Source: Streptomyces sp. NA02950
GTDB lineage: Bacteria > Actinomycetota > Actinomycetes > Streptomycetales > Streptomycetaceae
Length of the DNA stretch: 64,000 nt
Reading direction: 5' to 3'
NCBI RefSeq assembly: GCF_013364155.1
Contig: NZ_CP054916.1
Coordinates: 4,399,001-4,463,000 of the forward strand
Shown: positions 1 to 64,000 of the stretch, one piece after another
Layout: every line of letters starts with the position of its first letter
Numbering within the stretch: the first letter of the stretch is position 1
Position numbers and translations under genes: made by a program
Notes under the pieces: model-generated
Database searches by the model: none
The model's input: only the letters and a program-made list of their open reading frames with translations
What the model was told of the DNA's origin: nothing

Positions 1-930
1 GGTCTGGCCAAGAAGCAGCGCCTGGCGTGGACCAAGGAAGTCGACTTCGAGGTGCCGGTGGTCGGCACGGACGTGGAGGACCTCACCGAGGTCGAGTACC
101 TCTACTGGGTCGGCTGCGCCGGTGCCCTGGAGGACCGGGCCAAGAAGACCACCAAGGCCTTCGCGGAGCTGCTGCACATCGCGGGGGTCAAGTTCGCGAT
201 CATGGGCGGCGACGAGGCGTGCACCGGTGACTCGGCCCGCCGCCTCGGCAACGAGTTCCTCTTCCAGCAGCTCGGCCAGCAGAACGTCGAGATGCTGAAC
301 ATGGCCTTCGGCGAGGATGCCGACGAAGGCGTCGTCGTCGAGAAGTCCAAGAAGAAGATCGTGGCGACCTGCCCGCACTGCTTCAACACCATCGCGAACG
401 AATACCCGCAGCTGGGCGGCGAGTTCGAGGTCATCCACCACACCCAGCTGCTCCAGCACCTCATCGACGAGGGCAAGCTGACCCCGGTCACCCCGGTCGA
501 GGGTCTGATCACCTACCACGACCCCTGCTACCTGGGCCGCCACAACAAGGTCTACACCCCGCCGCGCGAGATCATCGCCAAGGTGCCGGGGCTCCGCAAC
601 GAGGAGATGCACCGCCACAAGGAGCGCGGCTTCTGCTGTGGCGCGGGCGGCGCCCGGATGTGGATGGAGGAGCGGATCGGCAAGCGCATCAACAACGAAC
701 GGGTGGACGAGGCGCTGTCGCTCAACCCCGACATCGTCTCCACCGCCTGCCCGTTCTGCCTGGTGATGCTGACGGACTCGGTCAACGGCAAGAAGAACGA
801 GGGCAAGGCCAACGAGGCGCTCCAGGTCGTGGACGTGGCGCAGCTGCTCCTCGACTCGGTGAAGACGCCCGCCGACCCCGAGGGTGACGGCGAGACGGCC
901 GAGGAGCCGGAGTCCGAGCCGGTCAAGTAG
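1..930 (+). CDS. (Fe-S)-binding oxidoreductase, C-terminal part (CCG-domain protein)
   Basis: The frame is open from the first base, so the start lies outside the window; 309 residues are visible. Two cysteine-rich CCG-type modules are seen: VGCAG...CPHCFN in the first, and DPCYLGRHN, FCCGAGGARMW and TACPFCLVM in the second. This pattern is typical of heterodisulfide-reductase-like and GlpC/LutA-type subunits that bind Fe-S clusters and pass electrons between a dehydrogenase and a membrane or soluble acceptor. Streptomyces homologues, as remembered, are about 700 residues with N-terminal membrane helices and a ferredoxin region, so this would be the C-terminal half. An acidic tail of about 25 residues ends the protein. 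The substrate cannot be told from this part. A strong hairpin follows the stop codon. Confidence 0.88.
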   Translation, partial: GLAKKQRLAWTKEVDFEVPVVGTDVEDLTEVEYLYWVGCAGALEDRAKKTTKAFAELLHIAGVKFAIMGGDEACTGDSARRLGNEFLFQQLGQQNVEMLNMAFGEDADEGVVVEKSKKKIVATCPHCFNTIANEYPQLGGEFEVIHHTQLLQHLIDEGKLTPVTPVEGLITYHDPCYLGRHNKVYTPPREIIAKVPGLRNEEMHRHKERGFCCGAGGARMWMEERIGKRINNERVDEALSLNPDIVSTACPFCLVMLTDSVNGKKNEGKANEALQVVDVAQLLLDSVKTPADPEGDGETAEEPESEPVK

Positions 931-955
931 GACCCGGAGCACGGAGCACATGGGT

Positions 956-992
956 ACGGGGTCCGTCCGCGCGATGCGCGGACGGACCCCGT
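956..992. terminator. Intrinsic terminator hairpin
   Basis: A 17-bp perfect stem (arm ACGGGGTCCGTCCGCGC) with a 3-nt loop lies 25 bases after the stop of the Fe-S gene. It also faces the convergent phosphatase gene and could end both transcripts. Confidence 0.8.
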
Positions 993-1003
993 CGCCGTTC
1001 GGG

Positions 1004-1105
1004 CCGTCAGAACCGCTCGTCCGTCAGGACCGCCGGACCGTCAGGACCGCCGGGCCGTCAGGACCGCTCGTCCGTCAGAACCGCCGGGCCGTCAGGACCG
1101 CTTGC
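1004..1105. repeat. 17-bp tandem repeat, six units
   Basis: Units beginning CCGTCAG(G/A)ACCGC start at 1004, 1021, 1038, 1055, 1072 and 1089. The last four bases of each unit alternate between TCGT-like and CGGG-like forms. The last unit contains the stop codon and final codons of the convergent phosphatase gene. The array lies in the gap between two converging genes. Confidence 0.85.
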
Positions 1106-4100
1106 CGTTCTTCTGCTGGGGCAGCGCCAGCTCGGCCCAGATGACCTTGCCGTCCGTGGTGTACCGGGTGCCCCAGCGGTCCGCGAACTGCGAGACCAGG
1201 AACAGCCCGCGGCCGCCCTCGTCCGTCGTCGCCGCGTACCGCAGATGCGGTGAGGTGCTGCTGGTGTCCGAGACCTCGCAGATCAGACTGCGGTCGCACA
1301 GCAGCCGCACCCGGATCGGGCCGGTGGCGTAGCGGATCGCGTTGGTGATCAGCTCGCTGAGGATCAGCTCGGTGGTGAACGCGACGTCCCCCAGCTCCCA
1401 TTCGGCCAGCTTGCGGGCCACCGCCGCCCGCACCTCGGCGACATGCGCCGGATCGGAGGGCACCTCGCAGTTCGCGATCCGGCCCTGCTCCAGCACCCGG
1501 GTACGCGCCACGATCAGCGCGATGTCATCGCTCGGGCGGTCGGGCAGCAGCGCGTCCAGCACCGCCGTACAGGACTCCTCCGGGGTCCGGCCGGGATGGG
1601 AGAGCGCGTCGCGCAGCAGCTCCAGGCCGATGTCGATGTCCCGGTCACGCTTCTCGATCAACCCGTCCGTGTAGAGCACCAGATGACTGCCCTCGGGCAG
1701 CTCCAGCTCGGCGGTCTCGAACGGCAGCCCGCCCAGGCCCAGCGGTGGACCGGCGGGCAGATCGGGGAACTCCACCGAACCGTCCGGGCACACCACGGCG
1801 GGCGGTGGATGGCCCGCACGCGCCATCGTGCAGCGCCGCGTCACCGGATCGTAGATCGCGTACAGACAGGTGGCACCGGTGATCACCTCGGTCCCGCCGT
1901 CGGTGCCCTCGGCGCCCGCGCCGCGCTCGTCCTGGTCGATCCGGGCGATCAGATCGTCGAGATGGGACAGGATCTCGTCCGGCGGCAGATCCAGCGTGGA
2001 GAAGTTGTGCACCGCCGTCCGCAACCGGCCCATCGTCGCCGCCGCATGCAGACCGTGCCCCACCACATCACCCACCACCAGCGCCACCCGCGCCCCCGGC
2101 AGCGGAATCACATCGAACCAGTCACCCCCCACCCCCGACTCCGCCGGCAGATAGCGGTACGCCACGTCCAGGGCGTCCTGCTCGGGCAGCACCCGGGGCA
2201 GCAGACTGCGCTGGAGCGTGACCGCCATGGTGTGCTCGCGGGTGTAGCGGCGGGCGTTGTCGATGCTGACGGCGGCGCGGGTGACCAGCTCCTCGGCGAG
2301 GGAGACATCGTCCTCCTCGAACGGCTCGGGCTTCTCCGAGCGCATGAAGCTGGCCACGCCGAGCACCACGCCCCGGGCCCGCAGCGGAACCGTGATCATC
2401 GAGTGGATGCCGAACTCAACGATCCGCCGGGCGTGCTCGGGATCCTGCTCCTGCCACCCCCCGAAGTCGCTCAGCACCGGCTCGACCGTCACCGCGCCGG
2501 TGCGGAATCCCCTGGCCTGGGGGGCGCTCGCGCCGAACTGGATCAGCATCCCGACGGGGTAGAGCGGGACGCCGTCACGGATCCCGCTGAGGGCCGAACG
2601 GCGCAGCGAGGTGGGTCGGCCGCCGTCGGCCGACGGGGCCGGACCCGCCGCGGGGTCCGCCGGGAAGGGCTGGTGGGGCAGGACCACTCCCTGGATGACT
2701 CCGGTGCCCTGGGTGGTGCCCGCGCCGTGGACCGTGCCCGCCTCCGGGGCCGTCCCCGCGCCGTGAGCCGTGCCCTCGCCCGGGACCGTTCCCGGGATCA
2801 TTCCCGCAGCCGGGACCATTCCGGCACCCGGGATCGTTCCTGCACCCGGGACGGGCAGCCCCAGGGCCATGCCCGTGGCGGTGCTCGTGCCCGTGCTGGT
2901 GCCCGTCTCGCCCTCCTGCGGCTCCTCGCCCCGCAGCACCGAGTCCGCCAGGTCCACGGACACATAGTCGGCGAACCGCGCGACCGCGTACTCCGCCAGC
3001 TCCTGCGCGGTGCGCACCACGTCCAGGGTGGTGCCGATGGACACACCCGCGTCGTACAGCAGCTTCAGCCGCTCGCGCGCGAGGTCGACCTTGCCGGACA
3101 GGGCACGCAACTCGGTGGTGTCCCGCAGGGTCGCGACGCTGCCGGGCGGTCCGCCGTTGCGGTCCGTGGGGCGGTGGCTGACGGACAGCAGCCGCTCACC
3201 GGCCGTGTGCACCTCGTCGGTGGCCGGGCGGCCGGAGGTCAGCAGCGCGGCGGTGTGCGGGTCGAAGCCGAGCTCGGCGACCGGGCGCCCCTCGGCGTCC
3301 GGTGGCAGGTCGAACAGCCGCCGCGCCTCGTCGTTGGCGAGCACCAGACGGCCGTCGCCGCCCACGATCAGCACGCCTTCCCGCACGGCGTGCAGCACCG
3401 CGTCGTGGTGCTCGTACATCCGCGTCATCTCGGCCGGGTCCAGCCCATGGGTCTGGCGCCGCAGCCGCCTGCTGACCAGCGCCGTACCGGCCGTGGCCAG
3501 GGCGAGCGCCGCCGCGGCGGCGCCGAAGAGCAGCGGCAGCTGGTGATCGGCCGCGCCGCTGACCTTCTTGATCGTGATTCCGGCCGAGACCAGGCCGACG
3601 ACCTTCCCGCGCTCGTCGAAGACGGGCACCACGGACCGTACGGAGAGGCCGAGGGTGCCGGTGAAGGTCTCGGTGAGGGTCCGGCCCTCCACCGCGGGCC
3701 CGATGCTGCCCATGAAGTGCTTCCCGATCCGGTGCGGATTGGGGTGGGTGTAGCGGATGCCGTCCGGCGACATGGCGACGATGAAGTCGACCCCGGAGCC
3801 CTCACGGGCCCGCTCGGCGAGCGGCTGGAGCTCGGCGGTGGGATCGGGACCGCGCATCGCGGCGACGATGCCCGGGGCGCTGGCGAAGCTCTCGGCGACG
3901 GCGAGCGAGCGGTTGCGCGCCTCGCGCTCGCTGTCGTAGCGGGACTGGAGAACGAGCGCGACCACGGCGGCGACGACGAGCAGCAGCACGACCCCCACCT
4001 GGAGGACGAACACCTGGCCCGCGACCGTGCGCACGGCGCGCACCGGGCCGCGGCGGCGGCGCCGTGGCCCGCCGGGGCCGAGCGGCCCCGCGGGAGCGTG

Positions 4101-4388
4101 CTGGAGACCGCCCTTCGCCCACCGCTCACCGGGGCCCCGCGTGTCACGCGGAGCCCGGTTCCGGGAATCCCGCTGGTCCGGCTGATCCCGATGCTTCCGG
4201 CGCTCGGGCCGCTCTCGCGCCGAGCGCGGGCCCTCACGCCGACCTCGTGGGCGCCAGTCGGTCATCGTGCGGGCCAACGGAACCCGTGATCGACCGAAAA
4301 GTCCGGCCATGTCGTTATTTCTAGCACCCTCGTCCCGCGGCGGGCGAGCGGCATCCGCCGCTGCCGACCGGCCACTCGCGTCCGACAT
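1092..4388 (-). CDS. Membrane Cache-PAS-GAF-SpoIIE phosphatase with C-terminal HATPase domain
   Basis: A 1098-residue multidomain regulator. Visible order: a basic Arg/Pro-rich cytoplasmic head (1-118), a membrane helix (about 122-147), an extracytoplasmic single-Cache-like sensor (about 150-280), a second helix (284-305), PAS (about 322-425), GAF (about 441-715), a PP2C/SpoIIE phosphatase with GGDWFDV and VVGDVVGHG metal-binding motifs (about 735-930), and an RsbW-like HATPase with SELITNAIRYA and GGRGLFL (about 960-1085). Such proteins usually dephosphorylate anti-sigma-factor antagonists and may also bind or phosphorylate them. The GAF domain is split by a low-complexity insertion of Gly-Thr-Ile/Val-Pro units at about 494-570. 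The ATG at 4388 is taken; an inner ATG at codon 27 is possible. The ligand is unknown. Confidence 0.9.
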   Translation of the reverse strand: MSDASGRSAAADAARPPRDEGARNNDMAGLFGRSRVPLARTMTDWRPRGRREGPRSARERPERRKHRDQPDQRDSRNRAPRDTRGPGERWAKGGLQHAPAGPLGPGGPRRRRRGPVRAVRTVAGQVFVLQVGVVLLLVVAAVVALVLQSRYDSEREARNRSLAVAESFASAPGIVAAMRGPDPTAELQPLAERAREGSGVDFIVAMSPDGIRYTHPNPHRIGKHFMGSIGPAVEGRTLTETFTGTLGLSVRSVVPVFDERGKVVGLVSAGITIKKVSGAADHQLPLLFGAAAAALALATAGTALVSRRLRRQTHGLDPAEMTRMYEHHDAVLHAVREGVLIVGGDGRLVLANDEARRLFDLPPDAEGRPVAELGFDPHTAALLTSGRPATDEVHTAGERLLSVSHRPTDRNGGPPGSVATLRDTTELRALSGKVDLARERLKLLYDAGVSIGTTLDVVRTAQELAEYAVARFADYVSVDLADSVLRGEEPQEGETGTSTGTSTATGMALGLPVPGAGTIPGAGMVPAAGMIPGTVPGEGTAHGAGTAPEAGTVHGAGTTQGTGVIQGVVLPHQPFPADPAAGPAPSADGGRPTSLRRSALSGIRDGVPLYPVGMLIQFGASAPQARGFRTGAVTVEPVLSDFGGWQEQDPEHARRIVEFGIHSMITVPLRARGVVLGVASFMRSEKPEPFEEDDVSLAEELVTRAAVSIDNARRYTREHTMAVTLQRSLLPRVLPEQDALDVAYRYLPAESGVGGDWFDVIPLPGARVALVVGDVVGHGLHAAATMGRLRTAVHNFSTLDLPPDEILSHLDDLIARIDQDERGAGAEGTDGGTEVITGATCLYAIYDPVTRRCTMARAGHPPPAVVCPDGSVEFPDLPAGPPLGLGGLPFETAELELPEGSHLVLYTDGLIEKRDRDIDIGLELLRDALSHPGRTPEESCTAVLDALLPDRPSDDIALIVARTRVLEQGRIANCEVPSDPAHVAEVRAAVARKLAEWELGDVAFTTELILSELITNAIRYATGPIRVRLLCDRSLICEVSDTSSTSPHLRYAATTDEGGRGLFLVSQFADRWGTRYTTDGKVIWAELALPQQKNGKRS

Positions 4389-5222
4389 CGCGCCTACACC
4401 CCGCCCGCGTCCTCCTTCACCGGTTTCGCCGCCTCACCGCTAACCCGTACTCCGTGCGATACGCACATGGCTGCCCCCGCTCGCCCGCTTCGAACATGTA
4501 CCGATCCTGGCCGTGAAGTATCCCTTCTCACAACAACGTTGCGAATCTCTACAGGATCATGCCCCAACCGCCCATTGGTAAATGTCCTGGACAGACCTTG
4601 TGCTCCAAAGGTCATCTTTACTGCCAAGCGGATGGATCCCTGCGTGATCCTCCAGAAAAGACACAAGTACCACGTTCGCGCACCGTAGTTGACGGTTCTA
4701 CCAGCTCTCGGTCCGGACCCGAGCCGAACCCGACACACGGTCGATCCGCGGCCGATCGACGATCGATCGGGGCCGGGCCGAGACGGGGCGGAGGCGCGGC
4801 GGAGGCCGGTCGGCGGGAGGCGGGCGACGGGCCGTGCGGCGGCCATCGGACGCCCGACGGCAGCTCAGCGGGGTGCCGCGCGCCCCGCTCACCGCCGATG
4901 GCCACCCCCGCGCCGAGGACGGGCGAGGGCGCACGCCGACGGCCGGTCCGCCGCGCCGGACCGGCCGCACCCCGCCCCGCCCCGGCCGCGCCCGGCGCGT
5001 TCACCTTCACGACACCCGCACACCACCCCCACACCCCCGGGGCACAACCATCCGTACCCCTGATGAGTCACATCGGGCGCCGGAGCGCCTGTCCCGGCGC
5101 CCACACCCTTTTCACCTGTCATATATCTGCCAATTCCCTCCTCGGCCCGCCGCCCCATCAGCCCCTCACCCCTCACCCCTCACTCCTCGCCCCTAGCCCT
5201 CCGCCGACCTCCGGGAGTTCCT
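4389..5222. other. 834-bp divergent intergenic region, no gene seen
   Basis: It separates the leftward phosphatase from the rightward FG-GAP gene and must carry both promoters. The stretch 4490-4700 is clearly less G+C-rich than its surroundings, as expected of promoter DNA. The rest is Arg/Pro/Ala-coding noise in every frame. No convincing RNA gene was found. Confidence 0.5.
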
Positions 5223-6737
5223 GTGCGCATACGGAACGCCGCCATCGCCACGGCTGCCACGGCCCTGGTGGCCGGGACCATCGGCGTTCCGGTGGTCCAC
5301 GCGGCCCTGACCGACCACAACCGGCCCACGGCGAGCCCGTCCCTTCAGCGGCCCACCAGCGCCACCCTGCGGGACGACTTCAACGGCGACGGCTACGCCG
5401 ACCTCGTCACCGCCACCCCCAAGGCCCCCGTCGGAGGCGAGGCGAACGCGGGCCAGGTCGTGGTGGTCTACGGCTCGGCCAACGGCGTCTCCCCCTCCCG
5501 CTCCACCACGATCACCCAGGGCGCGGGCCACGTCCCCGGCACCGCCGAGGCCGGCGACGCCTTCGGCACCAAGGTCACCAGCGGCGATCTGGACGGCGAC
5601 GGCTACGACGACCTCGTGGTCACCGCGGAGGGCGAGAAGGCGGACGACGGCAGCGGCCGCACCGGCTCGGTCACGGTGGTCTGGGGCGGCCCGCGCGGCC
5701 TCACGGGCGGCGGCACCGCCGTCCCCACCCAGGGATCGCCCAACGAGCGCCCCTTCGGCCTGGACGCCGCCGTGGCGGACCTCGACGGCGACGAGGGCCA
5801 GAACCTCGTCGTGCTCGGCGGCGACGGCATGTGGACCTACGCCGACGGCTTCACCCGCACCCGCCCCTCCGCCGCCTCGCTCGTCACCGACGGCTTCACG
5901 GAGGATCCCGCTGGCCTGGCCACCGGCGACTTCACCGGCTCGGGCAGCAGCGGCATCGTCGTCTACGGCGTACAGGACGCGGACGAGTCCAGCGGCGCCT
6001 GGGCCGCCGTCTACACCGGCGGTCCGGGCGGGCTCGCCTATCAGCGGCAGCTCACCGACGGCGTCTCGGCCGTCCCGCAGACGGCCGGGGTCGGCGACCT
6101 CGACAAGGACGGTTTCGACGACCTGGTCACCGGTTCGGGCAGCACCTGCTGCGAGGACTCCGTCGACGACCCGAGCGCCTCCGCCGGCCTGATCACCGTC
6201 TACTACGGCCACGAGAACGGCCTGGGCACCGGCCGCCGCCGCGAGCTCTTCCACCAGGACACCCCCGGGGTGCCCGGGCTGAACGAGTGGGTGGATCACT
6301 TCGGTACCTCCGTCTCCGTCGGCGACGCGACCGGCGACGGCTACGCGGACGTGGCCGTCGGCGTACCCGGCGAAGCGGTCGGCGGCCGGACCGCGACCGG
6401 CTCCGTGGTCCTCCTCAAGGGCAGCGCGAACGGTCTGACCGGCACCGGCGCCCAGGCCCTCCACCAGGACACGGCGGGCGTCCCGGGCGTCGGCGAGAAG
6501 CAGGACCACTTCGGCTCCACCGTCCTCCTCACCGACGTCGACGGCGACGGCCGCACGGACCTGACCGCCGCCGCCAACGGCGAGGACGTCACCGCGGGCG
6601 CCACGGCGGACGGCGCGGCCTGGGTCCTCCGCGGCTCGGCCTCGGGGGCGACGACAACGGGCGCGACGTCCTTCAGCGCCCCGAAGTTCGGCTTCACCTA
6701 CCGCGACAAAGAGTTCGCGTCGGTCCTGAACCACTGA
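5223..6737 (+). CDS. Secreted FG-GAP/VCBS repeat protein
   Basis: A 504-residue protein starting at a GTG preceded by GGGAG eight bases upstream. The N-terminus is a signal peptide (basic start, then an Ala/Val/Gly core ending at about residue 28). The mature part holds about six FG-GAP repeats with calcium-binding loops of the form D-x-D-G-D-G-Y-x-D-L (DDFNGDGYADL near 50, DLDGDGYDDL near 122, DLDKDGFDDL near 300, DATGDGYADV near 370, DVDGDGRTDL near 440). This is the integrin-alpha-like beta-propeller fold, so the protein is probably an extracellular calcium-stabilised propeller. No enzyme domain is visible. CCEDS near residue 315 may form a disulfide. The next gene encodes a lipoprotein of the same fold. 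Confidence 0.9.
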   Translation: MRIRNAAIATAATALVAGTIGVPVVHAALTDHNRPTASPSLQRPTSATLRDDFNGDGYADLVTATPKAPVGGEANAGQVVVVYGSANGVSPSRSTTITQGAGHVPGTAEAGDAFGTKVTSGDLDGDGYDDLVVTAEGEKADDGSGRTGSVTVVWGGPRGLTGGGTAVPTQGSPNERPFGLDAAVADLDGDEGQNLVVLGGDGMWTYADGFTRTRPSAASLVTDGFTEDPAGLATGDFTGSGSSGIVVYGVQDADESSGAWAAVYTGGPGGLAYQRQLTDGVSAVPQTAGVGDLDKDGFDDLVTGSGSTCCEDSVDDPSASAGLITVYYGHENGLGTGRRRELFHQDTPGVPGLNEWVDHFGTSVSVGDATGDGYADVAVGVPGEAVGGRTATGSVVLLKGSANGLTGTGAQALHQDTAGVPGVGEKQDHFGSTVLLTDVDGDGRTDLTAAANGEDVTAGATADGAAWVLRGSASGATTTGATSFSAPKFGFTYRDKEFASVLNH

Positions 6738-7266
6738 GGGAGGCGAGGCGAGCCGCCCCGCCGCCCAGTGGGGGCGCGCACGGTACGGGGGGCGGCCGCC
6801 GCGTGCCCGCCCCGGCAGGTCCTTGCCGTCCCGGTATCGCACCGCCGCTCCCGCACAGCTGACGCACGACGCGTCACACGCCGCGGCGGCGTACGTACCC
6901 GCCAGGCGGCGGCCACGCACACGGTTCCTGTACGGCCATGGCCCGCAGCGCCGCTGGCGGGCCGCCGGGGGCGCCCGGTCCCCACCCCGGCAGCGGCCGT
7001 CGTCCCCGCGATACCGCCGCCGCCCGTACGGCCGACGCACCACGGGCCGCCCGCAGCGGCCGCAGCGTAGGCGGGCGCGCCCACCACGGCCCGTACGCCC
7101 CCGCACCACGCACCCCACGGCCCCGCCCCAGGCACCCACCCGGGCCACCGGCACCCACCCGGGCCACCCCGTATGGCCCCCGAATGGCCCACGCCCCGCT
7201 ATCACCCTCGTAACAAAGTGACCCATCCCATGGCACAGGCCACCCCCTATGGGTTGAGGTGGGCCG
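6738..7266. other. 529-bp intergenic region, no gene seen
   Basis: Very G+C-rich, with short CGG/GCC runs that keep all frames open. No frame shows a recognisable domain or a good start site. It probably contains the terminator of the upstream FG-GAP gene and the promoter of the downstream lipoprotein gene. I see no firm hairpin with a T tract. Confidence 0.45.
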
Positions 7267-8775
7267 ATGACGCCTGCGCATCCCCCCACCGCACCACCGC
7301 CCGGCCGCGTCCCGGGTTCCCCGTACCGCACCACCGCCGGGGCCGCCTGCGCGGCCGCGCTCGCGCTGCTGCTGACCGCTTGCGGGCTCGGCGGCGACGA
7401 CAAGGGTTCACCGGACCACTCCTCCGACGCCGCCTCCGAGGCCGTGATCACCCCCACCGCGTCCGCCCCCGTCCCCCACGGCAAGGGCAGCCGGCTGCCG
7501 GACGACCTCAACGGCGACGGCTACCCGGACCTCCAACTCCCCGTCCCCTCCCGCAAGGAGGGCCTGCCGACCCGCGCCGGCTTCGTCTACAGCTCCGCCA
7601 AGGGCCTGAACCCCGCCACCCGCACCGTCCTCCGGCGCCGGGACCTCGGTCTGCCCGCCGCCGACGTCACCGTCGCGGGCGGCAGCGAGGTGACCACGGC
7701 CGACCTCGACGACGACGGCTACGCCGATGTGACAACAACGGCGGGCGAGCGGCTCAGCAAGCGCGAGGCCGAGCGCACCCACACCACCGTCCGTACCGTC
7801 CCCTACATCTCCTGGGGCTCGGCGGGCGGTCCGCGGAAGACCCGGGCCGCCGCCCGCGTCCAGCTGACCGGCCCCGACGACAGCGTGGACACCCAGCGCC
7901 CGACCGTGGGCGACTTCGACGGCGACGGCCGCCACGACCTGGCGCTGATCCGCGCCGACCGCCGCTCGCTGCTGGTGATGTACGGCCCGTTCACCAGGGC
8001 GGGCAAGGCCGCCAGGACCGTCCCGTACGCCAGCCCCCTCCACGAGCACGGCGAGCGCACCGAGATCGGCGATCTCATCGCCGACAAGATCGACGGAGAC
8101 CGTCCCACCGATCTGGTGGTGCACGCGCTCAACGACGAGGAGCAGTCCGGCTCGACCCTCATGGCCGCGGGCCCGGACGGCCTCCGCGCCACCGGCCGCA
8201 AGCTGCGCAAGGGCAACTCCGTGGCCTTCGGCGACTTCGACGGGGACGGCAAGCGCGATGTCGCGGTCGGCGACAGCGGAAGCCGCAACGACGAGCCCGG
8301 CTACGAGACGGAGCGGCCGGACATCGGCGAGACGGTCAGCGTCTACCCGCACGCGTCGAGCCGGGCCGGGGGCAGGACCCCGCACCCGATCAAGGTGCCG
8401 AAGATGTCCGGCGTGCTGGCGGCCGCCGACACCAACGGCGACCACACCGACGAACTGGCCGTCTCGCTCGGCTCGGGCGGTGTCGAGCTGCTCACCCTCC
8501 GCCACGGCTCCTCGGACACCGTCGCCGACCGCCGCACCCTGACCCGTGCCGTCCCGGCGCGGCTGGACGGCGAGAAGGTCCGCAAGGGCGAGCGCGCGGC
8601 CCGGCTCTACCGGGTCACCGACTTCGACCACGACGGCAAGGACGAGGTGGTCCTCGCCTGGGGCCGCGGCCTCACCTTCTCGCGGTACGGCGAACACCCC
8701 GAGCGCTGGTGGGTCACGGACGGCCGGAAGGACCGGACGGCATTCACGAGCGACCCGTACGCGGACGACGACTGA
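7267..8775 (+). CDS. FG-GAP repeat lipoprotein
   Basis: 502 residues, ATG start. The N-terminal hydrophobic stretch ends in a lipobox (LLLTACG, Cys about residue 39), so the protein should be lipid-anchored on the outer face of the membrane. The mature region has four or more FG-GAP repeats with acidic loops: DDLNGDGYPDL, DLDDDGYADV, DFDGDGRHDL and DFDGDGKRDV, and a final DFDHDGKDEV near residue 458. Between repeats are many Lys/Arg/Glu residues, unlike the more neutral secreted paralogue just upstream. The two genes are 529 bp apart and may or may not share a transcript. Function is unknown beyond a surface beta-propeller that could bind ligand or partner proteins. Confidence 0.9.
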   Translation: MTPAHPPTAPPPGRVPGSPYRTTAGAACAAALALLLTACGLGGDDKGSPDHSSDAASEAVITPTASAPVPHGKGSRLPDDLNGDGYPDLQLPVPSRKEGLPTRAGFVYSSAKGLNPATRTVLRRRDLGLPAADVTVAGGSEVTTADLDDDGYADVTTTAGERLSKREAERTHTTVRTVPYISWGSAGGPRKTRAAARVQLTGPDDSVDTQRPTVGDFDGDGRHDLALIRADRRSLLVMYGPFTRAGKAARTVPYASPLHEHGERTEIGDLIADKIDGDRPTDLVVHALNDEEQSGSTLMAAGPDGLRATGRKLRKGNSVAFGDFDGDGKRDVAVGDSGSRNDEPGYETERPDIGETVSVYPHASSRAGGRTPHPIKVPKMSGVLAAADTNGDHTDELAVSLGSGGVELLTLRHGSSDTVADRRTLTRAVPARLDGEKVRKGERAARLYRVTDFDHDGKDEVVLAWGRGLTFSRYGEHPERWWVTDGRKDRTAFTSDPYADDD

Positions 8776-8934
8776 CCACCGCCCGCCCGGCGGCCCAGTG
8801 GTAGCGACAACTCCCCTTCCAGCAGGGGGACAGCCCCTCCGGGTCCCCCTAAGGGATGTCACAGGTCGGCCGCAATGCCGGGCCTGTCCCACCGCTCCGG
8901 CACCGTGTCCCGTACGACCGGGTACGTTCGAATG

Positions 8935-9897
8935 GTGGCTGGATTCAGGATCGGACGCGGACGGAACTCCCACTCCGCGCGACAAGGGCAGCAGCAGCGA
9001 CCGCAGCAGCCGCCGCCGTACGGGCAGCAGGACCCGTACGGCCGGCGGCAGCCGCAGTGGCAGCAGCCCTCTTCACAGGGAGAGCCGGAGTACTTCGGCG
9101 GTGACCAGGACCCGTACTACGGCCCCGGTCCCGGCCCCGGACAAGGGCCGGGTCACGACCCCGGAGGCTACGGCCCGGGGCAGGGACCGTACGGCCCCGG
9201 ACCGGGCCCCGGCTCCGGCCCCGGCGCGTACTCCGACAACAACGCGGGTCATACGCAGGCGTTCAGCATCGGCGAGGCACCCGACGCCTACGACCCGTAC
9301 GACGACGGATACGCCAACACCTACCGCGCCGGCTCCTCCACCCCGCCGCCCGCGGGCCCCCGTCTGCACTGGAAGCAGCTGCTGACCGGCATCGTGCTCC
9401 GCCCGGCGGCCACCTTCTGGCAGATGCGTGACTACACGGTCTGGGGCCCGGCGCTCATCGTGACCTTCGTCTACGGCCTGCTGGCGGTGTTCGGCTTCGG
9501 AGCGGCCCGCGACGACGTCCTCAAGGCCCCGATGTCCAACAGCATCCCGTGGGTGCTGTGCACGGCCGTCGCGATGGTGCTCAGCGGTCTCGTGCTGGGC
9601 GCGGTCACGCATACGCTCGCCCGGCAGCTGGGCGGCGACGGGACATGGGCGCCCACCATCGGCCTGTCGATGCTGATCATGTCGCTCACGGACGCGCCGC
9701 GGCTGCTGTTCGCGCTCTTCCTGGGCGGTGACAGCTCGCTGGTGAAGGTGCTGGGCTGGGCGACCTGGCTGGCGGCGGGCGCGCTCTTCACCTCGATGGT
9801 GAGCAAGTCGCACGACCTCCCGTGGCCGAAGGCGCTGGGCGCGTCGGCGATCCAGCTGATCGCGCTGCTGAGCCTGCTGAAGCTGGGCACGCTGTAG
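8935..9897 (+). CDS. Yip1-family membrane protein with Gln/Gly/Pro-rich N-terminus
   Basis: About 320 residues. The start is set at the GTG giving VAGFRIGRGR, the N-terminus I remember for Streptomyces Yip1-like proteins; an ATG one codon upstream and another at 8875 are alternatives. Residues 20-135 are low-complexity Gln, Gly, Pro and Tyr, rich in QQPP and GPGPGQGPG runs, and probably disordered in the cytoplasm. The C-terminal 170 residues form about five membrane helices (ALIVTFVYGLLAVFGFG, LCTAVAMVLSGLVLGAV, IGLSMLIMSL and others), matching the Yip1/DUF1282 fold. The exact role in bacteria is not known. A strong terminator follows 13 bases after the stop. Confidence 0.85.
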   Translation: MAGFRIGRGRNSHSARQGQQQRPQQPPPYGQQDPYGRRQPQWQQPSSQGEPEYFGGDQDPYYGPGPGPGQGPGHDPGGYGPGQGPYGPGPGPGSGPGAYSDNNAGHTQAFSIGEAPDAYDPYDDGYANTYRAGSSTPPPAGPRLHWKQLLTGIVLRPAATFWQMRDYTVWGPALIVTFVYGLLAVFGFGAARDDVLKAPMSNSIPWVLCTAVAMVLSGLVLGAVTHTLARQLGGDGTWAPTIGLSMLIMSLTDAPRLLFALFLGGDSSLVKVLGWATWLAAGALFTSMVSKSHDLPWPKALGASAIQLIALLSLLKLGTL

Positions 9898-9910
9898 CCG
9901 GAACGAAAGA

Positions 9911-9932
9911 GGGGCCCGCATCCGCGGGCCCC
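9911..9932. terminator. Intrinsic terminator
   Basis: A perfect hairpin, GGGGCCCGC / GCGGGCCCC with loop ATCC, lies between the Yip1 stop and the displaced end of the convergent phosphoribosyltransferase gene. It probably served both genes before the integrase element was inserted. Confidence 0.85.
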
Positions 9933-9950
9933 ACGACGTACGCGCCCGGC

Positions 9951-10007
9951 TCAGGCGTCGAGGACCTGCCCGGCACGCCGTACGACGGGCGGCTCGACGC
10001 TTCAGGG
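9951..10007 (-). pseudogene. Displaced 3' end of the phosphoribosyltransferase gene
   Basis: On the minus strand this reads SVEPPVVRRAGQVLDA and a stop. I recognise it as the usual C-terminus of the Streptomyces phosphoribosyltransferase encoded next to dcd. The body of that gene lies at 12476-13015 and reads up to FPWS before it changes sequence. Both sites share CAGGG (10003-10007 and 12543-12547), the likely crossover core. The fragment has no start and is not translated from its own gene. Confidence 0.8.
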
Positions 10008-10081
10008 ATTCTGAACTGAATGACGGTAGTAACCTGAACTCGCTATGGCGCAAGCGGAGCGTAACGGGGGAGGAACCGAGC

Positions 10082-11504
10082 GTGGCACGCGAGGTGGCCG
10101 TCTACACACGTATTTCCAGGGACGACGAGGGGGATGGCCTCGGGGTCACCCGCCAGCGCGAAGACTGCGAACGACTGGTTGACCTGCGGCTGGGCCATAG
10201 CCAGGATCTACGAGGACAACGATGTGTCGGCGTTCAAGCGCAACGTCCGCCGACCGGAGTTCGAGCTGATGCTGTCCGACCTGGCCACCGGGCTGATCGA
10301 CGGAGTCGTGGCCTACGACCTTGACCGACTGGCCCGCCAGCCCAAGGACCTTGAACGGCTGATCGACCTGTACGACGGCCGCAAGCGACTGATGTTCGCC
10401 ACCGTCACCAACGATGTGAATCTGTCCACGGCCGACGGGCGCACCATGGCCCGCGTCATGGTGGCGTTCGCCAACAAGTCGTCACACGACGCGTCACGCC
10501 GCATCCAGCGCAAGCACCTGCAACTTGCCCAGCAAGGCAAGTCGAACGGTGGCCCCGCCCCGTACGGATGGATGAAGGGTGGGATCAAGGTGGATCCTGA
10601 AGCCGCCCGCCACATCCGCGAGGCGCAGAAGCAGCTCCTCTCCGGAGTCCGCATCGGCACCATCCGCACGCGCTGGCAGGCGGAAGGACTCGGCAACCCC
10701 AGGCAGGGCACCAAGCGGATGGCCCACCACCACGTGGAGCACATCCTGACCAACCCGAGGCTGTGCGGCTTCCGCGCCTACCACGGCGAGATCCTGCACG
10801 ACGACGAGGGACAGCCGGTCATCGGCGAGTGGGAGACGATCAACACCGTCGAAGAATGAGAAGCCGTCTGCGCGGCGGTGGCCGAGCGGAAACGGAGTGC
10901 CCCCGGGCGCATGCTCGCGCGGAAGTACCTGCTTTCGGGAATCGCTCGCTGCGGTCTCTGCCACACCAAGATTCGTGGCCAGGTCAACAGGAACTGGAAG
11001 CCCGGTTCCAAGGCATCGCCGTACAGCTATCAGTGCTCCGTGGTCAACGGAGGTTGCGGCAAGGTCGGACGTGTCGGCAAGCCAGTCGACGATCTCATCA
11101 TCGATCTCGTCCTGAAGGAGCAGCGCCACGAAGCCGCGTCCAGCGGCGTCCCTGCCGAAGCGCGCTGGCCCAGGCAAGCCGACCTCAAATCCGCCGAAGA
11201 CGACATCACCGCCCTCACCCGGGCCACCAAGGCCGGGACGCTCAGCGTGTCGTCCTTGCTCCAGCTCTTGCCTGACCTGGAACGTAAGCGCGACGAGCTG
11301 AAGTTGGAGCGAGCGCGCTTCTACAAGGAGATCAAGCGGGCCGAGTCCGTACACGCGGACATCGGGAAGGACTTCCACGGTCTCCCCATCGAGCGGCAGC
11401 AGGCGATCATCCTGCACAGCCTGACGGCCGTTCTCATCCACCCCGCAGGCCGCGGAGCCCGCAAGTTCGACCCCGATCTGATCGAACCCGTCTGGCGCCA
11501 GTAG
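10082..11504 (+). pseudogene. Large serine recombinase (integrase), broken by a frameshift and a stop
   Basis: The start is good: GGGGGAGGAACC then GTG. The first frame reads AREVAVYTRISRDDEGDGLG, the resolvase N-terminus with the catalytic Ser (TRIS). Near 10175-10195 the homology moves to another frame, GWAIARIYEDNDVSAFKR, so a base has been lost or gained. That frame runs through the resolvase domain (YDLDRLARQ, NKSSHDASRRIQRKH) and the recombinase domain (APYGW). It meets a TGA at 10857-10859 where the family has Trp (EEWEAV expected, EE-stop-EAV seen). It then continues in frame through a zinc-ribbon-like Cys region (ARCGLCHTKIRG...CSVVNGGCG) and a coiled coil to the natural stop. Two separate lesions mean it is dead. 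Confidence 0.9.
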
Positions 11505-11547
11505 AACGCCGCGTACGCCCCGGATCATGGTCCGGGGCGTACGTCTG

Positions 11548-11664
11548 TCAGCGACGATGCAGGATCAGCGCACGTCTCACCCACGCCTGATCACGGGCCG
11601 GAGCCCGATCAAGCTGCTTCTTGATCCACCCCTCCCGGCTGATGATCTTCTTCGGCTCCGCCAT
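11548..11664 (-). CDS. Small conserved-looking protein of 38 residues
   Basis: Reads MAEPKKIISREGWIKKQL and ends in RRALILHRR. A GGGTGAGGG ribosome site lies just upstream, and the ATG overlaps the TGA of an upstream minus-strand frame (TGATG), suggesting translational coupling to a partner that is now only a fragment (its last codons, about 11665-11750, read AAGIADDLTRNREIACEEQ). The peptide is basic and helical, about the size of element-encoded accessory proteins, but I do not recognise a function. Confidence 0.5.
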   Translation of the reverse strand: MAEPKKIISREGWIKKQLDRAPARDQAWVRRALILHRR

Positions 11665-11759
11665 CAGCCCTCACCCCCTGCCTGCTCCTCGCAAGCGATC
11701 TCTCGGTTCCGGGTGAGGTCGTCGGCGATTCCGGCGGCGATGAGGGCCGCGCCGGGGGT

Positions 11760-12158
11760 GTGGTGTCTACGAGGCGGCTGTCGCCCGGAACCTGGTCGAG
11801 GCAGGCACAGCCATCGCCTCCAGCGGTTACGAACGAGATGGCGACTCCGATGAGCTCGTCCCCTTCACGCCCGACGCCGACTCCGCTACCAAGGGACGTG
11901 GTGGGTCCGCAACGGCCTGTCCTATGCCCGGCTTGACCCCCGCTCCCGGCTGGTCAAGGAACTCACCCGCAGGCTCCAGCCAGCCCTGGACCAGATGGCC
12001 GCAGGCGAGGCGGCGCTCCGCCGGCCCCGGGAGAGCGCGTGAGTACACCACCCGCCTCCCCACCGGCCGCTATCCCGGACCTGGCCACCCTGAGCAGCGA
12101 GATCACCCGGCTCGCCGAGACCGGGCTCGTCGGCGCCGCACTCCTCAGCCGCCGCGGC
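11760..12158 (+). pseudogene. Remnants of two overlapping small genes
   Basis: One frame reads SSGYERDGDSDELVPFTPD then shifts frame near 11885 to TWWVRNGLSYARLDPRSRL and ends at a TGA (12039-12041). A second frame starts at the overlapping GTG (STPPASPPAAIPDL) and ends near 12158. Codon use is Streptomyces-like and the overlap is operon-like, but the first frame is broken and upstream parts are missing. I do not recognise the family; these look like leftover cargo of the decayed element. Confidence 0.4.
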
Positions 12159-12289
12159 TGACCGCCCTTGCGGATGATGGCCACGCGCTTGTCGGAGGGC
12201 TCGATGTGTTCCCGGTACGGCCCGAGGTTTTCGCGCACGGTGCGCAGCAGGGTGGTGCCGGACAGGCGGCGTGTCGCGGGCGTGGTCAT
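12158..12289 (-). pseudogene. Truncated 5' gene fragment
   Basis: Reads MTTPATRRLSGTTLLRTVRE and continues through NLGPYREHIEPSDKRVAIIRKGGQ with a normal third-position G+C bias. It then runs into unrelated sequence at about 12160. The start codon is real-looking but the 3' part has been replaced by the opposing remnant. Function is not recognised. Confidence 0.4.
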
Positions 12290-12475
12290 GCGCGCGGCGT
12301 TCCCTTTCGTCAGATGCGGACGCAGCGCAGTTCAGCGAGAACCTCGGGCGCGGGATGGAGGGGGAGTGGGCCGAGGAGGCCAAGCGCCTGCGCGGCCCCC
12401 GGGGCCGCCTCGTCCGCCTGCGATTCCGAGACAGCCGGGCGGGGCATCTCCATGCCTCAGACGCAGTGACCGAGG

Positions 12476-13015
12476 TCACTCAAGTGCGTCCTTTGAGGGC
12501 GTAATGGGGGTGCCAGACTTACGGCATGGAGGCAAAACCGACCAGGGGAAGTTGATCCACTCGTCGGTGCGCTTCCAGACGTACTCGCACTTCACCAGCG
12601 ACTGCGACTTCTCGTAGATCACCGCGCTGCGCACCTCGGCGACCGTGCCGAGGCAGAAGTCGCGCACCAGCTTCAGCGTCTTGCCGGTGTCCGCGACATC
12701 GTCCGCGATCAGCACCTTCTTGTCGGAGAAGTCGATCACGTTGGGGACCGGGGCGAGCATGACCGGCATCTCGAGGGTGGTCCCGACACCGGTGTAGAAC
12801 TCCACGTTGATCAGGTGGATGTTCTTGCAGTCCAGCGCGTACGCCAGCCCGCCCGCGACGAAGACCCCGCCACGGGCTATGGAGAGCACGACGTCCGGCT
12901 CGTAGCCGTCGTCCGCGATGGCCTGCGCCAGCTCGCGGACGGCGACGCCGAACCGCTCGTAGCTCAGGTTCTCCCGCTTCTCACCCACGCTCCCGCTCTC
13001 ACCCACGCCGGTCAC
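12476..13015 (-). CDS. Phosphoribosyltransferase with an altered C-terminus
   Basis: 179 residues from a GTG whose bases overlap the dcd stop (GTGA), so the two genes are coupled. It has the type I phosphoribosyltransferase core: [20 protein letters not shown], then the PRPP loop [17 protein letters not shown]. The family transfers phosphoribosyl from PRPP to a purine-type base (hypoxanthine/guanine/xanthine-like) in salvage; the base is not certain here. The last 20 or so residues (VLPPCRKSG...KDALE) differ from the usual SVEPPVVRRAGQVLDA, which now lies 2.5 kb away beyond an integrase element. The core domain is intact, so the enzyme may still work with the substitute tail. An inner start at VGEKRENL is possible. 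Confidence 0.85.
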
Positions 13016-13587
13016 ACCTTCGTCCGATGGAAGTTCTGGAACGACCGCGAGGGCGTCGGCCCGCGCTGCCCCTGGTAGCGGGAGCCGTAGCGCGCGGACC
13101 CGTAGGGGTGCTCGGCGGGCGAGGTCAGCCGGAACATGCACAGCTGCCCGATCTTCATGCCCGGCCACAACTTGATCGGCAACGTCGCGACGTTCGACAG
13201 CTCGAGCGTCACATGCCCGGAGAAGCCCGGGTCGATGAATCCGGCCGTGGAATGCGTCAGCAGCCCCAGCCGCCCCAGGCTCGATTTTCCCTCCAACCGG
13301 GAGGCGATGTCATCCGGAAGGCTGATCACCTCGTAGGTCGAGGCCAGCACGAACTCCCCGGGGTGCAGGATGAACGCGTCGTCCCCCTCGGGCTCCACCA
13401 GCCGCGTCAGATCGGGCTGCTCCACCGCCGGGTCGATATGGGGGTAGCGGTGGTTCTCGAATACCCGGAAGAACCGGTCCAGCCTGACGTCGATGCTCGA
13501 CGGCTGAACCATCGTCGGGTCGTAAGGATCGATCCGCACCCGTCCGGCGTCGATCTCGGTCCGGATGTCCTTGTCTGAGAGAAGCAC
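13012..13587 (-). CDS. dcd: dCTP deaminase
   Basis: 191 residues, the normal length. It converts dCTP to dUTP in pyrimidine nucleotide supply. Family motifs are present: MLLSDKDIR at the start, [11 protein letters not shown], the substrate loop [18 protein letters not shown], the catalytic Glu in GHVTLELSN, and [10 protein letters not shown]. Cytoplasmic homotrimer in known relatives. The stop overlaps the GTG of the downstream phosphoribosyltransferase, so both are read from one message. No defect is visible. Confidence 0.97.
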
Positions 13588-13755
13588 GGAATGAGGATAC
13601 GCAAACGGAGCGGCCCTCTACGGACAGGCCCTACGCCGGACCAGGGGCGCTACGGCGGACCAGGCGCTGCGGCACGGATCCCACGATGGGCCACGGCGGC
13701 CCACGGCAAAGGACCCGGCCCCACCGGACCGAGCCCTCGCCCCTGGCCTCATCGG

Positions 13756-13920
13756 TTACCGCTTCTGGTGCCCCACGGGCACCGCATGCCGCAGCCGCGC
13801 ACAGCGCGGACACCGCAGCAGCCGCCCGGGACCGATCCGGTCGACGGTGAGGTGCTGCATCGGGAACGAGGCGGTACTGAACACGTGCCCTTCAGCACAA
13901 CGGACGACGGTGCGCTCCAT
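13756..13920 (-). CDS. Small CxxC-containing protein, 54 residues
   Basis: Reads MERTVVRCAEGHVFSTASFP and later LLRCPRCARLRHAVP. The cysteine spacing (one Cys-x-x-x-His and one Cys-Pro-x-Cys) suggests a small zinc ribbon. I recall near-identical short proteins annotated as hypothetical across Streptomyces. It is not part of the dcd operon: the gap to the start of dcd is about 170 bp. Function unknown. Confidence 0.7.
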   Translation of the reverse strand: MERTVVRCAEGHVFSTASFPMQHLTVDRIGPGRLLRCPRCARLRHAVPVGHQKR

Positions 13921-14164
13921 TGAGTCCCTTCCCCAAGAACGTGGACGACGTGGACGACAAAAGCCACATTAGGGGATCAATCGCACGTCACTCCACGCGG
14001 CACTCCGCGCCCCCACCGTACGCCCCAACTCCCGCACCCCAACAGCCGCTTCCCCCTCGCGCAAACCACCTCGAACAGCAAGAAGACCCCACGACAAATG
14101 CGCCGGGGGTCAGCCATGAGGTACAGTGAGCGACGATGCGGCGCCAGGCCAATTGGGCGCCCTC

Positions 14165-14238
14165 GCGGGTGTAGTTTAATGGTAGAACATGAGCTTCCCA
14201 AGCTCAGAGCGCGGGTTCGATTCCCGTCACCCGCTCCA
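14165..14238 (+). tRNA. tRNA-Gly (anticodon CCC)
   Basis: Cloverleaf read by eye: acceptor GCGGGTG pairs with CACCCGC; D-arm GTTTAATGGTAGAAC; anticodon stem TGAGC/GCTCA with loop TTCCCAA (anticodon CCC); T-arm GCGGGTTCGATTCCCGT; discriminator T and encoded CCA (14236-14238). From the anticodon loop on, the 3' half is shared with three further copies at 40131, 41260 and 45824, which mark integration events. The gene itself remains complete because the element restores its 3' end. Confidence 0.96.
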
Positions 14239-14270
14239 GACAGAAGCCCCAGGCCAGCGGCCCGGGGCTT
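14195..14270. repeat. attL: attL of the AICE (76-bp direct repeat)
   Basis: From the tRNA anticodon loop (TTCCCAAGCTCAGAG...) through the CCA end and the hairpin behind it. The stretch is identical over 76 bp to 40131-40206. The two copies bound the integrated element. Confidence 0.92.
14246..14270. terminator. tRNA terminator hairpin
   Basis: AGCCCC...GGGGCT stem followed by TTGTTGTT, directly after the tRNA-Gly gene. It is part of the 76-bp repeat, so the element carries its own copy and keeps the tRNA transcript properly ended. Confidence 0.75.
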
Positions 14271-14289
14271 TGTTGTTGTCTAGACCTCT

Positions 14290-15447
14290 CTATGCCTCCC
14301 GTGCCCGTTGCGTGCCCGATGGGCTCCGGGCCGCCTCACGCTGTGCCCGCACGCGAGCGTCGAGGGCGGCGGCGATCTCCTTCTGACGGTCGAGGTTGGA
14401 GTGCTGGTAGATCAGCGCGGCCCGCTCGGAGGACTGGCCAGCCCGGACCATGGTGTCCTTGAGCGTTGCCCCGGATTGCGTCGAGAGCGTATGGCCGGTG
14501 TGACGAAGATCGTAGAAACGGAAGTCGTCGGGGAGCCCCACTTTCGCCCGCGCCCGACGCCACTTCCGCCCAAAGGAGGACCGCCGGAACGGTGCCCCCT
14601 TCTCCCCCACGAACAGAAGTCCGTTGGGGTCCTTCTCAGCGAACCACTTCAGATGACGTTCAAGGTCCTTCCGCAGGAAGCCCGGCAGGACGATGAACCG
14701 CTTCCCCGCCTCGGACTTGGTGTCGCCGACCACCCGCCGCCCGGTCGTCAGCTCAGGAGCGGCCCGCCGGACCCAGACGCCGACCGTTTCGAGGTCCACG
14801 TCCGGCCGCCGCAGCTCGGCTTGCTCTTCCGGCCGCGCGGGCCCGTACGCCGCGATGTACACCATGAGGCGCCAGCGGGGCCCGATGGCGTCCGCAAGGG
14901 CGTCCACCTGGTCCACGGTGGCGATGGGCCGCTCAGGAGCCGACTCCTTGCCTGCCCCTCGAATCCGGCACGGGTTGCGGCGGATCAGCTCGTCCTCAAC
15001 CGCGGTTTCCAGGATCGCTTTCACCAGCCGGTACGACTTGGCGACGGTCGTTTCTCCAGTGGCCTTCAGCCGCTCAGCACGCCACGTGCGCACCCTGGGC
15101 GGGGTGATCTCGTCCAGATCCCAGGCTCGGAAGGTGGGCAGGATGTGTAGCCGCAGAAGGCGCCGGTACAGCTCCTCGGTGGTAGCGGAGAGGTCCCGCT
15201 CTTCAACCCACTGCACGGCGTACTCACCGAAGTTGACCGCCCCCGCGTCCGGGTCCTGCCAGTCCCCTTTGCGTACCTCCGTCTGCTGCTCAGCCAACCA
15301 GTCATCCGCCTCCCCGGCCGTGGCGAAGGTGACTGGTGCCGGGCGATCGACCCCATCGGGGGCGAGGTACCGCGCCTGATAGCGGCCGGAGGGCAGCTTG
15401 CGGACACGCCCAAAACGCCGCTTCTTCGTTGGCTTCTTCCTCGGCAT
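14290..15447 (-). CDS. int: Tyrosine site-specific integrase
   Basis: 385 residues. N-terminal arm-binding domain (about 1-65), SAM-like core-binding domain (66-165, with YRRLLRLHILPTF), catalytic domain (175-360). Candidate catalytic residues: Arg205 (GPARPEEQ), Arg315 within YDLRHTGHTL, His319, and nucleophile Tyr347 (ALIYQHSN). The usual first His of the HxLRH box is Tyr here, a variant I have seen in AICE integrases. It joins attP to the tRNA-Gly attB. Its ATG overlaps the stop of xis (TGATG), and its 3' end faces attL 20 bp away, the normal arrangement. Confidence 0.95.
   Translation of the reverse strand: MPRKKPTKKRRFGRVRKLPSGRYQARYLAPDGVDRPAPVTFATAGEADDWLAEQQTEVRKGDWQDPDAGAVNFGEYAVQWVEERDLSATTEELYRRLLRLHILPTFRAWDLDEITPPRVRTWRAERLKATGETTVAKSYRLVKAILETAVEDELIRRNPCRIRGAGKESAPERPIATVDQVDALADAIGPRWRLMVYIAAYGPARPEEQAELRRPDVDLETVGVWVRRAAPELTTGRRVVGDTKSEAGKRFIVLPGFLRKDLERHLKWFAEKDPNGLLFVGEKGAPFRRSSFGRKWRRARAKVGLPDDFRFYDLRHTGHTLSTQSGATLKDTMVRAGQSSERAALIYQHSNLDRQKEIAAALDARVRAQREAARSPSGTQRAREA
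14301..14323. promoter_or_regulatory. Candidate integrase arm-type site, left end
   Basis: Two GTGCCCG units ten bases apart (GTGCCCGTTGC then GTGCCCGATGGG) lie 30 bp inside attL, within the 3' end of int. The same pair occurs inside the right end at 40002-40024. Paired short repeats flanking the core are expected of lambda-type attP arms; binding itself is inferred. Confidence 0.55.
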
Positions 15448-15659
15448 CAGGCAGCCCGCCCAAGGCGACGGCGCCGAGGCTGCACGGGCTGCACAGTGTT
15501 CGCGTCGATGTACTCGCGTATGACGCTCTCCGGGATGCGGACGTGACGGCCCACCTTGACGTACTTGACGCGCCGCTCCGCGATCAGCCGCCGGGGAAAG
15601 CGCTGCGTGGTGCCCAGCAGCTCCGCCACTTGAGCAACGCTGAGATAGCGGTCATGCAT
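15447..15659 (-). CDS. xis: Excisionase (MerR-like helix-turn-helix)
   Basis: 70 residues. Reads MHDRYLSVAQVAELLGTTQR then VKYVKVGRHVRIPESVIREYI, the winged HTH of the excisionase/MerR type that bends DNA at att sites and pushes the integrase toward excision. It overlaps rep at its start (8 bp) and int at its stop (TGATG), so rep, xis and int form one operon, as in pSAM2. Confidence 0.92.
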   Translation of the reverse strand: MHDRYLSVAQVAELLGTTQRFPRRLIAERRVKYVKVGRHVRIPESVIREYIDANTVQPVQPRRRRLGRAA

Positions 15660-17016
15660 GGGTGGGCTCTCCTTCTGTTCCAGTGGCGGGGGTGATGGTG
15701 GCGGTGAGCCATTCTTCGGCGGAGGTGAGGCCGGTTCCGGCGTAGGCCCAGTGGGCGAGGACGAGGGTGGTCTCCTCGTGCTCCAGATCGGCGGCTGCCT
15801 GAGCGCGTCGCCAAGCGGCGCGGGCGTCGCGGAGTGCGCCGAGGGTGGTGGAGTAGCGGCGGGACTTGGTGGAGAAGTGGCCGCGGAAGCCGAGCATGTG
15901 GGCCCAGGCGCGGAGCCGGAGGTGTTCCAGGTCCTTGCGGGCGCCGAGGGCCCATGCGGTGCGGATGAGGCGGCGGGCGTGGTCGGTGATGTCGAGTTGA
16001 GCGATCTCGGCGATGAGGCGTAGCGGCCGGTCCAGGGCTCCGGTCGCGGTCTCAGCGCCCTTGGTGGCGTACTTGGCGATGTAGGCGGCCACGGCCCGGT
16101 CGGTCAGCTCTTGGCCGCCGTTGAGGTCGGCACCTCGGATGGGCCGTACGTCGAGCTGGTTACCGAAGGCGAAGGTGTGGGTCCGGCCGTCGATGACCGG
16201 CCCGGTGACCTCGGCCCTGGTCGCGGCGGCGCGGATGGCGTCGGTCAGCATCTCGACCGTGGCCCAGGCCGGGGGCGAGGTGTCGCCGCCGCCGGGGCCG
16301 TCGAGGCGGATCACGGCATGGAAGTGGACGGCACCGCGCTTCTGGTACTCGGCGACCTTGGCGAAGGACAGCCGGGCGTGATCGCGGAAGGCGCGTTGGG
16401 TGAGCCCGGCCCGCTTGGCGACCTCACGCCGCAGGTAGATCGAGAAGCGGCGCCAGAGCATGCCCGCATGGGCGTTCCAGAGGACGGCGGCTTCGTAGTC
16501 GTAGGTGGTCGGGTTGAGCGGGGTGCCAAGGGCGTCGTCCTCCTGGTCGTGTCGGGTGCCGCAGCGGCACGGGCGGTGGGTACCGGCCGGACCGGTAAGC
16601 CGGTTGTGGACGGGGCCGAAGCTGGGTGCCGTGAAGGTGGCGAAGACGCGCGGATGGCCGGTGACCGTCTCCGGGATGCCCTTGCCGCCACGCAGTCCGG
16701 CGGTGATCAGGTGGAAGGTGTCGCGGCGGTAGGTCTCGGCGCAGGCCGGGCAGCGGGTGGTGCGGCGGTTGTTGCAGCGGACGAGGAGGTGTCCGGCGGG
16801 CAGGTCGGTGGAGTCCAGGTGTCGCAGGACGCGGCCGATCTCGCCGGTTTCCCGGTTCACCTCGTGCTCGGTGCGGTGGCCGTCGAGGCGGATGGGGTTG
16901 GTGCAGCCGCCGAGGCCGGAGAGCTGGCGGAGCAGTGCGGGCATGGTGCCAAGGGCTGCAAGGTTGCCGAGTTGGGGCAGCGGTGGCGGGGTGGTGCGGG
17001 TGATGATGGGTGTCAC
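15652..17016 (-). CDS. RepSA-like replication initiator
   Basis: 454 residues. Cysteine-rich N-terminal part (RCNNRRTTRCPACAETYRRD, and PCRCGTRHD) suggests a zinc-binding module. The centre carries the rolling-circle HUH-type motif GAVHFHAVIRLDG. Further C-terminal is VAAYIAKYATKGAE, typical of RepSA of pSAM2. It should nick the double-strand origin and start rolling-circle replication of the excised circle. The start is at 17016; the ATG is the first in-frame one after a short Pro-rich gap. The gene is first in the rep-xis-int operon. Confidence 0.9.
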   Translation of the reverse strand: MTPIITRTTPPPLPQLGNLAALGTMPALLRQLSGLGGCTNPIRLDGHRTEHEVNRETGEIGRVLRHLDSTDLPAGHLLVRCNNRRTTRCPACAETYRRDTFHLITAGLRGGKGIPETVTGHPRVFATFTAPSFGPVHNRLTGPAGTHRPCRCGTRHDQEDDALGTPLNPTTYDYEAAVLWNAHAGMLWRRFSIYLRREVAKRAGLTQRAFRDHARLSFAKVAEYQKRGAVHFHAVIRLDGPGGGDTSPPAWATVEMLTDAIRAAATRAEVTGPVIDGRTHTFAFGNQLDVRPIRGADLNGGQELTDRAVAAYIAKYATKGAETATGALDRPLRLIAEIAQLDITDHARRLIRTAWALGARKDLEHLRLRAWAHMLGFRGHFSTKSRRYSTTLGALRDARAAWRRAQAAADLEHEETTLVLAHWAYAGTGLTSAEEWLTATITPATGTEGEPTHA

Positions 17017-17109
17017 CTCTTTCGGCTGTGGTCGGGAGGGGGGTTGGATTGCCGGGGCGGCGGATGCTTGGCGGTATCGAGGCCGCCCCGGCAGTCGTGT
17101 TCATCGGGG

Positions 17110-17406
17110 TCAGCGGCGGCGCTGGCCGGTGAGCAGCGAGCGCATGACAACGGCGGCCACGGCGACGGAGATGGCCGTGACGGCGACGGCGGCCAGGAGC
17201 GCGGTCAGGACGATGCCGACTGTGACCACGGCGCCGACGGTTCCGGCGTTGAGCCCGAGCAGTGGTGTCCGGCGGGGTGCGGGCGCGGAGGTGTGCTGGC
17301 ACCCGCAGGCCGCCGGAGCGTGGGGGCGCTGGGTCGCCGGGGTAGCCGAGCCGGGCAGGTGGACGGTCGGCAGCGTGGGGGTCTCGGGGTACTTCGGTCG
17401 GAACAC
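17110..17406 (-). CDS. SpdD-like spread protein
   Basis: 98 residues from a GTG preceded by GAGAGGAAACC. A Pro/Thr/His-rich N-terminus with two Cys (CGCQ) is followed by a long hydrophobic span (about 52-88, TVGAVVTVGIVLTALLAAVAV), ending in RSLLTGQRRR. This is the layout of SpdD-type proteins that help intramycelial plasmid spread. It follows the small membrane gene upstream by 24 bp. Confidence 0.8.
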   Translation of the reverse strand: MFRPKYPETPTLPTVHLPGSATPATQRPHAPAACGCQHTSAPAPRRTPLLGLNAGTVGAVVTVGIVLTALLAAVAVTAISVAVAAVVMRSLLTGQRRR

Positions 17407-17424
17407 GGCGGTTTCCTCTCAGCT

Positions 17425-17439
17425 ACTCGTCTAGTCGTG
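17425..17439. promoter_or_regulatory. KorSA-like operator (ACTCGTCTAGTCGTG)
   Basis: Matches the family ACTCGTCTA(G/T)ACGAG found at four or more other places in this element. It spans the stop codon of the upstream gene and sits 19 bp before the SpdD start, so repressor bound here could block elongation or a local promoter. One arm is imperfect. Confidence 0.5.
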
Positions 17440-17625
17440 TTCGCGGTTGACGGTGTCGACGCCGGAGCGCGTACCGGACTCCACGAGGGGTGCGAGCCCG
17501 GTGTGGGCGAGCCAGAAGCCGAACAGCGCGATGACGACGGCGATCCAGACACGGACGCCGAGGAACTTGATCGCGAACCAGGCGATGGCGCCCAGGATGA
17601 AGACCAGGGGAAGGCTGACAGTCAT
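17431..17625 (-). CDS. Small AICE membrane protein
   Basis: 64 residues, ATG at 17625 with GGGAG upstream. Two membrane spans fill the first 45 residues (LPLVFILGAIAWFAIKFLGV and VWIAVVIALFGFWLAHTGLA), followed by a short polar tail. It lies between the mobile-element-transfer-type gene and SpdD, where AICEs carry a small spd-type membrane protein. Exact role unknown; probably part of the intramycelial spread machinery. Confidence 0.75.
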   Translation of the reverse strand: MTVSLPLVFILGAIAWFAIKFLGVRVWIAVVIALFGFWLAHTGLAPLVESGTRSGVDTVNREHD

Positions 17626-17638
17626 AGACGAACTCCCT

Positions 17639-17824
17639 TCAGCGGACGGGGCAACGGTGGGTACGGGCGGCCAGTTCAGCGGCGGCACGCGTGTCGTAGT
17701 CGGCGGAGAAGTCACAGCGGGGAGCGGTGCACACGGCGGTGTGCTTCTGCCGTCCCCGTTGGTCGTTGGCGGTGCCGATCCGGACCGGGCCGATGCGGAG
17801 GATGTTGCGGAAGCGGCGGAGCAT
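17639..17824 (-). CDS. Mobile element transfer protein (small, Cys-containing)
   Basis: 61 residues with AAAGGGG upstream of the ATG. Reads MLRRFRNILRIGPVRIGT, then HTAVCTAPRCDFSADYDTR, and ends AELAARTHRCPVR. The C-x4-C...C pattern and the ending match proteins annotated as mobile element transfer protein in Streptomyces AICEs. Biochemical function is not known. It sits in the spd/tra gene train, 13 bp ahead of the next gene's start. Confidence 0.85.
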   Translation of the reverse strand: MLRRFRNILRIGPVRIGTANDQRGRQKHTAVCTAPRCDFSADYDTRAAAELAARTHRCPVR

Positions 17825-17836
17825 GGCGGACCCCTT

Positions 17837-18433
17837 TCAGAGGTGGGCGGCGATGGCGTCGGCTAGGGGCGCCGGGACGCCGAGGCGAGCGCGGAGCGTC
17901 GGTGTGTCCATGGGCGAGCCAGTACGGGCGCGGTGTTCGTCGGCGAGCTTGCGTGCGTGGGCCACGAGGGCAGCCGGTACGTGCGGGGCGGGCAGCTTCG
18001 GTTCAAGGTCCGGAGCGGCGGGAGCTCCCGCGGCTTCCGGTTCGGCCGCAACCGATGCGGGTTCGGGCGTTGGTGCGGTGTGGGCAAGGAGCGTTCCGCC
18101 GAGGAAGGCGACGGCGGGCCATCCGGCGACGAGGATGCGCAGCCAGTCGGGGACGTCGGCCAGGTCCAGCAGTCCGGCGGTGGCGACGTTCGCGCCCAGC
18201 GACGCGGCCAGGGCGACGATGAACCAGCACCAGCCCGCCGCCTTGGACGAGCCGGACCGCAGCCGCTTCCAGGCGGCCACGAGCAGCAGGTCGACGGAGA
18301 CCGGATAGGCCCACGCCTTCCACCCGGCTTGCCCGGCCGCGGAGGCCAGGTCGTGCAGGTGGGCGAAGGACAGCGCGGCTGCGATGACCGCTTGCACGAG
18401 CACCGCGTCAACCCGCGCCAGGTAGGCGCGCAC
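17837..18433 (-). CDS. DUF2637 membrane spread protein (SpdB/SpdA type)
   Basis: 198 residues from GTG. Four membrane helices occupy about 10-130 (VQAVIAAALSFAHLH, VSVDLLLVAAW, GWCWFIVALAASLGANV, ILVAGWPAVAFLGGTLL), the DUF2637 pattern. An Ala/Pro/Glu-rich linker then leads to a C-terminal helix-turn-helix-like segment (DTPTLRARLGVPAPLADAI). Such proteins act with TraB in passing DNA across septa within the recipient mycelium. It follows the previous gene with a 2-bp gap, so co-expression is expected. Confidence 0.85.
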   Translation of the reverse strand: MRAYLARVDAVLVQAVIAAALSFAHLHDLASAAGQAGWKAWAYPVSVDLLLVAAWKRLRSGSSKAAGWCWFIVALAASLGANVATAGLLDLADVPDWLRILVAGWPAVAFLGGTLLAHTAPTPEPASVAAEPEAAGAPAAPDLEPKLPAPHVPAALVAHARKLADEHRARTGSPMDTPTLRARLGVPAPLADAIAAHL

Positions 18434-18435
18434 GT

Positions 18436-18627
18436 CTACACCCCTTCACAGGCGTTGTCGGACGGTGGGATGGCGCGTGGGCCAAGTACGGCCAGCAACT
18501 CAGCGCGCTCAGCTTCGGTAGCGGCATCCCGGTAGAGGCGGTGCGCGTCGTCCAATGCGGTTGCGTAGTTACCAGCTCGTACGGCGGTCTCGATCTGACG
18601 AATCGCTTGCCATGTCTGGTCGTGCAC
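18436..18627 (-). CDS. Small AICE hypothetical protein
   Basis: 63 residues. The start is set at the GTG after AAGGAGG with a six-base spacer rather than at an earlier ATG. Sequence is helical and acidic (TAVRAGNYATALDDAHRLYR, then AATEAERAELLAVLG). It is packed tightly against the DUF2637 gene (2-bp gap). No recognised domain; position suggests an accessory of transfer or spread. Confidence 0.7.
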   Translation of the reverse strand: MHDQTWQAIRQIETAVRAGNYATALDDAHRLYRDAATEAERAELLAVLGPRAIPPSDNACEGV

Positions 18628-18677
18628 GACGGACCTCCTTTCAGGCATGGCAGGGGTAGGGACTGCTTCCAGTGAGG

Positions 18678-18887
18678 TCAGCCGCCCGCCGTGAGTTCGT
18701 CGGCACGTGCGCGGGCAGCGGCGGCTACTTCGGCGGCTTCTGCATCGCCGGGCATGGTGGCCGCGATGCGCTCCAACAGGTCCGCTTTGCGGCTCATCAG
18801 CTCTGCGTGGTTCCCGGCACTGGACGTGCGGAAGTCGGCCAGGTCAGCGAGCAGCGCGGAGACCTCGGAGATGGAAGGGCGGGACAC
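18678..18887 (-). CDS. Small helical AICE hypothetical protein
   Basis: 69 residues from a GTG with TTGGAG upstream. Nearly all helix-forming (SEVSALLADLADFRTS...LMSRKADLLERIAATMP), rich in Ala, Glu and Leu, probably a short coiled coil. It lies between the FtsK/TraB gene and the spd train in the same direction. I do not recognise it. Confidence 0.65.
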   Translation of the reverse strand: MSRPSISEVSALLADLADFRTSSAGNHAELMSRKADLLERIAATMPGDAEAAEVAAAARARADELTAGG

Positions 18888-18966
18888 AGGTACTCCAATC
18901 GGTTTCGGGCATGACGCGGTAGGGACATGGCGCGGTGCGGTCGCGCCGACCGTGAGATGAGGGCGG

Positions 18967-20343
18967 TTACTCGGTGGCCGGGAGCGGCTTGAGCAGCGAC
19001 ACCGGTGCGCTCACCGGAACGGCCGGCACATCGGGCCGGAACGGTTCCAGCGCTGGCAGGTCCGGAACGAGGTGCGCGGTCTCCCGGCAGACTCCGGCAG
19101 CGTCACCGAGCGAGAGATACGGGGTGCGGATGCGGGACCAGCCGCCGGAGGTGTCCCCGGCGACCGCGAGCCCAGGCCGTTCGGGAGCGATGGCGCAGGC
19201 CGCGCCGACCGCTTCGGGGGCGATGTCGCCGAGTGCCATCTTGGCGGAGGCTTCGTCGTTCACGCGGTGGCAGACGCGGCCGGTCAGCTGAGCCCGGAGC
19301 ATCGTGGCGCCCTTGCCCAGTTCGGCGCCGAAGCGCTGTCCGCAGACCTCCAGGTAGATGCCTGCCGCGCGGCCGAGTTGGGCGAGCCGGATGAGCTGGG
19401 TGACCATCTCGTCCCGCCGTTCCTCGTCCTTCCGCGTGGCCACGAGGAACAGCTCGGCCACCTCGTCGACGAGCAGCACCACCGGTACCGGGCGCTCTTC
19501 TTCCGGCAGGCCCCAGATGTCAGAGGTGATCCCTTCATCCGGCGTGCTCGGGGCGATGCCCTGCCGGGCCTTGATCAAGTCGTATCGGTCCTCCATGAGT
19601 TCAATCAGTACCGGCAGCAGGTCAGCCGCCTGTACAGGGTCGGTGGCCAGCGCCGACAGCCGGGGAGCGAACGGCGCCAGCTCCACACCCCTCTTGCAGT
19701 CGATGCCCACCAGCGCGACCCGTTGCCGGGCCAGCCCAGCTATCAGGTGCCGCAGGAACATCGACTTCCCCGACAGCGTCGCGCCCAGGGTGAGCTGGTG
19801 CGGGATGGTCCGGTAGTCGCGCACGAACGGTGTCGCGTCCTCCTTCAGCGCCACCGGCACTTTGAGGAAGCCGCCACCGGACTTCCGTGGCATCCGGACC
19901 TTCCTGAGTACGTCGAAGCCGATCAGCCGCAGTTCGACGACACCGGGCTTCACCACCTCCACGTACACGCCGTGAACTCCCCAGGCGTGCCGCAGCCGTT
20001 CAGCCGAAGCCGCGACATCAGCCGGTTCCTGCCCCGGCGCCAGCCGCAGCCGAACACGCAGCCCGGTCGAGGTCGGGCGGACGAGCCCACGCCGGGGCGG
20101 AACGGGCCGCACTTCCCGGTGGGTGAGCGCCTGCGTCGCCCAAGCCCGCAGCCGGGACGGCGGGACGGTCAGCCCGCAGGCATCCATGACGGATCCGTAC
20201 GAGCCCAGCAGCTTCGCCGTGGAGATCGGCAGGCCGACCGTGGACCAGTACGCGGCCGGATGCCGGGCCCGGAGGTAGGCGGCCCCGCCGACCATTCCGG
20301 CGACCGGGCCACCCACCTCCATCAACGTCAGCACGTCGGCCAT
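18967..20343 (-). CDS. FtsK/SpoIIIE-type DNA translocase (TraB-like transfer protein)
   Basis: 458 residues from the ATG five bases after the preceding gene's stop. Walker A GATLSGKS (about 187-194) and Walker B VVLLVDEVAEL (about 288-298) define the RecA-like motor; the C-terminal part contains GRVCHRVND, typical of this group. A short hydrophobic patch near the N-terminus (GPVAGMVGGAAYL) may touch the membrane. In Streptomyces elements this one protein moves double-stranded plasmid DNA from donor to recipient, without a relaxase. It should assemble as a hexameric pore at the hyphal tip. Family size is normal (450-500). Confidence 0.92.
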   Translation of the reverse strand: MADVLTLMEVGGPVAGMVGGAAYLRARHPAAYWSTVGLPISTAKLLGSYGSVMDACGLTVPPSRLRAWATQALTHREVRPVPPRRGLVRPTSTGLRVRLRLAPGQEPADVAASAERLRHAWGVHGVYVEVVKPGVVELRLIGFDVLRKVRMPRKSGGGFLKVPVALKEDATPFVRDYRTIPHQLTLGATLSGKSMFLRHLIAGLARQRVALVGIDCKRGVELAPFAPRLSALATDPVQAADLLPVLIELMEDRYDLIKARQGIAPSTPDEGITSDIWGLPEEERPVPVVLLVDEVAELFLVATRKDEERRDEMVTQLIRLAQLGRAAGIYLEVCGQRFGAELGKGATMLRAQLTGRVCHRVNDEASAKMALGDIAPEAVGAACAIAPERPGLAVAGDTSGGWSRIRTPYLSLGDAAGVCRETAHLVPDLPALEPFRPDVPAVPVSAPVSLLKPLPATE

Positions 20344-20348
20344 CGGGC

Positions 20349-20702
20349 TCAGACCCCCGCCCCAACGGGCATCTCGGCCGGAGCGATGGCGTCGGCACGG
20401 AAGGCGATCCCGTGCCGCTGCTGCCCGTTGAACACGGTCTCCCACGGCCGGGCGATCAGCCCGATCAGCGTGACCGGCGAACCGAGGGCCAGCCCTTCCG
20501 TCACGCCGCTCTCCGGCACGGTGACCTGAAGCAGCGAGGACTCCCCGCCGTCGATGAAGACGACGCCGAGCCGCATCAGCACCTCACCGCTCTGGGCATC
20601 CTTGGCGATCTCGCCGGTCTGCCGGTCCTTGACCTTCGGCTCCGGCGCCTCAGTCAGCAGGACCGTGGCACCGGAGGTCTCAACGCGGATGGAACGCAAC
20701 AC
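20349..20702 (-). CDS. SCO3933-family regulatory protein
   Basis: About 117 residues from the GTG at 20702, or the adjacent TTG, after AAGGAG. Motifs: VETSGATVLLTEAPEPKVKD, a DRQTGEIAKDAQSG strand-turn, and GLIARPWETVFNGQQRHGIAF. It matches what I remember of the SCO3933 family, which lies directly before traB-type genes in AICEs. The role is probably regulatory or DNA-binding but is not established. The next gene starts five bases after its stop. Confidence 0.78.
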   Translation of the reverse strand: MLRSIRVETSGATVLLTEAPEPKVKDRQTGEIAKDAQSGEVLMRLGVVFIDGGESSLLQVTVPESGVTEGLALGSPVTLIGLIARPWETVFNGQQRHGIAFRADAIAPAEMPVGAGV

Positions 20703-20734
20703 TTTCTCCTTGTCTCGCACTTCAGCCCACCTAG

Positions 20735-20749
20735 TCATCTAGATGAGTT
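20735..20749. promoter_or_regulatory. KorSA-like operator with TCATCTAGATGA palindrome
   Basis: The minus strand reads AACTCATCTAGATGA, matching ACTCGTCTAGACGA with G to A changes in both half-sites. It lies 33 bp before the transfer operon start and fits repression of the tra/spd promoter. Confidence 0.65.
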
Positions 20750-20806
20750 GGAGGGTTCGAACCCGAACTGCCGGGAACGAAGACCACCTTGCCACACAGC
20801 TTGCCC

Positions 20807-20822
20807 ACTCGTCTATACGAGT
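20807..20822. promoter_or_regulatory. KorSA-like operator ACTCGTCTATACGAGT
   Basis: Six-base perfect arms (ACTCGT/ACGAGT) around CTAT. A second, weaker relative (CTTCGTGCGTACGAGT) follows at 20829-20844. Both lie between the repressor gene's 3' end and the transfer operon, upstream of that operon. Confidence 0.7.
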
Positions 20823-20885
20823 ATGCATCTTCGTGCGTACGAGTCAGAAGAAGTGACGCCGGGGCCACCACGCCCCGGGCACCGG

Positions 20886-21671
20886 TCAGTTGGCAGGGAG
20901 TTGGTACGCGAGGACGTAGGCGTCAGCAGCCATCACGGTGTCGCAGACCTCAACCGCACGCCCCTCGGAGTCGTAGGCGGTCCGGACAAGGTGGATCACC
21001 GGCACACCGGAGGCGAGCTGGAGAGTCCGCACCTCCTGAGGGGAGGGCATCCGGGCCCGGATCTCCTCGTCGAAGTGGTCCAGGCGGTGCCCCATCTCCT
21101 CCAGCCGGGCATAGATACCGCCGGGCCCGGGGTTGGGCTGGGCGATCGGAGTGTTCCGGGCGAGGTCGAGCGGGAGGTAGGAGGTCGCGAACTCCACCGG
21201 TCGCCCGTCCAGCAGGTACCGGCGCCGCCGAGCGAGGACCTTACGGGGTGAGCCCAGCCGAGCAGAGATATCCGGCGACGGCCGCTCCTCCTTCACCTCC
21301 AGGCCGTCGACCTCCGGACGGCTCCCCGCGGCTTCCGCCTCCACCGTGAACGCCGACTTCCCCTGATCGCGGTGACGCCGGGCGAAGCGGTCCGAGGCGA
21401 GCCGCCTGACCGGAGGCCGGGGCCGGACGAAGACACCCTTCCCGTGTTCGGAGACCACCAGCCCTTCCTGCTGGAGCAGGGAGAGCGAGTTCCGGACGGT
21501 CATACGCGAGACCCCGAAGTGGTCGACCAGCTCAGTTTCCGAGGGCAGCTTGTCGCCCTCGCGGAAGCGCCCCTTGTCGATCGCTTCCCGCAGGGCGTCA
21601 GCGATCTGCCGGAACACGGCCCGGTCGCTCGTCGGGTCCAATGCACCCAGGACGGAGGTGAGAGAAGCCAT
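20886..21671 (-). CDS. KorSA-like GntR-family transcriptional repressor
   Basis: 261 residues, ATG at 21671 after AAAGGAG; the longer open frame upstream is not used. N-terminal winged HTH of the GntR type (FRQIADALREAIDKGRFREG, LPSETELVDHFGVSRMTVRN), then a UTRA effector domain (about 95-255, with RRRYLLDGRPVEFATSYLPL). In pSAM2, KorSA represses pra and its own gene and keeps the element integrated. An operator lies 19 bp upstream of its own start, so autorepression is likely. It faces away from the Pif-like gene across an 87-bp divergent region. Confidence 0.9.
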   Translation of the reverse strand: MASLTSVLGALDPTSDRAVFRQIADALREAIDKGRFREGDKLPSETELVDHFGVSRMTVRNSLSLLQQEGLVVSEHGKGVFVRPRPPVRRLASDRFARRHRDQGKSAFTVEAEAAGSRPEVDGLEVKEERPSPDISARLGSPRKVLARRRRYLLDGRPVEFATSYLPLDLARNTPIAQPNPGPGGIYARLEEMGHRLDHFDEEIRARMPSPQEVRTLQLASGVPVIHLVRTAYDSEGRAVEVCDTVMAADAYVLAYQLPAN

Positions 21672-21689
21672 TCGCGCGTACTCCTTTAG

Positions 21690-21703
21690 GTATCTAGACG
21701 AGC
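21690..21703. promoter_or_regulatory. KorSA-like operator in the divergent korSA/Nudix region
   Basis: Minus strand GCTCGTCTAGATAC, the same motif as the other sites. Placed between the repressor start (21671) and the Nudix start (21759), it can control both. Confidence 0.65.
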
Positions 21704-21758
21704 GGCTGACCGGTGTTGCTACGGTGGAGAGCCTAGCCAGCCGAGAGGGCCGAGGAAC

Positions 21759-22190
21759 GTGAGCACTGAGCGCCCGCACTCCGTGAGCGTCGCCGGAGTC
21801 ATCGTCGACGACGCGGGCCGAGCGCTGCTGATCAAGCGACGGGACAACGGTAAGTGGGAGCCACCCGGCGGCGTGCTCGAACGCGAGGAAACCATCCCCG
21901 ACGCGCTTCAGCGTGAAGTCCTCGAAGAGACCGGGGTCAAGATCGCGCTTCCCGCGACCCTCACCGGCGTTTACAAGAACATGACCGGCCTGATCGTCTC
22001 CATGGTCTTCCGCTGCGAGGCGATCGACGGCGCCCCGACCACCGGCGAGGAAACCCGCGCTCTGCGCTGGGCCACCCGCGACGAAGTCACCGAGCTCGCC
22101 GACGAGGCATACGCAATCCGCGTCCTGGACGCGCTCGACAACACCGGCCCGCCGGCCGTCCGTGCTCACGACGGCGTGCGACTCATCTAG
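21759..22190 (+). CDS. Nudix hydrolase, Pif-like
   Basis: 143 residues from GTG. The Nudix box is complete: G-x5-E-x7-REVLEETGV inside GGVLEREETIPDALQREVLEE. In pSAM2 the Nudix protein Pif blocks redundant transfer between cells that already carry the element; the same place next to korSA supports that role. Substrate (a nucleoside diphosphate derivative) cannot be told. It is transcribed away from korSA from a shared, operator-containing region. Confidence 0.88.
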   Translation: MSTERPHSVSVAGVIVDDAGRALLIKRRDNGKWEPPGGVLEREETIPDALQREVLEETGVKIALPATLTGVYKNMTGLIVSMVFRCEAIDGAPTTGEETRALRWATRDEVTELADEAYAIRVLDALDNTGPPAVRAHDGVRLI

Positions 22191-22232
22191 CACGAACCCA
22201 CGATCCATCGCCCCTACCAGCATGAAGGAACT

Positions 22233-22246
22233 TGTATGGACGAGTA
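22233..22246. promoter_or_regulatory. KorSA-like operator at a start codon
   Basis: Minus strand TACTCGTCCATACA, one half-site good and the other weaker. It covers the ATG of the ATP-binding gene, so bound repressor could block initiation or a leaderless message. Confidence 0.45.
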
Positions 22247-22655
22247 TATGAGTAGCCCGCGAGTTTGGGGGCTGATGTGCCCAGGTTTCCGAGAAGAAGT
22301 GACTCGCGCCCGCCGCTGGACCCGGGAGATCCTCAGCGGACACCCCTGTGCGGATGATGCCGAGCTGATCGTCAGCGAGCTGGGAAGCAACGCCGTCAGC
22401 CACACCACGAGCGGCAGCGACTTCGGCACCTTCCAGCTCACCCTGTCCCTGCTGCCGCGCACCGTCGCGATCTCCGTAACCGACGAGGGAGGCCACCCCG
22501 ACGAACCCCGTGGTGCAGAGGCCGACCCATACGACACCCGCGGCCGCGGATTAAGCATCGTCATGGCATTGGCCTGCCGCTTGGACATCACCGGCAGCAA
22601 GCACGGCCGCACCGTCACCGCCCAGCTCGTCGCACCCCAGAAGGCTGACCAATGA
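22236..22655 (+). CDS. ATP-binding HATPase_c protein (RsbW-like anti-sigma kinase family)
   Basis: 139 residues. The N box is ELIVSELGSNAVSHT, followed by VAISVTDEGG and the glycine lid TRGRGLSIVMALA. This is the stand-alone GHKL ATPase type common in Streptomyces, related to anti-sigma factors such as RsbW. The partner is unknown. GAAGGAA precedes the ATG at 22236, with a second ATG four codons on. Its stop overlaps the next start (ATGA), so the two genes are coupled. Confidence 0.85.
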   Translation: MDEYMSSPRVWGLMCPGFREEVTRARRWTREILSGHPCADDAELIVSELGSNAVSHTTSGSDFGTFQLTLSLLPRTVAISVTDEGGHPDEPRGAEADPYDTRGRGLSIVMALACRLDITGSKHGRTVTAQLVAPQKADQ

Positions 22656-22942
22656 CACCCCGACCCGAGACCAATGACGGCTGGGAACTGGACGACCTGC
22701 ACCGCGCCGAGATCACGATCGCGATGAACTGGGTGATCCGCACCTGCCAGGACATCGTCCGCGAGTGCAGCCACAAGACGTTCTGGGTCCCCAGCGGAAC
22801 CGTCACGGGCACCCAGCCGACCACGGACCACCTCATCAAGTCGGCTCGCACCGACGTGCTCAACAGGCTCCGTCACCAGATCGACGGCGTCGAGCGCATC
22901 ATCACCATCGCGGAGCGCGAACGCGCCAAGCGCAAGAGGTGA
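22652..22942 (+). CDS. AICE hypothetical protein
   Basis: 96 residues, starting within the stop of the ATP-binding gene. Reads WELDDLHRAEITIAMNWVIR, then CQDIVRECSHKTFWVPSGTV, and a basic helical C-terminus (VERIITIAERERAKRKR). No family recognised. Coupling to the HATPase gene suggests a joint role. Confidence 0.65.
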   Translation: MTPRPETNDGWELDDLHRAEITIAMNWVIRTCQDIVRECSHKTFWVPSGTVTGTQPTTDHLIKSARTDVLNRLRHQIDGVERIITIAERERAKRKR

Positions 22943-23346
22943 GTTACAACCTTCTCTACGGGTTCAAGGCGCCGCGCAAGCGCGGCGCGCGCGGCCCGGC
23001 GGCGCGGGCCGCCGCTCATGTCTCCGCCCCGCTCCGGCCCGACCGCCGGACCGCGCGCCAGCAGCAAGCACCTTGCTGAGGAGAAGGGGTACGTCGTGGC
23101 TGAGGGTCGGCTCCACGGCTTTAGGCACCTCCCCGGTCCGGGTCCCGCGTCGGGCAAGGCCAGGGGGCCACTCGTGCTAATTGCGGGCAGGTCCAAAGCC
23201 TGCCCGAGTTGCCAACCAGCGTACGGCCCCCTGACCATGCCCGACCCCAGACCGGGCAGGCCACCGCCCAAACCCGCTCCACCGACTGCGGTGACGGGAT
23301 CCTCTCTACTCGAGTACCTGTCAGCGAGGACCTTTACGCTTCCCTC
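22943..23346. other. 404-bp non-coding region with strong hairpins
   Basis: No supported gene. A perfect 9-bp hairpin GCGCCGCGC-AA-GCGCGGCGC lies at 22969-22988 and could end the preceding operon. A second perfect stem CGGGCAGG/CCTGCCCG lies at 23184-23206. The only long non-coding stretch in the AICE backbone, it is a candidate for a cis-acting site (origin or transfer locus), but no repeat set was found to prove it. Confidence 0.45.
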
Positions 23347-23596
23347 ATGCCTGAAGGTCGACCCGCCCTTCCTGCCGAGCTTCGACGGCGTGTCCTAGTT
23401 GAAGCCGGGCACCGCTGTGCCATCCCGACATGCCGTCGCCACCCAGTGGACATCGAGCACATCGACGACTGGGCGACAGTTCGCGAGCATCGGTTCGAGA
23501 ACCTGATCGCCCTCTGCCCCACGTGTCATCGCCGCAAGGGGAGCGGACCGGATCAGATCGACAAGAAGTCTCTACGGCAGTACAAGATCAACCTAG
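23347..23596 (+). pseudogene. HNH endonuclease gene, first segment (N-terminal 83 codons)
   Basis: Reads MPEGRPALPAELRRRVLVEA, then the zinc/HNH core: RCAIPTCRRHPVDIEHIDDW and ENLIALCPTCHRRKG. The four cysteines and the His/Asn/His set make a normal HNH nuclease centre. After KSLRQYKINL the frame is broken by an IS1380-type end at 23597. Joining this part to 32871-32911 and 38697-38924 gives one uninterrupted frame of 172 codons. The truncated product still holds the full HNH core and would gain a short foreign tail ending at 23658. Confidence 0.88.
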
Positions 23597-25257
23597 CCTC
23601 GCGCTTTCACGAGGCGGGCTGTCCGACTGGTGATCAAGAAAGCAGAAAGTGCCTCTGACCAGCGAGAATGAGGATTGCTGAGGTCCTTGTTCCCGCCACC
23701 GCCGGAGGCACTTTCCAGGTGAAGAAGCGTATCGGGTCCTACCCGCGTGTCCGCGTCGAGGGCGGCGGTCGTGGGGTCGTCTCGCAGGCCGGGGCCGTGC
23801 TGCTGGTCGAGACGATCCGCAAGTCCGGTCTCGACACGGCGATATCGGCGGCGCTTGAGCCGTGGCGGAAGGCCCGGGCGGTGCACGATCCGGGCAAGAT
23901 CCTGCTGGATGTCGCGCTCGCGGTGGCACTCGGCGGGGACTGCCTGGCCGACGTGGGCTTGCTGCGGGCTGAGCCGGCCGTGTTCGGGCCGGTAGCCTCC
24001 GACCCCACGGTCTCCCGGCTGATCAACACGCTGGCGTCGGGCGGACAGCGGGTCCTGGCAGCACTGCGCACCGCCCGTGCTGAAGTACGCGAACGCGTAT
24101 GGCGGTTGGCCGGTGAAGCAGCGCCGGACACGGGCGGGCAGGTGATCGTGGACATCGACGGCGTCCTCGTCCTGGCCCACTCCGAGAAGCAGGACGCAGC
24201 CGCGACCTGGAAGAAGACGTTCGGCCACCACCCGCTGATGGGATTCGTCGACCACGGCCGCAGCGGGTCCGGCGAGCCGGTCGTGGGCCTGCTGCGGCCC
24301 GGCAACGCGGGCTCCAACACCGCCGCCGACCACATCGAGGCCACCAGACTGGCCCTGGCCCAGTTGCCGAAACGGCTCCGGCGCGGCCGGCAGACGCTGA
24401 TCCGTACCGACTCCGGCGGAGGCACCCACGAGTTCGTCGCCTGGCTCGCCCGGCGCGGAAGGTGGCTGTCGTACTCGGTCGGCATGACCATCACCGACGC
24501 CATCCACCAGGCCGTCCTGAAGGTCCCGGCCTCGGCCTGGACACCGGCCGTCGAACCCGACGGCGACATCCGCGACGGCGCCTGGGTTGCCGAACTCGGC
24601 GGCGACTGCCTGACCGGCTGGCCCAACGGGCTGCGGCTGATCGTGCGGAAGGAACGGCCGCACCCCGGTGCCCAGTTGCGCTTCACCGACGCCGACGGCA
24701 TGCGGTTGACCTGCTTTGCCACCAACACAGCGGGCGAGGCGATCGCCGCCCTTGAACTGCGCCACCGCCAGCGTGCCCGTGCTGAGGACCGCATCCGCGC
24801 CGCCCGCGCCACCGGCCTGCGCAACCTTCCCCACCATGGCGCCGCACAGAACCAGATCTGGCTGGAGATCGTCCAGATCGCCCTGGACCTGCTGGCCTGG
24901 ATGCCCCTGCTCGCTCTCACCGGCAAGGCCCGCCTGTGGGAGCCCCGCCGCCTTCGGCTTCGGCTGTTCTCCGCCGCCGCGCAGCTCATCACCACCGGCC
25001 GCCGCCGCTACCTCCGCCTGGCCAGGCACTGGCCCTGGGCCGACGTGATCAGCGATGCCCTGGACCGGCTCCGCGTCCTCCCGAACCCCGGCTGACCGGC
25101 ACGTTCCCGTCCCTGCGAGCAGCACCACCCCCGACCGGAGCCGTGGAACCCGGCGCCCACCCGACGCGACAACCGGGCCGTCAGCCTGCCCAGACGCCGA
25201 AACCCCCACCCCAAAGAGTCCGCCAGCAAACTGACGACCCCTCATGAACGATCGAGG
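23597..25257 (+). mobile_element. IS1380-family element, copy 1
   Basis: Ends are CCTCG...CGAGG, 1661 bp, with CTAG on both sides. One transposase gene. It differs from copy 2 at only about three bases, so the copies are recent. Confidence 0.88.
23668..25095 (+). CDS. IS1380-family transposase
   Basis: 475 residues. DDE-type (IS4-like superfamily) enzyme: first Asp in VDIDGVLVLAHSEKQ, second in LIRTDSGGGTHEF, and a Glu in RAEDRIRAARATGLRNLP. The stretch SVGMTITDAIHQAVLKVP is typical of this family. Full family length and no defect, so it is probably active and can mobilise both copies. The ATG lies 71 bp inside the left end. Confidence 0.93.
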   Translation: MRIAEVLVPATAGGTFQVKKRIGSYPRVRVEGGGRGVVSQAGAVLLVETIRKSGLDTAISAALEPWRKARAVHDPGKILLDVALAVALGGDCLADVGLLRAEPAVFGPVASDPTVSRLINTLASGGQRVLAALRTARAEVRERVWRLAGEAAPDTGGQVIVDIDGVLVLAHSEKQDAAATWKKTFGHHPLMGFVDHGRSGSGEPVVGLLRPGNAGSNTAADHIEATRLALAQLPKRLRRGRQTLIRTDSGGGTHEFVAWLARRGRWLSYSVGMTITDAIHQAVLKVPASAWTPAVEPDGDIRDGAWVAELGGDCLTGWPNGLRLIVRKERPHPGAQLRFTDADGMRLTCFATNTAGEAIAALELRHRQRARAEDRIRAARATGLRNLPHHGAAQNQIWLEIVQIALDLLAWMPLLALTGKARLWEPRRLRLRLFSAAAQLITTGRRRYLRLARHWPWADVISDALDRLRVLPNPG

Positions 25258-25261
25258 CTAG

Positions 25262-25476
25262 GGCATACAGGGCAATACGCCTAGATCAAATGCCCTCTGA
25301 GAACTCACAGAGGCAGGGTGCGCCCCGGTGTGGGGTCCGACGGCTGAAGGTCTTCGGCCTGCGTCGAGGGCAGGACGAATTTTGCGAATGCCCGACGCTG
25401 CCTCTGCTGGTTGGTTAGCTTGTTGATCCATCTGCGCAATCCCGTGAAGGGCGGGGCTGCGAGAGGAGGGGGAACT
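25262..25476. other. Upstream region of the Trypco1 operon
   Basis: 215 bp between the IS and the first cargo gene. No supported gene. It should hold the cargo promoter; GCGAGAGGAGGGGGAACT just before 25477 is a strong ribosome site. A minus-strand frame of about 57 codons here has no ribosome site. Confidence 0.45.
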
Positions 25477-25815
25477 GTGCGTGTTCTCGCGCGACTTCTG
25501 TTGGAGGACGGGGGCTCGATTCTGGTCGAGACTCCCGAGACGCCTGAGGTGTCGGACGGGCCTGTGAAGGCGGGCCGGGTCGGCGAGGTGATCCAGGATC
25601 TGCCGCTGACCGTGCGGGAGAAGCTCCGTCCGGTGACGGACCTGGCGCGAACGGCTCTGGAACAGCTGCGGCAGGCGGGTCCGGACGAGGTCGAGATCGA
25701 GTTCGGGGTGGATCTGGCGGCGCAGGCAGGTGCTGTGATCGCCAAGAGTGAGGTGGGTTGCCACCTGAAGGTGACCGTAGCCTGGCGCAGCGCGTCCGGC
25801 GACAACGCCCACTGA
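25477..25815 (+). CDS. Trypco1-type protein (CU044_2847 family)
   Basis: 112 residues from GTG after GAGGAGGGGG. Reads VRVLARLLLEDGGSILVETP, then VIQDLPLTVREKLRPVTDLA, and ends with a beta-rich part (EVEIEFGVDLAAQAGAVIAK, HLKVTVAWRS). The EIEFGV.L.A..G..IA pattern is the hallmark I remember for the CU044_2847/Trypco1 family, named for co-occurring with trypsin-like peptidases in bacterial conflict systems. It is probably a substrate, adaptor or effector of the peptidase encoded 69 bp downstream in the same direction. No membrane segment or enzyme motif is visible. Confidence 0.82.
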   Translation: MRVLARLLLEDGGSILVETPETPEVSDGPVKAGRVGEVIQDLPLTVREKLRPVTDLARTALEQLRQAGPDEVEIEFGVDLAAQAGAVIAKSEVGCHLKVTVAWRSASGDNAH

Positions 25816-25884
25816 GATCCGCGGCGAGCGGGATACCGCGGCAGTGAGTACGGATGCGGGTCACAGGGCGGACGGAGGTCAGGC

Positions 25885-28800
25885 ATGAAGTCGGGGGTGG
25901 CCCGAATCCAGTCCCGCCGGGGTGAAACGGTCGGGGCCGGTTTCCTGATCGGTGACGATGCGGTGGTCACCTGCGCTCACGTGCTGAGGGCCGGCGGATA
26001 CGGTCCGGGCGACCGGGTACGGATCGTCTTCCCTCATGCGCAAGGGGCACCGTGGGTTGAAGGCGATGTCCCGGCCGAATCCTGGCGCGACCCGGAAGCC
26101 GAGGACGTCGCAGTCGTCCGGCTGAGGGAGACCCCGGGCGCAGCGCAGGTGCTGGAACTCGGTTCCGCTGCCGGTTGCCGGGGACACGCGGTGCGCTCGT
26201 TCGGCTTTCCCGGCCAGGCACCCCCCGGGGGCCATTTCGGCTATGCGGTGGCCGGTGACCTACTGCCCGACGACGGCACGGACGGCCTGCTGCAGCTGAC
26301 CGGGGCCAATGACCTGACCCGGGGATTCAGTGGGGGTCCGGTCGTCGACGACGTCACCGGCCTGGTGATCGGCATGGTCACCGCCATCACCGCAGCCGAC
26401 GAGCACCTTCGCGGCCAGGGCATCGCCTACGCAACGCCCACCCAAGCCCTGCGCCGGATCCGGCCCGGGGCCGTTGAGCATGCCGTGTCCCCCTACCGCG
26501 GCCTGGAACCGTTCACGAGCGAGCAAGCGGCGTGGTTCCACGGCCGCGACATCGCTGTCGACACGGTTCTCACGGCGTTGGCCGGGCAGCGGCGGGCACT
26601 TCTGCTGCTGGGCCCCTCCGGATCGGGTAAGTCCTCCCTCGTCCAAGCCGGTGTCCTCCCCGCTCTGGCCGGTGGGCGGTTGCCTGGGAGCGACCGGTGG
26701 CGTCCCGTCGTCGTCCGCCCCGGAGAACACCTGCCCACTGCGCTGGAACGCCATGGGTTACCCGGTGCCGCGGCCGACGGGATCACCGCCGCTGCTCGGC
26801 AGCGGGTCAACGGAGACACCCTGTGTGATCGTCTGGTCCTGGTCATCGACCAGTTCGAGGAGATCCTGAGCGGCCCGGCCGCCGTCCCGTCACCCTTGCC
26901 TCCCGCCCAGACGGCCCCATCCGGCGGGGAGGCGTCCGTGACTGCGACCGAGCAGATCACCGAGCTGATCCGGTCACCTGTACCGGCCGTGGTGATCATC
27001 ATCATGCGGGACGACTTCTACCCTCGTATGGCCGCCGAAGCCCCGCAACTGCTGGAAGCCGCCTCGCCGGGCCTGGTCAACGTGCCTGCCACCCTGAGTC
27101 AGCAGGACCTGCACGCCATCATCACCCACCCCGCCCGGGCGGCCGGCCTGCGTCTCGAATCCGGACTCACCGAACGGATCATCGCCGACGTCCTGGCCGC
27201 CGACCTCCGTGGCACTCCCGCCCGGGCAGCACCCGTCACCGCACTCGTCCCCCTGCAACTGACGCTGCGCCAGCTGTGGGAGCGCCGTGACGACGGCTGC
27301 CTCACACACACCGCCTACGAGCACATCGGACAGATCAACGGAACTCTCACCACCTGGTGCAACACCGCCCTCGACCGGTTGCCCACCGCCCAACGGACCA
27401 CCGCACGTCGTCTCCTCACCGCCCTGGTACGGCCCGCAGACCCCGTCCGACGCATCCCCGCCATCCGCCAGCAGGTCCCACTCGACGTGTTGCGCGACCT
27501 CGCCTCCGGCTCCTCCCGGACCTCGCCAAGACCGCCTGCCTCCGAGCCCGCCGACCAGACGACGGACGCGGTCCTGGCTGCACTCACCCGGCACAGGATC
27601 ATCACCACCCACGCCCGCGACCCAGGGCCCCCACCTGTGGGCGTGGTGGCCGAACTCGCCCACGACACCTTGACCCAGGACTGGGGCGAGTTGCGTGACT
27701 GGGTGGCCGAAGACCAGCAATTCCACACATGGCTGCACCGAGCCGAGGAACAACGCGCCCGCTGGGCCCGACGCCACGACCCTGAGGACCTCCTGCACGG
27801 CACCGCCCTGGCCGACGGCCTGGACTGGTCCCACCAGCGCGGACTGCCCGGCCCCGTCGCGGACTTCCTCGAAGCAAGCCACCACAACCAGAAGGCGGCG
27901 CTGCGTCGTACCAAGCGCATCAACCTCATTCTGATCGGGGCCCTTGTCCTGGCCCTGATCGCCACGGGTCTGGCCTTGTGGCAACGTCAGACCGCTGTCG
28001 CTGCTCAGCAGATCGCCCTGTCCCGACAACTCGCCGCTCAGTCCCAGGGCCTCACCGACACCGATCCCGATCTGGCCTCCCTGCTCGCCGTACAGGCATA
28101 TCGGACTCACCCCACGGCAGCCGCCGCCCTTGCCCTCTACTCTGCAGCCAGCCTCCCCCTCCGGCACCGCCTCACGGGCCACCACGACGGTGTGACCTCG
28201 GTGGCATACAGCCCCGACGGCCGCACCCTCGCCACCGGGAGCGAAGACGGCTCGGCGAAACTGTGGAACGCCGCCACCGGCCACCTGCGCACCACACTCA
28301 CGGGCCACCACGACGGTGTGACCTCGGTGGCATACGACCCCGACGGCCGCACCCTCGCCACCGGGAGCGAAGACGGCTCGGCGAAACTGTGGAACGCCGC
28401 CACCGGCCACCTGCGCACCACACTCACGGGCCACCACGACGGTGTGACCTCGGTGGCATACAGCCCCGACGGCCGCACCCTCGCCACCGGGAGCGAAGAC
28501 GGCTCGGCGAAACTGTGGAACGCCGCCACCGGCCACCTGCGCACCACACTCACGGGCCACCACGACGGTGTGACCTCGGTGGCATACAGCCCCGACGGCC
28601 GCACCCTCGCCACCGGGAGCGAAGACGGCTCGGCGAAACTGTGGAACGCCGCCACCGGCCACCTGCGCACCACACTCACGGGCCACCACGACGGTGTGAC
28701 CTCGGTGGCATACAGCCCCGACGGCCGCACCCTCGCCACCGGGAGCGAAGACGGCTCGGCGAAACTGTGGAACACCGCCACCGGCCACCTGCGCACCACT

Positions 28801-30054
28801 CCGGCCAGCCACAGCAACGGCGTGACGTCGGTGGTGTTCAGCCCCGACGGCCACACCCTCGCCACCGGCGACAAGGACCATTGGGTCCGCTTGTGGGCCC
28901 TTTCCACCGCAACCGGCGACACCACCCTGACCGGTGTCCTTCGCAACACTGTCACGGGCCACAGCGACGGCGTGAGCTCCGTGGTGTTCAGCCCCGACGG
29001 CCACACCCTCGCCACCGCAAGCGAAGACCGAACAGCACGCCTCTCGGACATCGCAGTAGGTCACACACGCACCACACTCACCGGTCACACGGGCTCCGTC
29101 ATGTCGGTGGCGTTCAGTCCGGACGGCCGCACCGTTGCCACCGGCGGCTGGGACGGCACGGCTCGGCTGTGGGACACCGCCACCGGCCGCCTGCGCACCG
29201 TCCTCACGGACCACGTGAAGTACGTCTTGTCGGTGGCGTTCAGCCCGGACGGCCATACCCTCGCCACCGCGAACGACGACGGCACGGCGAAGCTGTGGGA
29301 CATCGGCACCGGCCGCCTGCGCACCACACTCACCGGCCACAGCGACGGCCTGTGGTCGGTGGCGTTCAGCCCGGACGGCCATACCCTCGCCACCGGCGGC
29401 ATCGACCGTACGGCGAAGCTGTGGGACACCGGCACCGGCCGCCTGCGCACCACACTCACCGGCCACAGCGACGGCCTGTGGTCGGTGGCGTTCAGCCCGG
29501 ACGGCCATACCCTCGCCACCGCAAGCGAAGACCGTACGGCGAAGCTGTGGGACACCGGCACCGGCCGCCTGCGCACCACACTCACCGGCCACAGCGACGG
29601 CGTGACCTCCGTGGCGTTCAGCCCCGACGGCCATACCCTCGCCACCGGCGGCATCGACCGTACGGCGAAGCTGTGGGACACCGGCACCGGCCGCCTGCGC
29701 ACCACACTCACCGGCCACAGCGACGGCGTGACCTCCGTGGCGTTCAGCCCCGACGGCCACACCCTCGCCACCGCGAGCAACGACGGCACGGCGAAACTGT
29801 GGGATGTCGCCGCCGGAGGCACCCGCACCACTCTCACAGGCCATGTCGGCTACGTGACCTCTGTGGCGTTCAGCCCCGGTGGCCATGGCCTGGCCACCGG
29901 CGGGATCGATCGCAGGGCAAGACTGTGGGAGGTCGCTCTACCCGGCCAGACCGATGCCATCAGGAGAATCTGTAGGGCCGTCCACCGAAACTTCACCGCA
30001 CAAGAGCGAGCGACGTACCTCTCGGGTCGGCCGGAATACACCTGTGCTCCGTGA
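25885..30054 (+). CDS. Trypsin-like peptidase - STAND NTPase - 14 WD40 repeats (conflict-system receptor)
   Basis: 1389 residues. Residues 1-195: trypsin-like serine peptidase with an intact triad, His32 (VTCAHVL), Asp74 (EDVAVVRL) and Ser149 (GFSGGPV). Residues 203-660: nSTAND-type NTPase beginning SPYRGLEPFTSEQ, Walker A GPSGSGKSS (243-251), Walker B LVIDQFEE (319-326). A hydrophobic span follows at about 679-701 (LILIGALVLALIATGLALW). From about 763 to the end are 14 WD40 repeats of 42 residues, two seven-bladed propellers by count. Repeats 1-5 are nearly identical in DNA. Such proteins are thought to sense an invader through the WD40 part, oligomerise with NTP, and release peptidase activity. 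Codon 292 is TTA (26758-26760), which in Streptomyces makes translation depend on bldA tRNA. Confidence 0.93.
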   Translation: MKSGVARIQSRRGETVGAGFLIGDDAVVTCAHVLRAGGYGPGDRVRIVFPHAQGAPWVEGDVPAESWRDPEAEDVAVVRLRETPGAAQVLELGSAAGCRGHAVRSFGFPGQAPPGGHFGYAVAGDLLPDDGTDGLLQLTGANDLTRGFSGGPVVDDVTGLVIGMVTAITAADEHLRGQGIAYATPTQALRRIRPGAVEHAVSPYRGLEPFTSEQAAWFHGRDIAVDTVLTALAGQRRALLLLGPSGSGKSSLVQAGVLPALAGGRLPGSDRWRPVVVRPGEHLPTALERHGLPGAAADGITAAARQRVNGDTLCDRLVLVIDQFEEILSGPAAVPSPLPPAQTAPSGGEASVTATEQITELIRSPVPAVVIIIMRDDFYPRMAAEAPQLLEAASPGLVNVPATLSQQDLHAIITHPARAAGLRLESGLTERIIADVLAADLRGTPARAAPVTALVPLQLTLRQLWERRDDGCLTHTAYEHIGQINGTLTTWCNTALDRLPTAQRTTARRLLTALVRPADPVRRIPAIRQQVPLDVLRDLASGSSRTSPRPPASEPADQTTDAVLAALTRHRIITTHARDPGPPPVGVVAELAHDTLTQDWGELRDWVAEDQQFHTWLHRAEEQRARWARRHDPEDLLHGTALADGLDWSHQRGLPGPVADFLEASHHNQKAALRRTKRINLILIGALVLALIATGLALWQRQTAVAAQQIALSRQLAAQSQGLTDTDPDLASLLAVQAYRTHPTAAAALALYSAASLPLRHRLTGHHDGVTSVAYSPDGRTLATGSEDGSAKLWNAATGHLRTTLTGHHDGVTSVAYDPDGRTLATGSEDGSAKLWNAATGHLRTTLTGHHDGVTSVAYSPDGRTLATGSEDGSAKLWNAATGHLRTTLTGHHDGVTSVAYSPDGRTLATGSEDGSAKLWNAATGHLRTTLTGHHDGVTSVAYSPDGRTLATGSEDGSAKLWNTATGHLRTTPASHSNGVTSVVFSPDGHTLATGDKDHWVRLWALSTATGDTTLTGVLRNTVTGHSDGVSSVVFSPDGHTLATASEDRTARLSDIAVGHTRTTLTGHTGSVMSVAFSPDGRTVATGGWDGTARLWDTATGRLRTVLTDHVKYVLSVAFSPDGHTLATANDDGTAKLWDIGTGRLRTTLTGHSDGLWSVAFSPDGHTLATGGIDRTAKLWDTGTGRLRTTLTGHSDGLWSVAFSPDGHTLATASEDRTAKLWDTGTGRLRTTLTGHSDGVTSVAFSPDGHTLATGGIDRTAKLWDTGTGRLRTTLTGHSDGVTSVAFSPDGHTLATASNDGTAKLWDVAAGGTRTTLTGHVGYVTSVAFSPGGHGLATGGIDRRARLWEVALPGQTDAIRRICRAVHRNFTAQERATYLSGRPEYTCAP
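28171..28800 (+). repeat. Five near-identical 126-bp WD40 units
   Basis: Units start at 28171, 28297, 28423, 28549 and 28675 (each CTCACGGGCCACCACGACGG). Differences are a TACAGC to TACGAC change in unit 2 and a few bases at the unit edges, including AACGCC to AACACC in unit 5. The reading frame is kept because 126 is a multiple of three. Confidence 0.95.
29329..29832 (+). repeat. Second block of four similar 126-bp WD40 units
   Basis: Units start at 29329, 29455, 29581 and 29707 (each CTCACCGGCCACAGCGACGG). They alternate GLW/GVT and GGID/ASED variants in the blade, as if shuffled as pairs. Less uniform than the first block. Confidence 0.85.
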
Positions 30055-30315
30055 GAGGGGGAGATGGGGGTCCTGCTCGCCGTGCAGCAGTCGTGGCGAA
30101 CGTTGATGGGTGCGGCTCGGTTCGTAGGAGTCCCGGATCGCGGAGCTGACGGGGAGGCTGGAGGTGGAGCGGGAGGCGTGGTCGCGGTTGCGGGTGACCT
30201 GGGAGACGGTCGCCGAGGTGCTCGCCGAGATCTCCCAGGCCGGTGCACCGGTCGGCCGCCGCAGGAGGCGATGGCTGCGGAGGAGTCATCGCAGCCGGCC
30301 GCATCCGGCGCAGAA

Positions 30316-30612
30316 GCCCTCACAGCGGCAGGATGGTCCGGTCCCGCCAACTACGACAACGACACGGCGAAGTTCTCCGCGATCGTCGGCGACTGGGAGA
30401 ACCGGTTCGGTGCCCGTGTCGTCGCGGTCGGCTTCTCCCCCCTGCACCTCAGCGTTGCAGCCCCACCCACAGCTGAAGAGGACGCCCTCCTGGTCGCTGC
30501 TGAGCACTTCGCCTTCTGCCCTGACAACATCTGGCAAGGCAGACGGCCGTACACACTGGCCGCGTACGCTGAGCGGCTCAATCCACAGGAAAGGACCAGC
30601 TCAGCAGCCTGA
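30316..30612 (+). pseudogene. DUF4253 C-terminal fragment
   Basis: Reads GWSGPANYDNDTAKFSAIVG, then VVAVGFSPLHLSVAAPPTAE and AAEHFAFCPDNIWQG, the end of DUF4253-type proteins. The 5' part is missing; before it (30131-30270) is a different fragment with VEREAWSRLRVTWETVAEVL, which looks like an IS accessory protein. It is part of the debris behind the STAND gene. Confidence 0.65.
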
Positions 30613-31057
30613 TCGGAATATTGACACCCTTCAGGTGCAGCAGGCGCGGAATCTCACCGCCGATTTGGGCATACGCATCGACTCCCTGCACTTCTTGTTA
30701 CGCGGCCGCGATGGCAAGTACGGCGAAGCCTTCGACGCCGTCTTCCAGGCCGAGGAAATGGAGATCCTCAACAGTGCGCCACAGGCTCCCCGCATGAACG
30801 CGCACTGCGAACGCATCATCGGCAGCATCCGACACGAAGCCCTCGACCACATCCTCATCATGAACGAGGCCCACGCCCGCCACGTCCTCGCGGCCTACGA
30901 GCAGCACTACAACGAACACCGACCTCACCAGGCCCGCAACCAGCTACCACCCGACGCCCACGAACAACCCGCTGCGATGCACAGCCTCAGCACCGGCAAA
31001 GTCCTGCGCACCCGGATCCTCGGCGGCCTCATCAACGAGTACAGATACGCGGCATGA
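30611..31057 (+). pseudogene. Integrase-core (rve) transposase, C-terminal fragment
   Basis: Reads LHFLLRGRDGKYGEAFDAVF, then PRMNAHCERIIGSIRHEALD and YNEHRPHQARNQLPP, ending in GGLINEYRYAA and a stop. This is the end of an IS481/IS3-like integrase-core transposase, with the second Asp and catalytic Glu regions. The N-terminal part is absent, so it is inactive. Confidence 0.85.
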
Positions 31058-31062
31058 CATAC

Positions 31063-31203
31063 AGCGATGACTTTTCGAGCGGCACAGGGTCGCGGTGCCA
31101 GCGCAGGACCGTGTCCGGCGAGACGATGAGCGGTAGCTGGCGTGCCCGGCGGGAGAGCATGGAGGAGGGCAGCCAGCAGCGCACGGTCCAGCCGGGTGAG
31201 CTT
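31063..31203 (-). pseudogene. Transposase N-terminal fragment, frameshifted
   Basis: The minus strand reads KLTRLDRALLAALL in one frame and LPLIVSPDTVLRWHRD in another, the N-terminal part of the same kind of integrase-core transposase as the fragment to its left. It is cut by the left end of IS1380 copy 2. Confidence 0.65.
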
Positions 31204-31205
31204 AG

Positions 31206-32866
31206 CCTCGCGCTTTCACGAGGCGGGCTGTCCGACTGGTGATCAAGAAAGCAGAAAGTGCCTCTGACCAGCGAGAATGAAAATTGCTGAGGTCCTTGTT
31301 CCCGCCACCGCCGGAGGCACTTTCCAGGTGAAGAAGCGTATCGGGTCCTACCCGCGTGTCCGCGTCGAGGGCGGCGGTCGTGGGGTCGTCTCGCAGGCCG
31401 GGGCCGTGCTGCTGGTCGAGACGATCCGCAAGTCCGGTCTCGACACGGCGATATCGGCGGCGCTTGAGCCGTGGCGGAAGGCCCGGGCGGTGCACGATCC
31501 GGGCAAGATCCTGCTGGATGTCGCGCTCGCGGTGGCACTCGGCGGGGACTGCCTGGCCGACGTGGGCTTGCTGCGGGCTGAGCCGGCCGTGTTCGGGCCG
31601 GTAGCCTCCGACCCCACGGTCTCCCGGCTGATCAACACGCTGGCGTCGGGCGGACAGCGGGTCCTGGCAGCACTGCGCACCGCCCGTGCTGAAGTACGCG
31701 AACGCGTATGGCGGTTGGCCGGTGAAGCAGCGCCGGACACGGGCGGGCAGGTGATCGTGGACATCGACGGCGTCCTCGTCCTGGCCCACTCCGAGAAGCA
31801 GGACGCAGCCGCGACCTGGAAGAAGACGTTCGGCCACCACCCGCTGATGGGATTCGTCGACCACGGCCGCAGCGGGTCCGGCGAGCCGGTCGTGGGCCTG
31901 CTGCGGCCCGGCAACGCGGGCTCCAACACCGCCGCCGACCACATCGAGGCCACCAGACTGGCCCTGGCCCAGTTGCCGAAACGGCTCCGGCGCGGCCGGC
32001 AGACGCTGATCCGTACCGACTCCGGCGGAGGCACCCACGAGTTCGTCGCCTGGCTCGCCCGGCGCGGAAGGTGGCTGTCGTACTCGGTCGGCATGACCAT
32101 CACCGACGCCATCCACCAGGCCGTCCTGAAGGTCCCGGCCTCGGCCTGGACACCGGCCGTCGAACCCGACGGCGACATCCGCGACGGCGCCTGGGTTGCC
32201 GAACTCGGCGGCGACTGCCTGACCGGCTGGCCCAACGGGCTGCGGCTGATCGTGCGGAAGGAACGGCCGCACCCCGGTGCCCAGTTGCGCTTCACCGACG
32301 CCGACGGCATGCGGTTGACCTGCTTTGCCACCAACACAGCGGGCGAGGCGATCGCCGCCCTTGAACTGCGCCACCGCCAGCGTGCCCGTGCTGAGGACCG
32401 CATCCGCGCCGCCCGCGCCACCGGCCTGCGCAACCTTCCCCACCACGGCGCCGCACAGAACCAGATCTGGCTGGAGATCGTCCAGATCGCCCTGGACCTG
32501 CTGGCCTGGATGCCCCTGCTCGCTCTCACCGGCAAGGCCCGCCTGTGGGAGCCCCGCCGCCTTCGGCTTCGGCTGTTCTCCGCCGCCGCGCAGCTCATCA
32601 CCACCGGCCGCCGCCGCTACCTCCGCCTGGCCAGGCACTGGCCCTGGGCCGACGTGATCAGCGATGCCCTGGACCGGCTCCGCGTCCTCCCGAACCCCGG
32701 CTGACCGGCACGTTCCCGTCCCTGCGAGCAGCACCACCCCCGACCGGAGCCGTGGAACCCGGCGCCCACCCGACGCGACAACCGGGCCGTCAGCCTGCCC
32801 AGACGCCGAAACCCCCACCCCAAAGAGTCCGCCAGCAAACTGACGACCCCTCATGAACGATCGAGG
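31206..32866 (+). mobile_element. IS1380-family element, copy 2
   Basis: 1661 bp, same ends as copy 1. Left flank is TTAG, right flank CTAG; the right one matches the far-left flank of copy 1. The transposase start region reads ATGAAAATT instead of ATGAGGATT, and one silent change occurs near 32446. Confidence 0.88.
31277..32704 (+). CDS. IS1380-family transposase, second copy
   Basis: 475 residues; differs from the first copy only at residue 2 (Lys for Arg). All catalytic residues are kept. Either transposase could act on both IS copies and so on the composite unit. Confidence 0.92.
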   Translation: MKIAEVLVPATAGGTFQVKKRIGSYPRVRVEGGGRGVVSQAGAVLLVETIRKSGLDTAISAALEPWRKARAVHDPGKILLDVALAVALGGDCLADVGLLRAEPAVFGPVASDPTVSRLINTLASGGQRVLAALRTARAEVRERVWRLAGEAAPDTGGQVIVDIDGVLVLAHSEKQDAAATWKKTFGHHPLMGFVDHGRSGSGEPVVGLLRPGNAGSNTAADHIEATRLALAQLPKRLRRGRQTLIRTDSGGGTHEFVAWLARRGRWLSYSVGMTITDAIHQAVLKVPASAWTPAVEPDGDIRDGAWVAELGGDCLTGWPNGLRLIVRKERPHPGAQLRFTDADGMRLTCFATNTAGEAIAALELRHRQRARAEDRIRAARATGLRNLPHHGAAQNQIWLEIVQIALDLLAWMPLLALTGKARLWEPRRLRLRLFSAAAQLITTGRRRYLRLARHWPWADVISDALDRLRVLPNPG

Positions 32867-32870
32867 CTAG

Positions 32871-32911
32871 GCATCCTGAACCACCGATACGGCGATACAG
32901 AACGGCGCCTA
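32871..32911 (+). pseudogene. HNH endonuclease gene, middle segment
   Basis: 41 bp between the composite transposon and the IS701/IS630 cluster. In the frame carried over from 23347-23596 it reads GILNHRYGDTERRL, which fits what I remember of HNH proteins after the YKxNL motif. It ends at the TA used by the IS630 element. Confidence 0.8.
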
Positions 32912-32912
32912 C

Positions 32913-34448
32913 CGGTAGTTCGTTAAATCCGGCGGTAGAGGTCAATGCCGTGTCCGGTGGTGACCGCGTCGATCAGGGCCTGGAGCTCTGAGGGTGGGTC
33001 TGTGTCCGTCCAGGCTCGCCACCACCGGGTGAGGGTGATGGCGGGGGTGAGCCAGGACCGGATGGCCCGTAAGGCCCTGGGCCAGCAGGGCTGTTGGGGC
33101 TGGTGGGGTTCGGTTGATCCCCCTCTCTGGCCCGTCGTCGGGGCATGGGTCCGGCGCGGTGGCATCCAGGGGTCCCGGTGGGGCGAACCACTGGTCCCAG
33201 CAGAAGGAGAAGGCGCAGTTGACCAGGGTCTGGTGGCGGCGGATGGCGCGGTCGGAGCGGACTTGGAAGTCGGCCCAGCCGAGTTCGTCCTTGATCTGTT
33301 TGTAGCTCTGCTCGATCCAGGGCCGCAGTCCGTAGAGGTGGACGATCTCGGCGAGGCCCGCCGGCGGGTGCGGGCCGGTGGCAGCGTGGGGTGTGTCGGG
33401 GTGGGGCAGGCTGGTGGCCAGGTACCAGGTGGCCTTCTCCGGCAGGCTGCCCGGATCGGTGGTGGCCACGACCAGCCGGCAGGGAGAGTCGGGGCCGTAG
33501 CCGCCCAGGCGGGCATCAGCCGCCCACCAGGTCTCGGTGTGCCCGTCACGGAAGTGACGTTCCACGGGCATCCAGTCGCCTGGATGCCTGGCATCGCGCC
33601 AGGCCAGTGAGTGTGCGGCTTCGATGGGGGTGTGCGGCTGGTCGGCCGGAGCCCAGGTGCCGCGGTGCGGCTTGAGCGCGACCACGTAGGCCAGGCCGGC
33701 CTCGCGCAGTGCGAGGTACCAGTCGTCGCTGACCGAGTAGGCGCAGTCGGCGACCACCGCCCGGCAGCCGAAGCCGGCCTCCTTCCCTCGGGCCGCGAGG
33801 GCAGCGGCCAGCTGTGGTTTCGTGCGGAAGTCCGGGTCGGAGCGGCTGCGGGTGAAGTGGTGGGCGGGGGTGTAGGGAGCCGCGTGCAGCGGGTAGTACA
33901 CACGGCCGTCGGTCCACACCGTGGTCACCGTGACGATGCCGTTGTCCGTCTTGCCGTACCGGCCCAGCCACTGTCGGCCCACGTGCGCGGTGGCCGTGCC
34001 GTCCTTACGGTCCCCGGAATCGTCGATCACGATGACCCCGCCGTCGTGCGGAGCCGTCGCCGACTGCTCACGCAGCAGCTCAAGCCGCCGGTCGTTGACC
34101 TGCTCGGCCTCCCAAGGGGACTCGGACAGGAAGAACTGCAGCCGCTGCACCCCCGCCGTCCCCGCACCCGCCACCGGCTCCGCCCCTGCCAGGCATGTGA
34201 TCGTCTTGTTCCGCTCCCGTGGTGCCAGCAGTCCCGTCAGGTACTCGCGAAACCCCCGCCGCTGAGCCAGACTGAAGAAGAGGTCGTCGAACCGCGCCGC
34301 ATAGTCCTCCAACGGCCCCGGCGCAGGCGGACACGGACGGCGAGCGGTCATCTTCAGCCCCCAGCCAGGTAGTTGACTCCTACCACCGGCCTACGACCAA
34401 CCCGGCCTGCCGTCAACCCGCACCACCGCCGGATTTAACGAACTACCG
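32913..34448 (-). mobile_element. IS701-family element, copy A
   Basis: 1536 bp with inverted repeats CGGTAGTTCGTTAAATCC... and the reverse complement at the right. Flanks: CTAC at 32909-32912 and 34449-34452, a 4-bp target duplication. One transposase on the minus strand. Confidence 0.9.
32942..34351 (-). CDS. IS701-family transposase (DDE), copy A
   Basis: 469 residues. First Asp in GVIVIDDSGDRKDGT, second in CRAVVADCAYSVSDDW, and Glu in GLRPWIEQSYKQIKDELGW. The N-terminal DLFFSLAQRRGFREYLTGLL is typical of the family. C-terminal 80 residues are Pro/His-rich. Complete; likely active because three identical copies exist within 6 kb. Confidence 0.92.
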   Translation of the reverse strand: MTARRPCPPAPGPLEDYAARFDDLFFSLAQRRGFREYLTGLLAPRERNKTITCLAGAEPVAGAGTAGVQRLQFFLSESPWEAEQVNDRRLELLREQSATAPHDGGVIVIDDSGDRKDGTATAHVGRQWLGRYGKTDNGIVTVTTVWTDGRVYYPLHAAPYTPAHHFTRSRSDPDFRTKPQLAAALAARGKEAGFGCRAVVADCAYSVSDDWYLALREAGLAYVVALKPHRGTWAPADQPHTPIEAAHSLAWRDARHPGDWMPVERHFRDGHTETWWAADARLGGYGPDSPCRLVVATTDPGSLPEKATWYLATSLPHPDTPHAATGPHPPAGLAEIVHLYGLRPWIEQSYKQIKDELGWADFQVRSDRAIRRHQTLVNCAFSFCWDQWFAPPGPLDATAPDPCPDDGPERGINRTPPAPTALLAQGLTGHPVLAHPRHHPHPVVASLDGHRPTLRAPGPDRRGHHRTRH

Positions 34449-34452
34449 CTAC

Positions 34453-35988
34453 CGGTAGTTCGTTAAATCCGGCGGTAGAGGTCAATGCCGTGTCCGGTGG
34501 TGACCGCGTCGATCAGGGCCTGGAGCTCTGAGGGTGGGTCTGTGTCCGTCCAGGCTCGCCACCACCGGGTGAGGGTGATGGCGGGGGTGAGCCAGGACCG
34601 GATGGCCCGTAAGGCCCTGGGCCAGCAGGGCTGTTGGGGCTGGTGGGGTTCGGTTGATCCCCCTCTCTGGCCCGTCGTCGGGGCATGGGTCCGGCGCGGT
34701 GGCATCCAGGGGTCCCGGTGGGGCGAACCACTGGTCCCAGCAGAAGGAGAAGGCGCAGTTGACCAGGGTCTGGTGGCGGCGGATGGCGCGGTCGGAGCGG
34801 ACTTGGAAGTCGGCCCAGCCGAGTTCGTCCTTGATCTGTTTGTAGCTCTGCTCGATCCAGGGCCGCAGTCCGTAGAGGTGGACGATCTCGGCGAGGCCCG
34901 CCGGCGGGTGCGGGCCGGTGGCAGCGTGGGGTGTGTCGGGGTGGGGCAGGCTGGTGGCCAGGTACCAGGTGGCCTTCTCCGGCAGGCTGCCCGGATCGGT
35001 GGTGGCCACGACCAGCCGGCAGGGAGAGTCGGGGCCGTAGCCGCCCAGGCGGGCATCAGCCGCCCACCAGGTCTCGGTGTGCCCGTCACGGAAGTGACGT
35101 TCCACGGGCATCCAGTCGCCTGGATGCCTGGCATCGCGCCAGGCCAGTGAGTGTGCGGCTTCGATGGGGGTGTGCGGCTGGTCGGCCGGAGCCCAGGTGC
35201 CGCGGTGCGGCTTGAGCGCGACCACGTAGGCCAGGCCGGCCTCGCGCAGTGCGAGGTACCAGTCGTCGCTGACCGAGTAGGCGCAGTCGGCGACCACCGC
35301 CCGGCAGCCGAAGCCGGCCTCCTTCCCTCGGGCCGCGAGGGCAGCGGCCAGCTGTGGTTTCGTGCGGAAGTCCGGGTCGGAGCGGCTGCGGGTGAAGTGG
35401 TGGGCGGGGGTGTAGGGAGCCGCGTGCAGCGGGTAGTACACACGGCCGTCGGTCCACACCGTGGTCACCGTGACGATGCCGTTGTCCGTCTTGCCGTACC
35501 GGCCCAGCCACTGTCGGCCCACGTGCGCGGTGGCCGTGCCGTCCTTACGGTCCCCGGAATCGTCGATCACGATGACCCCGCCGTCGTGCGGAGCCGTCGC
35601 CGACTGCTCACGCAGCAGCTCAAGCCGCCGGTCGTTGACCTGCTCGGCCTCCCAAGGGGACTCGGACAGGAAGAACTGCAGCCGCTGCACCCCCGCCGTC
35701 CCCGCACCCGCCACCGGCTCCGCCCCTGCCAGGCATGTGATCGTCTTGTTCCGCTCCCGTGGTGCCAGCAGTCCCGTCAGGTACTCGCGAAACCCCCGCC
35801 GCTGAGCCAGACTGAAGAAGAGGTCGTCGAACCGCGCCGCATAGTCCTCCAACGGCCCCGGCGCAGGCGGACACGGACGGCGAGCGGTCATCTTCAGCCC
35901 CCAGCCAGGTAGTTGACTCCTACCACCGGCCTACGACCAACCCGGCCTGCCGTCAACCCGCACCACCGCCGGATTTAACGAACTACCG
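34453..35988 (-). mobile_element. IS701-family element, copy B
   Basis: 1536 bp, identical in protein to copy A and in tandem with it, sharing the CTAC at 34449-34452; a third CTAC follows at 35989-35992. Copy B (or A) therefore landed in the target duplication of the other. Confidence 0.9.
34482..35891 (-). CDS. IS701-family transposase, copy B
   Basis: 469 residues, identical to copy A. No lesion. Lies in direct tandem with A, so recombination between the two could delete one copy. Confidence 0.92.
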   Translation of the reverse strand: MTARRPCPPAPGPLEDYAARFDDLFFSLAQRRGFREYLTGLLAPRERNKTITCLAGAEPVAGAGTAGVQRLQFFLSESPWEAEQVNDRRLELLREQSATAPHDGGVIVIDDSGDRKDGTATAHVGRQWLGRYGKTDNGIVTVTTVWTDGRVYYPLHAAPYTPAHHFTRSRSDPDFRTKPQLAAALAARGKEAGFGCRAVVADCAYSVSDDWYLALREAGLAYVVALKPHRGTWAPADQPHTPIEAAHSLAWRDARHPGDWMPVERHFRDGHTETWWAADARLGGYGPDSPCRLVVATTDPGSLPEKATWYLATSLPHPDTPHAATGPHPPAGLAEIVHLYGLRPWIEQSYKQIKDELGWADFQVRSDRAIRRHQTLVNCAFSFCWDQWFAPPGPLDATAPDPCPDDGPERGINRTPPAPTALLAQGLTGHPVLAHPRHHPHPVVASLDGHRPTLRAPGPDRRGHHRTRH

Positions 35989-36023
35989 CTACTGAGGTTG
36001 AACTCGTGATGTCGCTGGGGTGC

Positions 36024-36599
36024 TCAGGCGGGTCGGATGGTCAGGCCGGTCTCGGCGAGGCAGCCGTCTATGAGGTCGCTGCGGTACTGGATGTGCCGTA
36101 AGCCGCGTCGGATGCGGTGGACGAGGTGTTCGGGAGTGCTGAAGGCGACGTTGGAAAGCCAACCGCGCCGCAGCAGTGACCAGATCCCTTCGACGGGGTT
36201 GAGGTCGGGTGCGTAGGGCGGCAGGTAGTAAATGGTCAGCCAGTCCCGGACTGCCGCCCATTCCCGCAGGTCGGCGGCTTTGTGGACGTTCAGGTTGTCC
36301 CAGACGAGAACGATCGGGCCGCCGAGCTGCTGGTGGGCGGCGATCAGCAGGTCCCGGTAGTCGCGCCAGGAGAAGCTTTTGCGTCCGTCGCGCGGGCCGT
36401 CGTCCCGGCGCGGCCGGTAGATCAGCCGGGACCGGTGGCCGGGTTTGTAGCAGGTCAGCGCAGCGATCGATATCCGTCTGCGCGAACGGCCGCGGACCCG
36501 CACCACCGGGGTCCGGCCGCGCTGGGACCAGGTTTTCGCCTGCGGCGGCGTCATGGAGAATCCGGCTTCGTCCTCAAAGACCAGCCAGGCTCCACTCAC
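36024..36599 (-). CDS. IS630-family transposase, orfB (DDE domain)
   Basis: 191 residues from a GTG overlapping the orfA stop (GTGA). It carries the catalytic centre: LVFEDEAGFSM (first Asp), VLVWDNLNVHKA (second Asp), and PPYAPDLNPVEGIWS (Glu). In this family orfA and orfB are made separately or joined by frameshifting; here the overlap allows either coupling or a shift. Confidence 0.88.
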   Translation of the reverse strand: MSGAWLVFEDEAGFSMTPPQAKTWSQRGRTPVVRVRGRSRRRISIAALTCYKPGHRSRLIYRPRRDDGPRDGRKSFSWRDYRDLLIAAHQQLGGPIVLVWDNLNVHKAADLREWAAVRDWLTIYYLPPYAPDLNPVEGIWSLLRRGWLSNVAFSTPEHLVHRIRRGLRHIQYRSDLIDGCLAETGLTIRPA

Positions 36600-37090
36600 C
36601 GCCGCGAGCCTTCCGCGCAGGGCCACACCTCCTTGACCCACCCGGCCACCGCATCGTCGTCCCGCTCCATCGCCCGTCGGGCCGGGACCTGGCAGGACCA
36701 TCCGTTACGGACCAGCAGCTTGCGCACGCCCTGGACCGTGTAGGTCAGGTGGAAGCGGCGGCCGATCACCGTCTTCACGCGGCTCAGGGTCCACCGCTGG
36801 TCTTCCCAGCCGTGAGCGGCCGCCCCTTTGGCCAGCTCTGCCTCCAACTGGGCGAACTGCTTATCGCTCAGTCGCGGCAGCGACGCCGGCCCCTGCGACC
36901 GCAGAGCCCGCGGACCGCCCTCGTCCCACACCTGCCGCCACCGCTGTACCGAGCGGACGCTGACGCGCAAGTCCTTGGCGATCACCGAGCTCGCCTCACC
37001 CTGGGCGAACCTCTCAGCCGCCTTCAGCCGTAACTCCTCGCGGAACTGCTGCCGTTCGGCGGTCAGCCCGCCCCCTTGTGGATACCGCAT
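36596..37090 (-). CDS. IS630-family transposase, orfA (HTH part)
   Basis: 164 residues. Two helix-turn-helix units (AAERFAQGEASSVIAKDLRV with SVRSVQRWRQVW, and LSRVKTVIGRRFHLTYTVQG) bind the inverted repeats. It ends WVKEVWPCAEGSRR just as the DDE frame begins. The ATG at 37090 is used; another lies six codons upstream. Confidence 0.87.
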   Translation of the reverse strand: MRYPQGGGLTAERQQFREELRLKAAERFAQGEASSVIAKDLRVSVRSVQRWRQVWDEGGPRALRSQGPASLPRLSDKQFAQLEAELAKGAAAHGWEDQRWTLSRVKTVIGRRFHLTYTVQGVRKLLVRNGWSCQVPARRAMERDDDAVAGWVKEVWPCAEGSRR

Positions 37091-37157
37091 GTCCTGGTGA
37101 TACCGCACAGACGACGAGCCGTCAGCCCCTACGACACCACGAGTTCAACCTCAGTAA

Positions 37158-38693
37158 CGGTAGTTCGTTAAATCCGGCGGTAGAGGTCAATGCCGTGTCC
37201 GGTGGTGACCGCGTCGATCAGGGCCTGGAGCTCTGAGGGTGGGTCTGTGTCCGTCCAGGCTCGCCACCACCGGGTGAGGGTGATGGCGGGGGTGAGCCAG
37301 GACCGGATGGCCCGTAAGGCCCTGGGCCAGCAGGGCTGTTGGGGCTGGTGGGGTTCGGTTGATCCCCCTCTCTGGCCCGTCGTCGGGGCATGGGTCCGGC
37401 GCGGTGGCATCCAGGGGTCCCGGTGGGGCGAACCACTGGTCCCAGCAGAAGGAGAAGGCGCAGTTGACCAGGGTCTGGTGGCGGCGGATGGCGCGGTCGG
37501 AGCGGACTTGGAAGTCGGCCCAGCCGAGTTCGTCCTTGATCTGTTTGTAGCTCTGCTCGATCCAGGGCCGCAGTCCGTAGAGGTGGACGATCTCGGCGAG
37601 GCCCGCCGGCGGGTGCGGGCCGGTGGCAGCGTGGGGTGTGTCGGGGTGGGGCAGGCTGGTGGCCAGGTACCAGGTGGCCTTCTCCGGCAGGCTGCCCGGA
37701 TCGGTGGTGGCCACGACCAGCCGGCAGGGAGAGTCGGGGCCGTAGCCGCCCAGGCGGGCATCAGCCGCCCACCAGGTCTCGGTGTGCCCGTCACGGAAGT
37801 GACGTTCCACGGGCATCCAGTCGCCTGGATGCCTGGCATCGCGCCAGGCCAGTGAGTGTGCGGCTTCGATGGGGGTGTGCGGCTGGTCGGCCGGAGCCCA
37901 GGTGCCGCGGTGCGGCTTGAGCGCGACCACGTAGGCCAGGCCGGCCTCGCGCAGTGCGAGGTACCAGTCGTCGCTGACCGAGTAGGCGCAGTCGGCGACC
38001 ACCGCCCGGCAGCCGAAGCCGGCCTCCTTCCCTCGGGCCGCGAGGGCAGCGGCCAGCTGTGGTTTCGTGCGGAAGTCCGGGTCGGAGCGGCTGCGGGTGA
38101 AGTGGTGGGCGGGGGTGTAGGGAGCCGCGTGCAGCGGGTAGTACACACGGCCGTCGGTCCACACCGTGGTCACCGTGACGATGCCGTTGTCCGTCTTGCC
38201 GTACCGGCCCAGCCACTGTCGGCCCACGTGCGCGGTGGCCGTGCCGTCCTTACGGTCCCCGGAATCGTCGATCACGATGACCCCGCCGTCGTGCGGAGCC
38301 GTCGCCGACTGCTCACGCAGCAGCTCAAGCCGCCGGTCGTTGACCTGCTCGGCCTCCCAAGGGGACTCGGACAGGAAGAACTGCAGCCGCTGCACCCCCG
38401 CCGTCCCCGCACCCGCCACCGGCTCCGCCCCTGCCAGGCATGTGATCGTCTTGTTCCGCTCCCGTGGTGCCAGCAGTCCCGTCAGGTACTCGCGAAACCC
38501 CCGCCGCTGAGCCAGACTGAAGAAGAGGTCGTCGAACCGCGCCGCATAGTCCTCCAACGGCCCCGGCGCAGGCGGACACGGACGGCGAGCGGTCATCTTC
38601 AGCCCCCAGCCAGGTAGTTGACTCCTACCACCGGCCTACGACCAACCCGGCCTGCCGTCAACCCGCACCACCGCCGGATTTAACGAACTACCG
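37158..38693 (-). mobile_element. IS701-family element, copy C
   Basis: 1536 bp, the same ends as A and B, with perfect 4-bp duplication GTAA (37154-37157 and 38694-38697). The G of the left GTAA is the last base of the IS630 element, so it inserted at that element's right tip. Confidence 0.92.
37187..38596 (-). CDS. IS701-family transposase, copy C
   Basis: 469 residues, identical to A and B. Complete. Confidence 0.92.
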   Translation of the reverse strand: MTARRPCPPAPGPLEDYAARFDDLFFSLAQRRGFREYLTGLLAPRERNKTITCLAGAEPVAGAGTAGVQRLQFFLSESPWEAEQVNDRRLELLREQSATAPHDGGVIVIDDSGDRKDGTATAHVGRQWLGRYGKTDNGIVTVTTVWTDGRVYYPLHAAPYTPAHHFTRSRSDPDFRTKPQLAAALAARGKEAGFGCRAVVADCAYSVSDDWYLALREAGLAYVVALKPHRGTWAPADQPHTPIEAAHSLAWRDARHPGDWMPVERHFRDGHTETWWAADARLGGYGPDSPCRLVVATTDPGSLPEKATWYLATSLPHPDTPHAATGPHPPAGLAEIVHLYGLRPWIEQSYKQIKDELGWADFQVRSDRAIRRHQTLVNCAFSFCWDQWFAPPGPLDATAPDPCPDDGPERGINRTPPAPTALLAQGLTGHPVLAHPRHHPHPVVASLDGHRPTLRAPGPDRRGHHRTRH

Positions 38694-38696
38694 GTA

Positions 38697-38924
38697 ATCG
38701 AGGTATTCGGAAATCTATTACTAAAAGGAAAGATACCAGAAAATAGGACCATTCGACTCGGCGTCGGTTCGGACCTATTGGTTTGGTACCTGATACAGGA
38801 CGGATACCTCGAAAGGTATCGCTTTCCGAAGGGCGAAACACACCCCTACGAACTCTTCAGATTCACCCCATCTGGAATCGCATTCCTGCGCCGATGGGTG
38901 GCAGCACAGCCTCTCGACCTTTAG
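38697..38924 (+). pseudogene. HNH endonuclease gene, last segment
   Basis: 75 codons plus stop with no start of its own. Reads IEVFGNLLLKGKIPENRTIR, then VGSDLLVWYLIQDGYLERYR and RFTPSGIAFLRRWVAAQPLDL. It looks like a small winged-helix tail. Codon use is unusually A/T-rich for this genome (CTA TTA CTA AAA), hinting that the HNH gene came from elsewhere. Joined to the other two parts it completes a 172-residue HNH protein in frame. Confidence 0.82.
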
Positions 38925-38997
38925 AGTCAACGGTCCGAAACCGCCGTGCCTGACATCGGCTCGGCGGGGCACCAGGAAGGCAGAGAGGATGTGACCG

Positions 38998-39837
38998 CTA
39001 GGGACACTCACGCAACCGACGAAGAAATCTCTTAAGCGAGGCCATCAGCTCTTGTGGGTTGTCTATGACCTCAACAGGAACTCGGTCGACGTACGCGATG
39101 CCTGCGTCCCGAAGCAAGTGGTCCCGCGACGTATCCATAGCGCGCCGTACACGGTGGTCCGGACCATCGATCTCCAGGACGCCGGCCCGCCCCCTGTAGG
39201 TCACGAGCAGGTCCGGTTCCCAGGTATGCCCTAAGACCCTACCGTTCGGCAGAGGAAAAATTGAGATCGTCTCTTCGGCAGGAAGCTCCTTCTCCTGCAA
39301 GTGCTTCAAAGCCTGGTAAACGCGCTGTTCGCCATGGTTGGTGAAGGCAAGCCTGTCCATCACCCACTGTGGTTTTTCAGGCATGGTCCGACGCGCCTGA
39401 TTAGTCGGCCGATCGGTGGTCATCATCTCTTGCAGCCGCTGACGCCAGTCGGGACCTACCCGCGGCAGCGTCTCACGAAAGCCGAGCCAGGGAACGTTGT
39501 AGTCGAGTCGACCGCTGACCCGCTCGAATACCGAGCGGAGATGGGCGTGGACCTCATCGGTAAAGGCTGCTTCATTGCCCGGATCAATCTCTAGCCACAG
39601 ATCGTCTGAGCGGGAGTCGTGGTCGTACTCAATGACTGCGTTACGGACTAGCAGAAGCAACTGAACGTGCTTCGTATCGCCCCGCTGAAACAGAAGAGCA
39701 GCCATGTGCCCGAGCAAGGAGTCCGCCTTGGCACGATTCTGCTCTTCCCCAGAGGTCCACGAGTCATTGATGATTTCATCGTAGGTACGAGGGCGCTGAG
39801 GAACACTCGACTCCCCCTGCACCGGCTGCTCCGCCAC
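38998..39837 (-). CDS. Protein with a C-terminal PD-(D/E)XK nuclease-like domain
   Basis: 279 residues from a GTG behind GGGGAGGGG; the frame is open further up but has no ribosome site there. The first 150 residues are helical and acidic (SLLGHMAALLFQRGDTKHVQ, then WLEIDPGNEAAFTDEVHAHL) with no family recognised. The last 100 look like a Vsr/DUF559-type nuclease fold: a helix (GEQRVYQALKHLQE), WEPDLLVTYRGRAGVLEIDG with Asp and E-x-D, then a helix with RDHLLRDAGIAYVDRVP. The usual Lys is not obvious. It lies just inside the right end of the AICE where cargo genes collect, so a defence or DNA-repair role is plausible but not shown. Confidence 0.7.
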   Translation of the reverse strand: MAEQPVQGESSVPQRPRTYDEIINDSWTSGEEQNRAKADSLLGHMAALLFQRGDTKHVQLLLLVRNAVIEYDHDSRSDDLWLEIDPGNEAAFTDEVHAHLRSVFERVSGRLDYNVPWLGFRETLPRVGPDWRQRLQEMMTTDRPTNQARRTMPEKPQWVMDRLAFTNHGEQRVYQALKHLQEKELPAEETISIFPLPNGRVLGHTWEPDLLVTYRGRAGVLEIDGPDHRVRRAMDTSRDHLLRDAGIAYVDRVPVEVIDNPQELMASLKRFLRRLRECP

Positions 39838-40001
39838 TACCCCTCCCCGGGTCGGGACTACCTGGAAGCTACCTGATACCTGTGACGATTCGAGGCCGCT
39901 CACACACGCCTCGTCGATCCGATGACGACTTGTGTCCAACGCAGGGCGCAGCAGCAGAGGCAAGCCCCTTGCAAGGCATGTCAGTGATCAACAGACGGCC
40001 C

Positions 40002-40024
40002 GTGCCCGATGCGTGCCCGATGGG
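40002..40024. promoter_or_regulatory. Candidate integrase arm-type site, right end
   Basis: GTGCCCGATGC followed by GTGCCCGATGGG, nearly the same as the left-end pair at 14301. It starts 129 bp before the attR core; related pairs at 41134 and 42093 point to the same organisation in older elements. Confidence 0.55.
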
Positions 40025-40130
40025 GCGGGGAACCACGGTCAACCAGGGTCTGCGGCGAGCCCTGCCGCGGCAGACCAGATCACCCGTTCCAGCAGGTCAG
40101 AGCCGTTTTCATGCCCACCATGCCCGGTGA

Positions 40131-40206
40131 TTCCCAAGCTCAGAGCGCGGGTTCGATTCCCGTCACCCGCTCCAGACAGAAGCCCCAGGCCAGCGGCCCG
40201 GGGCTT
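40131..40206. repeat. attR: attR of the AICE (76-bp direct repeat)
   Basis: Identical to 14195-14270, covering the tRNA-Gly 3' half and its terminator. Upstream of it is element DNA, so no tRNA can form here. Confidence 0.92.
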
Positions 40207-40411
40207 CTTCGTTGCCCGGGGCCGCTGGGGTCTCTGTCAACCCGTGACGACTACCAAGAGCCAGCACAACGCGATCACACCTGAGCCAAAGCGATCGAGA
40301 CGCGTCGGGTGTTGTGTGGCTGACGAGGTGCGGGCGTAGGCTCAACCCAGCGTCCGCAACAACGGCCAGGCTCACGATGATCACGCAGACCGCCGCGCAG
40401 GAGACGTTCCG

Positions 40412-40765
40412 ATGACCGAGCAGCCCTCTGCCCCCGACGGGCCCCTGATCCCCATGCCGGCACTCACTCCGGCAGCGCTCCGCGCAGCGGTCGCCCAGAT
40501 CGCCCCCGCCCAGCTGCCGTCTTTTGTCGAACACCTCGACCGCGCGGTCGAACAAGCCGCCACGCAGAGCACTATCGCTCCGCTGCGTACCTTCCTGCTG
40601 TGGTGGGGAGAATTCGTAGCCATCCAGCGCTATCCCGCGCGAGCGGCCCGCCTGCGTGAACTGGAAACCGTGGCGGAAGAGGCAACGGACCGCGAGGCCC
40701 TGCGTTCCGTACTCGCCGAGATGCGACAGATCACAGACCTGGCGCAGCGCGAGATCTCCGCGTGA
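40412..40765 (+). CDS. DUF6247-family protein, possible antitoxin
   Basis: 117 residues, ATG after GCAGGAGACG. Starts MTEQPSAPDGPLIPMPALTP, then ALRAAVAQIAPAQLPSFVEH and TFLLWWGEFVAIQRYPARAA, which is the DUF6247 pattern as I remember it. Helical throughout. Its stop overlaps the GTG of a small partner gene (GTGA), a typical toxin-antitoxin arrangement with the antitoxin first. Found in the first accretion island right of the AICE. Confidence 0.72.
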   Translation: MTEQPSAPDGPLIPMPALTPAALRAAVAQIAPAQLPSFVEHLDRAVEQAATQSTIAPLRTFLLWWGEFVAIQRYPARAARLRELETVAEEATDREALRSVLAEMRQITDLAQREISA

Positions 40766-41025
40766 GCGATAACTGGACCTGGGACTACGACCCCGATGCC
40801 GAGCATGTCGTAGGCGGCCTGCCTCATGAAGTCGTGGCCGAAGTAGAGCGTTTGGCTGAGCAGCTGACCGTCCTGGGCCGCGACGCCGTCGATGTCGGCC
40901 GCGGAAACCCGCACGGCGGAGGTCTGCGGACACAGGACATTTTCGGAGGGCGCGGCTTCTTCATGTTCATGGCTCTGGAGCGGCTCGAACTTGTTGTGAT
41001 CACCCGCGTCACATGGCTCGGCTGA
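40762..41025 (+). CDS. Small partner protein, possible RelE/ParE-like toxin
   Basis: 87 residues. Reads WTWDYDPDAEHVVGGLPHEV, then VAEVERLAEQLTVLGRDAVD, and ends with a beta-rich part, FFMFMALERLELVVITRVTWLG. Short helices followed by strands fit a RelE/ParE fold, but I see no diagnostic residues. A truncated second copy lies at 42200-42421. Coupled to the DUF6247 gene. Confidence 0.6.
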   Translation: MSDNWTWDYDPDAEHVVGGLPHEVVAEVERLAEQLTVLGRDAVDVGRGNPHGGGLRTQDIFGGRGFFMFMALERLELVVITRVTWLG

Positions 41026-41133
41026 TCAGCGACTACGGCGCCAGCCTGCATGCGATCGGCCCGCTTGACTGCTGCGGGGTGAGCCAGGGTGGGCGCGCCA
41101 GGACGCCGCCTGAGCAACTGCGTAGCGTTCCCC

Positions 41134-41157
41134 GCACCAGAAGCGCACCAGATACGG
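41134..41157. repeat. Diverged arm-type repeat pair
   Basis: GCACCAGAAGC then GCACCAGATACGG, the same spacing as the pairs at the AICE ends. It starts 126 bp before the next tRNA-tail core. A related pair is at 42093-42116 (GCACCAGATGC, GCACCAGATAG). Confidence 0.5.
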
Positions 41158-41255
41158 CGGTCAACAGCGGTCAATGCCGGGAACTGCGAAAGGTCGGCAA
41201 CGTGCGCCAGCCCTCGTTTGCGCTGGTCAGCAGCCTACTCAGTCCTGATCATCAC

Positions 41256-41304
41256 GTGATTCCCAAGCTCAGAGCGCGGGTTCGATTCCCGTCACCCGCT
41301 CCAT
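41256..41304. repeat. tRNA-Gly 3'-tail copy (old att site)
   Basis: GTGATTCCCAAGCTCAGAGC and the rest of the tRNA 3' half through CCA. No 5' half, so not a tRNA gene. Its own hairpin (AAGGCCC.../...GGGCCTT, 41309-41335) follows, different from the one at attL/attR, so this is an independent integration scar. Confidence 0.88.
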
Positions 41305-41382
41305 AGCGAAGGCCCAGGTCACAGACCCGGGCCTTGTCCGCTTTTCACGGGATGCCGTTCGCAGTCGGGGGCTCGATTGGAC

Positions 41383-41398
41383 GCATACTGGAGTATGC
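41383..41398. promoter_or_regulatory. Operator palindrome GCATACTGGAGTATGC
   Basis: Perfect 7-bp arms around GG, eight bases before the ATG of the antitoxin gene. The place and symmetry fit autorepression by the VapB-type protein. Confidence 0.65.
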
Positions 41399-41405
41399 TC
41401 GACTC

Positions 41406-41654
41406 ATGTCCGCCACGACACGCATCACCGTCACCCTGCCCACCGAGCAGGTCGCCGAGCTGAGGAAGCTCACGGACAACGTGTCCGGGTATGTGGCCGA
41501 AGCGGTGGCCCGCCAGATCAGGCACCAACTCCTCGGCGACGATCTGCGGCGCCATCAGGAGGAACAAGGCGCCTTCACAGACGAAGAGCTGGCCGAAGCC
41601 CGCGCCAAGATCTTCGGCACCGCCGACCGTGCCGGCCACACGGGCGCGGCGTGA
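41406..41654 (+). CDS. VapB-type antitoxin
   Basis: 82 residues. The N-terminus TTRITVTLPTEQVAELRKLT looks like a ribbon-helix-helix DNA-binding domain, followed by an acidic tail (QEEQGAFTDEELAEARAKIF) that would wrap the toxin. The ATG lies after the palindrome. Stop and the toxin start overlap (GTGA). Confidence 0.85.
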   Translation: MSATTRITVTLPTEQVAELRKLTDNVSGYVAEAVARQIRHQLLGDDLRRHQEEQGAFTDEELAEARAKIFGTADRAGHTGAA

Positions 41655-42052
41655 GCACACACCTGGAGACCGTCGTCCTGGACTCCCAGGGGCTGTCCGC
41701 CTGGGTTGCCCAGGATCGCAAAGTTCTCGCGATGTTCCAGGTGTTCCACGAAATGGGAGCTGATCTCGTCGTCAGCGCCAACACCATCGTCGAAGTCAGC
41801 CACTCGCGGGTGAACCTGCCACGCTTGAACTGGGCCCTCTCACGGGTCAAGGTCGAACCCGTCACCGAACAGGCGGCCAAGGCTGCCGCCGAACTACTCA
41901 AGTCAGCAGGACTGCACGGGCACAAATACGCGATTGACGCCACCGTCGCAGAGGCTGCCCTGCGCCAGCCGCCACCAGTCGCCGTACTCACCTCCGACAC
42001 CGCCGACATGGCCAGGCTCTGCAATGAGCGCGTGCGACTGATCGCCCCATGA
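41651..42052 (+). CDS. PIN-domain toxin (VapC-type)
   Basis: 133 residues. Acidic PIN residues: VVLDSQGLSAWVA (Asp), VSANTIVEVSHSRVN (Glu), KYAIDATVAEAAL (Asp) and LTSDTADMARLC (Asp). VapC toxins are metal-dependent RNases that cut tRNA or rRNA; the paired antitoxin neutralises them. All four acidic positions are kept, so it should be active. Carried in the second accretion island. Confidence 0.88.
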   Translation: MSTHLETVVLDSQGLSAWVAQDRKVLAMFQVFHEMGADLVVSANTIVEVSHSRVNLPRLNWALSRVKVEPVTEQAAKAAAELLKSAGLHGHKYAIDATVAEAALRQPPPVAVLTSDTADMARLCNERVRLIAP

Positions 42053-42199
42053 GGTGCGGTCCTCCAGGACAGACAGATGCGCGGTGGACGACGCACCAGA
42101 TGCGCACCAGATAGAGCCGTGAACAGCGGTCAATGACGGTGCTGCGAGCGAGTTACGCGCCAGTTTGCCGCCAGCGCTCGTCTGCGCTGGTCAGCGACG

Positions 42200-42421
42200 C
42201 ACGTCGTAGGCGGCCTGCCTCACGAAGTCGTGGCCGAGGTGGGGGGCTTGGCTGAGCAGCTGACGGTCCTGGGCCGCGACGCGGTCGACGTCGGCCGCGG
42301 AAATCCGCACGGCGGAGGTCTGCGGACCCAGGACATCTTCGGGGGACGGGGCTTCTTCATGTTCATGGCGCTGGGACGCCTTGAGTTGGTTGTGATCACC
42401 CGCGTCAGATGGCTCGGCTGA
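42200..42421 (+). pseudogene. Truncated copy of the 87-residue toxin-like gene
   Basis: Starts at HVVGGLPHEVVAEV without the first 14 codons and continues to VVITRVRWLG and stop. About 90% alike to 40801-41025 in sequence. The DUF6247 partner and the start are missing. It is joined directly to the arm-repeat-like region at 42093-42190. Confidence 0.8.
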
Positions 42422-42544
42422 TCAGTCGCTACGGCGCAAGCTCGCATGCGAGAGTTCGCGGCCCAGCCGTTCCTCAGGGGATGTGACGTCGGTGCCTTAC
42501 TGGGCGTCAGCAGGCTGAGGCTGTGGTCGCGCCGCAAGGAGGCG

Positions 42545-42864
42545 TCAGGGCGTGCGACGGGGTTCCTGGCCTGTCCGCGGGCCTTCCTCGGCGATCGGGT
42601 GGGCTCGGCCGGTGTCGGTGTCGATGAGGATCTGTTCGGCCTGCGTGATGTTGTCGACGCGGACGGACCGGGCCATCGCGGCGTGTGCCGCGTCGGGCTC
42701 GCGTGTGGCGGGACCACCAACAGGGAAAGGTGGTCTCGATCGCCTCGGGTGATGAGGACGGTGTCGTCACCCACCGGGAACGAGTCGATGTACACGCTCC
42801 GGTCATCGATGATCAGTCGTGTCGGCAGTTCTCCCCAGGCACTGGAGTCCAAGCCGACCCGCGT
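42545..42864 (-). pseudogene. DUF5994 gene fragment, frameshifted
   Basis: Reads LDSSAWGELPTRLIIDDRSV, then DTVLITRGDRDHLSLLVVPP, then shifts frame near 42700; the last part, ILIDTDTGRAHPIAEEGPR, is in another frame. It is a broken partial duplicate of the intact gene at 46037-46564; the 5' half is absent. Confidence 0.78.
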
Positions 42865-43163
42865 GCCGTCCCATGACCGCGTAACACGCCTTCCCTTCCA
42901 CGAATACGCCGCTCAGAGGGGTACACGCCACGTCCACTGCGATACCCGGGGATGCGACCGGCCTTTCAGCCTTGTGCTCGAGGATGCCCGGCAAGACTCC
43001 CCACCCGCGCCGGGATCCGGTTCATTCAGCCCCATCAGCCCGGCCTTCGCCGCTGCACCGTCGGGCAGGATTAGGCTCGCATGACACCAGCAGGTCATCC
43101 GGCATCGGCAGTGGACGAAGACCCGGGGCAGCTCAGTAACCGTGTACGAGGTGGTGTCCAGCC

Positions 43164-45617
43164 GTGGAGAAGCGGGTGATGGAGCTCAGCGAGTGCCATG
43201 ACGATCCGGTCGCGGGGAACCTCGCCGCCCTGGCGGTGCTCGACGACCGGGGGACCGTGGTGGGGTGGTGTCGGCGGGCCCAGGAGCTGCTCGGCTACTC
43301 GGACAAAGACGTGATCGGCCGTCCGGCATTCGATGCCCTGACGGATGACCGCGCTCTGTCGTCCGTCAAGGCCGCCGCGGCGAGGTGCAGGCGAACCGGC
43401 AGCTGGTTCGGGGTGCTTGCGGTGCGGCACCGCGGCGGGCAGTTCGTGGAGATGGGGCTCAGGGTCTGTGCGCTCTCCCGTGATGACGGGGTGCGTGAAT
43501 GGTTCGTTGCCGGGGCGCTCGCGGCTGATGTCCTGGAGTGGCAGAGGGACCACGCGGTTCTCGACGGGATGTACCGCCGGTGCCCGATCGGCTTGGTGGT
43601 TCACTGCCCCGAGCTGAGGATCCTACGGGTCAACCGGGCGGTCGAACGGTTCACCGGCGTCCCGGCCGCAGACTTTCGGGGCATTCCCACTGGCTCTCTC
43701 CTCCTCCCCGAGGACGCACGGCAGGCCGTGGATCGTGTGCGCCAGGTGATGGAGACTGGAAGATCGTTGGTCTACTCCGAGCAGTACACCCGCCTGGAGC
43801 AGGATCCGGCACGAGAGCGGGTCGCGTTGGTGTCGGCCTTTCGGATGGAGGATCCCTCCGGCCGGGTCCTGGGAGTGGCCGAGATAATCGAGGACATTAC
43901 CGAACGCCATCGGGCTCAGCGTCGGCTCGCACTTCTCGGCCGAGCCGGCACCCGTATCGGAACCACACTTGATGTGGAGGAGACGGCCCGGGAACTCGCG
44001 GCGGTGATCGTCCCTCATCTCGCCGACCAGGCATCAGTGGACCTGTTGCAGCCGGTGATCCGTGGTGAGGAACCGGCGCAGGCTCTGGCGGGGCCTGTGG
44101 TACGGGTGGGGGTCTGCAGCGTCGATGCCGGGGAACGCGTCCCGCCGCACCCGCAGGGCGAGCCGGTCGAGTTCGCACCGGACACACCCCAGGCCAGATG
44201 CCTGGCCGACGGGCGGCCTGTCCTGGAGCCGGTTCTTCCGCCCGACTGGTTCTCGATGGAGGACCGCCGAGGTGGCCACCCTCCCGACCCGGGCGTCCAC
44301 TCGCTGATCGTGGTGCCGCTTGCCGCGCGGGGCCTGGTGCTGGGCGTGATGACCCTGTGGCGCTCGCGGCGCCCCGATCCGTTCGAGACGGACGATCTCA
44401 CGCTGGCCCAGGAACTCGCCTCGCGCACCGCCGTCGCCATCGACAACGCCCGGCGCTTCACCCAGCAGCAGCAGACCGCGTTCACCTTGCAGAGCAGCCT
44501 TCTGCCCAGGGCGGTCCCGCACCAGTCGGCCGTCGAGGTGGCCCTGCGCTATCTGCCGGCCAGTGCGGCCCCGGGCCTGGGCGGTGACTGGTTCGATGTC
44601 ATTCCCCTGTCGGGGGCCAGGGTCGCCCTCGTCGTCGGCGACGTGGTGGGCCGTGGCGTCCACGCCGCTGCCACCATGGGCCGACTGCGTACCGCCGTGC
44701 ATACGCTCGCCAGCCTCGACCTGGAACCGGACGAGGTCCTCTCCCGCCTGGACGATCTGGTCAGCCTGCTGGCGGCCGAACAGGAGGCGGTCGGCGAACG
44801 GCCCCTGGGCGAGCAGGTCGTCGGCGCCACCTGTCTGTACGCTGTGTACGACCCGGTCTCCCGGCGGTGCTCCGCGGCGCGCGCCGGCCACCCGTCGCCG
44901 GTGGTGACCGCCCCGGACGGGCAGGTGGGTGTGCTCGACCTGCCTGCCGGTCCACCGCTCGGCCTGGGCGGCCTGCCGTTCGAGGCCCGGGAGATCGAAC
45001 TGGCCGAGGGAAGCCTGCTCTGCCTCTACACCAACGGGCTCATCGGCGAACGTCACATCGACCCCGACGTGGGTCTGACCCGGCTCCGCGCGGCGCTCAC
45101 CCGCCCCGCGGACGCGCTCGAACGGACCTGCCAGGCGGTTGTCGACTCGCTCGTGCCCGCACGCCCCGCCGACGACATCGCTTTGCTGATCGCCCGCACC
45201 CGCGTACTGCCATCGGACAGTGTCGCCTCGTGGAGTCTGCCGCTGGAGCCCGCCAGCGCCGCTCATGCCCGGGCCTTGGCCTCTGCCAAGCTGACGGAAT
45301 GGGGGCTGGAGCACTTGGCGTTCACCACCGAGTTGATCGTCAGCGAACTGGTCACCAACGCCTACCGGTACGCCAGCGGCCCCGCGACCCTGCGGCTGAT
45401 CCGTGAACGGTGTCTGGTGTGCGAGGTCACCGATGCCAGCCACACCTCACCGCACCTGCGCCGAGCCCGTACCACCGACGAGGGCGGGCGCGGCCTGTTC
45501 CTGGTAGCCCAAATGACCGAGCGCTGGGGCACCCGCTACACCCGCGAGGGCAAGACCGTGTGGACCGAACAACCCCTGGCCGGCACGCCCACCTCTGTGT
45601 TGTCCAGTGGAAGCTGA
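43164..45617 (+). CDS. PAS-GAF-SpoIIE phosphatase with HATPase domain
   Basis: 817 residues, cytoplasmic. Two PAS-like domains (about 20-120 with GWCRRAQELLGYSDKD, and 130-245 with ILRVNRAVERFTGVPAADFR), GAF (about 255-440), SpoIIE-type PP2C (450-660; GGD475WFDV and VVGDVVGRG), and a C-terminal RsbW-like HATPase (SELVTNAYRYA, GGRGLFLVAQM). The C-terminal half is a clear paralogue of the 1092-4388 protein but without membrane helices or Cache. Likely a partner-switching regulator of an alternative sigma factor. GTG at 43164 or ATG at 43179. It lies between two tRNA tails, so it is probably element cargo. Confidence 0.9.
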   Translation: MEKRVMELSECHDDPVAGNLAALAVLDDRGTVVGWCRRAQELLGYSDKDVIGRPAFDALTDDRALSSVKAAAARCRRTGSWFGVLAVRHRGGQFVEMGLRVCALSRDDGVREWFVAGALAADVLEWQRDHAVLDGMYRRCPIGLVVHCPELRILRVNRAVERFTGVPAADFRGIPTGSLLLPEDARQAVDRVRQVMETGRSLVYSEQYTRLEQDPARERVALVSAFRMEDPSGRVLGVAEIIEDITERHRAQRRLALLGRAGTRIGTTLDVEETARELAAVIVPHLADQASVDLLQPVIRGEEPAQALAGPVVRVGVCSVDAGERVPPHPQGEPVEFAPDTPQARCLADGRPVLEPVLPPDWFSMEDRRGGHPPDPGVHSLIVVPLAARGLVLGVMTLWRSRRPDPFETDDLTLAQELASRTAVAIDNARRFTQQQQTAFTLQSSLLPRAVPHQSAVEVALRYLPASAAPGLGGDWFDVIPLSGARVALVVGDVVGRGVHAAATMGRLRTAVHTLASLDLEPDEVLSRLDDLVSLLAAEQEAVGERPLGEQVVGATCLYAVYDPVSRRCSAARAGHPSPVVTAPDGQVGVLDLPAGPPLGLGGLPFEAREIELAEGSLLCLYTNGLIGERHIDPDVGLTRLRAALTRPADALERTCQAVVDSLVPARPADDIALLIARTRVLPSDSVASWSLPLEPASAAHARALASAKLTEWGLEHLAFTTELIVSELVTNAYRYASGPATLRLIRERCLVCEVTDASHTSPHLRRARTTDEGGRGLFLVAQMTERWGTRYTREGKTVWTEQPLAGTPTSVLSSGS

Positions 45618-45819
45618 GCGGGACGTCTGCTGCCGGCGCCGCGGTCGACGTCGACCTGGCGGACTTCGTCCTGGTCCGGAACACGACACCGTCGTTCCCC
45701 ATCCGTGCCCTTCACAGCGGTCACCAGCAGTCGATCGGGGGGCCGGAACGCTACACCGACCACGCTCCCTGGCAGTAGACGTCCACGGGTCAGACCGTTT
45801 CGGGGAGCGAGAAGCGCCG

Positions 45820-45867
45820 GTGATTCCCAAGCTCGGAGCGCGGGTTCGATTCCCGTCACCCGCTCCA
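45820..45867. repeat. tRNA-Gly 3'-tail copy, the right-most
   Basis: GGTGATTCCCAAGCTCGGAG and the rest through CCA; one base (A to G) differs from the other copies. No hairpin directly follows. It is probably the oldest integration scar of the array. Confidence 0.85.
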
Positions 45868-46036
45868 TACGGGCACAACCGCGCGCCAAGGGCACGTTCA
45901 GTCGTCATGGGCCGCATGCAGCGGAAATCAGGAAGGGTTCGCGGCCGACCGTTCATCGGGGGGTGTGACGTCGGTGTCCTACTGGGGGTCGGCGGGCTGA
46001 GGCTGCGCCCATGGTTGCGCCGGGAGGAGGCCGGCA

Positions 46037-46564
46037 TCAGGCCGTGCCGCGGCGTTCCTGGCCTGTCCGCGGGCCTTCCTCGGCGATCGGGCGGGCTCGG
46101 CCGGTGCCGGTGTCGATGAGGATCTGCTTGGCGGGTGTGATGTTGTCGAAGCGGACGGACCGGGCCATCGCGGCGCGTGCCGCGTCGGGCGTCGCGTGTG
46201 GCGGGACCACCAGCAGGGAGAAGAGGTCTTGATCGCCTCGGGTGATGAGGATGGTGTCGTCACCCACCGGGAACGAGTCGATGTGCACGATGCGGTCGTC
46301 GATGATCAGTCGTGTCGGCAGTTCTTCCCAGGCACTGGAGTCCAAGCCGACGCGCACGATGGGCCCGAGGTGCTCGGTCAGCGCGGTGATCAGGGCGGGA
46401 AGCTCGGCGCCTATGTCGCGGGAACGCGGCCACCACGCACCGTCGAGATTGCCCTCACGGGTATGTGTCGTCACCAGTCGCAGCAGGGCCGTTCCAGGTT
46501 TCACCGCATGATGCATCGCGTCCGGCAGAAGATTCACTTCACGCGGGGTGTCGGCGTCGGACAT
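46037..46564 (-). CDS. DUF5994-family protein
   Basis: 175 residues from the ATG after GGAGGGTGAG. Family marks: LDGAWWPRSRDIGAELPALI, then IVRVGLDSSAWEELPTRLII, and FSLLVVPPHATPDAARAAM. The family is actinobacterial and of unknown function. A broken duplicate lies at 42545 and a divergent paralogue starts 270 bp away at 46834. Confidence 0.82.
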   Translation of the reverse strand: MSDADTPREVNLLPDAMHHAVKPGTALLRLVTTHTREGNLDGAWWPRSRDIGAELPALITALTEHLGPIVRVGLDSSAWEELPTRLIIDDRIVHIDSFPVGDDTILITRGDQDLFSLLVVPPHATPDAARAAMARSVRFDNITPAKQILIDTGTGRARPIAEEGPRTGQERRGTA

Positions 46565-46753
46565 GGTCTGCTCACCCTCCGCGGGGTTCGGTGGCGGGCC
46601 GTGGGCCACCGGTTTCACCGTACTCCGAGAGCCCGCTCCCAGGCTCGCCCATGCCCTGCGGACCCAGAGCCGGGCCCCTGAAGAAGTCGCTGATCATACG
46701 AGGGTTCAGCGGGCCGCCCCGGAGTACACTCGAACCACCGGGAGCACTTCGCA

Positions 46754-46775
46754 CACCGGCTTCCACGCCGGTGTC
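46754..46775. terminator. Hairpin in the 5' region of the second DUF5994 gene
   Basis: ACACCGGC-TTCCAC-GCCGGTGT followed by CGTTTT, 58 bp before the ATG at 46834. It may be an attenuator or the end of an upstream message. Confidence 0.5.
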
Positions 46776-46833
46776 GTTTTCGGTGAGCAACAACACCGGG
46801 ACGTTGATGACGCCCCGGGGACAGGTCCGCGCC

Positions 46834-47745
46834 ATGACCGTGACCATCGACCGTACGCTCCCGGATGAAGGTGCGCCCTCCCCACCAACCCGCCTGTCAC
46901 TGACCCCGGCCGGCCCGGTTGCGGGTCTTCTGGACGGTGCGTGGTGGCCTCGCTCCCGCGATCTGCTCCGTGAGCTGCCCGCCCTGACGGATGTGCTGGA
47001 CGCACGCTGGGGCCGGATCACCCGCGTCTCCGTGAACCCGACCCACTGGCCCGTGATCCCGCGCACGGTGCCCGCGACCGGACACACGGTGCACGTGGGC
47101 TGGTTCACCGAGCAGGACCCGCACAAGTTGATCCTGCGCTCCTACACCGCAGGCCGCTGGGACCTTCTGGTGATCCCGCCGGAGACGAGTGCGGCAGCCG
47201 CCGCCCGGCTGATGGCCGCCGCGGCGACCGTCGGCGGCCTTCTCACCGCCAGCGGTCTGATGGCGAACGAGGCCGCCACCCGTGACGGCCGGGGAGGATG
47301 CCAGCCGGGAGGAGGAGTGGGAGACCGATGGCGGGCCTCCCTCGATGGTGCCCGGAAGCCGAACCCGACCGGACTTCTGAGCTCCAGGGGAGGTGAGGAT
47401 GTGGAGACCGTCATCACGGTGTCCCTGATCATCACCATGATCATGCTCGGAGCTCGCCGCGTCTTTCTGATGAACGAGGTCACCATGCAGCCACCGGAAC
47501 CACCCTCGGCAGGGCGCGCCGAGGTGCGTATTGTCGCCGCGTCACCCGAGGTCGCCCGTCAGGTCGCTGAGGTGCTCCGTCGTTGCTTCGCCGGCGCCGA
47601 ACAGCGCAGCTACCCGGCCGGCGCCGACGGCGGAACCCGCCTCCATCTCACCGTGGACACCACACGCACGGCGGAGCCGGCACGGTCCTGGCTGGCAGCG
47701 AGTCAGTCCTCCGGGCAAGACCGCACGCAAACGGACGAAGTCTGA
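46834..47745 (+). CDS. DUF5994-family protein with a long C-terminal extension
   Basis: 304 codons from ATG. Residues 1-150 are DUF5994: LLDGAWWPRSRDLLRELPAL, then RVSVNPTHWPVIPRTVPATG and WDLLVIPPETSAAAAARL. The family normally ends near residue 160. Here the frame continues without stop through a loop and then a hydrophobic stretch (VITVSLIITMIMLGARRVFL) and AGRAEVRIVAASPEVARQVA, which I recall as the start of a separate small protein. A good ribosome site (GGGGAGGTGAGG) precedes a GTG at 47401 in the same frame, so two overlapping products or a fusion are both possible. Confidence 0.68.
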   Translation: MTVTIDRTLPDEGAPSPPTRLSLTPAGPVAGLLDGAWWPRSRDLLRELPALTDVLDARWGRITRVSVNPTHWPVIPRTVPATGHTVHVGWFTEQDPHKLILRSYTAGRWDLLVIPPETSAAAAARLMAAAATVGGLLTASGLMANEAATRDGRGGCQPGGGVGDRWRASLDGARKPNPTGLLSSRGGEDVETVITVSLIITMIMLGARRVFLMNEVTMQPPEPPSAGRAEVRIVAASPEVARQVAEVLRRCFAGAEQRSYPAGADGGTRLHLTVDTTRTAEPARSWLAASQSSGQDRTQTDEV

Positions 47746-48068
47746 AGTGACGCCTCGCAAACGGGTGCGGCAGGGCACCGCCGCCCCGTGTCCATGGACT
47801 CATCGTCAGTACCCTCCGCCACGCCGGGGTGGGGCAGAGGCGAAGGTCGACATGCGTGGCTGATCGCCGCACGAGACGCCTCCGGCGGGGTGGGCACATC
47901 GCTCTTCGGGACGCCTCGGACATCGGCCGCGCTCCGGCGACCTGGTGACAGGTGCCGCGGATTCCCATGTGCGCGACGCTGGGGTGAGAGGAGACCGCAG
48001 GACCAGCATGGGGCGAACACGCAGACGCTCGCCTCTGTGTGAGGGCCGTGCGGCGGAACGAGGTCGCC
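47746..48068. other. 323-bp intergenic region
   Basis: No gene supported. No clear hairpin with T tract. It should hold the promoter of the SpoIIE gene that follows; GAGGT precedes its ATG. Confidence 0.4.
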
Positions 48069-49313
48069 ATGACAGACGGTGAACGGGACTTCCGTAGAGT
48101 CACAGTGGATCGGTCGGAGGGCTTCGGTGAGCGGCTGCTGGGTGTGCTGCTGGACCGGGCCCATGAGATGCCGCCCCAGCTGATCGCCCCGCTGGTCGCG
48201 GAGGAGGTGGCGAGAATCGGCGGGTGGGACGTCTCGATCCTCCTCCAGGACTACGACCAGCTGATGCTGGCACCCCTGCCGGGCAGGAGACTCATGGTCG
48301 GGGAGCCCGAGCGGATCGACGATTCGCAGGCCGGTAAGGCTTTTCTCGGCGCGGCGGTGGTGGAACAGCGGCAGGCCGACGGCGTACGGATGTTCCTGCC
48401 GTTGCTGGACGGCAGCGACGTAGTGGGGGTGCTGACCGTCACCCTGAGCACCGTCGATGACGACGACCGGCGGTTGCTGCGGCGCCTCTCCGGCCTGGTC
48501 GCCGACATGCTGGTCACCAAGAACAGCTATACCGATCAGTTCTTCCAGGCCCGGCGCCGTGAGCCGATGAGCCTGGCCGCGGAGATCCAGTGGTCACTGC
48601 TCCCCCCGCTGACCATGATCACACCGCAGGTCGCGGTGGCCGGAATCCTCGAGCCTGCCTACGACGTCGCGGGTGACAGCTTCGACTACGCCCTGAACGA
48701 CAACATCCTGCACATGGCCATCATCGATGCCATGGGGCACGGGCTGGACGCGGCCGTGCTGGCGACCGTGGCCGTCGGCGCCTACCGGCACGCCAGACGC
48801 ACCGACGTCGGACTCGCCGAGCTGTACATGTCCATGGACACGGCCATCGACGAGCAGTTCGGACCCGACCACTTCGTCACGGCGCAGATGATGCGCCTGG
48901 ATATCGGAACCGGCCACCTGCAATGGGTCAACGCCGGCCACCCGGCGCCCCTGCTGATCCGCGACCACCGCGTCATCCAGGCGCTGGAGAGCCCGGGTAC
49001 TCTGACCGTCGGCTTCGGCGGCGCCATCCCGCAGATCAGCGAGCAGTCACTGTCCCGCGGCGACCGGATCCTGTTCTTCACCGACGGTCTCGTCGAGGAG
49101 CACCGCACCGGCGAGGAGCAGTTCGGGGAGGAGCGACTGCTCGACTTCGTGGATCGTGCGGGGTACATAGGCGAAAGCGTGCAGGAGATGGTGCGCGGCC
49201 TGTCCCACGCCCTGATGCGGGAACGCGGCGGGGTCACCACCGACGACGCCACGCTCTTCCTGGTCGAGTGGTACGGGGGAACCGCCGACCATCTCGCGAC
49301 GGTGGAAGTCTGA
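48069..49313 (+). CDS. SpoIIE-type PP2C phosphatase
   Basis: 414 residues, cytoplasmic, ATG start. A GAF-like N-terminal part (about 15-160, with GWDVSILLQDYDQLMLAPLP and GVRMFLPLLDGSDVVGVLTV), then the PP2C domain (about 175-405): AGD203SFDY, IIDAMGHGLDA, WVNAGHPAPLLI, and FFTDGLVEEH. Sequence around the metal site (SFDYALNDN rather than WFDV) places it in a different subfamily from the other three SpoIIE proteins of this window. No HATPase tail, so it must act on a separate anti-sigma or antagonist protein. Confidence 0.9.
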   Translation: MTDGERDFRRVTVDRSEGFGERLLGVLLDRAHEMPPQLIAPLVAEEVARIGGWDVSILLQDYDQLMLAPLPGRRLMVGEPERIDDSQAGKAFLGAAVVEQRQADGVRMFLPLLDGSDVVGVLTVTLSTVDDDDRRLLRRLSGLVADMLVTKNSYTDQFFQARRREPMSLAAEIQWSLLPPLTMITPQVAVAGILEPAYDVAGDSFDYALNDNILHMAIIDAMGHGLDAAVLATVAVGAYRHARRTDVGLAELYMSMDTAIDEQFGPDHFVTAQMMRLDIGTGHLQWVNAGHPAPLLIRDHRVIQALESPGTLTVGFGGAIPQISEQSLSRGDRILFFTDGLVEEHRTGEEQFGEERLLDFVDRAGYIGESVQEMVRGLSHALMRERGGVTTDDATLFLVEWYGGTADHLATVEV

Positions 49314-49383
49314 CCAGCAGGTGCACCCTGGCTCCGGCTCGCATCCGCAAGGCCGGGGCGGCGTCTCCTTCGGCTGCGGCGGA

Positions 49384-49509
49384 TCAGCCCGTCATCGAGC
49401 GCGGAATCCCGTCCACATCCCCGCCCTCGAAAGTCGGGAGGATGTGCAGCCGAAGCAGTCGGCGGATCAGTTCGTCCGTAAGGGCGGTGCTGACGCGCGC
49501 CCGCGAGAC
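49384..49509 (-). pseudogene. Tyrosine integrase remnant
   Basis: The minus strand reads VSTALTDELIRRLLRLHILP and TFEGGDVDGIPRSM before a stop. This matches the core-binding part of the AICE integrase (TTEELYRRLLRLHILPTFRAWDLDEI) and lies in the same orientation. Nothing else of the integrase remains. Confidence 0.72.
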
Positions 49510-49679
49510 GCAAGGCATTCACATTCGGTTCCCGAAATCATCGAGTAATTCATGGTTGACCGGCCATAGACAACTCACAGCTGAGATCTGGGTTCTCCTC
49601 AGAAAGCGTTTTTAATGTCTTCCACGTCGAAGCCGAACGGCTCTGGCATTCGAGTCAAAGCGAACTCCAAGGAGATCTG

Positions 49680-49790
49680 ATGAGCTTCAAGAAGGTCGTT
49701 CCCGTAAAGCCCGCTGACAAGGCTCACAAGCGGCCTGCGCCCAAGCCGAAGCCGGCCCGGAAGCCGAAGCGTCGCCCGATCGGTCACTGA
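49680..49790 (+). CDS. Short Lys/Pro-rich peptide
   Basis: 36 residues, ATG at 49680 with AAGGAG six bases upstream. Starts MSFKKVVPVKPADKAHKRPA, continues PKPKPARKPKRRPIGH. About 12 Lys and Arg and 8 Pro, no Cys, no signal peptide. The region just upstream (49540-49660) is A/T-rich for this genome. A hairpin follows, then an ABC exporter gene, so it may be a secreted or antimicrobial-type peptide, or a small nucleic-acid-binding protein. No family recognised. Confidence 0.6.
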   Translation: MSFKKVVPVKPADKAHKRPAPKPKPARKPKRRPIGH

Positions 49791-49811
49791 GCCAGGCGGA
49801 GCTGACAAGGG

Positions 49812-49843
49812 GCGGGGTCCCCGGCATCGCGCCGGGGGCCCGC
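49812..49843. terminator. Hairpin between the peptide gene and the ABC gene
   Basis: GCGGGGTCCCCGGC / GCCGGGGGCCCGC around a short loop, 20 bp after the peptide's stop. Acting as a partial terminator it would give more peptide than transporter. Confidence 0.65.
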
Positions 49844-49883
49844 CCTCCGCGTTGTGGGCCGGTTCCGAGGAGCAGGAGAGCCA

Positions 49884-51896
49884 GTGACCGAATACGACGA
49901 CCAGCAGACGGTGCGGCTCCGTGTGATGCCGCCGCCGGTCCGAGGCCGCCATCGCCGTCCCGGACCGGCGCGTACGGTGCGGGGGCGCATGCCTCCGGTC
50001 CCGCAGCAGCGGCCGACCGCCTCCCAGGGCCGGGCCGGTGCGGGCCCGGACGCTCCCCAGGCGCACCCCGCGGCCGCGGGCCCGTACGGCGGCGCGGACG
50101 GGGCAGCAGCGACTCCCAGCCTCCCGATACGCCGGGCCTTCGTGCGATTCTGGCCGCTGACCAAGGGAGACCGCGGTCGACTGGCGCTGATCCTCGTGTG
50201 TGTGATCATCGCCGCCCTTGCCGAGACCGCCGCGATTCTGCTGTTCGGCAATCTCACCGACGACGCCCTGCAGAAGGGCTCGCTCGACGCGTTCTGGTCT
50301 CCGGCGGGGCAGTGGCTGGTCGTCGCGGTCGTCGGTGCCGTGGTCGGCTATGTCGGCAATTCCCTGGCCGTGTGGACCGCCGAGCGTTTCGTACTGCGGC
50401 TGCGCGCCCGCGTGTTCAGTCACATGCAGGATCTGTCACCGGACTTCTTCCAGCGGCACCGGCAGGGCGATCTCGTCGAACGGCTCACCGGAGACGTCGA
50501 GGCCATCGAGCAGATGGTCGTGTCGGGGGTGGTGGGCGCGGCATCGGCCGCCTTCAGCACGGTCCTCTTCGCCGCGGCCGCCCTGTGGCTGCGCTGGGAC
50601 CTGGCGCTGGCCACCTTCGTCATGGCACCCGTGCTGTGGCTGACCGGCAGGAGGTTCTCCGGCCGGATCGGATCCGCCGCGCGCGACGAGCGGGTCGCCG
50701 ACGGGGCGATCACCTCCGTCGTCGAGGAGTCCTTGGCCAACGTCGTGCTCACGCAGGCATACAACCGGAAGTCCGCCGAGGAAGGGCGGCTCGAGCGCGA
50801 GGCCCACGCGTGGATGCGGGCCTCGGTGGCCGGTTCCCGCGCGAGCGAACGGTACGAACAACTGGTGGAGGTCATCGAGACACTGTGCGTACTCGGTGTC
50901 ATCGGGCTTGGCGTATGGGAGATCTCGCACAGCCGCATGACCATCGGGCAGCTGCTGTCCTTCGCCGCCTTCCTGGGCTATCTCTATCCCCCACTGCGCA
51001 ATCTGGGACAGCTCGGCCTGACCCTCACCGCCGCGACCGCCGGCGCCGAACGCCTGCTGGAGATCCTCGACACCGGCCCGTCCGTGGCCGATCCGTCCGA
51101 GACCGATCCATCCGTGGCCCCGGACGCCGGGCAGTGGAACGTGCTGGGGGTGGTGGAATTCGACCGGGTCGCCTTCCGCTACCCGGGCGCCGACAAGGAG
51201 ACGCTCAGCGACGTCTCACTGATCGCGAGCCCAGGGGAGTTCGTCCTGCTCACTGGGGCCAGCGGGGTCGGAAAGTCGACGCTCGCCACGCTGTTGCTGC
51301 GCTTCTACGACCCGACCGACGGGTGCATCCGGCTGGACGGCGTGCCTCTGCACGCCACCCGTGTGGCCTTCCTGCGGGACAACATCACCCTGTTGCCGCA
51401 GACGACGTTGATCCTGCACGACACCATCCGCGAGAACATCGCCTGCGGTCGCCCCGCCGCGACCGACGAGGAGATCGTGCGGGCCGCGCGGGCCGCCGCC
51501 GCCCATGACTTCATCACCGCCCTTCCCCAGGGGTACGACACGCGTATCGACCCGCACACCGCGCGGCTGTCCGGCGGCCAGTTGCAGCGCATCGCCATCG
51601 CCCGTGCGATGCTCCGCAACGCCCCCGTGCTCGTCCTCGACGAGCCGACCACCGGGCTCGACGCGCCGGCCGCGCGGCAGGTGATCGGTCCGCTCCAGCG
51701 GCTGATGTCCGGCCGCACCACCATCATGATCACGCACGACCTCGCTCTGGCCCCGCACGCCGACCGGATCCTCGTACTCGACCAGGGCCGGATCGTGGAA
51801 ACCGGCACCCACACGGACCTGCTGGCCCGCGGCGGCGCCTACGCACGGCTGCACGGCGTCCCGGCCCGCGCCGACACGGGTCAGTTCGCCCGGTGA
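49884..51896 (+). CDS. ABC transporter, membrane and ATPase domains fused
   Basis: 670 residues from GTG after AGGAGAGCC. A basic, Pro-rich cytoplasmic head (1-85) precedes six membrane helices (about 98-385; LALILVCVIIAALAETAAIL, WLVVAVVGAVVGYVGNSLAV) and the ATPase: Walker A GASGVGKST, Q-loop LLPQTTL, signature LSGGQLQR, Walker B VLVLDEPTTGLD, H-loop MITHD. This is the exporter half-transporter type (MsbA/LanT-like) that works as a dimer. There is no N-terminal C39 peptidase domain. Its neighbours, a Lys/Pro-rich peptide and a double-glycine peptide, suggest peptide export. Confidence 0.92.
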   Translation: MTEYDDQQTVRLRVMPPPVRGRHRRPGPARTVRGRMPPVPQQRPTASQGRAGAGPDAPQAHPAAAGPYGGADGAAATPSLPIRRAFVRFWPLTKGDRGRLALILVCVIIAALAETAAILLFGNLTDDALQKGSLDAFWSPAGQWLVVAVVGAVVGYVGNSLAVWTAERFVLRLRARVFSHMQDLSPDFFQRHRQGDLVERLTGDVEAIEQMVVSGVVGAASAAFSTVLFAAAALWLRWDLALATFVMAPVLWLTGRRFSGRIGSAARDERVADGAITSVVEESLANVVLTQAYNRKSAEEGRLEREAHAWMRASVAGSRASERYEQLVEVIETLCVLGVIGLGVWEISHSRMTIGQLLSFAAFLGYLYPPLRNLGQLGLTLTAATAGAERLLEILDTGPSVADPSETDPSVAPDAGQWNVLGVVEFDRVAFRYPGADKETLSDVSLIASPGEFVLLTGASGVGKSTLATLLLRFYDPTDGCIRLDGVPLHATRVAFLRDNITLLPQTTLILHDTIRENIACGRPAATDEEIVRAARAAAAHDFITALPQGYDTRIDPHTARLSGGQLQRIAIARAMLRNAPVLVLDEPTTGLDAPAARQVIGPLQRLMSGRTTIMITHDLALAPHADRILVLDQGRIVETGTHTDLLARGGAYARLHGVPARADTGQFAR

Positions 51897-52552
51897 GCGC
51901 CACCTGCCGGGAGCCAGTTGCAGCGGCGTCGGGGAGCACGATGGCGAGTGGGCGAGTGGGCGTGCTGGATGAATTCGGCGCGCCCTGAAGGAGTTGGCCT
52001 CCCCGCGGGGGCTGACACGGCGCTGGGCAACGTGGCCACCGCAAGGGCTGCGGTGGCGAAATCTCCTCGAGCGGTGCAATCCAAGAGGGAACGCCTCCGA
52101 ACATGACACCTCAGGTGAACCCGAAATCCGGCGACACAATGTCATAGCACTCAGGCTCGGTAAACCCGCGCATCATCTGCACAGGAGAGGCACACTCCCG
52201 TCTCTGGCTCGCGCCTTCATGGAGGGCAGACGGCATCTTCACGGACTGATATGTCGTTCGGGTGGCGATGTCAGCCCTTCCACTGAGCTCGGCCACCACT
52301 GGCAGGTGAAGAAGTTGTCACCATCCGGTCGCAAATCCCGCTTGATGACATGCCGCGATACCGAAACGTCTGAGGAAATTTCCGACGGGTCGGGGTGGCT
52401 GGCTCGCCATAGACGTGGTTTGATCCACGCCACTCGGAAGTTGTGCATCCGCTTCCGGGTGGCGAACGATCGTCAAGCTGGCTGGATCAGCTTGTCCGCA
52501 AGTCGCTCGATACGGTCCAGCATCACCACAAACGCGGAAGAGAAGGCCCGTC
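51897..52552. other. 656-bp region without a supported gene
   Basis: Lower G+C than average between about 52100 and 52550 and stop-rich in most frames. No known motif or good start. It probably includes the promoter of the double-glycine peptide; the rest may be remnant sequence. Confidence 0.45.
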
Positions 52553-52780
52553 ATGCGTAAGGACGCCATGCCCAAGAACGAAACTCGCGAGATCGCCGAC
52601 AGCGAGCTGGAGAACATCTCCGGCGGCCTCGGGACCGAAAGCCTGACGGGTGGTGCCGAATCCGGGCTGCCCACCCTGCCCAGCCTGCCCGCTCTGGGCG
52701 GCGCGGTCTCGGGTGGCCTGAGCGGGCAGGTGGGCCCTGCCTCCGGCGAGGCAGGTTTCTCCGGCGGCGTCGGCATCTGA
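52553..52780 (+). CDS. Double-glycine leader peptide (RiPP or bacteriocin-like precursor)
   Basis: 75 residues. The leader MRKDAMPKNETREIADSELE runs into NISGG, the ELxxISGG cleavage pattern of peptides exported by peptidase-type ABC systems and of short lantipeptide-like precursors in Streptomyces. The core after GG is Gly/Ser/Leu/Pro-rich (LGTESLTGGAESGLPTLPSL) with no cysteine, so it cannot form lanthionine rings. GGAAGAGAAGG lies before the ATG; a second ATG at codon 6 is possible. A very strong terminator follows. Confidence 0.75.
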   Translation: MRKDAMPKNETREIADSELENISGGLGTESLTGGAESGLPTLPSLPALGGAVSGGLSGQVGPASGEAGFSGGVGI

Positions 52781-52840
52781 CGCAGCCGCACCGGGATTTA
52801 CCTGGTCTGCGTTACTGCCCATCCGAATTCCAAGGGTGGC

Positions 52841-52875
52841 CATGGGCCCCGGAACCCCCCGTTCCGGGGTCCATG
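52841..52875. terminator. Strong intrinsic terminator
   Basis: A 15-bp stem, CATGGGCCCCGGAAC / GTTCCGGGGTCCATG with one wobble, loop of C residues, then ATCTTTT. It ends the precursor message. Confidence 0.88.
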
Positions 52876-53074
52876 ATCTTTTACCAGTCGCCCGCCCTCG
52901 CGCGTTCACTGCCTGGATCACTTCAGCGTCCTGCGCCAGAGGCCCACCGCTGCGCGCCGCCGGCCTCGCTCGCCAGCTCAGAAGACGAACCTGCTTGGCA
53001 CGCGTCGACAACTCCGCAGGGGGCAGGGCGAACTGGCCTTCGAGGTCAAGGCTTCCGCGCCGCGTGTGGGGCCT

Positions 53075-53518
53075 TCAGAGGGGAAGATCGTCAGGCAGGA
53101 CGCGAAACGCCTTGTGATGACCGAGGGGACGTACTGCACGGAAGTCTCGGCGGTCCAGGGTGAGGATCGCGTCGGTGTCGTAGTCGGCTGCCAGGGCGAC
53201 GTTCACCACGTCGGTGAGATCAAGGTCGAGTGCCTGGTAGCGGGATCGGACGGACTGAGCGATGCCGAGGTGTCCCTCGGTGATCTCGGGTACGGAGACA
53301 CGGCCGCGGCGCATCCAGCCCCGGATGTCGTCGATCGCGCTCACCGCGGCCTCGCGGCCCAGTTCGCGGGTGGCTACGTGGTCGAGTTCAGCGAGCAGCA
53401 ACGGCGACATGACCAGCAGCCCGGCAACCATGATCGCCTCTTGTGCCGCTTGGTGCTCCGGGTGCGTGGAATCGAGCGCGGCCAGCAAGCCGGAGGTGTC
53501 AGCGATGACGACGATCAC
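53075..53518 (-). CDS. PIN-domain toxin (VapC)
   Basis: 147 residues. PIN signatures: VVIADTSGLLAALD (Asp), SPLLLAELDHVATRELG (Glu), DLDLTDVVNVALAADYD (Asp) and ILTLDRRDFRAVRP (Asp). Such proteins are Mg-dependent RNases held inactive by their antitoxin. Its start overlaps the antitoxin stop by four bases. It is unlike the PIN protein at 41651 in sequence. Confidence 0.9.
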   Translation of the reverse strand: MIVVIADTSGLLAALDSTHPEHQAAQEAIMVAGLLVMSPLLLAELDHVATRELGREAAVSAIDDIRGWMRRGRVSVPEITEGHLGIAQSVRSRYQALDLDLTDVVNVALAADYDTDAILTLDRRDFRAVRPLGHHKAFRVLPDDLPL

Positions 53519-53775
53519 GCAGCGGTTCCGGAATCGGTCTCGCGCTGGGCGGCATCCGCAACGACGTCACGGACCTCGTCCTTGGCGAGAGTGCGCCCAG
53601 GACCGGCGAAGGTGCGGGAGAACAACGGCTCGTCCCACACGCGATTGGCCATGGCGGCAAGGTGGATGCCCTGCCGGATGATCTCGGCCTCACTGATGCC
53701 GCGGCGCTTGGCCGCCTCCTTGATGATGGCGAGGTCTTCCGGGTCGGCATAGACATTGGTGCGCTTCATGGACAT
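53515..53775 (-). CDS. Ribbon-helix-helix antitoxin (VapB-type)
   Basis: 86 residues from the ATG at 53775 (a second ATG lies two codons on). MKRTNVYADPEDLAIIKEAA and KRRGISEAEIIRQGIHLAA form the DNA-binding ribbon-helix-helix; the C-terminal half (SRTFAGPGRTLAKDEVRDVV) would bind the toxin. Two copies of ACATGTACCA just upstream (53772 and 53790) could be the operator. Confidence 0.88.
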   Translation of the reverse strand: MSMKRTNVYADPEDLAIIKEAAKRRGISEAEIIRQGIHLAAMANRVWDEPLFSRTFAGPGRTLAKDEVRDVVADAAQRETDSGTAA

Positions 53776-53986
53776 GTACCAACGGTAACACATGTACCAC
53801 ATCAGTGTATGGCGGACTCGCCGTCCACGCGGCACGCCCGCGGTACCGGTGCGCCACCGGGTAGCGCGGCCCCGCCAGGCCGTGTCAGCGCCGGGTCGGC
53901 CCCGACTGCCCGCGACGCCGTGCCCTCTCGTTTTCGTCGCGGTCGCGTGACCCCGGGCCTTTCGAACAGCCGCAGCAGCGGCCCTG

Positions 53987-54490
53987 TCAGCGCGGCTCGG
54001 CCGCTCCGCCGGGGGCGCCGTGGTGCTGCGGGTCGGCCAGGGCGGTGATTCCTGCCGTGGCGGCGAGGTTGGCGACCATCGCGTCGTCGACGGGCAGGTT
54101 GAGGATGTACAGGGCGGACGCCAGGGTGCCGAGCAGCAGCAGGTGGGCCATCGCGGGGCCGACGGTCCCGGCCAGCTCGCCGCGGGCCACGGCCTGTTCG
54201 ATGATGTCGGCGAAGGCGGCCTGCTCGGCGGCCAGGAAGGTGTCCTGGAACCGGGTAGCCAGTTCGGGATTGACGGCAAGTTCACTGATCAGGGCCGGCG
54301 CCAGCTGTCGGGCCGCCGGGGCGGCCATGCGAACGTGAAACGTGCGGACCAGCGCCGGCAGGTCCCCGTGCAAGGAACCGGTGGCGGCCAACGGAGGCAG
54401 CTGCCGCTCGTACATGGTGGCAGCGAACGCCATCTCGGCCTTGGAGGCGTAGCGGCGGTAGATCGCCGCCTTGCCCACCCCGGCGCGCAG
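53987..54490 (-). pseudogene. TetR-family regulator, 5'-truncated
   Basis: The frame begins inside the HTH at RAGVGKAAIYRRYASKAEMA and continues through a normal ligand-binding domain (FAATMYERQLPPLAATGSL to the end). The first helices of the HTH are missing; upstream of 54495 is the end of another gene. It may be made from a chance start, but DNA binding should be lost. Confidence 0.75.
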
Positions 54491-54494
54491 CTGG

Positions 54495-54629
54495 ACCGTC
54501 GTCGACGCCGTGGTCCTCCCGTTCACGCCCTGGCCGCTCTTCGCGCTCGCGTGCGCCCTGCTGCTGATCGGAACCCACCGCGCCCGCCGCGACAACCCCA
54601 CACCCAAGGCCGGGTTTCCACGAGCGTGA
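54495..54629 (+). pseudogene. C-terminal fragment of a membrane protein
   Basis: The plus strand reads VVLPFTPWPLFALACALLLI then GTHRARRDNPTPKAGFPRA and a stop. It looks like the last membrane helix and tail of a lost transporter or permease. It abuts the truncated TetR gene, so a deletion probably joined the two. Confidence 0.5.
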
Positions 54630-54646
54630 GCCGCCCGGTGAAGGGT

Positions 54647-55372
54647 TCAGCCGGGCCTGCCCCGGGGGCCTCGGCGGGTTTGCGCCAGCCACTCCGGCGC
54701 CGACTCGCTGTCCCCGTACGCGTCGTGCCAGTTCCACCATTCGTACGGTGGACTCTGGGGATAGCCCTCGGGCGAGTCCTCCCACGTCTCCTGCCGACCG
54801 AGCGCGGTCATGTCCAGGTAGCTCCAGGTGCTCCCCAACGCCTCGTCCCCGCGGGCATTGATGAAGTAGGTGCGGAACACGCTGTCGCCGTCGCGGACGA
54901 ACGCGTTCGTGCCGTGCCACTCGTCCACCCCGAAGTCGGTGTCGAAGTCGTCGGTGATCGTGTACCAGGGCATCGTCCAGCCCATCCGCGCTTTCACGGA
55001 CTCGATGTCCGGCTGCGGTGCGCGCGAGGCGAAGACAAGCGTGGTGTCGCGGGCGTTCAAATGAGCAAGGTGGCCAACGTGGTCGGCCACCATGGAGCAG
55101 CCCCGGCAAGCGTGGTGGGGCCAGCCGAATACGCCGGGCTCGAAGAAGGCGCGGTAGACGATCAGCTGACGACGGCCTTCGAACAGGTCCAGCAGACCGG
55201 CCCTGCCCTCGGGTCCCTCGAACTCATACTCCTTCTCCACTGCCACCCACGGCATCCGCCGCCGCTTGGCGGCCAGTTCGTCACGGGCGTGGGTCAGCTT
55301 CTTCTCTTCCAGAAGCAGCTGCCGGCGCGCGGCTTCCCACTGTTGCGGCGAAACGATCGGGGGTGTCTCCAT
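54647..55372 (-). CDS. DUF899-family thioredoxin-like protein
   Basis: 241 residues, ATG giving METPPIVSPQQWEAARRQLL. Family marks: EKKLTHARDELAAKRRRMPW, YRAFFEPGVFGWPHHACRGC (two Cys in CRGC), RMGWTMPWYTITDDFDTDF, and YEWWNWHDAYGD. DUF899 proteins have a thioredoxin-like fold with unknown chemistry. A 270-bp gap upstream holds a TCGAATTCGA palindrome (55521-55530) that could be an operator. Confidence 0.9.
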   Translation of the reverse strand: METPPIVSPQQWEAARRQLLLEEKKLTHARDELAAKRRRMPWVAVEKEYEFEGPEGRAGLLDLFEGRRQLIVYRAFFEPGVFGWPHHACRGCSMVADHVGHLAHLNARDTTLVFASRAPQPDIESVKARMGWTMPWYTITDDFDTDFGVDEWHGTNAFVRDGDSVFRTYFINARGDEALGSTWSYLDMTALGRQETWEDSPEGYPQSPPYEWWNWHDAYGDSESAPEWLAQTRRGPRGRPG

Positions 55373-55646
55373 TGTGATCTTCACCTTCCGGTTCGGTCCG
55401 AGCTCGCGCACTGGGCCGTGGAGTGCGGGCCGGGCGCCGTTCAGCAGGCCGATCCCCTGCGTCCAGGGTCGGCCGCCACCGGCGCGGGCGCACGCCGGTA
55501 CGCAAAAATCAAACGTACGATCGAATTCGAATGAGTGCTTGGCTGCGCCCATTCCACCGACAGCCCGGTTCGCCTCGAGCACCGGCCGACCGGCGGTGAT
55601 CGCGGCGAGTTCCGCCGGCCGTCGGGCAGCGGCGGGTCCGGGTGGT

Positions 55647-56804
55647 TCACGTGAGCGTGGAGGGACGTGCGCCGTGGTCGTCCTCGAGACGGTCGGCGAC
55701 GACCATCGCCACATCGTCCGCCAATGACCCCTCCGTGTGGCGCATCAATCGATCGTGCAGCTCATCCAGGAACGCCAACGGGGTGGAGGGGCGGACCGCT
55801 GCCATGGCCTCGGCCAGGGGGAAGAAGTTGTTGTCGCGATCCCGGGCTTCGATCACGCCGTCGGTGTACAGCAGCAGACGGTCGCCCGGGGCGAAGGAAT
55901 GGCTTTCCACTTCGGCGGAAGGGCTGGAGTAGACGTCTTCCAGGCCGAGCGGCGGCAGGGGTGAGGTGGGCAGCAGGGGGCGGACCTTGCCGTTGCTCAG
56001 GACCAGTGGGGGCGGATGGCCGCGGTTGACCAGTTGGACCACGAAGGATTCCGGGACCTGGGCGACGAGGACGGTGACGAATTCCTCCGCCCGGACGTCG
56101 TGGTCGACCGCCCCCGTCACGGCGCCCTCGCGCCGTAGCGCGGCCGCGCAGTGGTCGACCACCTCGGCCAGGTCGTCCTCGTAGTGCACGGCTTCACGGA
56201 AGGCGCTGAGCACGGCGGCGGCCGCGCGGACGGCGTGCAGACCCTTGCCGCGTACGTCTCCGACGATCAGCCGGACCCCGTAGTGGGTGTGCACGGCCTC
56301 GTAGAGATCGCCGCCGATCTGGGCCCCGGTCTCGGCCGCGAGGTAGGTGCTGGCCGCCCGCAGCGGGCCCAGTCTGGCGGGGACGGGCCGCAAAATGACC
56401 TCCTGGGCGGCGGAGGCGATCCGGCGGATCTGGTCGAGTTCGCTCTGTCTTCGCGTACGCACGGCGCTACTCGTGGTGACGCTGGCCGCGGACACCAGCA
56501 GAAGGCCCAGGAGATTGCTGTAGACCTGGTCACTGCCCCAGGCCTCGTTGTAGGTGGCGGTGATCACGCTGATGGTCAGCGCGAAGGCCCCGGCCGCCAT
56601 CGTGCCCCTGGGGCCCATCGTCACCGCGGCCAGCGCCGGGCTCGCGGTGACGAACGGGCCGGTGTAGAGGAAGTGCGCGGGGGTCAGCTCGATGATCAGC
56701 GCGATCAGCACGATCGCGAAGGGCACACACTGCTCGAGTGTGATGACCAACCGACCGTGATCGTCCACCCCCGGCCGAGGTGGTGAGCGGACGAACGACC
56801 CCAT
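55647..56804 (-). CDS. Membrane-anchored SpoIIE phosphatase
   Basis: 385 residues from the ATG giving MGSFVRSPPRPGVDDHGRLV. Three or more helices in the first 130 residues (CVPFAIVLIALIIELTPAHF, FVTASPALAAVTMG, AGAFALTISVITATY, LLGLLLVSAASVTTSS), then a linker and the PP2C domain: AQIGGDLYEAV, LIVGDVRGKGLHAV, LVNRGHPPPLVL, LLYTDGVIEARD, and DDVAMVVADR. No GAF or HATPase. A common short type in Streptomyces (SpoIIE with MASE-like membrane part). Substrate unknown. Confidence 0.9.
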   Translation of the reverse strand: MGSFVRSPPRPGVDDHGRLVITLEQCVPFAIVLIALIIELTPAHFLYTGPFVTASPALAAVTMGPRGTMAAGAFALTISVITATYNEAWGSDQVYSNLLGLLLVSAASVTTSSAVRTRRQSELDQIRRIASAAQEVILRPVPARLGPLRAASTYLAAETGAQIGGDLYEAVHTHYGVRLIVGDVRGKGLHAVRAAAAVLSAFREAVHYEDDLAEVVDHCAAALRREGAVTGAVDHDVRAEEFVTVLVAQVPESFVVQLVNRGHPPPLVLSNGKVRPLLPTSPLPPLGLEDVYSSPSAEVESHSFAPGDRLLLYTDGVIEARDRDNNFFPLAEAMAAVRPSTPLAFLDELHDRLMRHTEGSLADDVAMVVADRLEDDHGARPSTLT

Positions 56805-57354
56805 GGATACAGCCTGCCCCGTCGGCGCACGAGGTTCCACTCCACGGGGTGGGACGTCCCTCCCGGGTGTACCTGACAGGGTTGTGATCATGGATGGGAT
56901 CACTGGAGGAACGGTTCTCGCCCTGCACGGTGTCTTTCCGGGGACCGCGGGCACCCTCGTCGGACAGCATCCGACCGCGCGGGTGGAGGTACAGCGCGAT
57001 CACCGTCAGCGCGCCGACACCGAGCGGGCCGAACCCAAGGACGCCATCCTCGAGTTCCCGACCGCCGCGCAGCGGGTGGAGTCGATCCTCGACCGGGAGG
57101 CTCATCGGGCTGCCGTCTCCCGGGGAAGCGGAGCGGCGCCATGCCTTCATGGAGGCGGCGCGGGGGAGTTGGAGGGCGGTCGGCCCCGGATGCCGCGATG
57201 GAGGCCGCGCCTGACGGCCGGTAGTCGGTAGCGGCCGGGGGATGTGCCGGGTCAGAGGCCGCTTCGGGCCGTCATGGAGAAATTTCGGCGGGCATTGAGA
57301 ACTATCGCCGCGGTTGCCGTATCTCCTATGACCACATCCATGAAGGGTGGACAT
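56805..57354. other. 550-bp divergent intergenic region
   Basis: Separates the leftward phosphatase and the rightward DUF1996 gene. A minus-strand frame starting at 57111 (MSLPVEDRLHPLRGGRELED) has good codon bias for about 60 codons but then runs over the phosphatase start, so I do not call it. A G+C dip near 57290-57360 precedes the DUF1996 start. Confidence 0.4.
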
Positions 57355-58809
57355 GTGAATAAAAAGAAACACAGACGGTCTCGACTGCTCGTCATGACCG
57401 TCGCCGGTGTGGCCGCGATGGGTGTCGGGGCCGGCGCCCTTCTGATGACCGACAACGACGCCTCGGCCGGGCAGTCCGGCGAACAGCAGACGTCCGCGCG
57501 GGAGACGCTGACCATCAAGTGCCCCGATGTCTCGATCCGTTTGACGCGTGTGCCGCAGCAGGCACGGCCCACGGTGGACGACGAGCTGGCGCGGATGGAC
57601 AGCCAAGTGGCCAACGCCTACCAGCAGCTGGCCGCACGCGGAACCGGTGCGGACGAGGACTGGGTGAAGTCGCGGGTGCTCGAGCCGCTGTCGACACAGC
57701 GCCGCACCGCGCTCATCCGCATCACCACGACGATCGACAAGGTCGCGTCCCGGCCGCAGGGACTGTCCTCGCTGGCGTCCTGCACGGTACAGCGGGACAG
57801 CACGGCCACCACCAACGCCGCGGACGGCGCCACCCCCGCCTCGGGTAGTGCCGCCCCCGCCTCGGGTGGTGCCACTCCGGCCGCCGGAGGCGCCACTCCG
57901 GCCGCGGGCGGTCAGCAGCCGCCGCAGAGCGGGCCGCAGAAGGCCGACTTCGTGGACATCCGCAGTGTGCGGCCCAACGTCAAGAAGCCCGCGCTCACGG
58001 GCAACGCCTCGAAGGGCACCTTCACCACGCGCTGCGGCCGCAACGAGAACAAGCATCTCAACTCGGACAACGTGATCGCCGCCCCCGGTGTGAGCAACGG
58101 CGCGCACCACATGCACGACTACGTCGGCAACCTCAAGACCAACGCGTTCGCCACCGACCAGGATCTCGCCGCCGCCGGGACCACCTGCACCAACGGAGAC
58201 CGCTCGACGCACTACTGGCCGGTCCTGCGGCTGCGCGACGGCAGCGACGAGAAGGACGCGAACCAGGACGGCGGAGGCAAGGACGCCAATATCGGGCGCA
58301 TCCTCCGACCCGCCTCGGTGAAGCTGACCTTCCGCGGCAGCCCCGTCACCAAGGTCGCCGCGATGCCGAAGTTCCTGCGCATCATCACCGGTGACGCCAA
58401 GTCGTTCACCAACGGCACGGCCAACGCCAACGCCTCGTGGAGCTGCACCGGATTCGAGAACCGGCAGCTCAAGGACAAGTATCCGCTGTGCCCGAGCGGC
58501 AGCAACGTGGTGCGTACGTTCAACTTCCAGAGCTGCTGGGACGGTAAGAACACCGACAGCGCCAACCACCGCACCCATGTGGCGTTCGCCCGTGCCGACG
58601 GCTCGTGTCCGCAGGGCTTCCGGGCGATTCCGCAGCTGGTCCAGCGGATCACCTACAAGATCCAGCCCGGTTCGGCGTTCGCCGTCGACAGCTTCCCCGA
58701 GCAGCTGCACAAACCGGTGACGGACCACGGCGACTTCATCAACGTGATGTCGTCGCGGCTGATGGGTAAGGCGGTGCGCTGCATCAACAACGGCAGCAAG
58801 TGCGGCTGA
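57355..58809 (+). CDS. Secreted DUF1996-domain protein
   Basis: 484 residues from GTG behind AAGGGTGG. Signal peptide: KKKHRRSRLLVMTVAGVAAM and GVGAGALL, cleavage probably after DASA. A helical region (about 40-150), an Ala/Pro/Thr/Gly linker of repeated ATPASGG/ATPAAGG units (about 160-190), then DUF1996 (about 200-480) with the characteristic FTTRCGRNENKHLNSDNVIA, GAHHMHDYVGN, STHYWPVLRL and HRTHVAFARADGSCP. DUF1996 is found in secreted fungal and actinobacterial proteins; no activity is firmly known. Several Cys pairs suggest disulfides. Confidence 0.93.
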   Translation: MNKKKHRRSRLLVMTVAGVAAMGVGAGALLMTDNDASAGQSGEQQTSARETLTIKCPDVSIRLTRVPQQARPTVDDELARMDSQVANAYQQLAARGTGADEDWVKSRVLEPLSTQRRTALIRITTTIDKVASRPQGLSSLASCTVQRDSTATTNAADGATPASGSAAPASGGATPAAGGATPAAGGQQPPQSGPQKADFVDIRSVRPNVKKPALTGNASKGTFTTRCGRNENKHLNSDNVIAAPGVSNGAHHMHDYVGNLKTNAFATDQDLAAAGTTCTNGDRSTHYWPVLRLRDGSDEKDANQDGGGKDANIGRILRPASVKLTFRGSPVTKVAAMPKFLRIITGDAKSFTNGTANANASWSCTGFENRQLKDKYPLCPSGSNVVRTFNFQSCWDGKNTDSANHRTHVAFARADGSCPQGFRAIPQLVQRITYKIQPGSAFAVDSFPEQLHKPVTDHGDFINVMSSRLMGKAVRCINNGSKCG

Positions 58810-58839
58810 GCCGACCCTCCGCCGCACACGCTCCTCACA

Positions 58840-58886
58840 ACGCCGTCGCCCCGGCGGACCGGAAGTGTCCGCCGGGGCGACGGCGT
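58840..58886. terminator. Bidirectional terminator
   Basis: A 19-bp perfect stem (ACGCCGTCGCCCCGGCGGA and its complement) lies between the DUF1996 gene and the convergent membrane protein gene. Confidence 0.88.
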
Positions 58887-58925
58887 ACCCGCGCGTGTTC
58901 CCGTCGTTCCCGTGGTCCCCGTGGT

Positions 58926-59369
58926 TCAGGCGGCGGGCGCGGGGCGCAGGCCCAGCGCCTTGAAGGTGATCCGCTGGTCGACGTAGAGCAGGGCCATCGT
59001 GGCCGCGGTCATCGTCACGGCGATGGCCACATGTCCCGCCACCGAGGTGACCTGGGCGCCGACGACGCCCAGGAGCAGGTGCAGGCCCAGCCGCAGACCG
59101 ATCAGGCCGAAAGCGATCTTACGGGTGCGTGAGCCCTTCAGCATGGCCCGGATCAGCTTGATCCTTCCGCGCAGCACCGTGAACCCCACCACCAGGTTGA
59201 CCAGTCCGAGCGCGGCGATGGCCACCCAGGCGACGTCCCACGCCTGACAGAGGTCGTAGGCACCGCCGCAGACACCCTCGAAGGCGAAGAACCAGACCGG
59301 CAGCGGTGTGATGGCCGCGAGTCCGTCCGCCCGCTCCCGCTCCCGCTCCGCGGTGATGGTGCCGGTCAT
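58926..59369 (-). CDS. Four-helix membrane protein, unknown
   Basis: 147 residues, ATG after AGGGGGCGG. Four hydrophobic spans (LPVWFFAFEGVCGGAY, VAWVAIAALGLVNLVVGFTV, IAFGLIGLRLGLHLLLGVVG, VAGHVAIAVTMTAATMALLYV) with a basic loop (LRGRIKLIRAMLKGSRTRK) between 2 and 3. Acidic and basic head (TAERERERADG). No family recognised. Its gene faces the DUF1996 gene across a terminator. Confidence 0.8.
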   Translation of the reverse strand: MTGTITAERERERADGLAAITPLPVWFFAFEGVCGGAYDLCQAWDVAWVAIAALGLVNLVVGFTVLRGRIKLIRAMLKGSRTRKIAFGLIGLRLGLHLLLGVVGAQVTSVAGHVAIAVTMTAATMALLYVDQRITFKALGLRPAPAA

Positions 59370-59488
59370 GTCCGCCCCCTGGTGGTGGTGTGCTTCCTTC
59401 CTGATGTACCGATCCTGTCGGGTGGCGGCGCCGGTGGGCAGAACCGGCCGTCACCACCTGGCGATGACACATGTCAGTACGCGGTCCG

Positions 59489-60217
59489 TCAGGGGGCCGG
59501 GGGTGTGGAGAGGGCCGAGCCGAAGCCCGCCTTGTCCGTGGCGTAGCCGAACGAATCGGGGCCGAAGAGGATGGAGCCCTCGCCGGTGAGCCCGCCGCCG
59601 CTGCCGTAGGTCATGCTCACGGCGCCCGTACCGCGCCACTTGCCGCGCGCGCCGACGGCGAGGTCGGCCTTGCCGTCGCCGTTCACATCGCCGGCCACCG
59701 CGCGGTAACCGGCGAACGGCAGACCGACGTTGCGGCCGAGCGGGGTGCTCGACAGACCGGAGCGGGAGCCCGGCAGCACACCGAGGGTGCCCTCGTCGGC
59801 CGGGTCGTCGAAGTACGCGACGGTGGCCAGGTCGGCGTGACCGTCGCCGTCGACGTCGCCCATCGCCAGCGCCGAGCCGAACCTGTCCCCGGCCTCGGGC
59901 GTTCCGGGCACACCGGCGTGGGACTGGGTCAGCCCCTGGTGGCGGGCCACCTTGATACCGGAGGCGGAGCCGAAGGTCAGCGCCACGTATCCGGCCTTCG
60001 CATGGCCCTTGACCGCGGCACCGGGGGCACCGGTGGCGAGGTCGTCGTAGCCGTCGCCGTCCATGTCGGCGGGGGTGGCCTTCCCGACGGCCGGAGCGGT
60101 GGGGGCGGCAGGGGCCTTCGTGGCGGTGCCGGGCGCGGCGTACGAGGGGGTGGCGGCGAGAGCGACTCCCGTCACCACGGCCACCACGCCACCGATCGGC
60201 AGGATGTGTCTCGGCAT
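59489..60217 (-). CDS. Secreted FG-GAP repeat protein, short
   Basis: 242 residues. Signal peptide MPRHILPIGGVVAVVTGVAL with a probable cut after SYAA. Three FG-GAP repeats are clear: DMDGDGYDDLATGAP, DVDGDGHADLATVAY and DVNGDGKADLAVGAR, with GYVALTFGSASGI and GAVSMTYGSGGGL between them. Half the length of the two paralogues at 5.2 and 7.3 kb, too few repeats for a full seven-bladed propeller alone. It might pair with itself or another subunit. Confidence 0.88.
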   Translation of the reverse strand: MPRHILPIGGVVAVVTGVALAATPSYAAPGTATKAPAAPTAPAVGKATPADMDGDGYDDLATGAPGAAVKGHAKAGYVALTFGSASGIKVARHQGLTQSHAGVPGTPEAGDRFGSALAMGDVDGDGHADLATVAYFDDPADEGTLGVLPGSRSGLSSTPLGRNVGLPFAGYRAVAGDVNGDGKADLAVGARGKWRGTGAVSMTYGSGGGLTGEGSILFGPDSFGYATDKAGFGSALSTPPAP

Positions 60218-60279
60218 ATGTGTCCCTTTCCGGTGTGTGTCGCACAGTGGGACACACCACGAGCGCGAGGGGTTGTGGC

Positions 60280-60729
60280 ATGGACGGGGACGACGGCCTG
60301 GTGGGCCGCTGGAGCAGCGCGCCTTTCGACTACGGCGCGATGGAATCCAGCGAGCTGGGGTTTCTGCCCGACGGGCGGGGCTGGAGCGTCTGGGCCAGTG
60401 CCGGTGAGGGGCTGAGCGCGACCCGGTTCCGGTGGCACTGCCCGGCCCCCGGCCGTCTTGTCCTCCGGGCGGAGTGGCAGACCAGTGGCACCTGGGCGCC
60501 AGGCCGAGGGGGCTGGTGCTTTGCCTCGGTGGACTCCAGCGGCCCCGTGGACGGCACGACGGCCACGGCGTACACCCTCGGTCCGGAGACACCGCCCGGG
60601 GGCGGGCAGACGCCGCTGTGGGCCGTCCGGTTCGCGGAGTCCGTGGAGTTCAGCCATCTCTTCGCGCGCGAGGAGGGGCCGGTACGCCCGGACCAGGACC
60701 CGTCGTCGGGCGATTTCCCCCACCCGTGA
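60280..60729 (+). CDS. Hypothetical protein, 149 residues
   Basis: ATG after GAGGGG. Trp-rich and beta-like: LVGRWSSAPFDYGAMESSEL, then GWSVWASAGEGLSATRFRWH and GRLVLRAEWQTSGTW. No signal peptide or membrane segment. A lipocalin-like or small beta-barrel fold is possible. The family is not named with confidence. The 62-bp gap from the FG-GAP gene start is a divergent promoter region. Confidence 0.72.
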   Translation: MDGDDGLVGRWSSAPFDYGAMESSELGFLPDGRGWSVWASAGEGLSATRFRWHCPAPGRLVLRAEWQTSGTWAPGRGGWCFASVDSSGPVDGTTATAYTLGPETPPGGGQTPLWAVRFAESVEFSHLFAREEGPVRPDQDPSSGDFPHP

Positions 60730-60833
60730 ACGGTGTCCGAGCAGGGCCGTCGGACGGCGGAACGGGGGCGGAACGAGGAACGGCGGGAGAACGGCCTGTC
60801 GCCCGCACAGGTTCATCGGGAATACTGCCCGCC

Positions 60834-61508
60834 GTGGAGCAGAGCACAGGTCCGATCATCCCGCCCATGCACACCGCCGCCGGGACCGACCCGGGGTACA
60901 TCCCCGGGCTCACGTCCCCGCGCCCCGCTGACGGGGAGGAGGAACCCCCGAAGGACACCGCGGAACGGCCACCCGAGGACGTCCTCGAGGAGGACGCCGA
61001 GACGGACGCCGAGGGCGAGGACGCCACCGACGACCACGCCGACACTGACGCCGACGCCGATGCCGAGGGTGCGGCGGAGGACGAGGACGGGGCCGGGGCT
61101 GCCGAGGACGCCGACGCTGACGAGAACGACGGCGACGGACCCGTCTTCGAGGCGTCCGACCACCGCGGTGGCATCGTCGCGCGCCGCACGGGCGTCACCC
61201 TCCGCATGGACGGCGAGGAGGCCCAGTTCGACTGGGACGAGATCGGGGCGGTCGAGGTCGACACCCCCCGGTTCAAGAAGCGGTTCTCCGTCACCGTCTA
61301 CGCCACCAACCGCCGCTGGTACGAGGTCGAGGTCCAGTCGTCGTCCCGGAGTCTGCTGAAGACGTGGACCGAGGAGCTGGACGCGGTGCTGGACGCCTAC
61401 TTCGACGACGCCAAGCCGGAGACCGAGCCGGACACCACGTCCGAGACCACGTCCGAGACCACGTCCAAGGCCGAGGCGGACGAGAAGGCTGCGGACGACG
61501 AGGACTGA
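60834..61508 (+). CDS. Acidic hypothetical protein with a folded C-terminal domain
   Basis: 224 residues from GTG; an ATG 11 codons on is an alternative. Residues 30-105 are almost only Asp, Glu, Ala and Gly, surely disordered and very negative. Residues 108-190 form a compact beta domain (HRGGIVARRTGVTLRMDGEE, FDWDEIGAVEVDTPRFKKRF, VTVYATNRRWYEVEVQSSSR), followed by a helix (LLKTWTEELDAVLDAYF) and a Thr/Ser/Glu tail of repeated TTSE units. This looks like a PH-like fold. I recall such proteins as hypothetical in Streptomyces. Confidence 0.78.
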   Translation: MEQSTGPIIPPMHTAAGTDPGYIPGLTSPRPADGEEEPPKDTAERPPEDVLEEDAETDAEGEDATDDHADTDADADAEGAAEDEDGAGAAEDADADENDGDGPVFEASDHRGGIVARRTGVTLRMDGEEAQFDWDEIGAVEVDTPRFKKRFSVTVYATNRRWYEVEVQSSSRSLLKTWTEELDAVLDAYFDDAKPETEPDTTSETTSETTSKAEADEKAADDED

Positions 61509-61555
61509 CCCGCGGGGCGACTGACGGGCGGGGCCGCGCCGGCCCCGCCCGCCCC

Positions 61556-63106
61556 TCACCCGCCCGCTGAGGCGCGGTCGCGGCGCCGGTGGGCGATCCG
61601 GCCCAGCACGATGTCGAACACCAGGAACGCGGCCAGCGGGATCCCCAGCAGCGGCAGGTAGTACCCGAGCAGGGCGACCGCGGCGGCCGACGGGAGGAGG
61701 ACGTACGGCGACACCTCGCGCCACGCGCCGCGCGGGACGGGACGGCCGAAGGCGGAGCCGCGGCCGCGCTGCCACCACATCCGGTACCCCCACACGATCA
61801 GCAGGATCAGCGCCAGCGCCAGGACGGCCAGGGCGATCTGGTTGACGAGGCCGAAGAGATTGCCGGTGTGCAGATCGATGCCCCAGCGGGTGAGTTTGGC
61901 GAGCACCGGGTAGTCGGCGAACCGCTGGACGTCGGTCACCTCGCCGGTCGCCGGATCGACGGCCGCCGCGTCCTGCTTCTCCGGCCAGCTGCGCTGGATC
62001 TGGCTGACGACGTACGCCTGGTCGGGCCCGGCGGGCGGCACGATCTCCACCGGGTTGTCCAGGCCCTTGGCACGGGCCGCCTTCCGTACGGCGTCCAGGC
62101 CCACATCGGCGGTGTGCGCTCCGCCGCCGCCCGAACCCCCGTGGTCCATCCCCGGCGTGGATCCCGGTCCCGCGCCGTGGCCCGCGTGTTCACCGCCACC
62201 GCCGGTACGGTCGCCGTCCAGCGTGGCGGAGACGGCGGGGGTGGTCTGGCCGAGCGCGGACCGCAGGTCGCCGACGCTCGTCCCGGCGTAGGTGGACCAG
62301 GTGAGCCCGGTCGCGGACAGGAAGAACAGCCCGAGCGCCACCCACACCCCGACGGAGCCGTGGAACGACAGCGTGCGCCGACGGCCGGTGGCGGAGCGGT
62401 CGGGGACGGCGACGGCGCGCACCCCGCGCCGGGTGCCCCGGCGGCGGTGCGCCAGCCACAGCACCAGACCCGCTCCGGTGATCACCCACAGCCAGCTGGC
62501 GGCGAGTTCGCTGTAGAGCCGGCCGGTCTCGCCGAGGTGCAGATCGCGGTGGAGCTCATCGATCCAGGTGCGCAGCGGGAGGGCGCCGGACGAGCCGTAC
62601 TGCTCCAGCGCACCGCGCACCTTCCCGGTGTACGGGTCGACGAACACGGCCAGGGTGTGGCCGGAGTCGACGCCCGTCACGCCGGACAGCAGCACCCGGG
62701 TGGTGGCACCGTCCTCGGGCGACGGCCGTACGGCGCTGATCTCGCCCTCGGGGTGGGCCTCGCGGGCGGCGGCCACCTGTCGGGAGAGCGGCAGCTCGGT
62801 GTCCCCGACGGGAACGCGCAGTTCGTGGTCGTAGACGATCTTCTCGGCCTGGAAGGACCCCGCGTAGAGCAGTCCGCTGACGGCGGCGATCAGCAGGAAC
62901 GGCGCGATCAGCACCCCCGCGTAGAAGTGCAGCCGCAGCACGAGGGGGCGCAGGGCCGCCCAGGAGAAGCGGCGGGCGGTGCCGGGGGACTTCTCCGGTG
63001 CGGGATCCGGTGACGCGGTGTCCGGTCGTGCGGTGTCCGGTCGTGCGGTGTCCGGGGACTCGTCCGCGGCGGCGTCCGCGGCGGCGGAGAGGGGTTCTGC
63101 GGTCAT
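61556..63106 (-). CDS. PepSY-TM family membrane protein
   Basis: 516 residues. Tandem DTARP units in the cytoplasmic N-terminus (15-35), then LVLRLHFYAGVLIAPFLLIA, a PepSY domain (SRQVAAAREAHPEGEISAVR), LHRDLHLGETGRLYSELAAS, a helix, SFHGSVGVWVALGLFFLSAT, a His/Gly-rich periplasmic loop (HAGHGAGPGSTPGMDHGG), a second PepSY, and helices to the end. The fold is that of the PepSY-associated TM group, sometimes linked to iron or copper reductases. The His-rich loop and the divergent neighbour (His/Met-rich) suggest metal handling. Confidence 0.9.
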   Translation of the reverse strand: MTAEPLSAAADAAADESPDTARPDTARPDTASPDPAPEKSPGTARRFSWAALRPLVLRLHFYAGVLIAPFLLIAAVSGLLYAGSFQAEKIVYDHELRVPVGDTELPLSRQVAAAREAHPEGEISAVRPSPEDGATTRVLLSGVTGVDSGHTLAVFVDPYTGKVRGALEQYGSSGALPLRTWIDELHRDLHLGETGRLYSELAASWLWVITGAGLVLWLAHRRRGTRRGVRAVAVPDRSATGRRRTLSFHGSVGVWVALGLFFLSATGLTWSTYAGTSVGDLRSALGQTTPAVSATLDGDRTGGGGEHAGHGAGPGSTPGMDHGGSGGGGAHTADVGLDAVRKAARAKGLDNPVEIVPPAGPDQAYVVSQIQRSWPEKQDAAAVDPATGEVTDVQRFADYPVLAKLTRWGIDLHTGNLFGLVNQIALAVLALALILLIVWGYRMWWQRGRGSAFGRPVPRGAWREVSPYVLLPSAAAVALLGYYLPLLGIPLAAFLVFDIVLGRIAHRRRDRASAGG

Positions 63107-63312
63107 GGACGGCTCCCGGATCGATGGGCAGGTCGGTCGTGCCGCACGGGGGCGGTCCGCACGACGGCACAGGGGTGCCGGTCAAGTGGTCGGTCAAGTG
63201 GATGGCTGAGTTCCGGAGTTCTGGGTGTGAGCTGGCACACACTGCCCCCGTTTGTCATGCGGGGACGAAGATTCGGCCGGGGCTCCTGTCCCGCGCGGCG
63301 GCCGCTGGCACG

Positions 63313-63996
63313 ATGACGGCCATGGCCACCGGGTCGACCTTCCGCCTCGCGCGAGCCGCCGTGTTCGCGGCGGTGTGCGTTGTGGTCACGGCCCTCGGAC
63401 ACGCGCTGATGTCCGGCGTCACCCTGCCGCTGTGGTCGGTGGCCTGCGCGTTCGCCGGGACGACGGCGGTCGCGTGGTGGGCGGCCGGACGGGAGCGCGG
63501 AGCGCTGGCCGTCACCGGTTCGACGGTGATCGCACAATGCGGGCTGCACATCCTGTTCCTGCTCTCGGCGACGGTGGGCGCAGCCCCCGCCCACGGAGGC
63601 ATGCACCACTCCATGCCGATGCCCGCGCCCATGCACCACGGCGCGGACACGGTGGCCTCGGTGGGTTCGATGCACTCGATGCACTCGATGGGTTCGGCGG
63701 GGCCGGACTGGCCCTGGCACGGCAGCGGCGGGATGGCCCTCGCCCATCTGTTCGCCACGCTCATCAGCGGAGTGTGGCTGTGGCGCGGTGAGACCGCCGC
63801 CTTCCGGCTCGGCCGGGCGCTCGCGGCCGCCGTGTTCGTACCGCTGCGCATCGCCCTGCGGATGCTGGGCGCGGGGACGGCCGAACCGCCCGCGTGGTCC
63901 TCCGTGCCCACCGCCGCACGCCGGTTGCGGGGCGCGCTGCGGTGGCAGGTGATCCGCCGCAGAGGACCGCCGGGGCATCCGCTCCCCTGCCACTGA
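63313..63996 (+). CDS. His/Met-rich integral membrane protein
   Basis: 227 residues. Hydrophobic spans at about 10-30, 37-57, 65-90 and 135-155; between the third and fourth is an exposed stretch of HGGMHHSMPMPAPMHHG and SMHSMHSMGS, rich in His and Met. Such loops commonly bind copper. The C-terminal 60 residues are basic and cytoplasmic. ATG at 63313; another three codons on. It faces away from the PepSY gene across about 200 bp, so the pair may share regulation. The stop falls four bases before the window end. Confidence 0.82.
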   Translation: MTAMATGSTFRLARAAVFAAVCVVVTALGHALMSGVTLPLWSVACAFAGTTAVAWWAAGRERGALAVTGSTVIAQCGLHILFLLSATVGAAPAHGGMHHSMPMPAPMHHGADTVASVGSMHSMHSMGSAGPDWPWHGSGGMALAHLFATLISGVWLWRGETAAFRLGRALAAAVFVPLRIALRMLGAGTAEPPAWSSVPTAARRLRGALRWQVIRRRGPPGHPLPCH

Positions 63997-64000
63997 CCGC

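Follow-up and report, generated by a model that had tools for sequence, protein, structure and literature searches.

A Trypco1-paired trypsin-nSTAND1-WD40 protein with a predicted transmembrane helix on a mobile unit of Streptomyces sp. NA02950

Bacterial STAND sensors are mostly viewed as intracellular alarms. A locus of Streptomyces sp. NA02950, in which a small Trypco1 gene precedes a large gene encoding a peptidase, an NTPase and WD40 repeats, raises the question of which side of the membrane such a sensor faces and what its peptidase acts on. The locus was analysed in the stretch of DNA referred to here as the window, which is 64,000 nucleotides long.

The original prediction described a Trypco1 gene beside a 1389-residue protein with trypsin, STAND and 14 WD40 units, and the gene limits it gave proved exact (Table 1). 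In Pfam profile searches, the small protein matched Trypco1 (PF19493, 84.1 bits against a cut-off of 24.6), the only Pfam domain above cut-off in its 112 residues, and a stretch containing AGGAGG precedes its GTG start. The large gene follows at a distance of 69 bp. Its product matched nSTAND1 (PF20703) at 269.2 bits over residues 203-633 (cut-off 27.1) and WD40 at 539.8 bits over 14 stretches, and no trypsin family stood among the 25 of 59 Pfam matches listed for it. The N-terminal domain is assigned as a trypsin-like serine peptidase by its His-Asp-Ser triad in trypsin-like order with a GxSGGP-type serine motif, by a PADLOC match to RT-Protease_XI (31.7 bits, all PADLOC matches being weak), by NCBIfam degP_htrA (19.6 bits, below the cut-off of 416) and by the PF13365 or trypsin-like names carried by many of the 120 homologs listed. 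His32, Asp74 and Ser149 are identical in all 120 of these homologs, Gly151 is found in 99, and an Asp six residues N-terminal of the catalytic Ser (Asp143 in the window) in 116. The Walker A and B motifs are intact, and the GPSGSGKSS and DQFEE stretches are kept across homologs. Profile searches against the PDB gave one weak solved relative of the trypsin stretch, an extracellular serine protease (E 0.005), and no match below E 0.4 for the nSTAND1 stretch. Both proteins fall into large families that already have names and are widespread in Streptomyces; the predicted helix, the tail cysteines and the second copy of the module are added here.

Table 1. Coordinates of the module and its surroundings in the window
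Feature	Position	Strand	Remarks
tRNA-Gly(ccc)	14165..14238	+	Likely attachment site of integrative element
Tyrosine integrase of integrative element	14290..15447	-	
RepSA replication initiator, pSAM2 type	15652..17016	-	PF20199, 511 bits
FtsK/SpoIIIE-family protein	18967..20445	-	Likely transfer protein
HNH-endonuclease ORF	23209..23658	+	Interrupted by composite transposon at CTAG 23593-23596
Left IS1380	23597..25257	+	Transposase 23668-25095; CTAG at 23593-23596 and 25258-25261
Repeated stretch	25258..32871		7,614 bp; second copy at 7,550,206-7,557,819 of same chromosome
Trypco1 gene	25477..25815	+	112 aa; GTG start at 25477; PF19493, 84.1 bits; NF041216, 65.3 bits
Large gene	25885..30054	+	1389 aa; trypsin-like peptidase, nSTAND1, predicted TM helix, 14 WD40, two-cysteine tail
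Trypsin-like peptidase domain	25912..26469	+	Approx. residues 10-195; His32, Asp74, Ser149
nSTAND1 NTPase domain	26491..27783	+	Residues 203-633; Pfam
Predicted transmembrane helix	27919..27981	+	Residues ~679-699; hydropathy and flanking K/R
14 WD40 repeats	28168..29955	+	126-nt spacing, one step of 150 nt; predicted as 14 blades
C-terminal helical tail	29956..30051	+	Cys1363 and Cys1387
DUF4253 ORF	30064..30612	+	Passenger within unit; Pfam, 97.3 bits
ORF with integrase-core (rve_3) end	30164..31057	+	Passenger; Pfam
Right IS1380	31206..32866	+	Transposase 31277-32704; TTAG to left, CTAG 32867-32870 to right

Homologous pairs had been expected to co-occur in other genomes, and they do. In 20 of 28 trypsin-bearing loci of the genus, the window included, the gene immediately upstream is Trypco1 (split into two frames in three of these 20); in three more it is the gene immediately downstream, and all seven plasmid matches carry it upstream. 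A full Trypco1 is found on neither side in five of the 28, and one locus has a 22-bit piece only. None of nine trypsin-less Streptomyces nSTAND1 loci had Trypco1 beside it. The Trypco1 profile was built from close Streptomyces sequences and recovers 51 of 55 Pfam-called loci, so that its absence from distant loci is weak evidence. No trypsin of the subtype of this module was present within 1.5 kb at 18 of the 55 Trypco1 loci. Among the loci displayed, trypsins that contain an AND/ELT..GFSG stretch have Trypco1 partners of the GPVxAG type.

Carriage by a composite transposon inside an integrative element was likewise borne out. The flanking IS1380 copies are in direct orientation with matching outer CTAG 4-mers, the two IS and outer duplication of a composite transposon, and the interrupted HNH frame resumes on the right flank. 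The second copy of the repeated stretch lies 3.1 Mb from that of the window, and the four mismatches between them fall within the IS or next to it. From its gene content, the surrounding element is assigned as a pSAM2-like AICE, with an integrase at a tRNA, RepSA, an FtsK-family gene and a repeat of the tRNA end, the last 28 nt of tRNA-Gly(ccc) recurring exactly at 40147, 41276 and 45840. The genome holds eight full-length near-identical IS1380 copies, and with two identical module copies the pair of genes could be taken as a passive passenger of an abundant IS, without selected function here. We consider this highly improbable, given that the frames are intact in both copies with zero differences within the two genes, and that the triad and Walker motifs show little or no variation among the 120 homologs listed.

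The families, pairing and mobility of the original prediction thus stood, but it missed the predicted transmembrane helix and the two tail cysteines as well as the second copy. By hydropathy score, used here in place of a trained predictor, the strongest hydrophobic 19-mer lies between the STAND and WD40 parts in all 120 homologs listed (KD 1.77-2.75). Basic residues are in excess on the STAND side in 119 of the 120, with a tie in one; in the window protein, the best 19-mer is preceded by five K/R within 15 residues and followed by two within 15. A second 19-mer scoring at least 1.6 occurs in 77 of the 120 proteins; in the window protein it lies in the trypsin core (residues 153-171). The two tail cysteines are present in 106 of 107 complete homologs, and the single exception lacks both. 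On the strength of the helix, the positive-inside charge and the tail cysteines, the sensor most likely lies outside the membrane, and the arrangement most likely to fit the sequences is a single-pass receptor whose propellers are outside and whose NTPase and protease are inside, where the protease works on Trypco1 or together with it. The WD40 region was predicted as 14 blades (pLDDT 90.7), which is consistent with two seven-bladed propellers. Fourteen repeats were detected in 69 of 107 complete homologs, and repeats 1-5 of the window gene share 96-100% DNA identity.

The same architecture extends beyond close relatives. A contig scan with two general Walker-type words yielded at least 31 distant nSTAND1 loci, which served as an outgroup; among the 31 listed, 25 have a 19-mer of at least 1.6 C-terminal of the NTPase, and of the 19 with at least three WD40 repeats, 18 have such a 19-mer and 16 also at least two tail cysteines. 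The order NTPase, helix, WD40 and tail cysteines was found in loci of several phyla. Among 109 further WD40 proteins, helix and cysteine pair occurred together in all 35 trypsin-nSTAND1 proteins, in 24 of 33 with other nSTAND1 and in 1 of 41 without nSTAND1, and of the 29 WD40 proteins that lack nSTAND1 but have a hydrophobic segment, 28 were without the pair. In these sequences the tail cysteine pair tracks nSTAND1, not the presence of any upstream helix. Cysteine density was 0.65 per 1000 in the WD40 region versus 6.80 in the N-terminal part. In the controls, it was 1.1 in other nSTAND1 proteins with a hydrophobic segment and 5.5 in three without, and 6.1 and 7.4, respectively, in non-nSTAND1 proteins; depletion as a sign of export was dropped because the non-nSTAND1 proteins with a segment were not low. 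The low density may reflect taxon or repeat homogenisation. Since the control set spans unmatched taxa, only the tail cysteines were used as evidence of topology, and weakly.

A helix that dips into or runs along the membrane could instead tether a sensor that stays in the cytosol, with the WD40 part sensing phage products in an Apaf-1-like manner. Studied Avs proteins, which detect phage proteins inside the cell, offer a precedent, and Apaf-1 ranks fifth among the PDB folds closest to the propellers, 2ymu being the closest. In the accessible text of PMC7159879, the WD40 repeats of Apaf-1 sense cytochrome c inside the cell. We regard a cytosolic sensor as rather unlikely in view of the strong hydropathy, the charge bias, the tail cysteines and the recurrence of the same order in several phyla. 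No mention of a helix between nSTAND1 and WD40 was found in the accessible text of PMC7159879, PMC10907252, PMC8195603, PMC5587647, PMC12799240, PMC13236601, PMC1805685 and PMC4986451, a search to which most subscription journals and bioRxiv were external.

The variability of the repeats was considered at the positions equivalent to those of HET-D/E. Positions 8, 10, 26 and 28 gave a pN/pS of 1.69 versus 0.70 elsewhere and ranked first by pN among all 111,930 sets of four positions, in 43 non-independent repeat pairs from 6 of 17 genes, the repeat finder having missed most repeats in some genes. Six non-nSTAND1 proteins showed an equal share (0.36) of their differences at these positions; variability of the top face is thus no peculiarity of this family, and family-specific diversifying selection was dropped.

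An outside sensor suits signalling as much as defence, and the module might be a regulatory or developmental receptor that responds, during hyphal life, to a signal from the envelope or from outside the cell and whose protease switches a regulator. Abundance in Streptomyces would fit this: the whole large protein was matched in 93 of 150 genus genomes at 1e-60, many via nSTAND1 or WD40 only, and Trypco1 was present in 117 of the 150. At two plasmid loci, where the annotated neighbours differ except for Trypco1 and the large gene, as would suit the self-contained unit of the original prediction, one has no named defence gene beside the module; the other has a DNA cytosine methyltransferase and a VWA protein nearby. 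We hold a regulatory role to be unlikely, because uneven presence across genomes, several and mobile copies (some genomes hold more than one), repeats that are homogenised yet variable on the top face, and location on plasmids and on an integrative element are commoner in conflict systems. A tblastn search of phages gave one distant match, over the nSTAND1 part, and a scan of viral contigs found no relative of the module.

We infer a role in immunity; such a role, and action of the peptidase on Trypco1 or in concert with it, are plausible. The mechanism proposed, a membrane-anchored NLR-like protease receptor with a small partner, N-in/C-out and with its peptidase acting on Trypco1 or alongside it, has in our judgement an even chance of being correct. 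The two genes would form an operon; the protease and NTPase would be cytosolic, the propellers outside and the tail closed by a Cys1363/Cys1387 disulphide. Ligand binding to the variable top face would free the NTPase for ATP loading and clustering, and clustering would switch on the peptidase, which would act on or with Trypco1. The GPVKAGR motif of Trypco1 (residues 28-34), a near-invariant loop with R34 in 120 of 120 and K31 in 109 of 120, may be the site of docking or cleavage. Most likely, the compartment in which the system is triggered would then stop growing or die, a parallel to trypsin-STAND anti-phage systems. As to mobility, the module travels as an IS1380 composite transposon and at present lies within the pSAM2-like element.

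Trypco1 may instead serve the peptidase as chaperone, inhibitor or cofactor and not be its substrate, a reading that falls only slightly short of an even prospect. The protein is small, with Trypco1 as its sole Pfam domain, its most conserved loop was modelled with low confidence, and a third Trypco1 in the host genome had no trypsin detected within 1.5 kb. Against this, its upstream place mirrors that of the pro-nuclease which is cleaved in Avs1 and Hachiman systems, and R34 and K31 of the loop would suit the Asp six residues before Ser149 if this is the S1 residue. The AlphaFold2 model (50 sequences) was poor (pLDDT 58.3, pTM 0.43) and Foldseek returned zero matches at E <= 0.001, which is why the protein is not assigned a fold here; a profile search against the PDB gave chance-level matches only. 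The accessible text of the literature on Trypco1, nSTAND1 and conflict systems held no mention of an assayed Trypco1 function.

More tentatively, and with somewhat less than even expectation, nSTAND1-WD40 proteins may be outward-facing NLR-like receptors across phyla, with a disulphide-capped propeller outside that drives a cytosolic STAND clustering switch and, through it, an exchangeable effector. The Trypco1 branch would have the protease as effector and Trypco1 as its dedicated target or cofactor, and phage, predators or neighbours would be sensed at the surface before entry. If the propellers are outside, these proteins would act as receptors on the cell surface that are linked to an NLR-type switch, and the search for triggers would move from intracellular phage products to particles, envelope damage and neighbours outside.

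Among known systems, PknD-type receptor kinases have a cytosolic enzyme, one transmembrane helix and an extracellular beta-propeller, like the layout proposed for the module; their enzyme is a kinase, whereas the module has STAND and protease. The following comparisons draw on the accessible portions of the sources cited. VMAP/vWA-MoxR systems (Kaur et al. 2020, PMC7159879) share Trypco1 beside a trypsin-like peptidase and prevalence in multicellular bacteria, but in the module the peptidase is fused to nSTAND1, helix and WD40; a Pfam scan found no MoxR, vWA or VMAP family among the ORFs of the unit, and hence no such ternary system. In the EACC1-caspase membrane system (PMC7159879), a caspase takes the place of trypsin, and it is EACC1 or some of the caspase proteins that carry the helix. 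The nSTAND1 conflict NTPases (PMC8195603, PMC10907252) belong to the same NTPase clade and have N-terminal effectors including trypsin; they carry FGS/CLec lectin-fold sensors where the module has WD40, and no helix between nSTAND1 and sensor is mentioned. In AVAST type 1 (Avs1a/Avs1b) and HamMAB (PMC12799240), the partner is an MBL-fold pro-nuclease. No such gene was found upstream at the module, where Trypco1 stands, and the Avs1b model scored 13.2 bits on the large protein against a cut-off of 1500, which places the locus outside AVAST type 1. CARD-NLR LypABC (PMC13236601) also combines a trypsin-like peptidase with an NLR-like ATPase, in cell lysis, with the domains on separate proteins and TPR-like repeats, whereas the module is fused and bears WD40. 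HET-D/HET-E of Podospora (PMC1805685) resemble the module in their homogenised WD40 repeats and in variable pairs flanking conserved sites (7/9 and 25/27 there, 8/10 and 26/28 here), but they are NACHT proteins of very variable repeat number, whereas the module has nSTAND1, with 14 repeats detected in 69 of 107 complete homologs.

The coordinates originally predicted for the Trypco1 gene and the large gene were exact, and profile searches recovered the proposed Trypco1, nSTAND1 and WD40 assignments, so that both genes clearly belong to known families. The Trypco1 protein carries the NCBIfam name CU044_2847 family, and 69 bp separate the two genes. The proposed catalytic triad (His32, Asp74 and Ser149) was identical in 120/120 listed homologs, the best 120 of 1,702, among which the Walker motifs were also conserved. 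Because only 25 of the 59 Pfam families matching the large protein were listed, the trypsin call draws on this triad, weak PADLOC and NCBIfam matches, and PF13365 or names on many listed homologs. The large protein is a member of a big, already named family. In the protein search, scoring was limited to the 7,980 candidates with the most shared words, and the named organisms among the best 120 of the 1,702 that passed were mostly Streptomyces. A whole-protein match at 1e-60 was obtained in 93/150 genus genomes, with many matches spanning WD40 or nSTAND1 alone; Trypco1 was present in 117/150 genus genomes and in 16/148 genomes drawn across the class.

Coordinates of the module and of features observed around it and at related loci (window positions unless a locus or contig is named; G000:C1 is the same chromosome)
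Feature	Position	Strand	Remark
Trypco1 gene	25477-25815	+	Pfam profile 84.1 bits
Large gene, 1389 residues	25885-30054	+	nSTAND1 269.2 bits at residues 203-633; 14 WD40 stretches
DUF4253 ORF	30064-30612		within the mobile unit, 3′ of the large gene
Three IS701-type transposase ORFs	32942-34351, 34482-35891, 37187-38596		3′ of the composite transposon; protein-identical
Exact copies of the last 28 nt of tRNA-Gly	40147, 41276, 45840 (span 40147-45867)		
Repeated stretch	25258-32871; second locus G000:C1 7,550,206-7,557,819		4 mismatches
ORF that by eye resembles a group II intron reverse transcriptase	L004:2603-4207 (G000:C1 7546000-7565000)		5′ of the second module copy
Rfam group II intron match RF00029	L004:3962-4062		45.7 bits; roughly 145 bp from the left end of the module
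Third, distant Trypco1	L006:8009-8665 (G000:C1 ~2206000)		70 bits by Pfam; missed by the custom profile
Two opposite-strand trypsin-STAND-WD40 genes	G046:C198:17903-30196 (L182, L187)		one Trypco1 match between them

A predicted outward-facing sensor, backed by conservation, is the new element of this analysis. The site between nSTAND1 and WD40 was the top hydrophobic stretch in 120/120 listed homologs (the best 120 of 1,702), with a 19-residue KD mean of 1.77-2.75 (2.58 in the window protein), and a K/R excess lay on its NTPase side in 119, the two sides being equal in one. An additional 19-mer of at least 1.6 occurred in 77/120, located in the trypsin core in the window protein. The helical tail after the last WD40 repeat carried two Cys about 25 residues apart in 106/107 complete homologs, the sole exception (P0110) having neither; 13/120 were excluded, 11 ending no more than 21 residues past their final detected repeat, plus P0090 and P0109, in which the custom profile detected no repeats. 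Among genus loci L016-L034, the helix predicted at the hydrophobic site was found in 19/19 and the tail pair was visible in 13; the remaining six are truncated, L025 by an in-frame stop and the others where the stretch or contig ends. The helix was present in 25 of 31 distant loci, a set with actinobacteria, cyanobacteria, Chloroflexi and Bacteroidia among its record titles: in 18 of 19 that had three or more WD40 repeats, 16 of which also had two or more tail Cys, and in 7 of the remaining 12, where it followed the NTPase. In a further 109 WD40 proteins (120 listed minus 11 already seen), helix and tail pair occurred together in 35/35 trypsin-nSTAND1, 24/33 other nSTAND1 and 1/41 proteins without nSTAND1. 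Beside these counts, a cytosolic WD40 sensor appears unlikely. Low WD40 Cys density as a general sign of a preceding helix was ruled out by the same set, which showed no general link, and was therefore left unused as evidence. By eye, some nSTAND1 loci without WD40, a group including L070 and L062, have FGS-like sequence at their ends, so an extracellular position may extend to the lectin-fold sensors found in nSTAND1 proteins.

The model of the WD40 part (pLDDT 90.7) shows 14 blades and, after them, two helices; 14 repeats were detected in 69/107 complete homologs, consistent with two closed seven-bladed propellers. The closest solved structure was 2ymu, a highly repetitive propeller, and Apaf-1 ranked fifth. 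A designed seven-bladed propeller matched at TM 0.99 across its own length; whole-length TM-scores were only about 0.4, and the relative placement of the two halves is therefore unmatched. Window repeats 1-5 shared 96-100% DNA identity. Differences between close repeats were enriched at positions 8, 10, 26 and 28 (pN/pS 1.69 versus 0.70 elsewhere); since six WD40 proteins without nSTAND1 showed the same pattern, it speaks for a general recognition face rather than one specific to the nSTAND1 family. That the module is a passenger without a selected role is very improbable.

Thirty genus loci with the N-terminal part were fetched, and a custom profile found the trypsin domain in 28. The proposed co-occurrence was observed: Trypco1 lay directly upstream in 20/28 trypsin loci, including that of the window (L118) and three with Trypco1 split into two frames (L119, L121, L128); 14 of the 16 close relatives are among these 20. 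It lay directly 3′ of the trypsin gene in L135, L137 and L138, amounted to an upstream 22-bit piece in L122, and was not found on either side within the fetched stretches of L133, L134, L136 and L140. Trypco1 was seen in 0/9 Streptomyces nSTAND1 loci without trypsin (L029 stops at a contig end) and, with a profile derived from close sequences, in 0/31 distant nSTAND1 loci. In the reverse direction, trypsin of the module's subtype lay within 1.5 kb of Trypco1 in 37/55 loci. Fourteen plasmid records carried Trypco1, which stood immediately upstream in 7/7 plasmid trypsin-nSTAND1 matches; in two plasmid loci compared, the neighbours besides the module genes were not the same. From these counts with and without trypsin, Trypco1 occurrence follows the protease rather than the NTPase.

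Within the Trypco1 GPVKAGR stretch, G28, P29 and R34 were each conserved in 120/120 and K31 in 109/120; Asp at Ser149-6, within the ANDLT..GFSG stretch, occurred in 116/120 trypsins. GPVKAGR-type Trypco1 accompanies trypsins with this Asp, and other trypsin subtypes accompany other Trypco1 motifs, a match that shared operon descent rather than contact could explain. Judged from spacing, Asp143 may be the counterpart of chymotrypsin position 189. That Trypco1 serves as a cofactor of the peptidase has a little less than an even chance. Trypco1 followed the trypsin-STAND gene in L199 (G121:C33), L200 (G038:C2) and L201 (G117:C1). The third chromosomal Trypco1 adjoined methyltransferase-like and ATP-grasp-like ORFs (by eye), with trypsin not detected within 1.5 kb.

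The mobile setting was supported as well. The outer 4-mers of the window IS1380 pair are CTAG and an interrupted HNH frame resumes on the right flank, as expected of the proposed composite transposon, and the surrounding integrative element was borne out by a tyrosine integrase next to tRNA-Gly, RepSA (511 bits), an FtsK-family protein and tRNA-end repeats. The region also includes genes for a GntR regulator and a NUDIX protein; gene content and repeats fit a pSAM2-like element, and the extra tRNA-Gly-end copies may reflect tandem accretion of integrative elements past the first repeat. Two of the mismatches between the two module copies fall where the right transposase gene starts; another is close to the right end of the same IS, and the last alters the flanking 4-mer. 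The genome holds eight full-length IS1380 copies; at the second locus TTAG lies either side of the right one, and no left IS stands beside the module. The simplest reading makes the second locus the older one: an IS1380 would have inserted at CTAG 5′ of the module, and the composite would then have moved to the window site, an order needing a left IS that the second copy is without today. Recombination via an IS pre-existing at the window site would leave identical 4-mers.

The original prediction is thus confirmed in its observations and partly supported in its interpretation. In the best reading, to which we give about an even chance, outward propellers would bind a ligand, nSTAND1 would cluster in an ATP-dependent manner, the cytosolic peptidase would be switched on to act on or with Trypco1, and the cell would be arrested or killed; a developmental receptor is decidedly unlikely. 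A membrane location has precedent in the membrane-associated caspase system with EACC1, described in PMC7159879 as having an extracellular binding domain in some cases. The variable positions 8, 10, 26 and 28 flank conserved sites, as do the four selected codons of HET-D/HET-E (PMC1805685).
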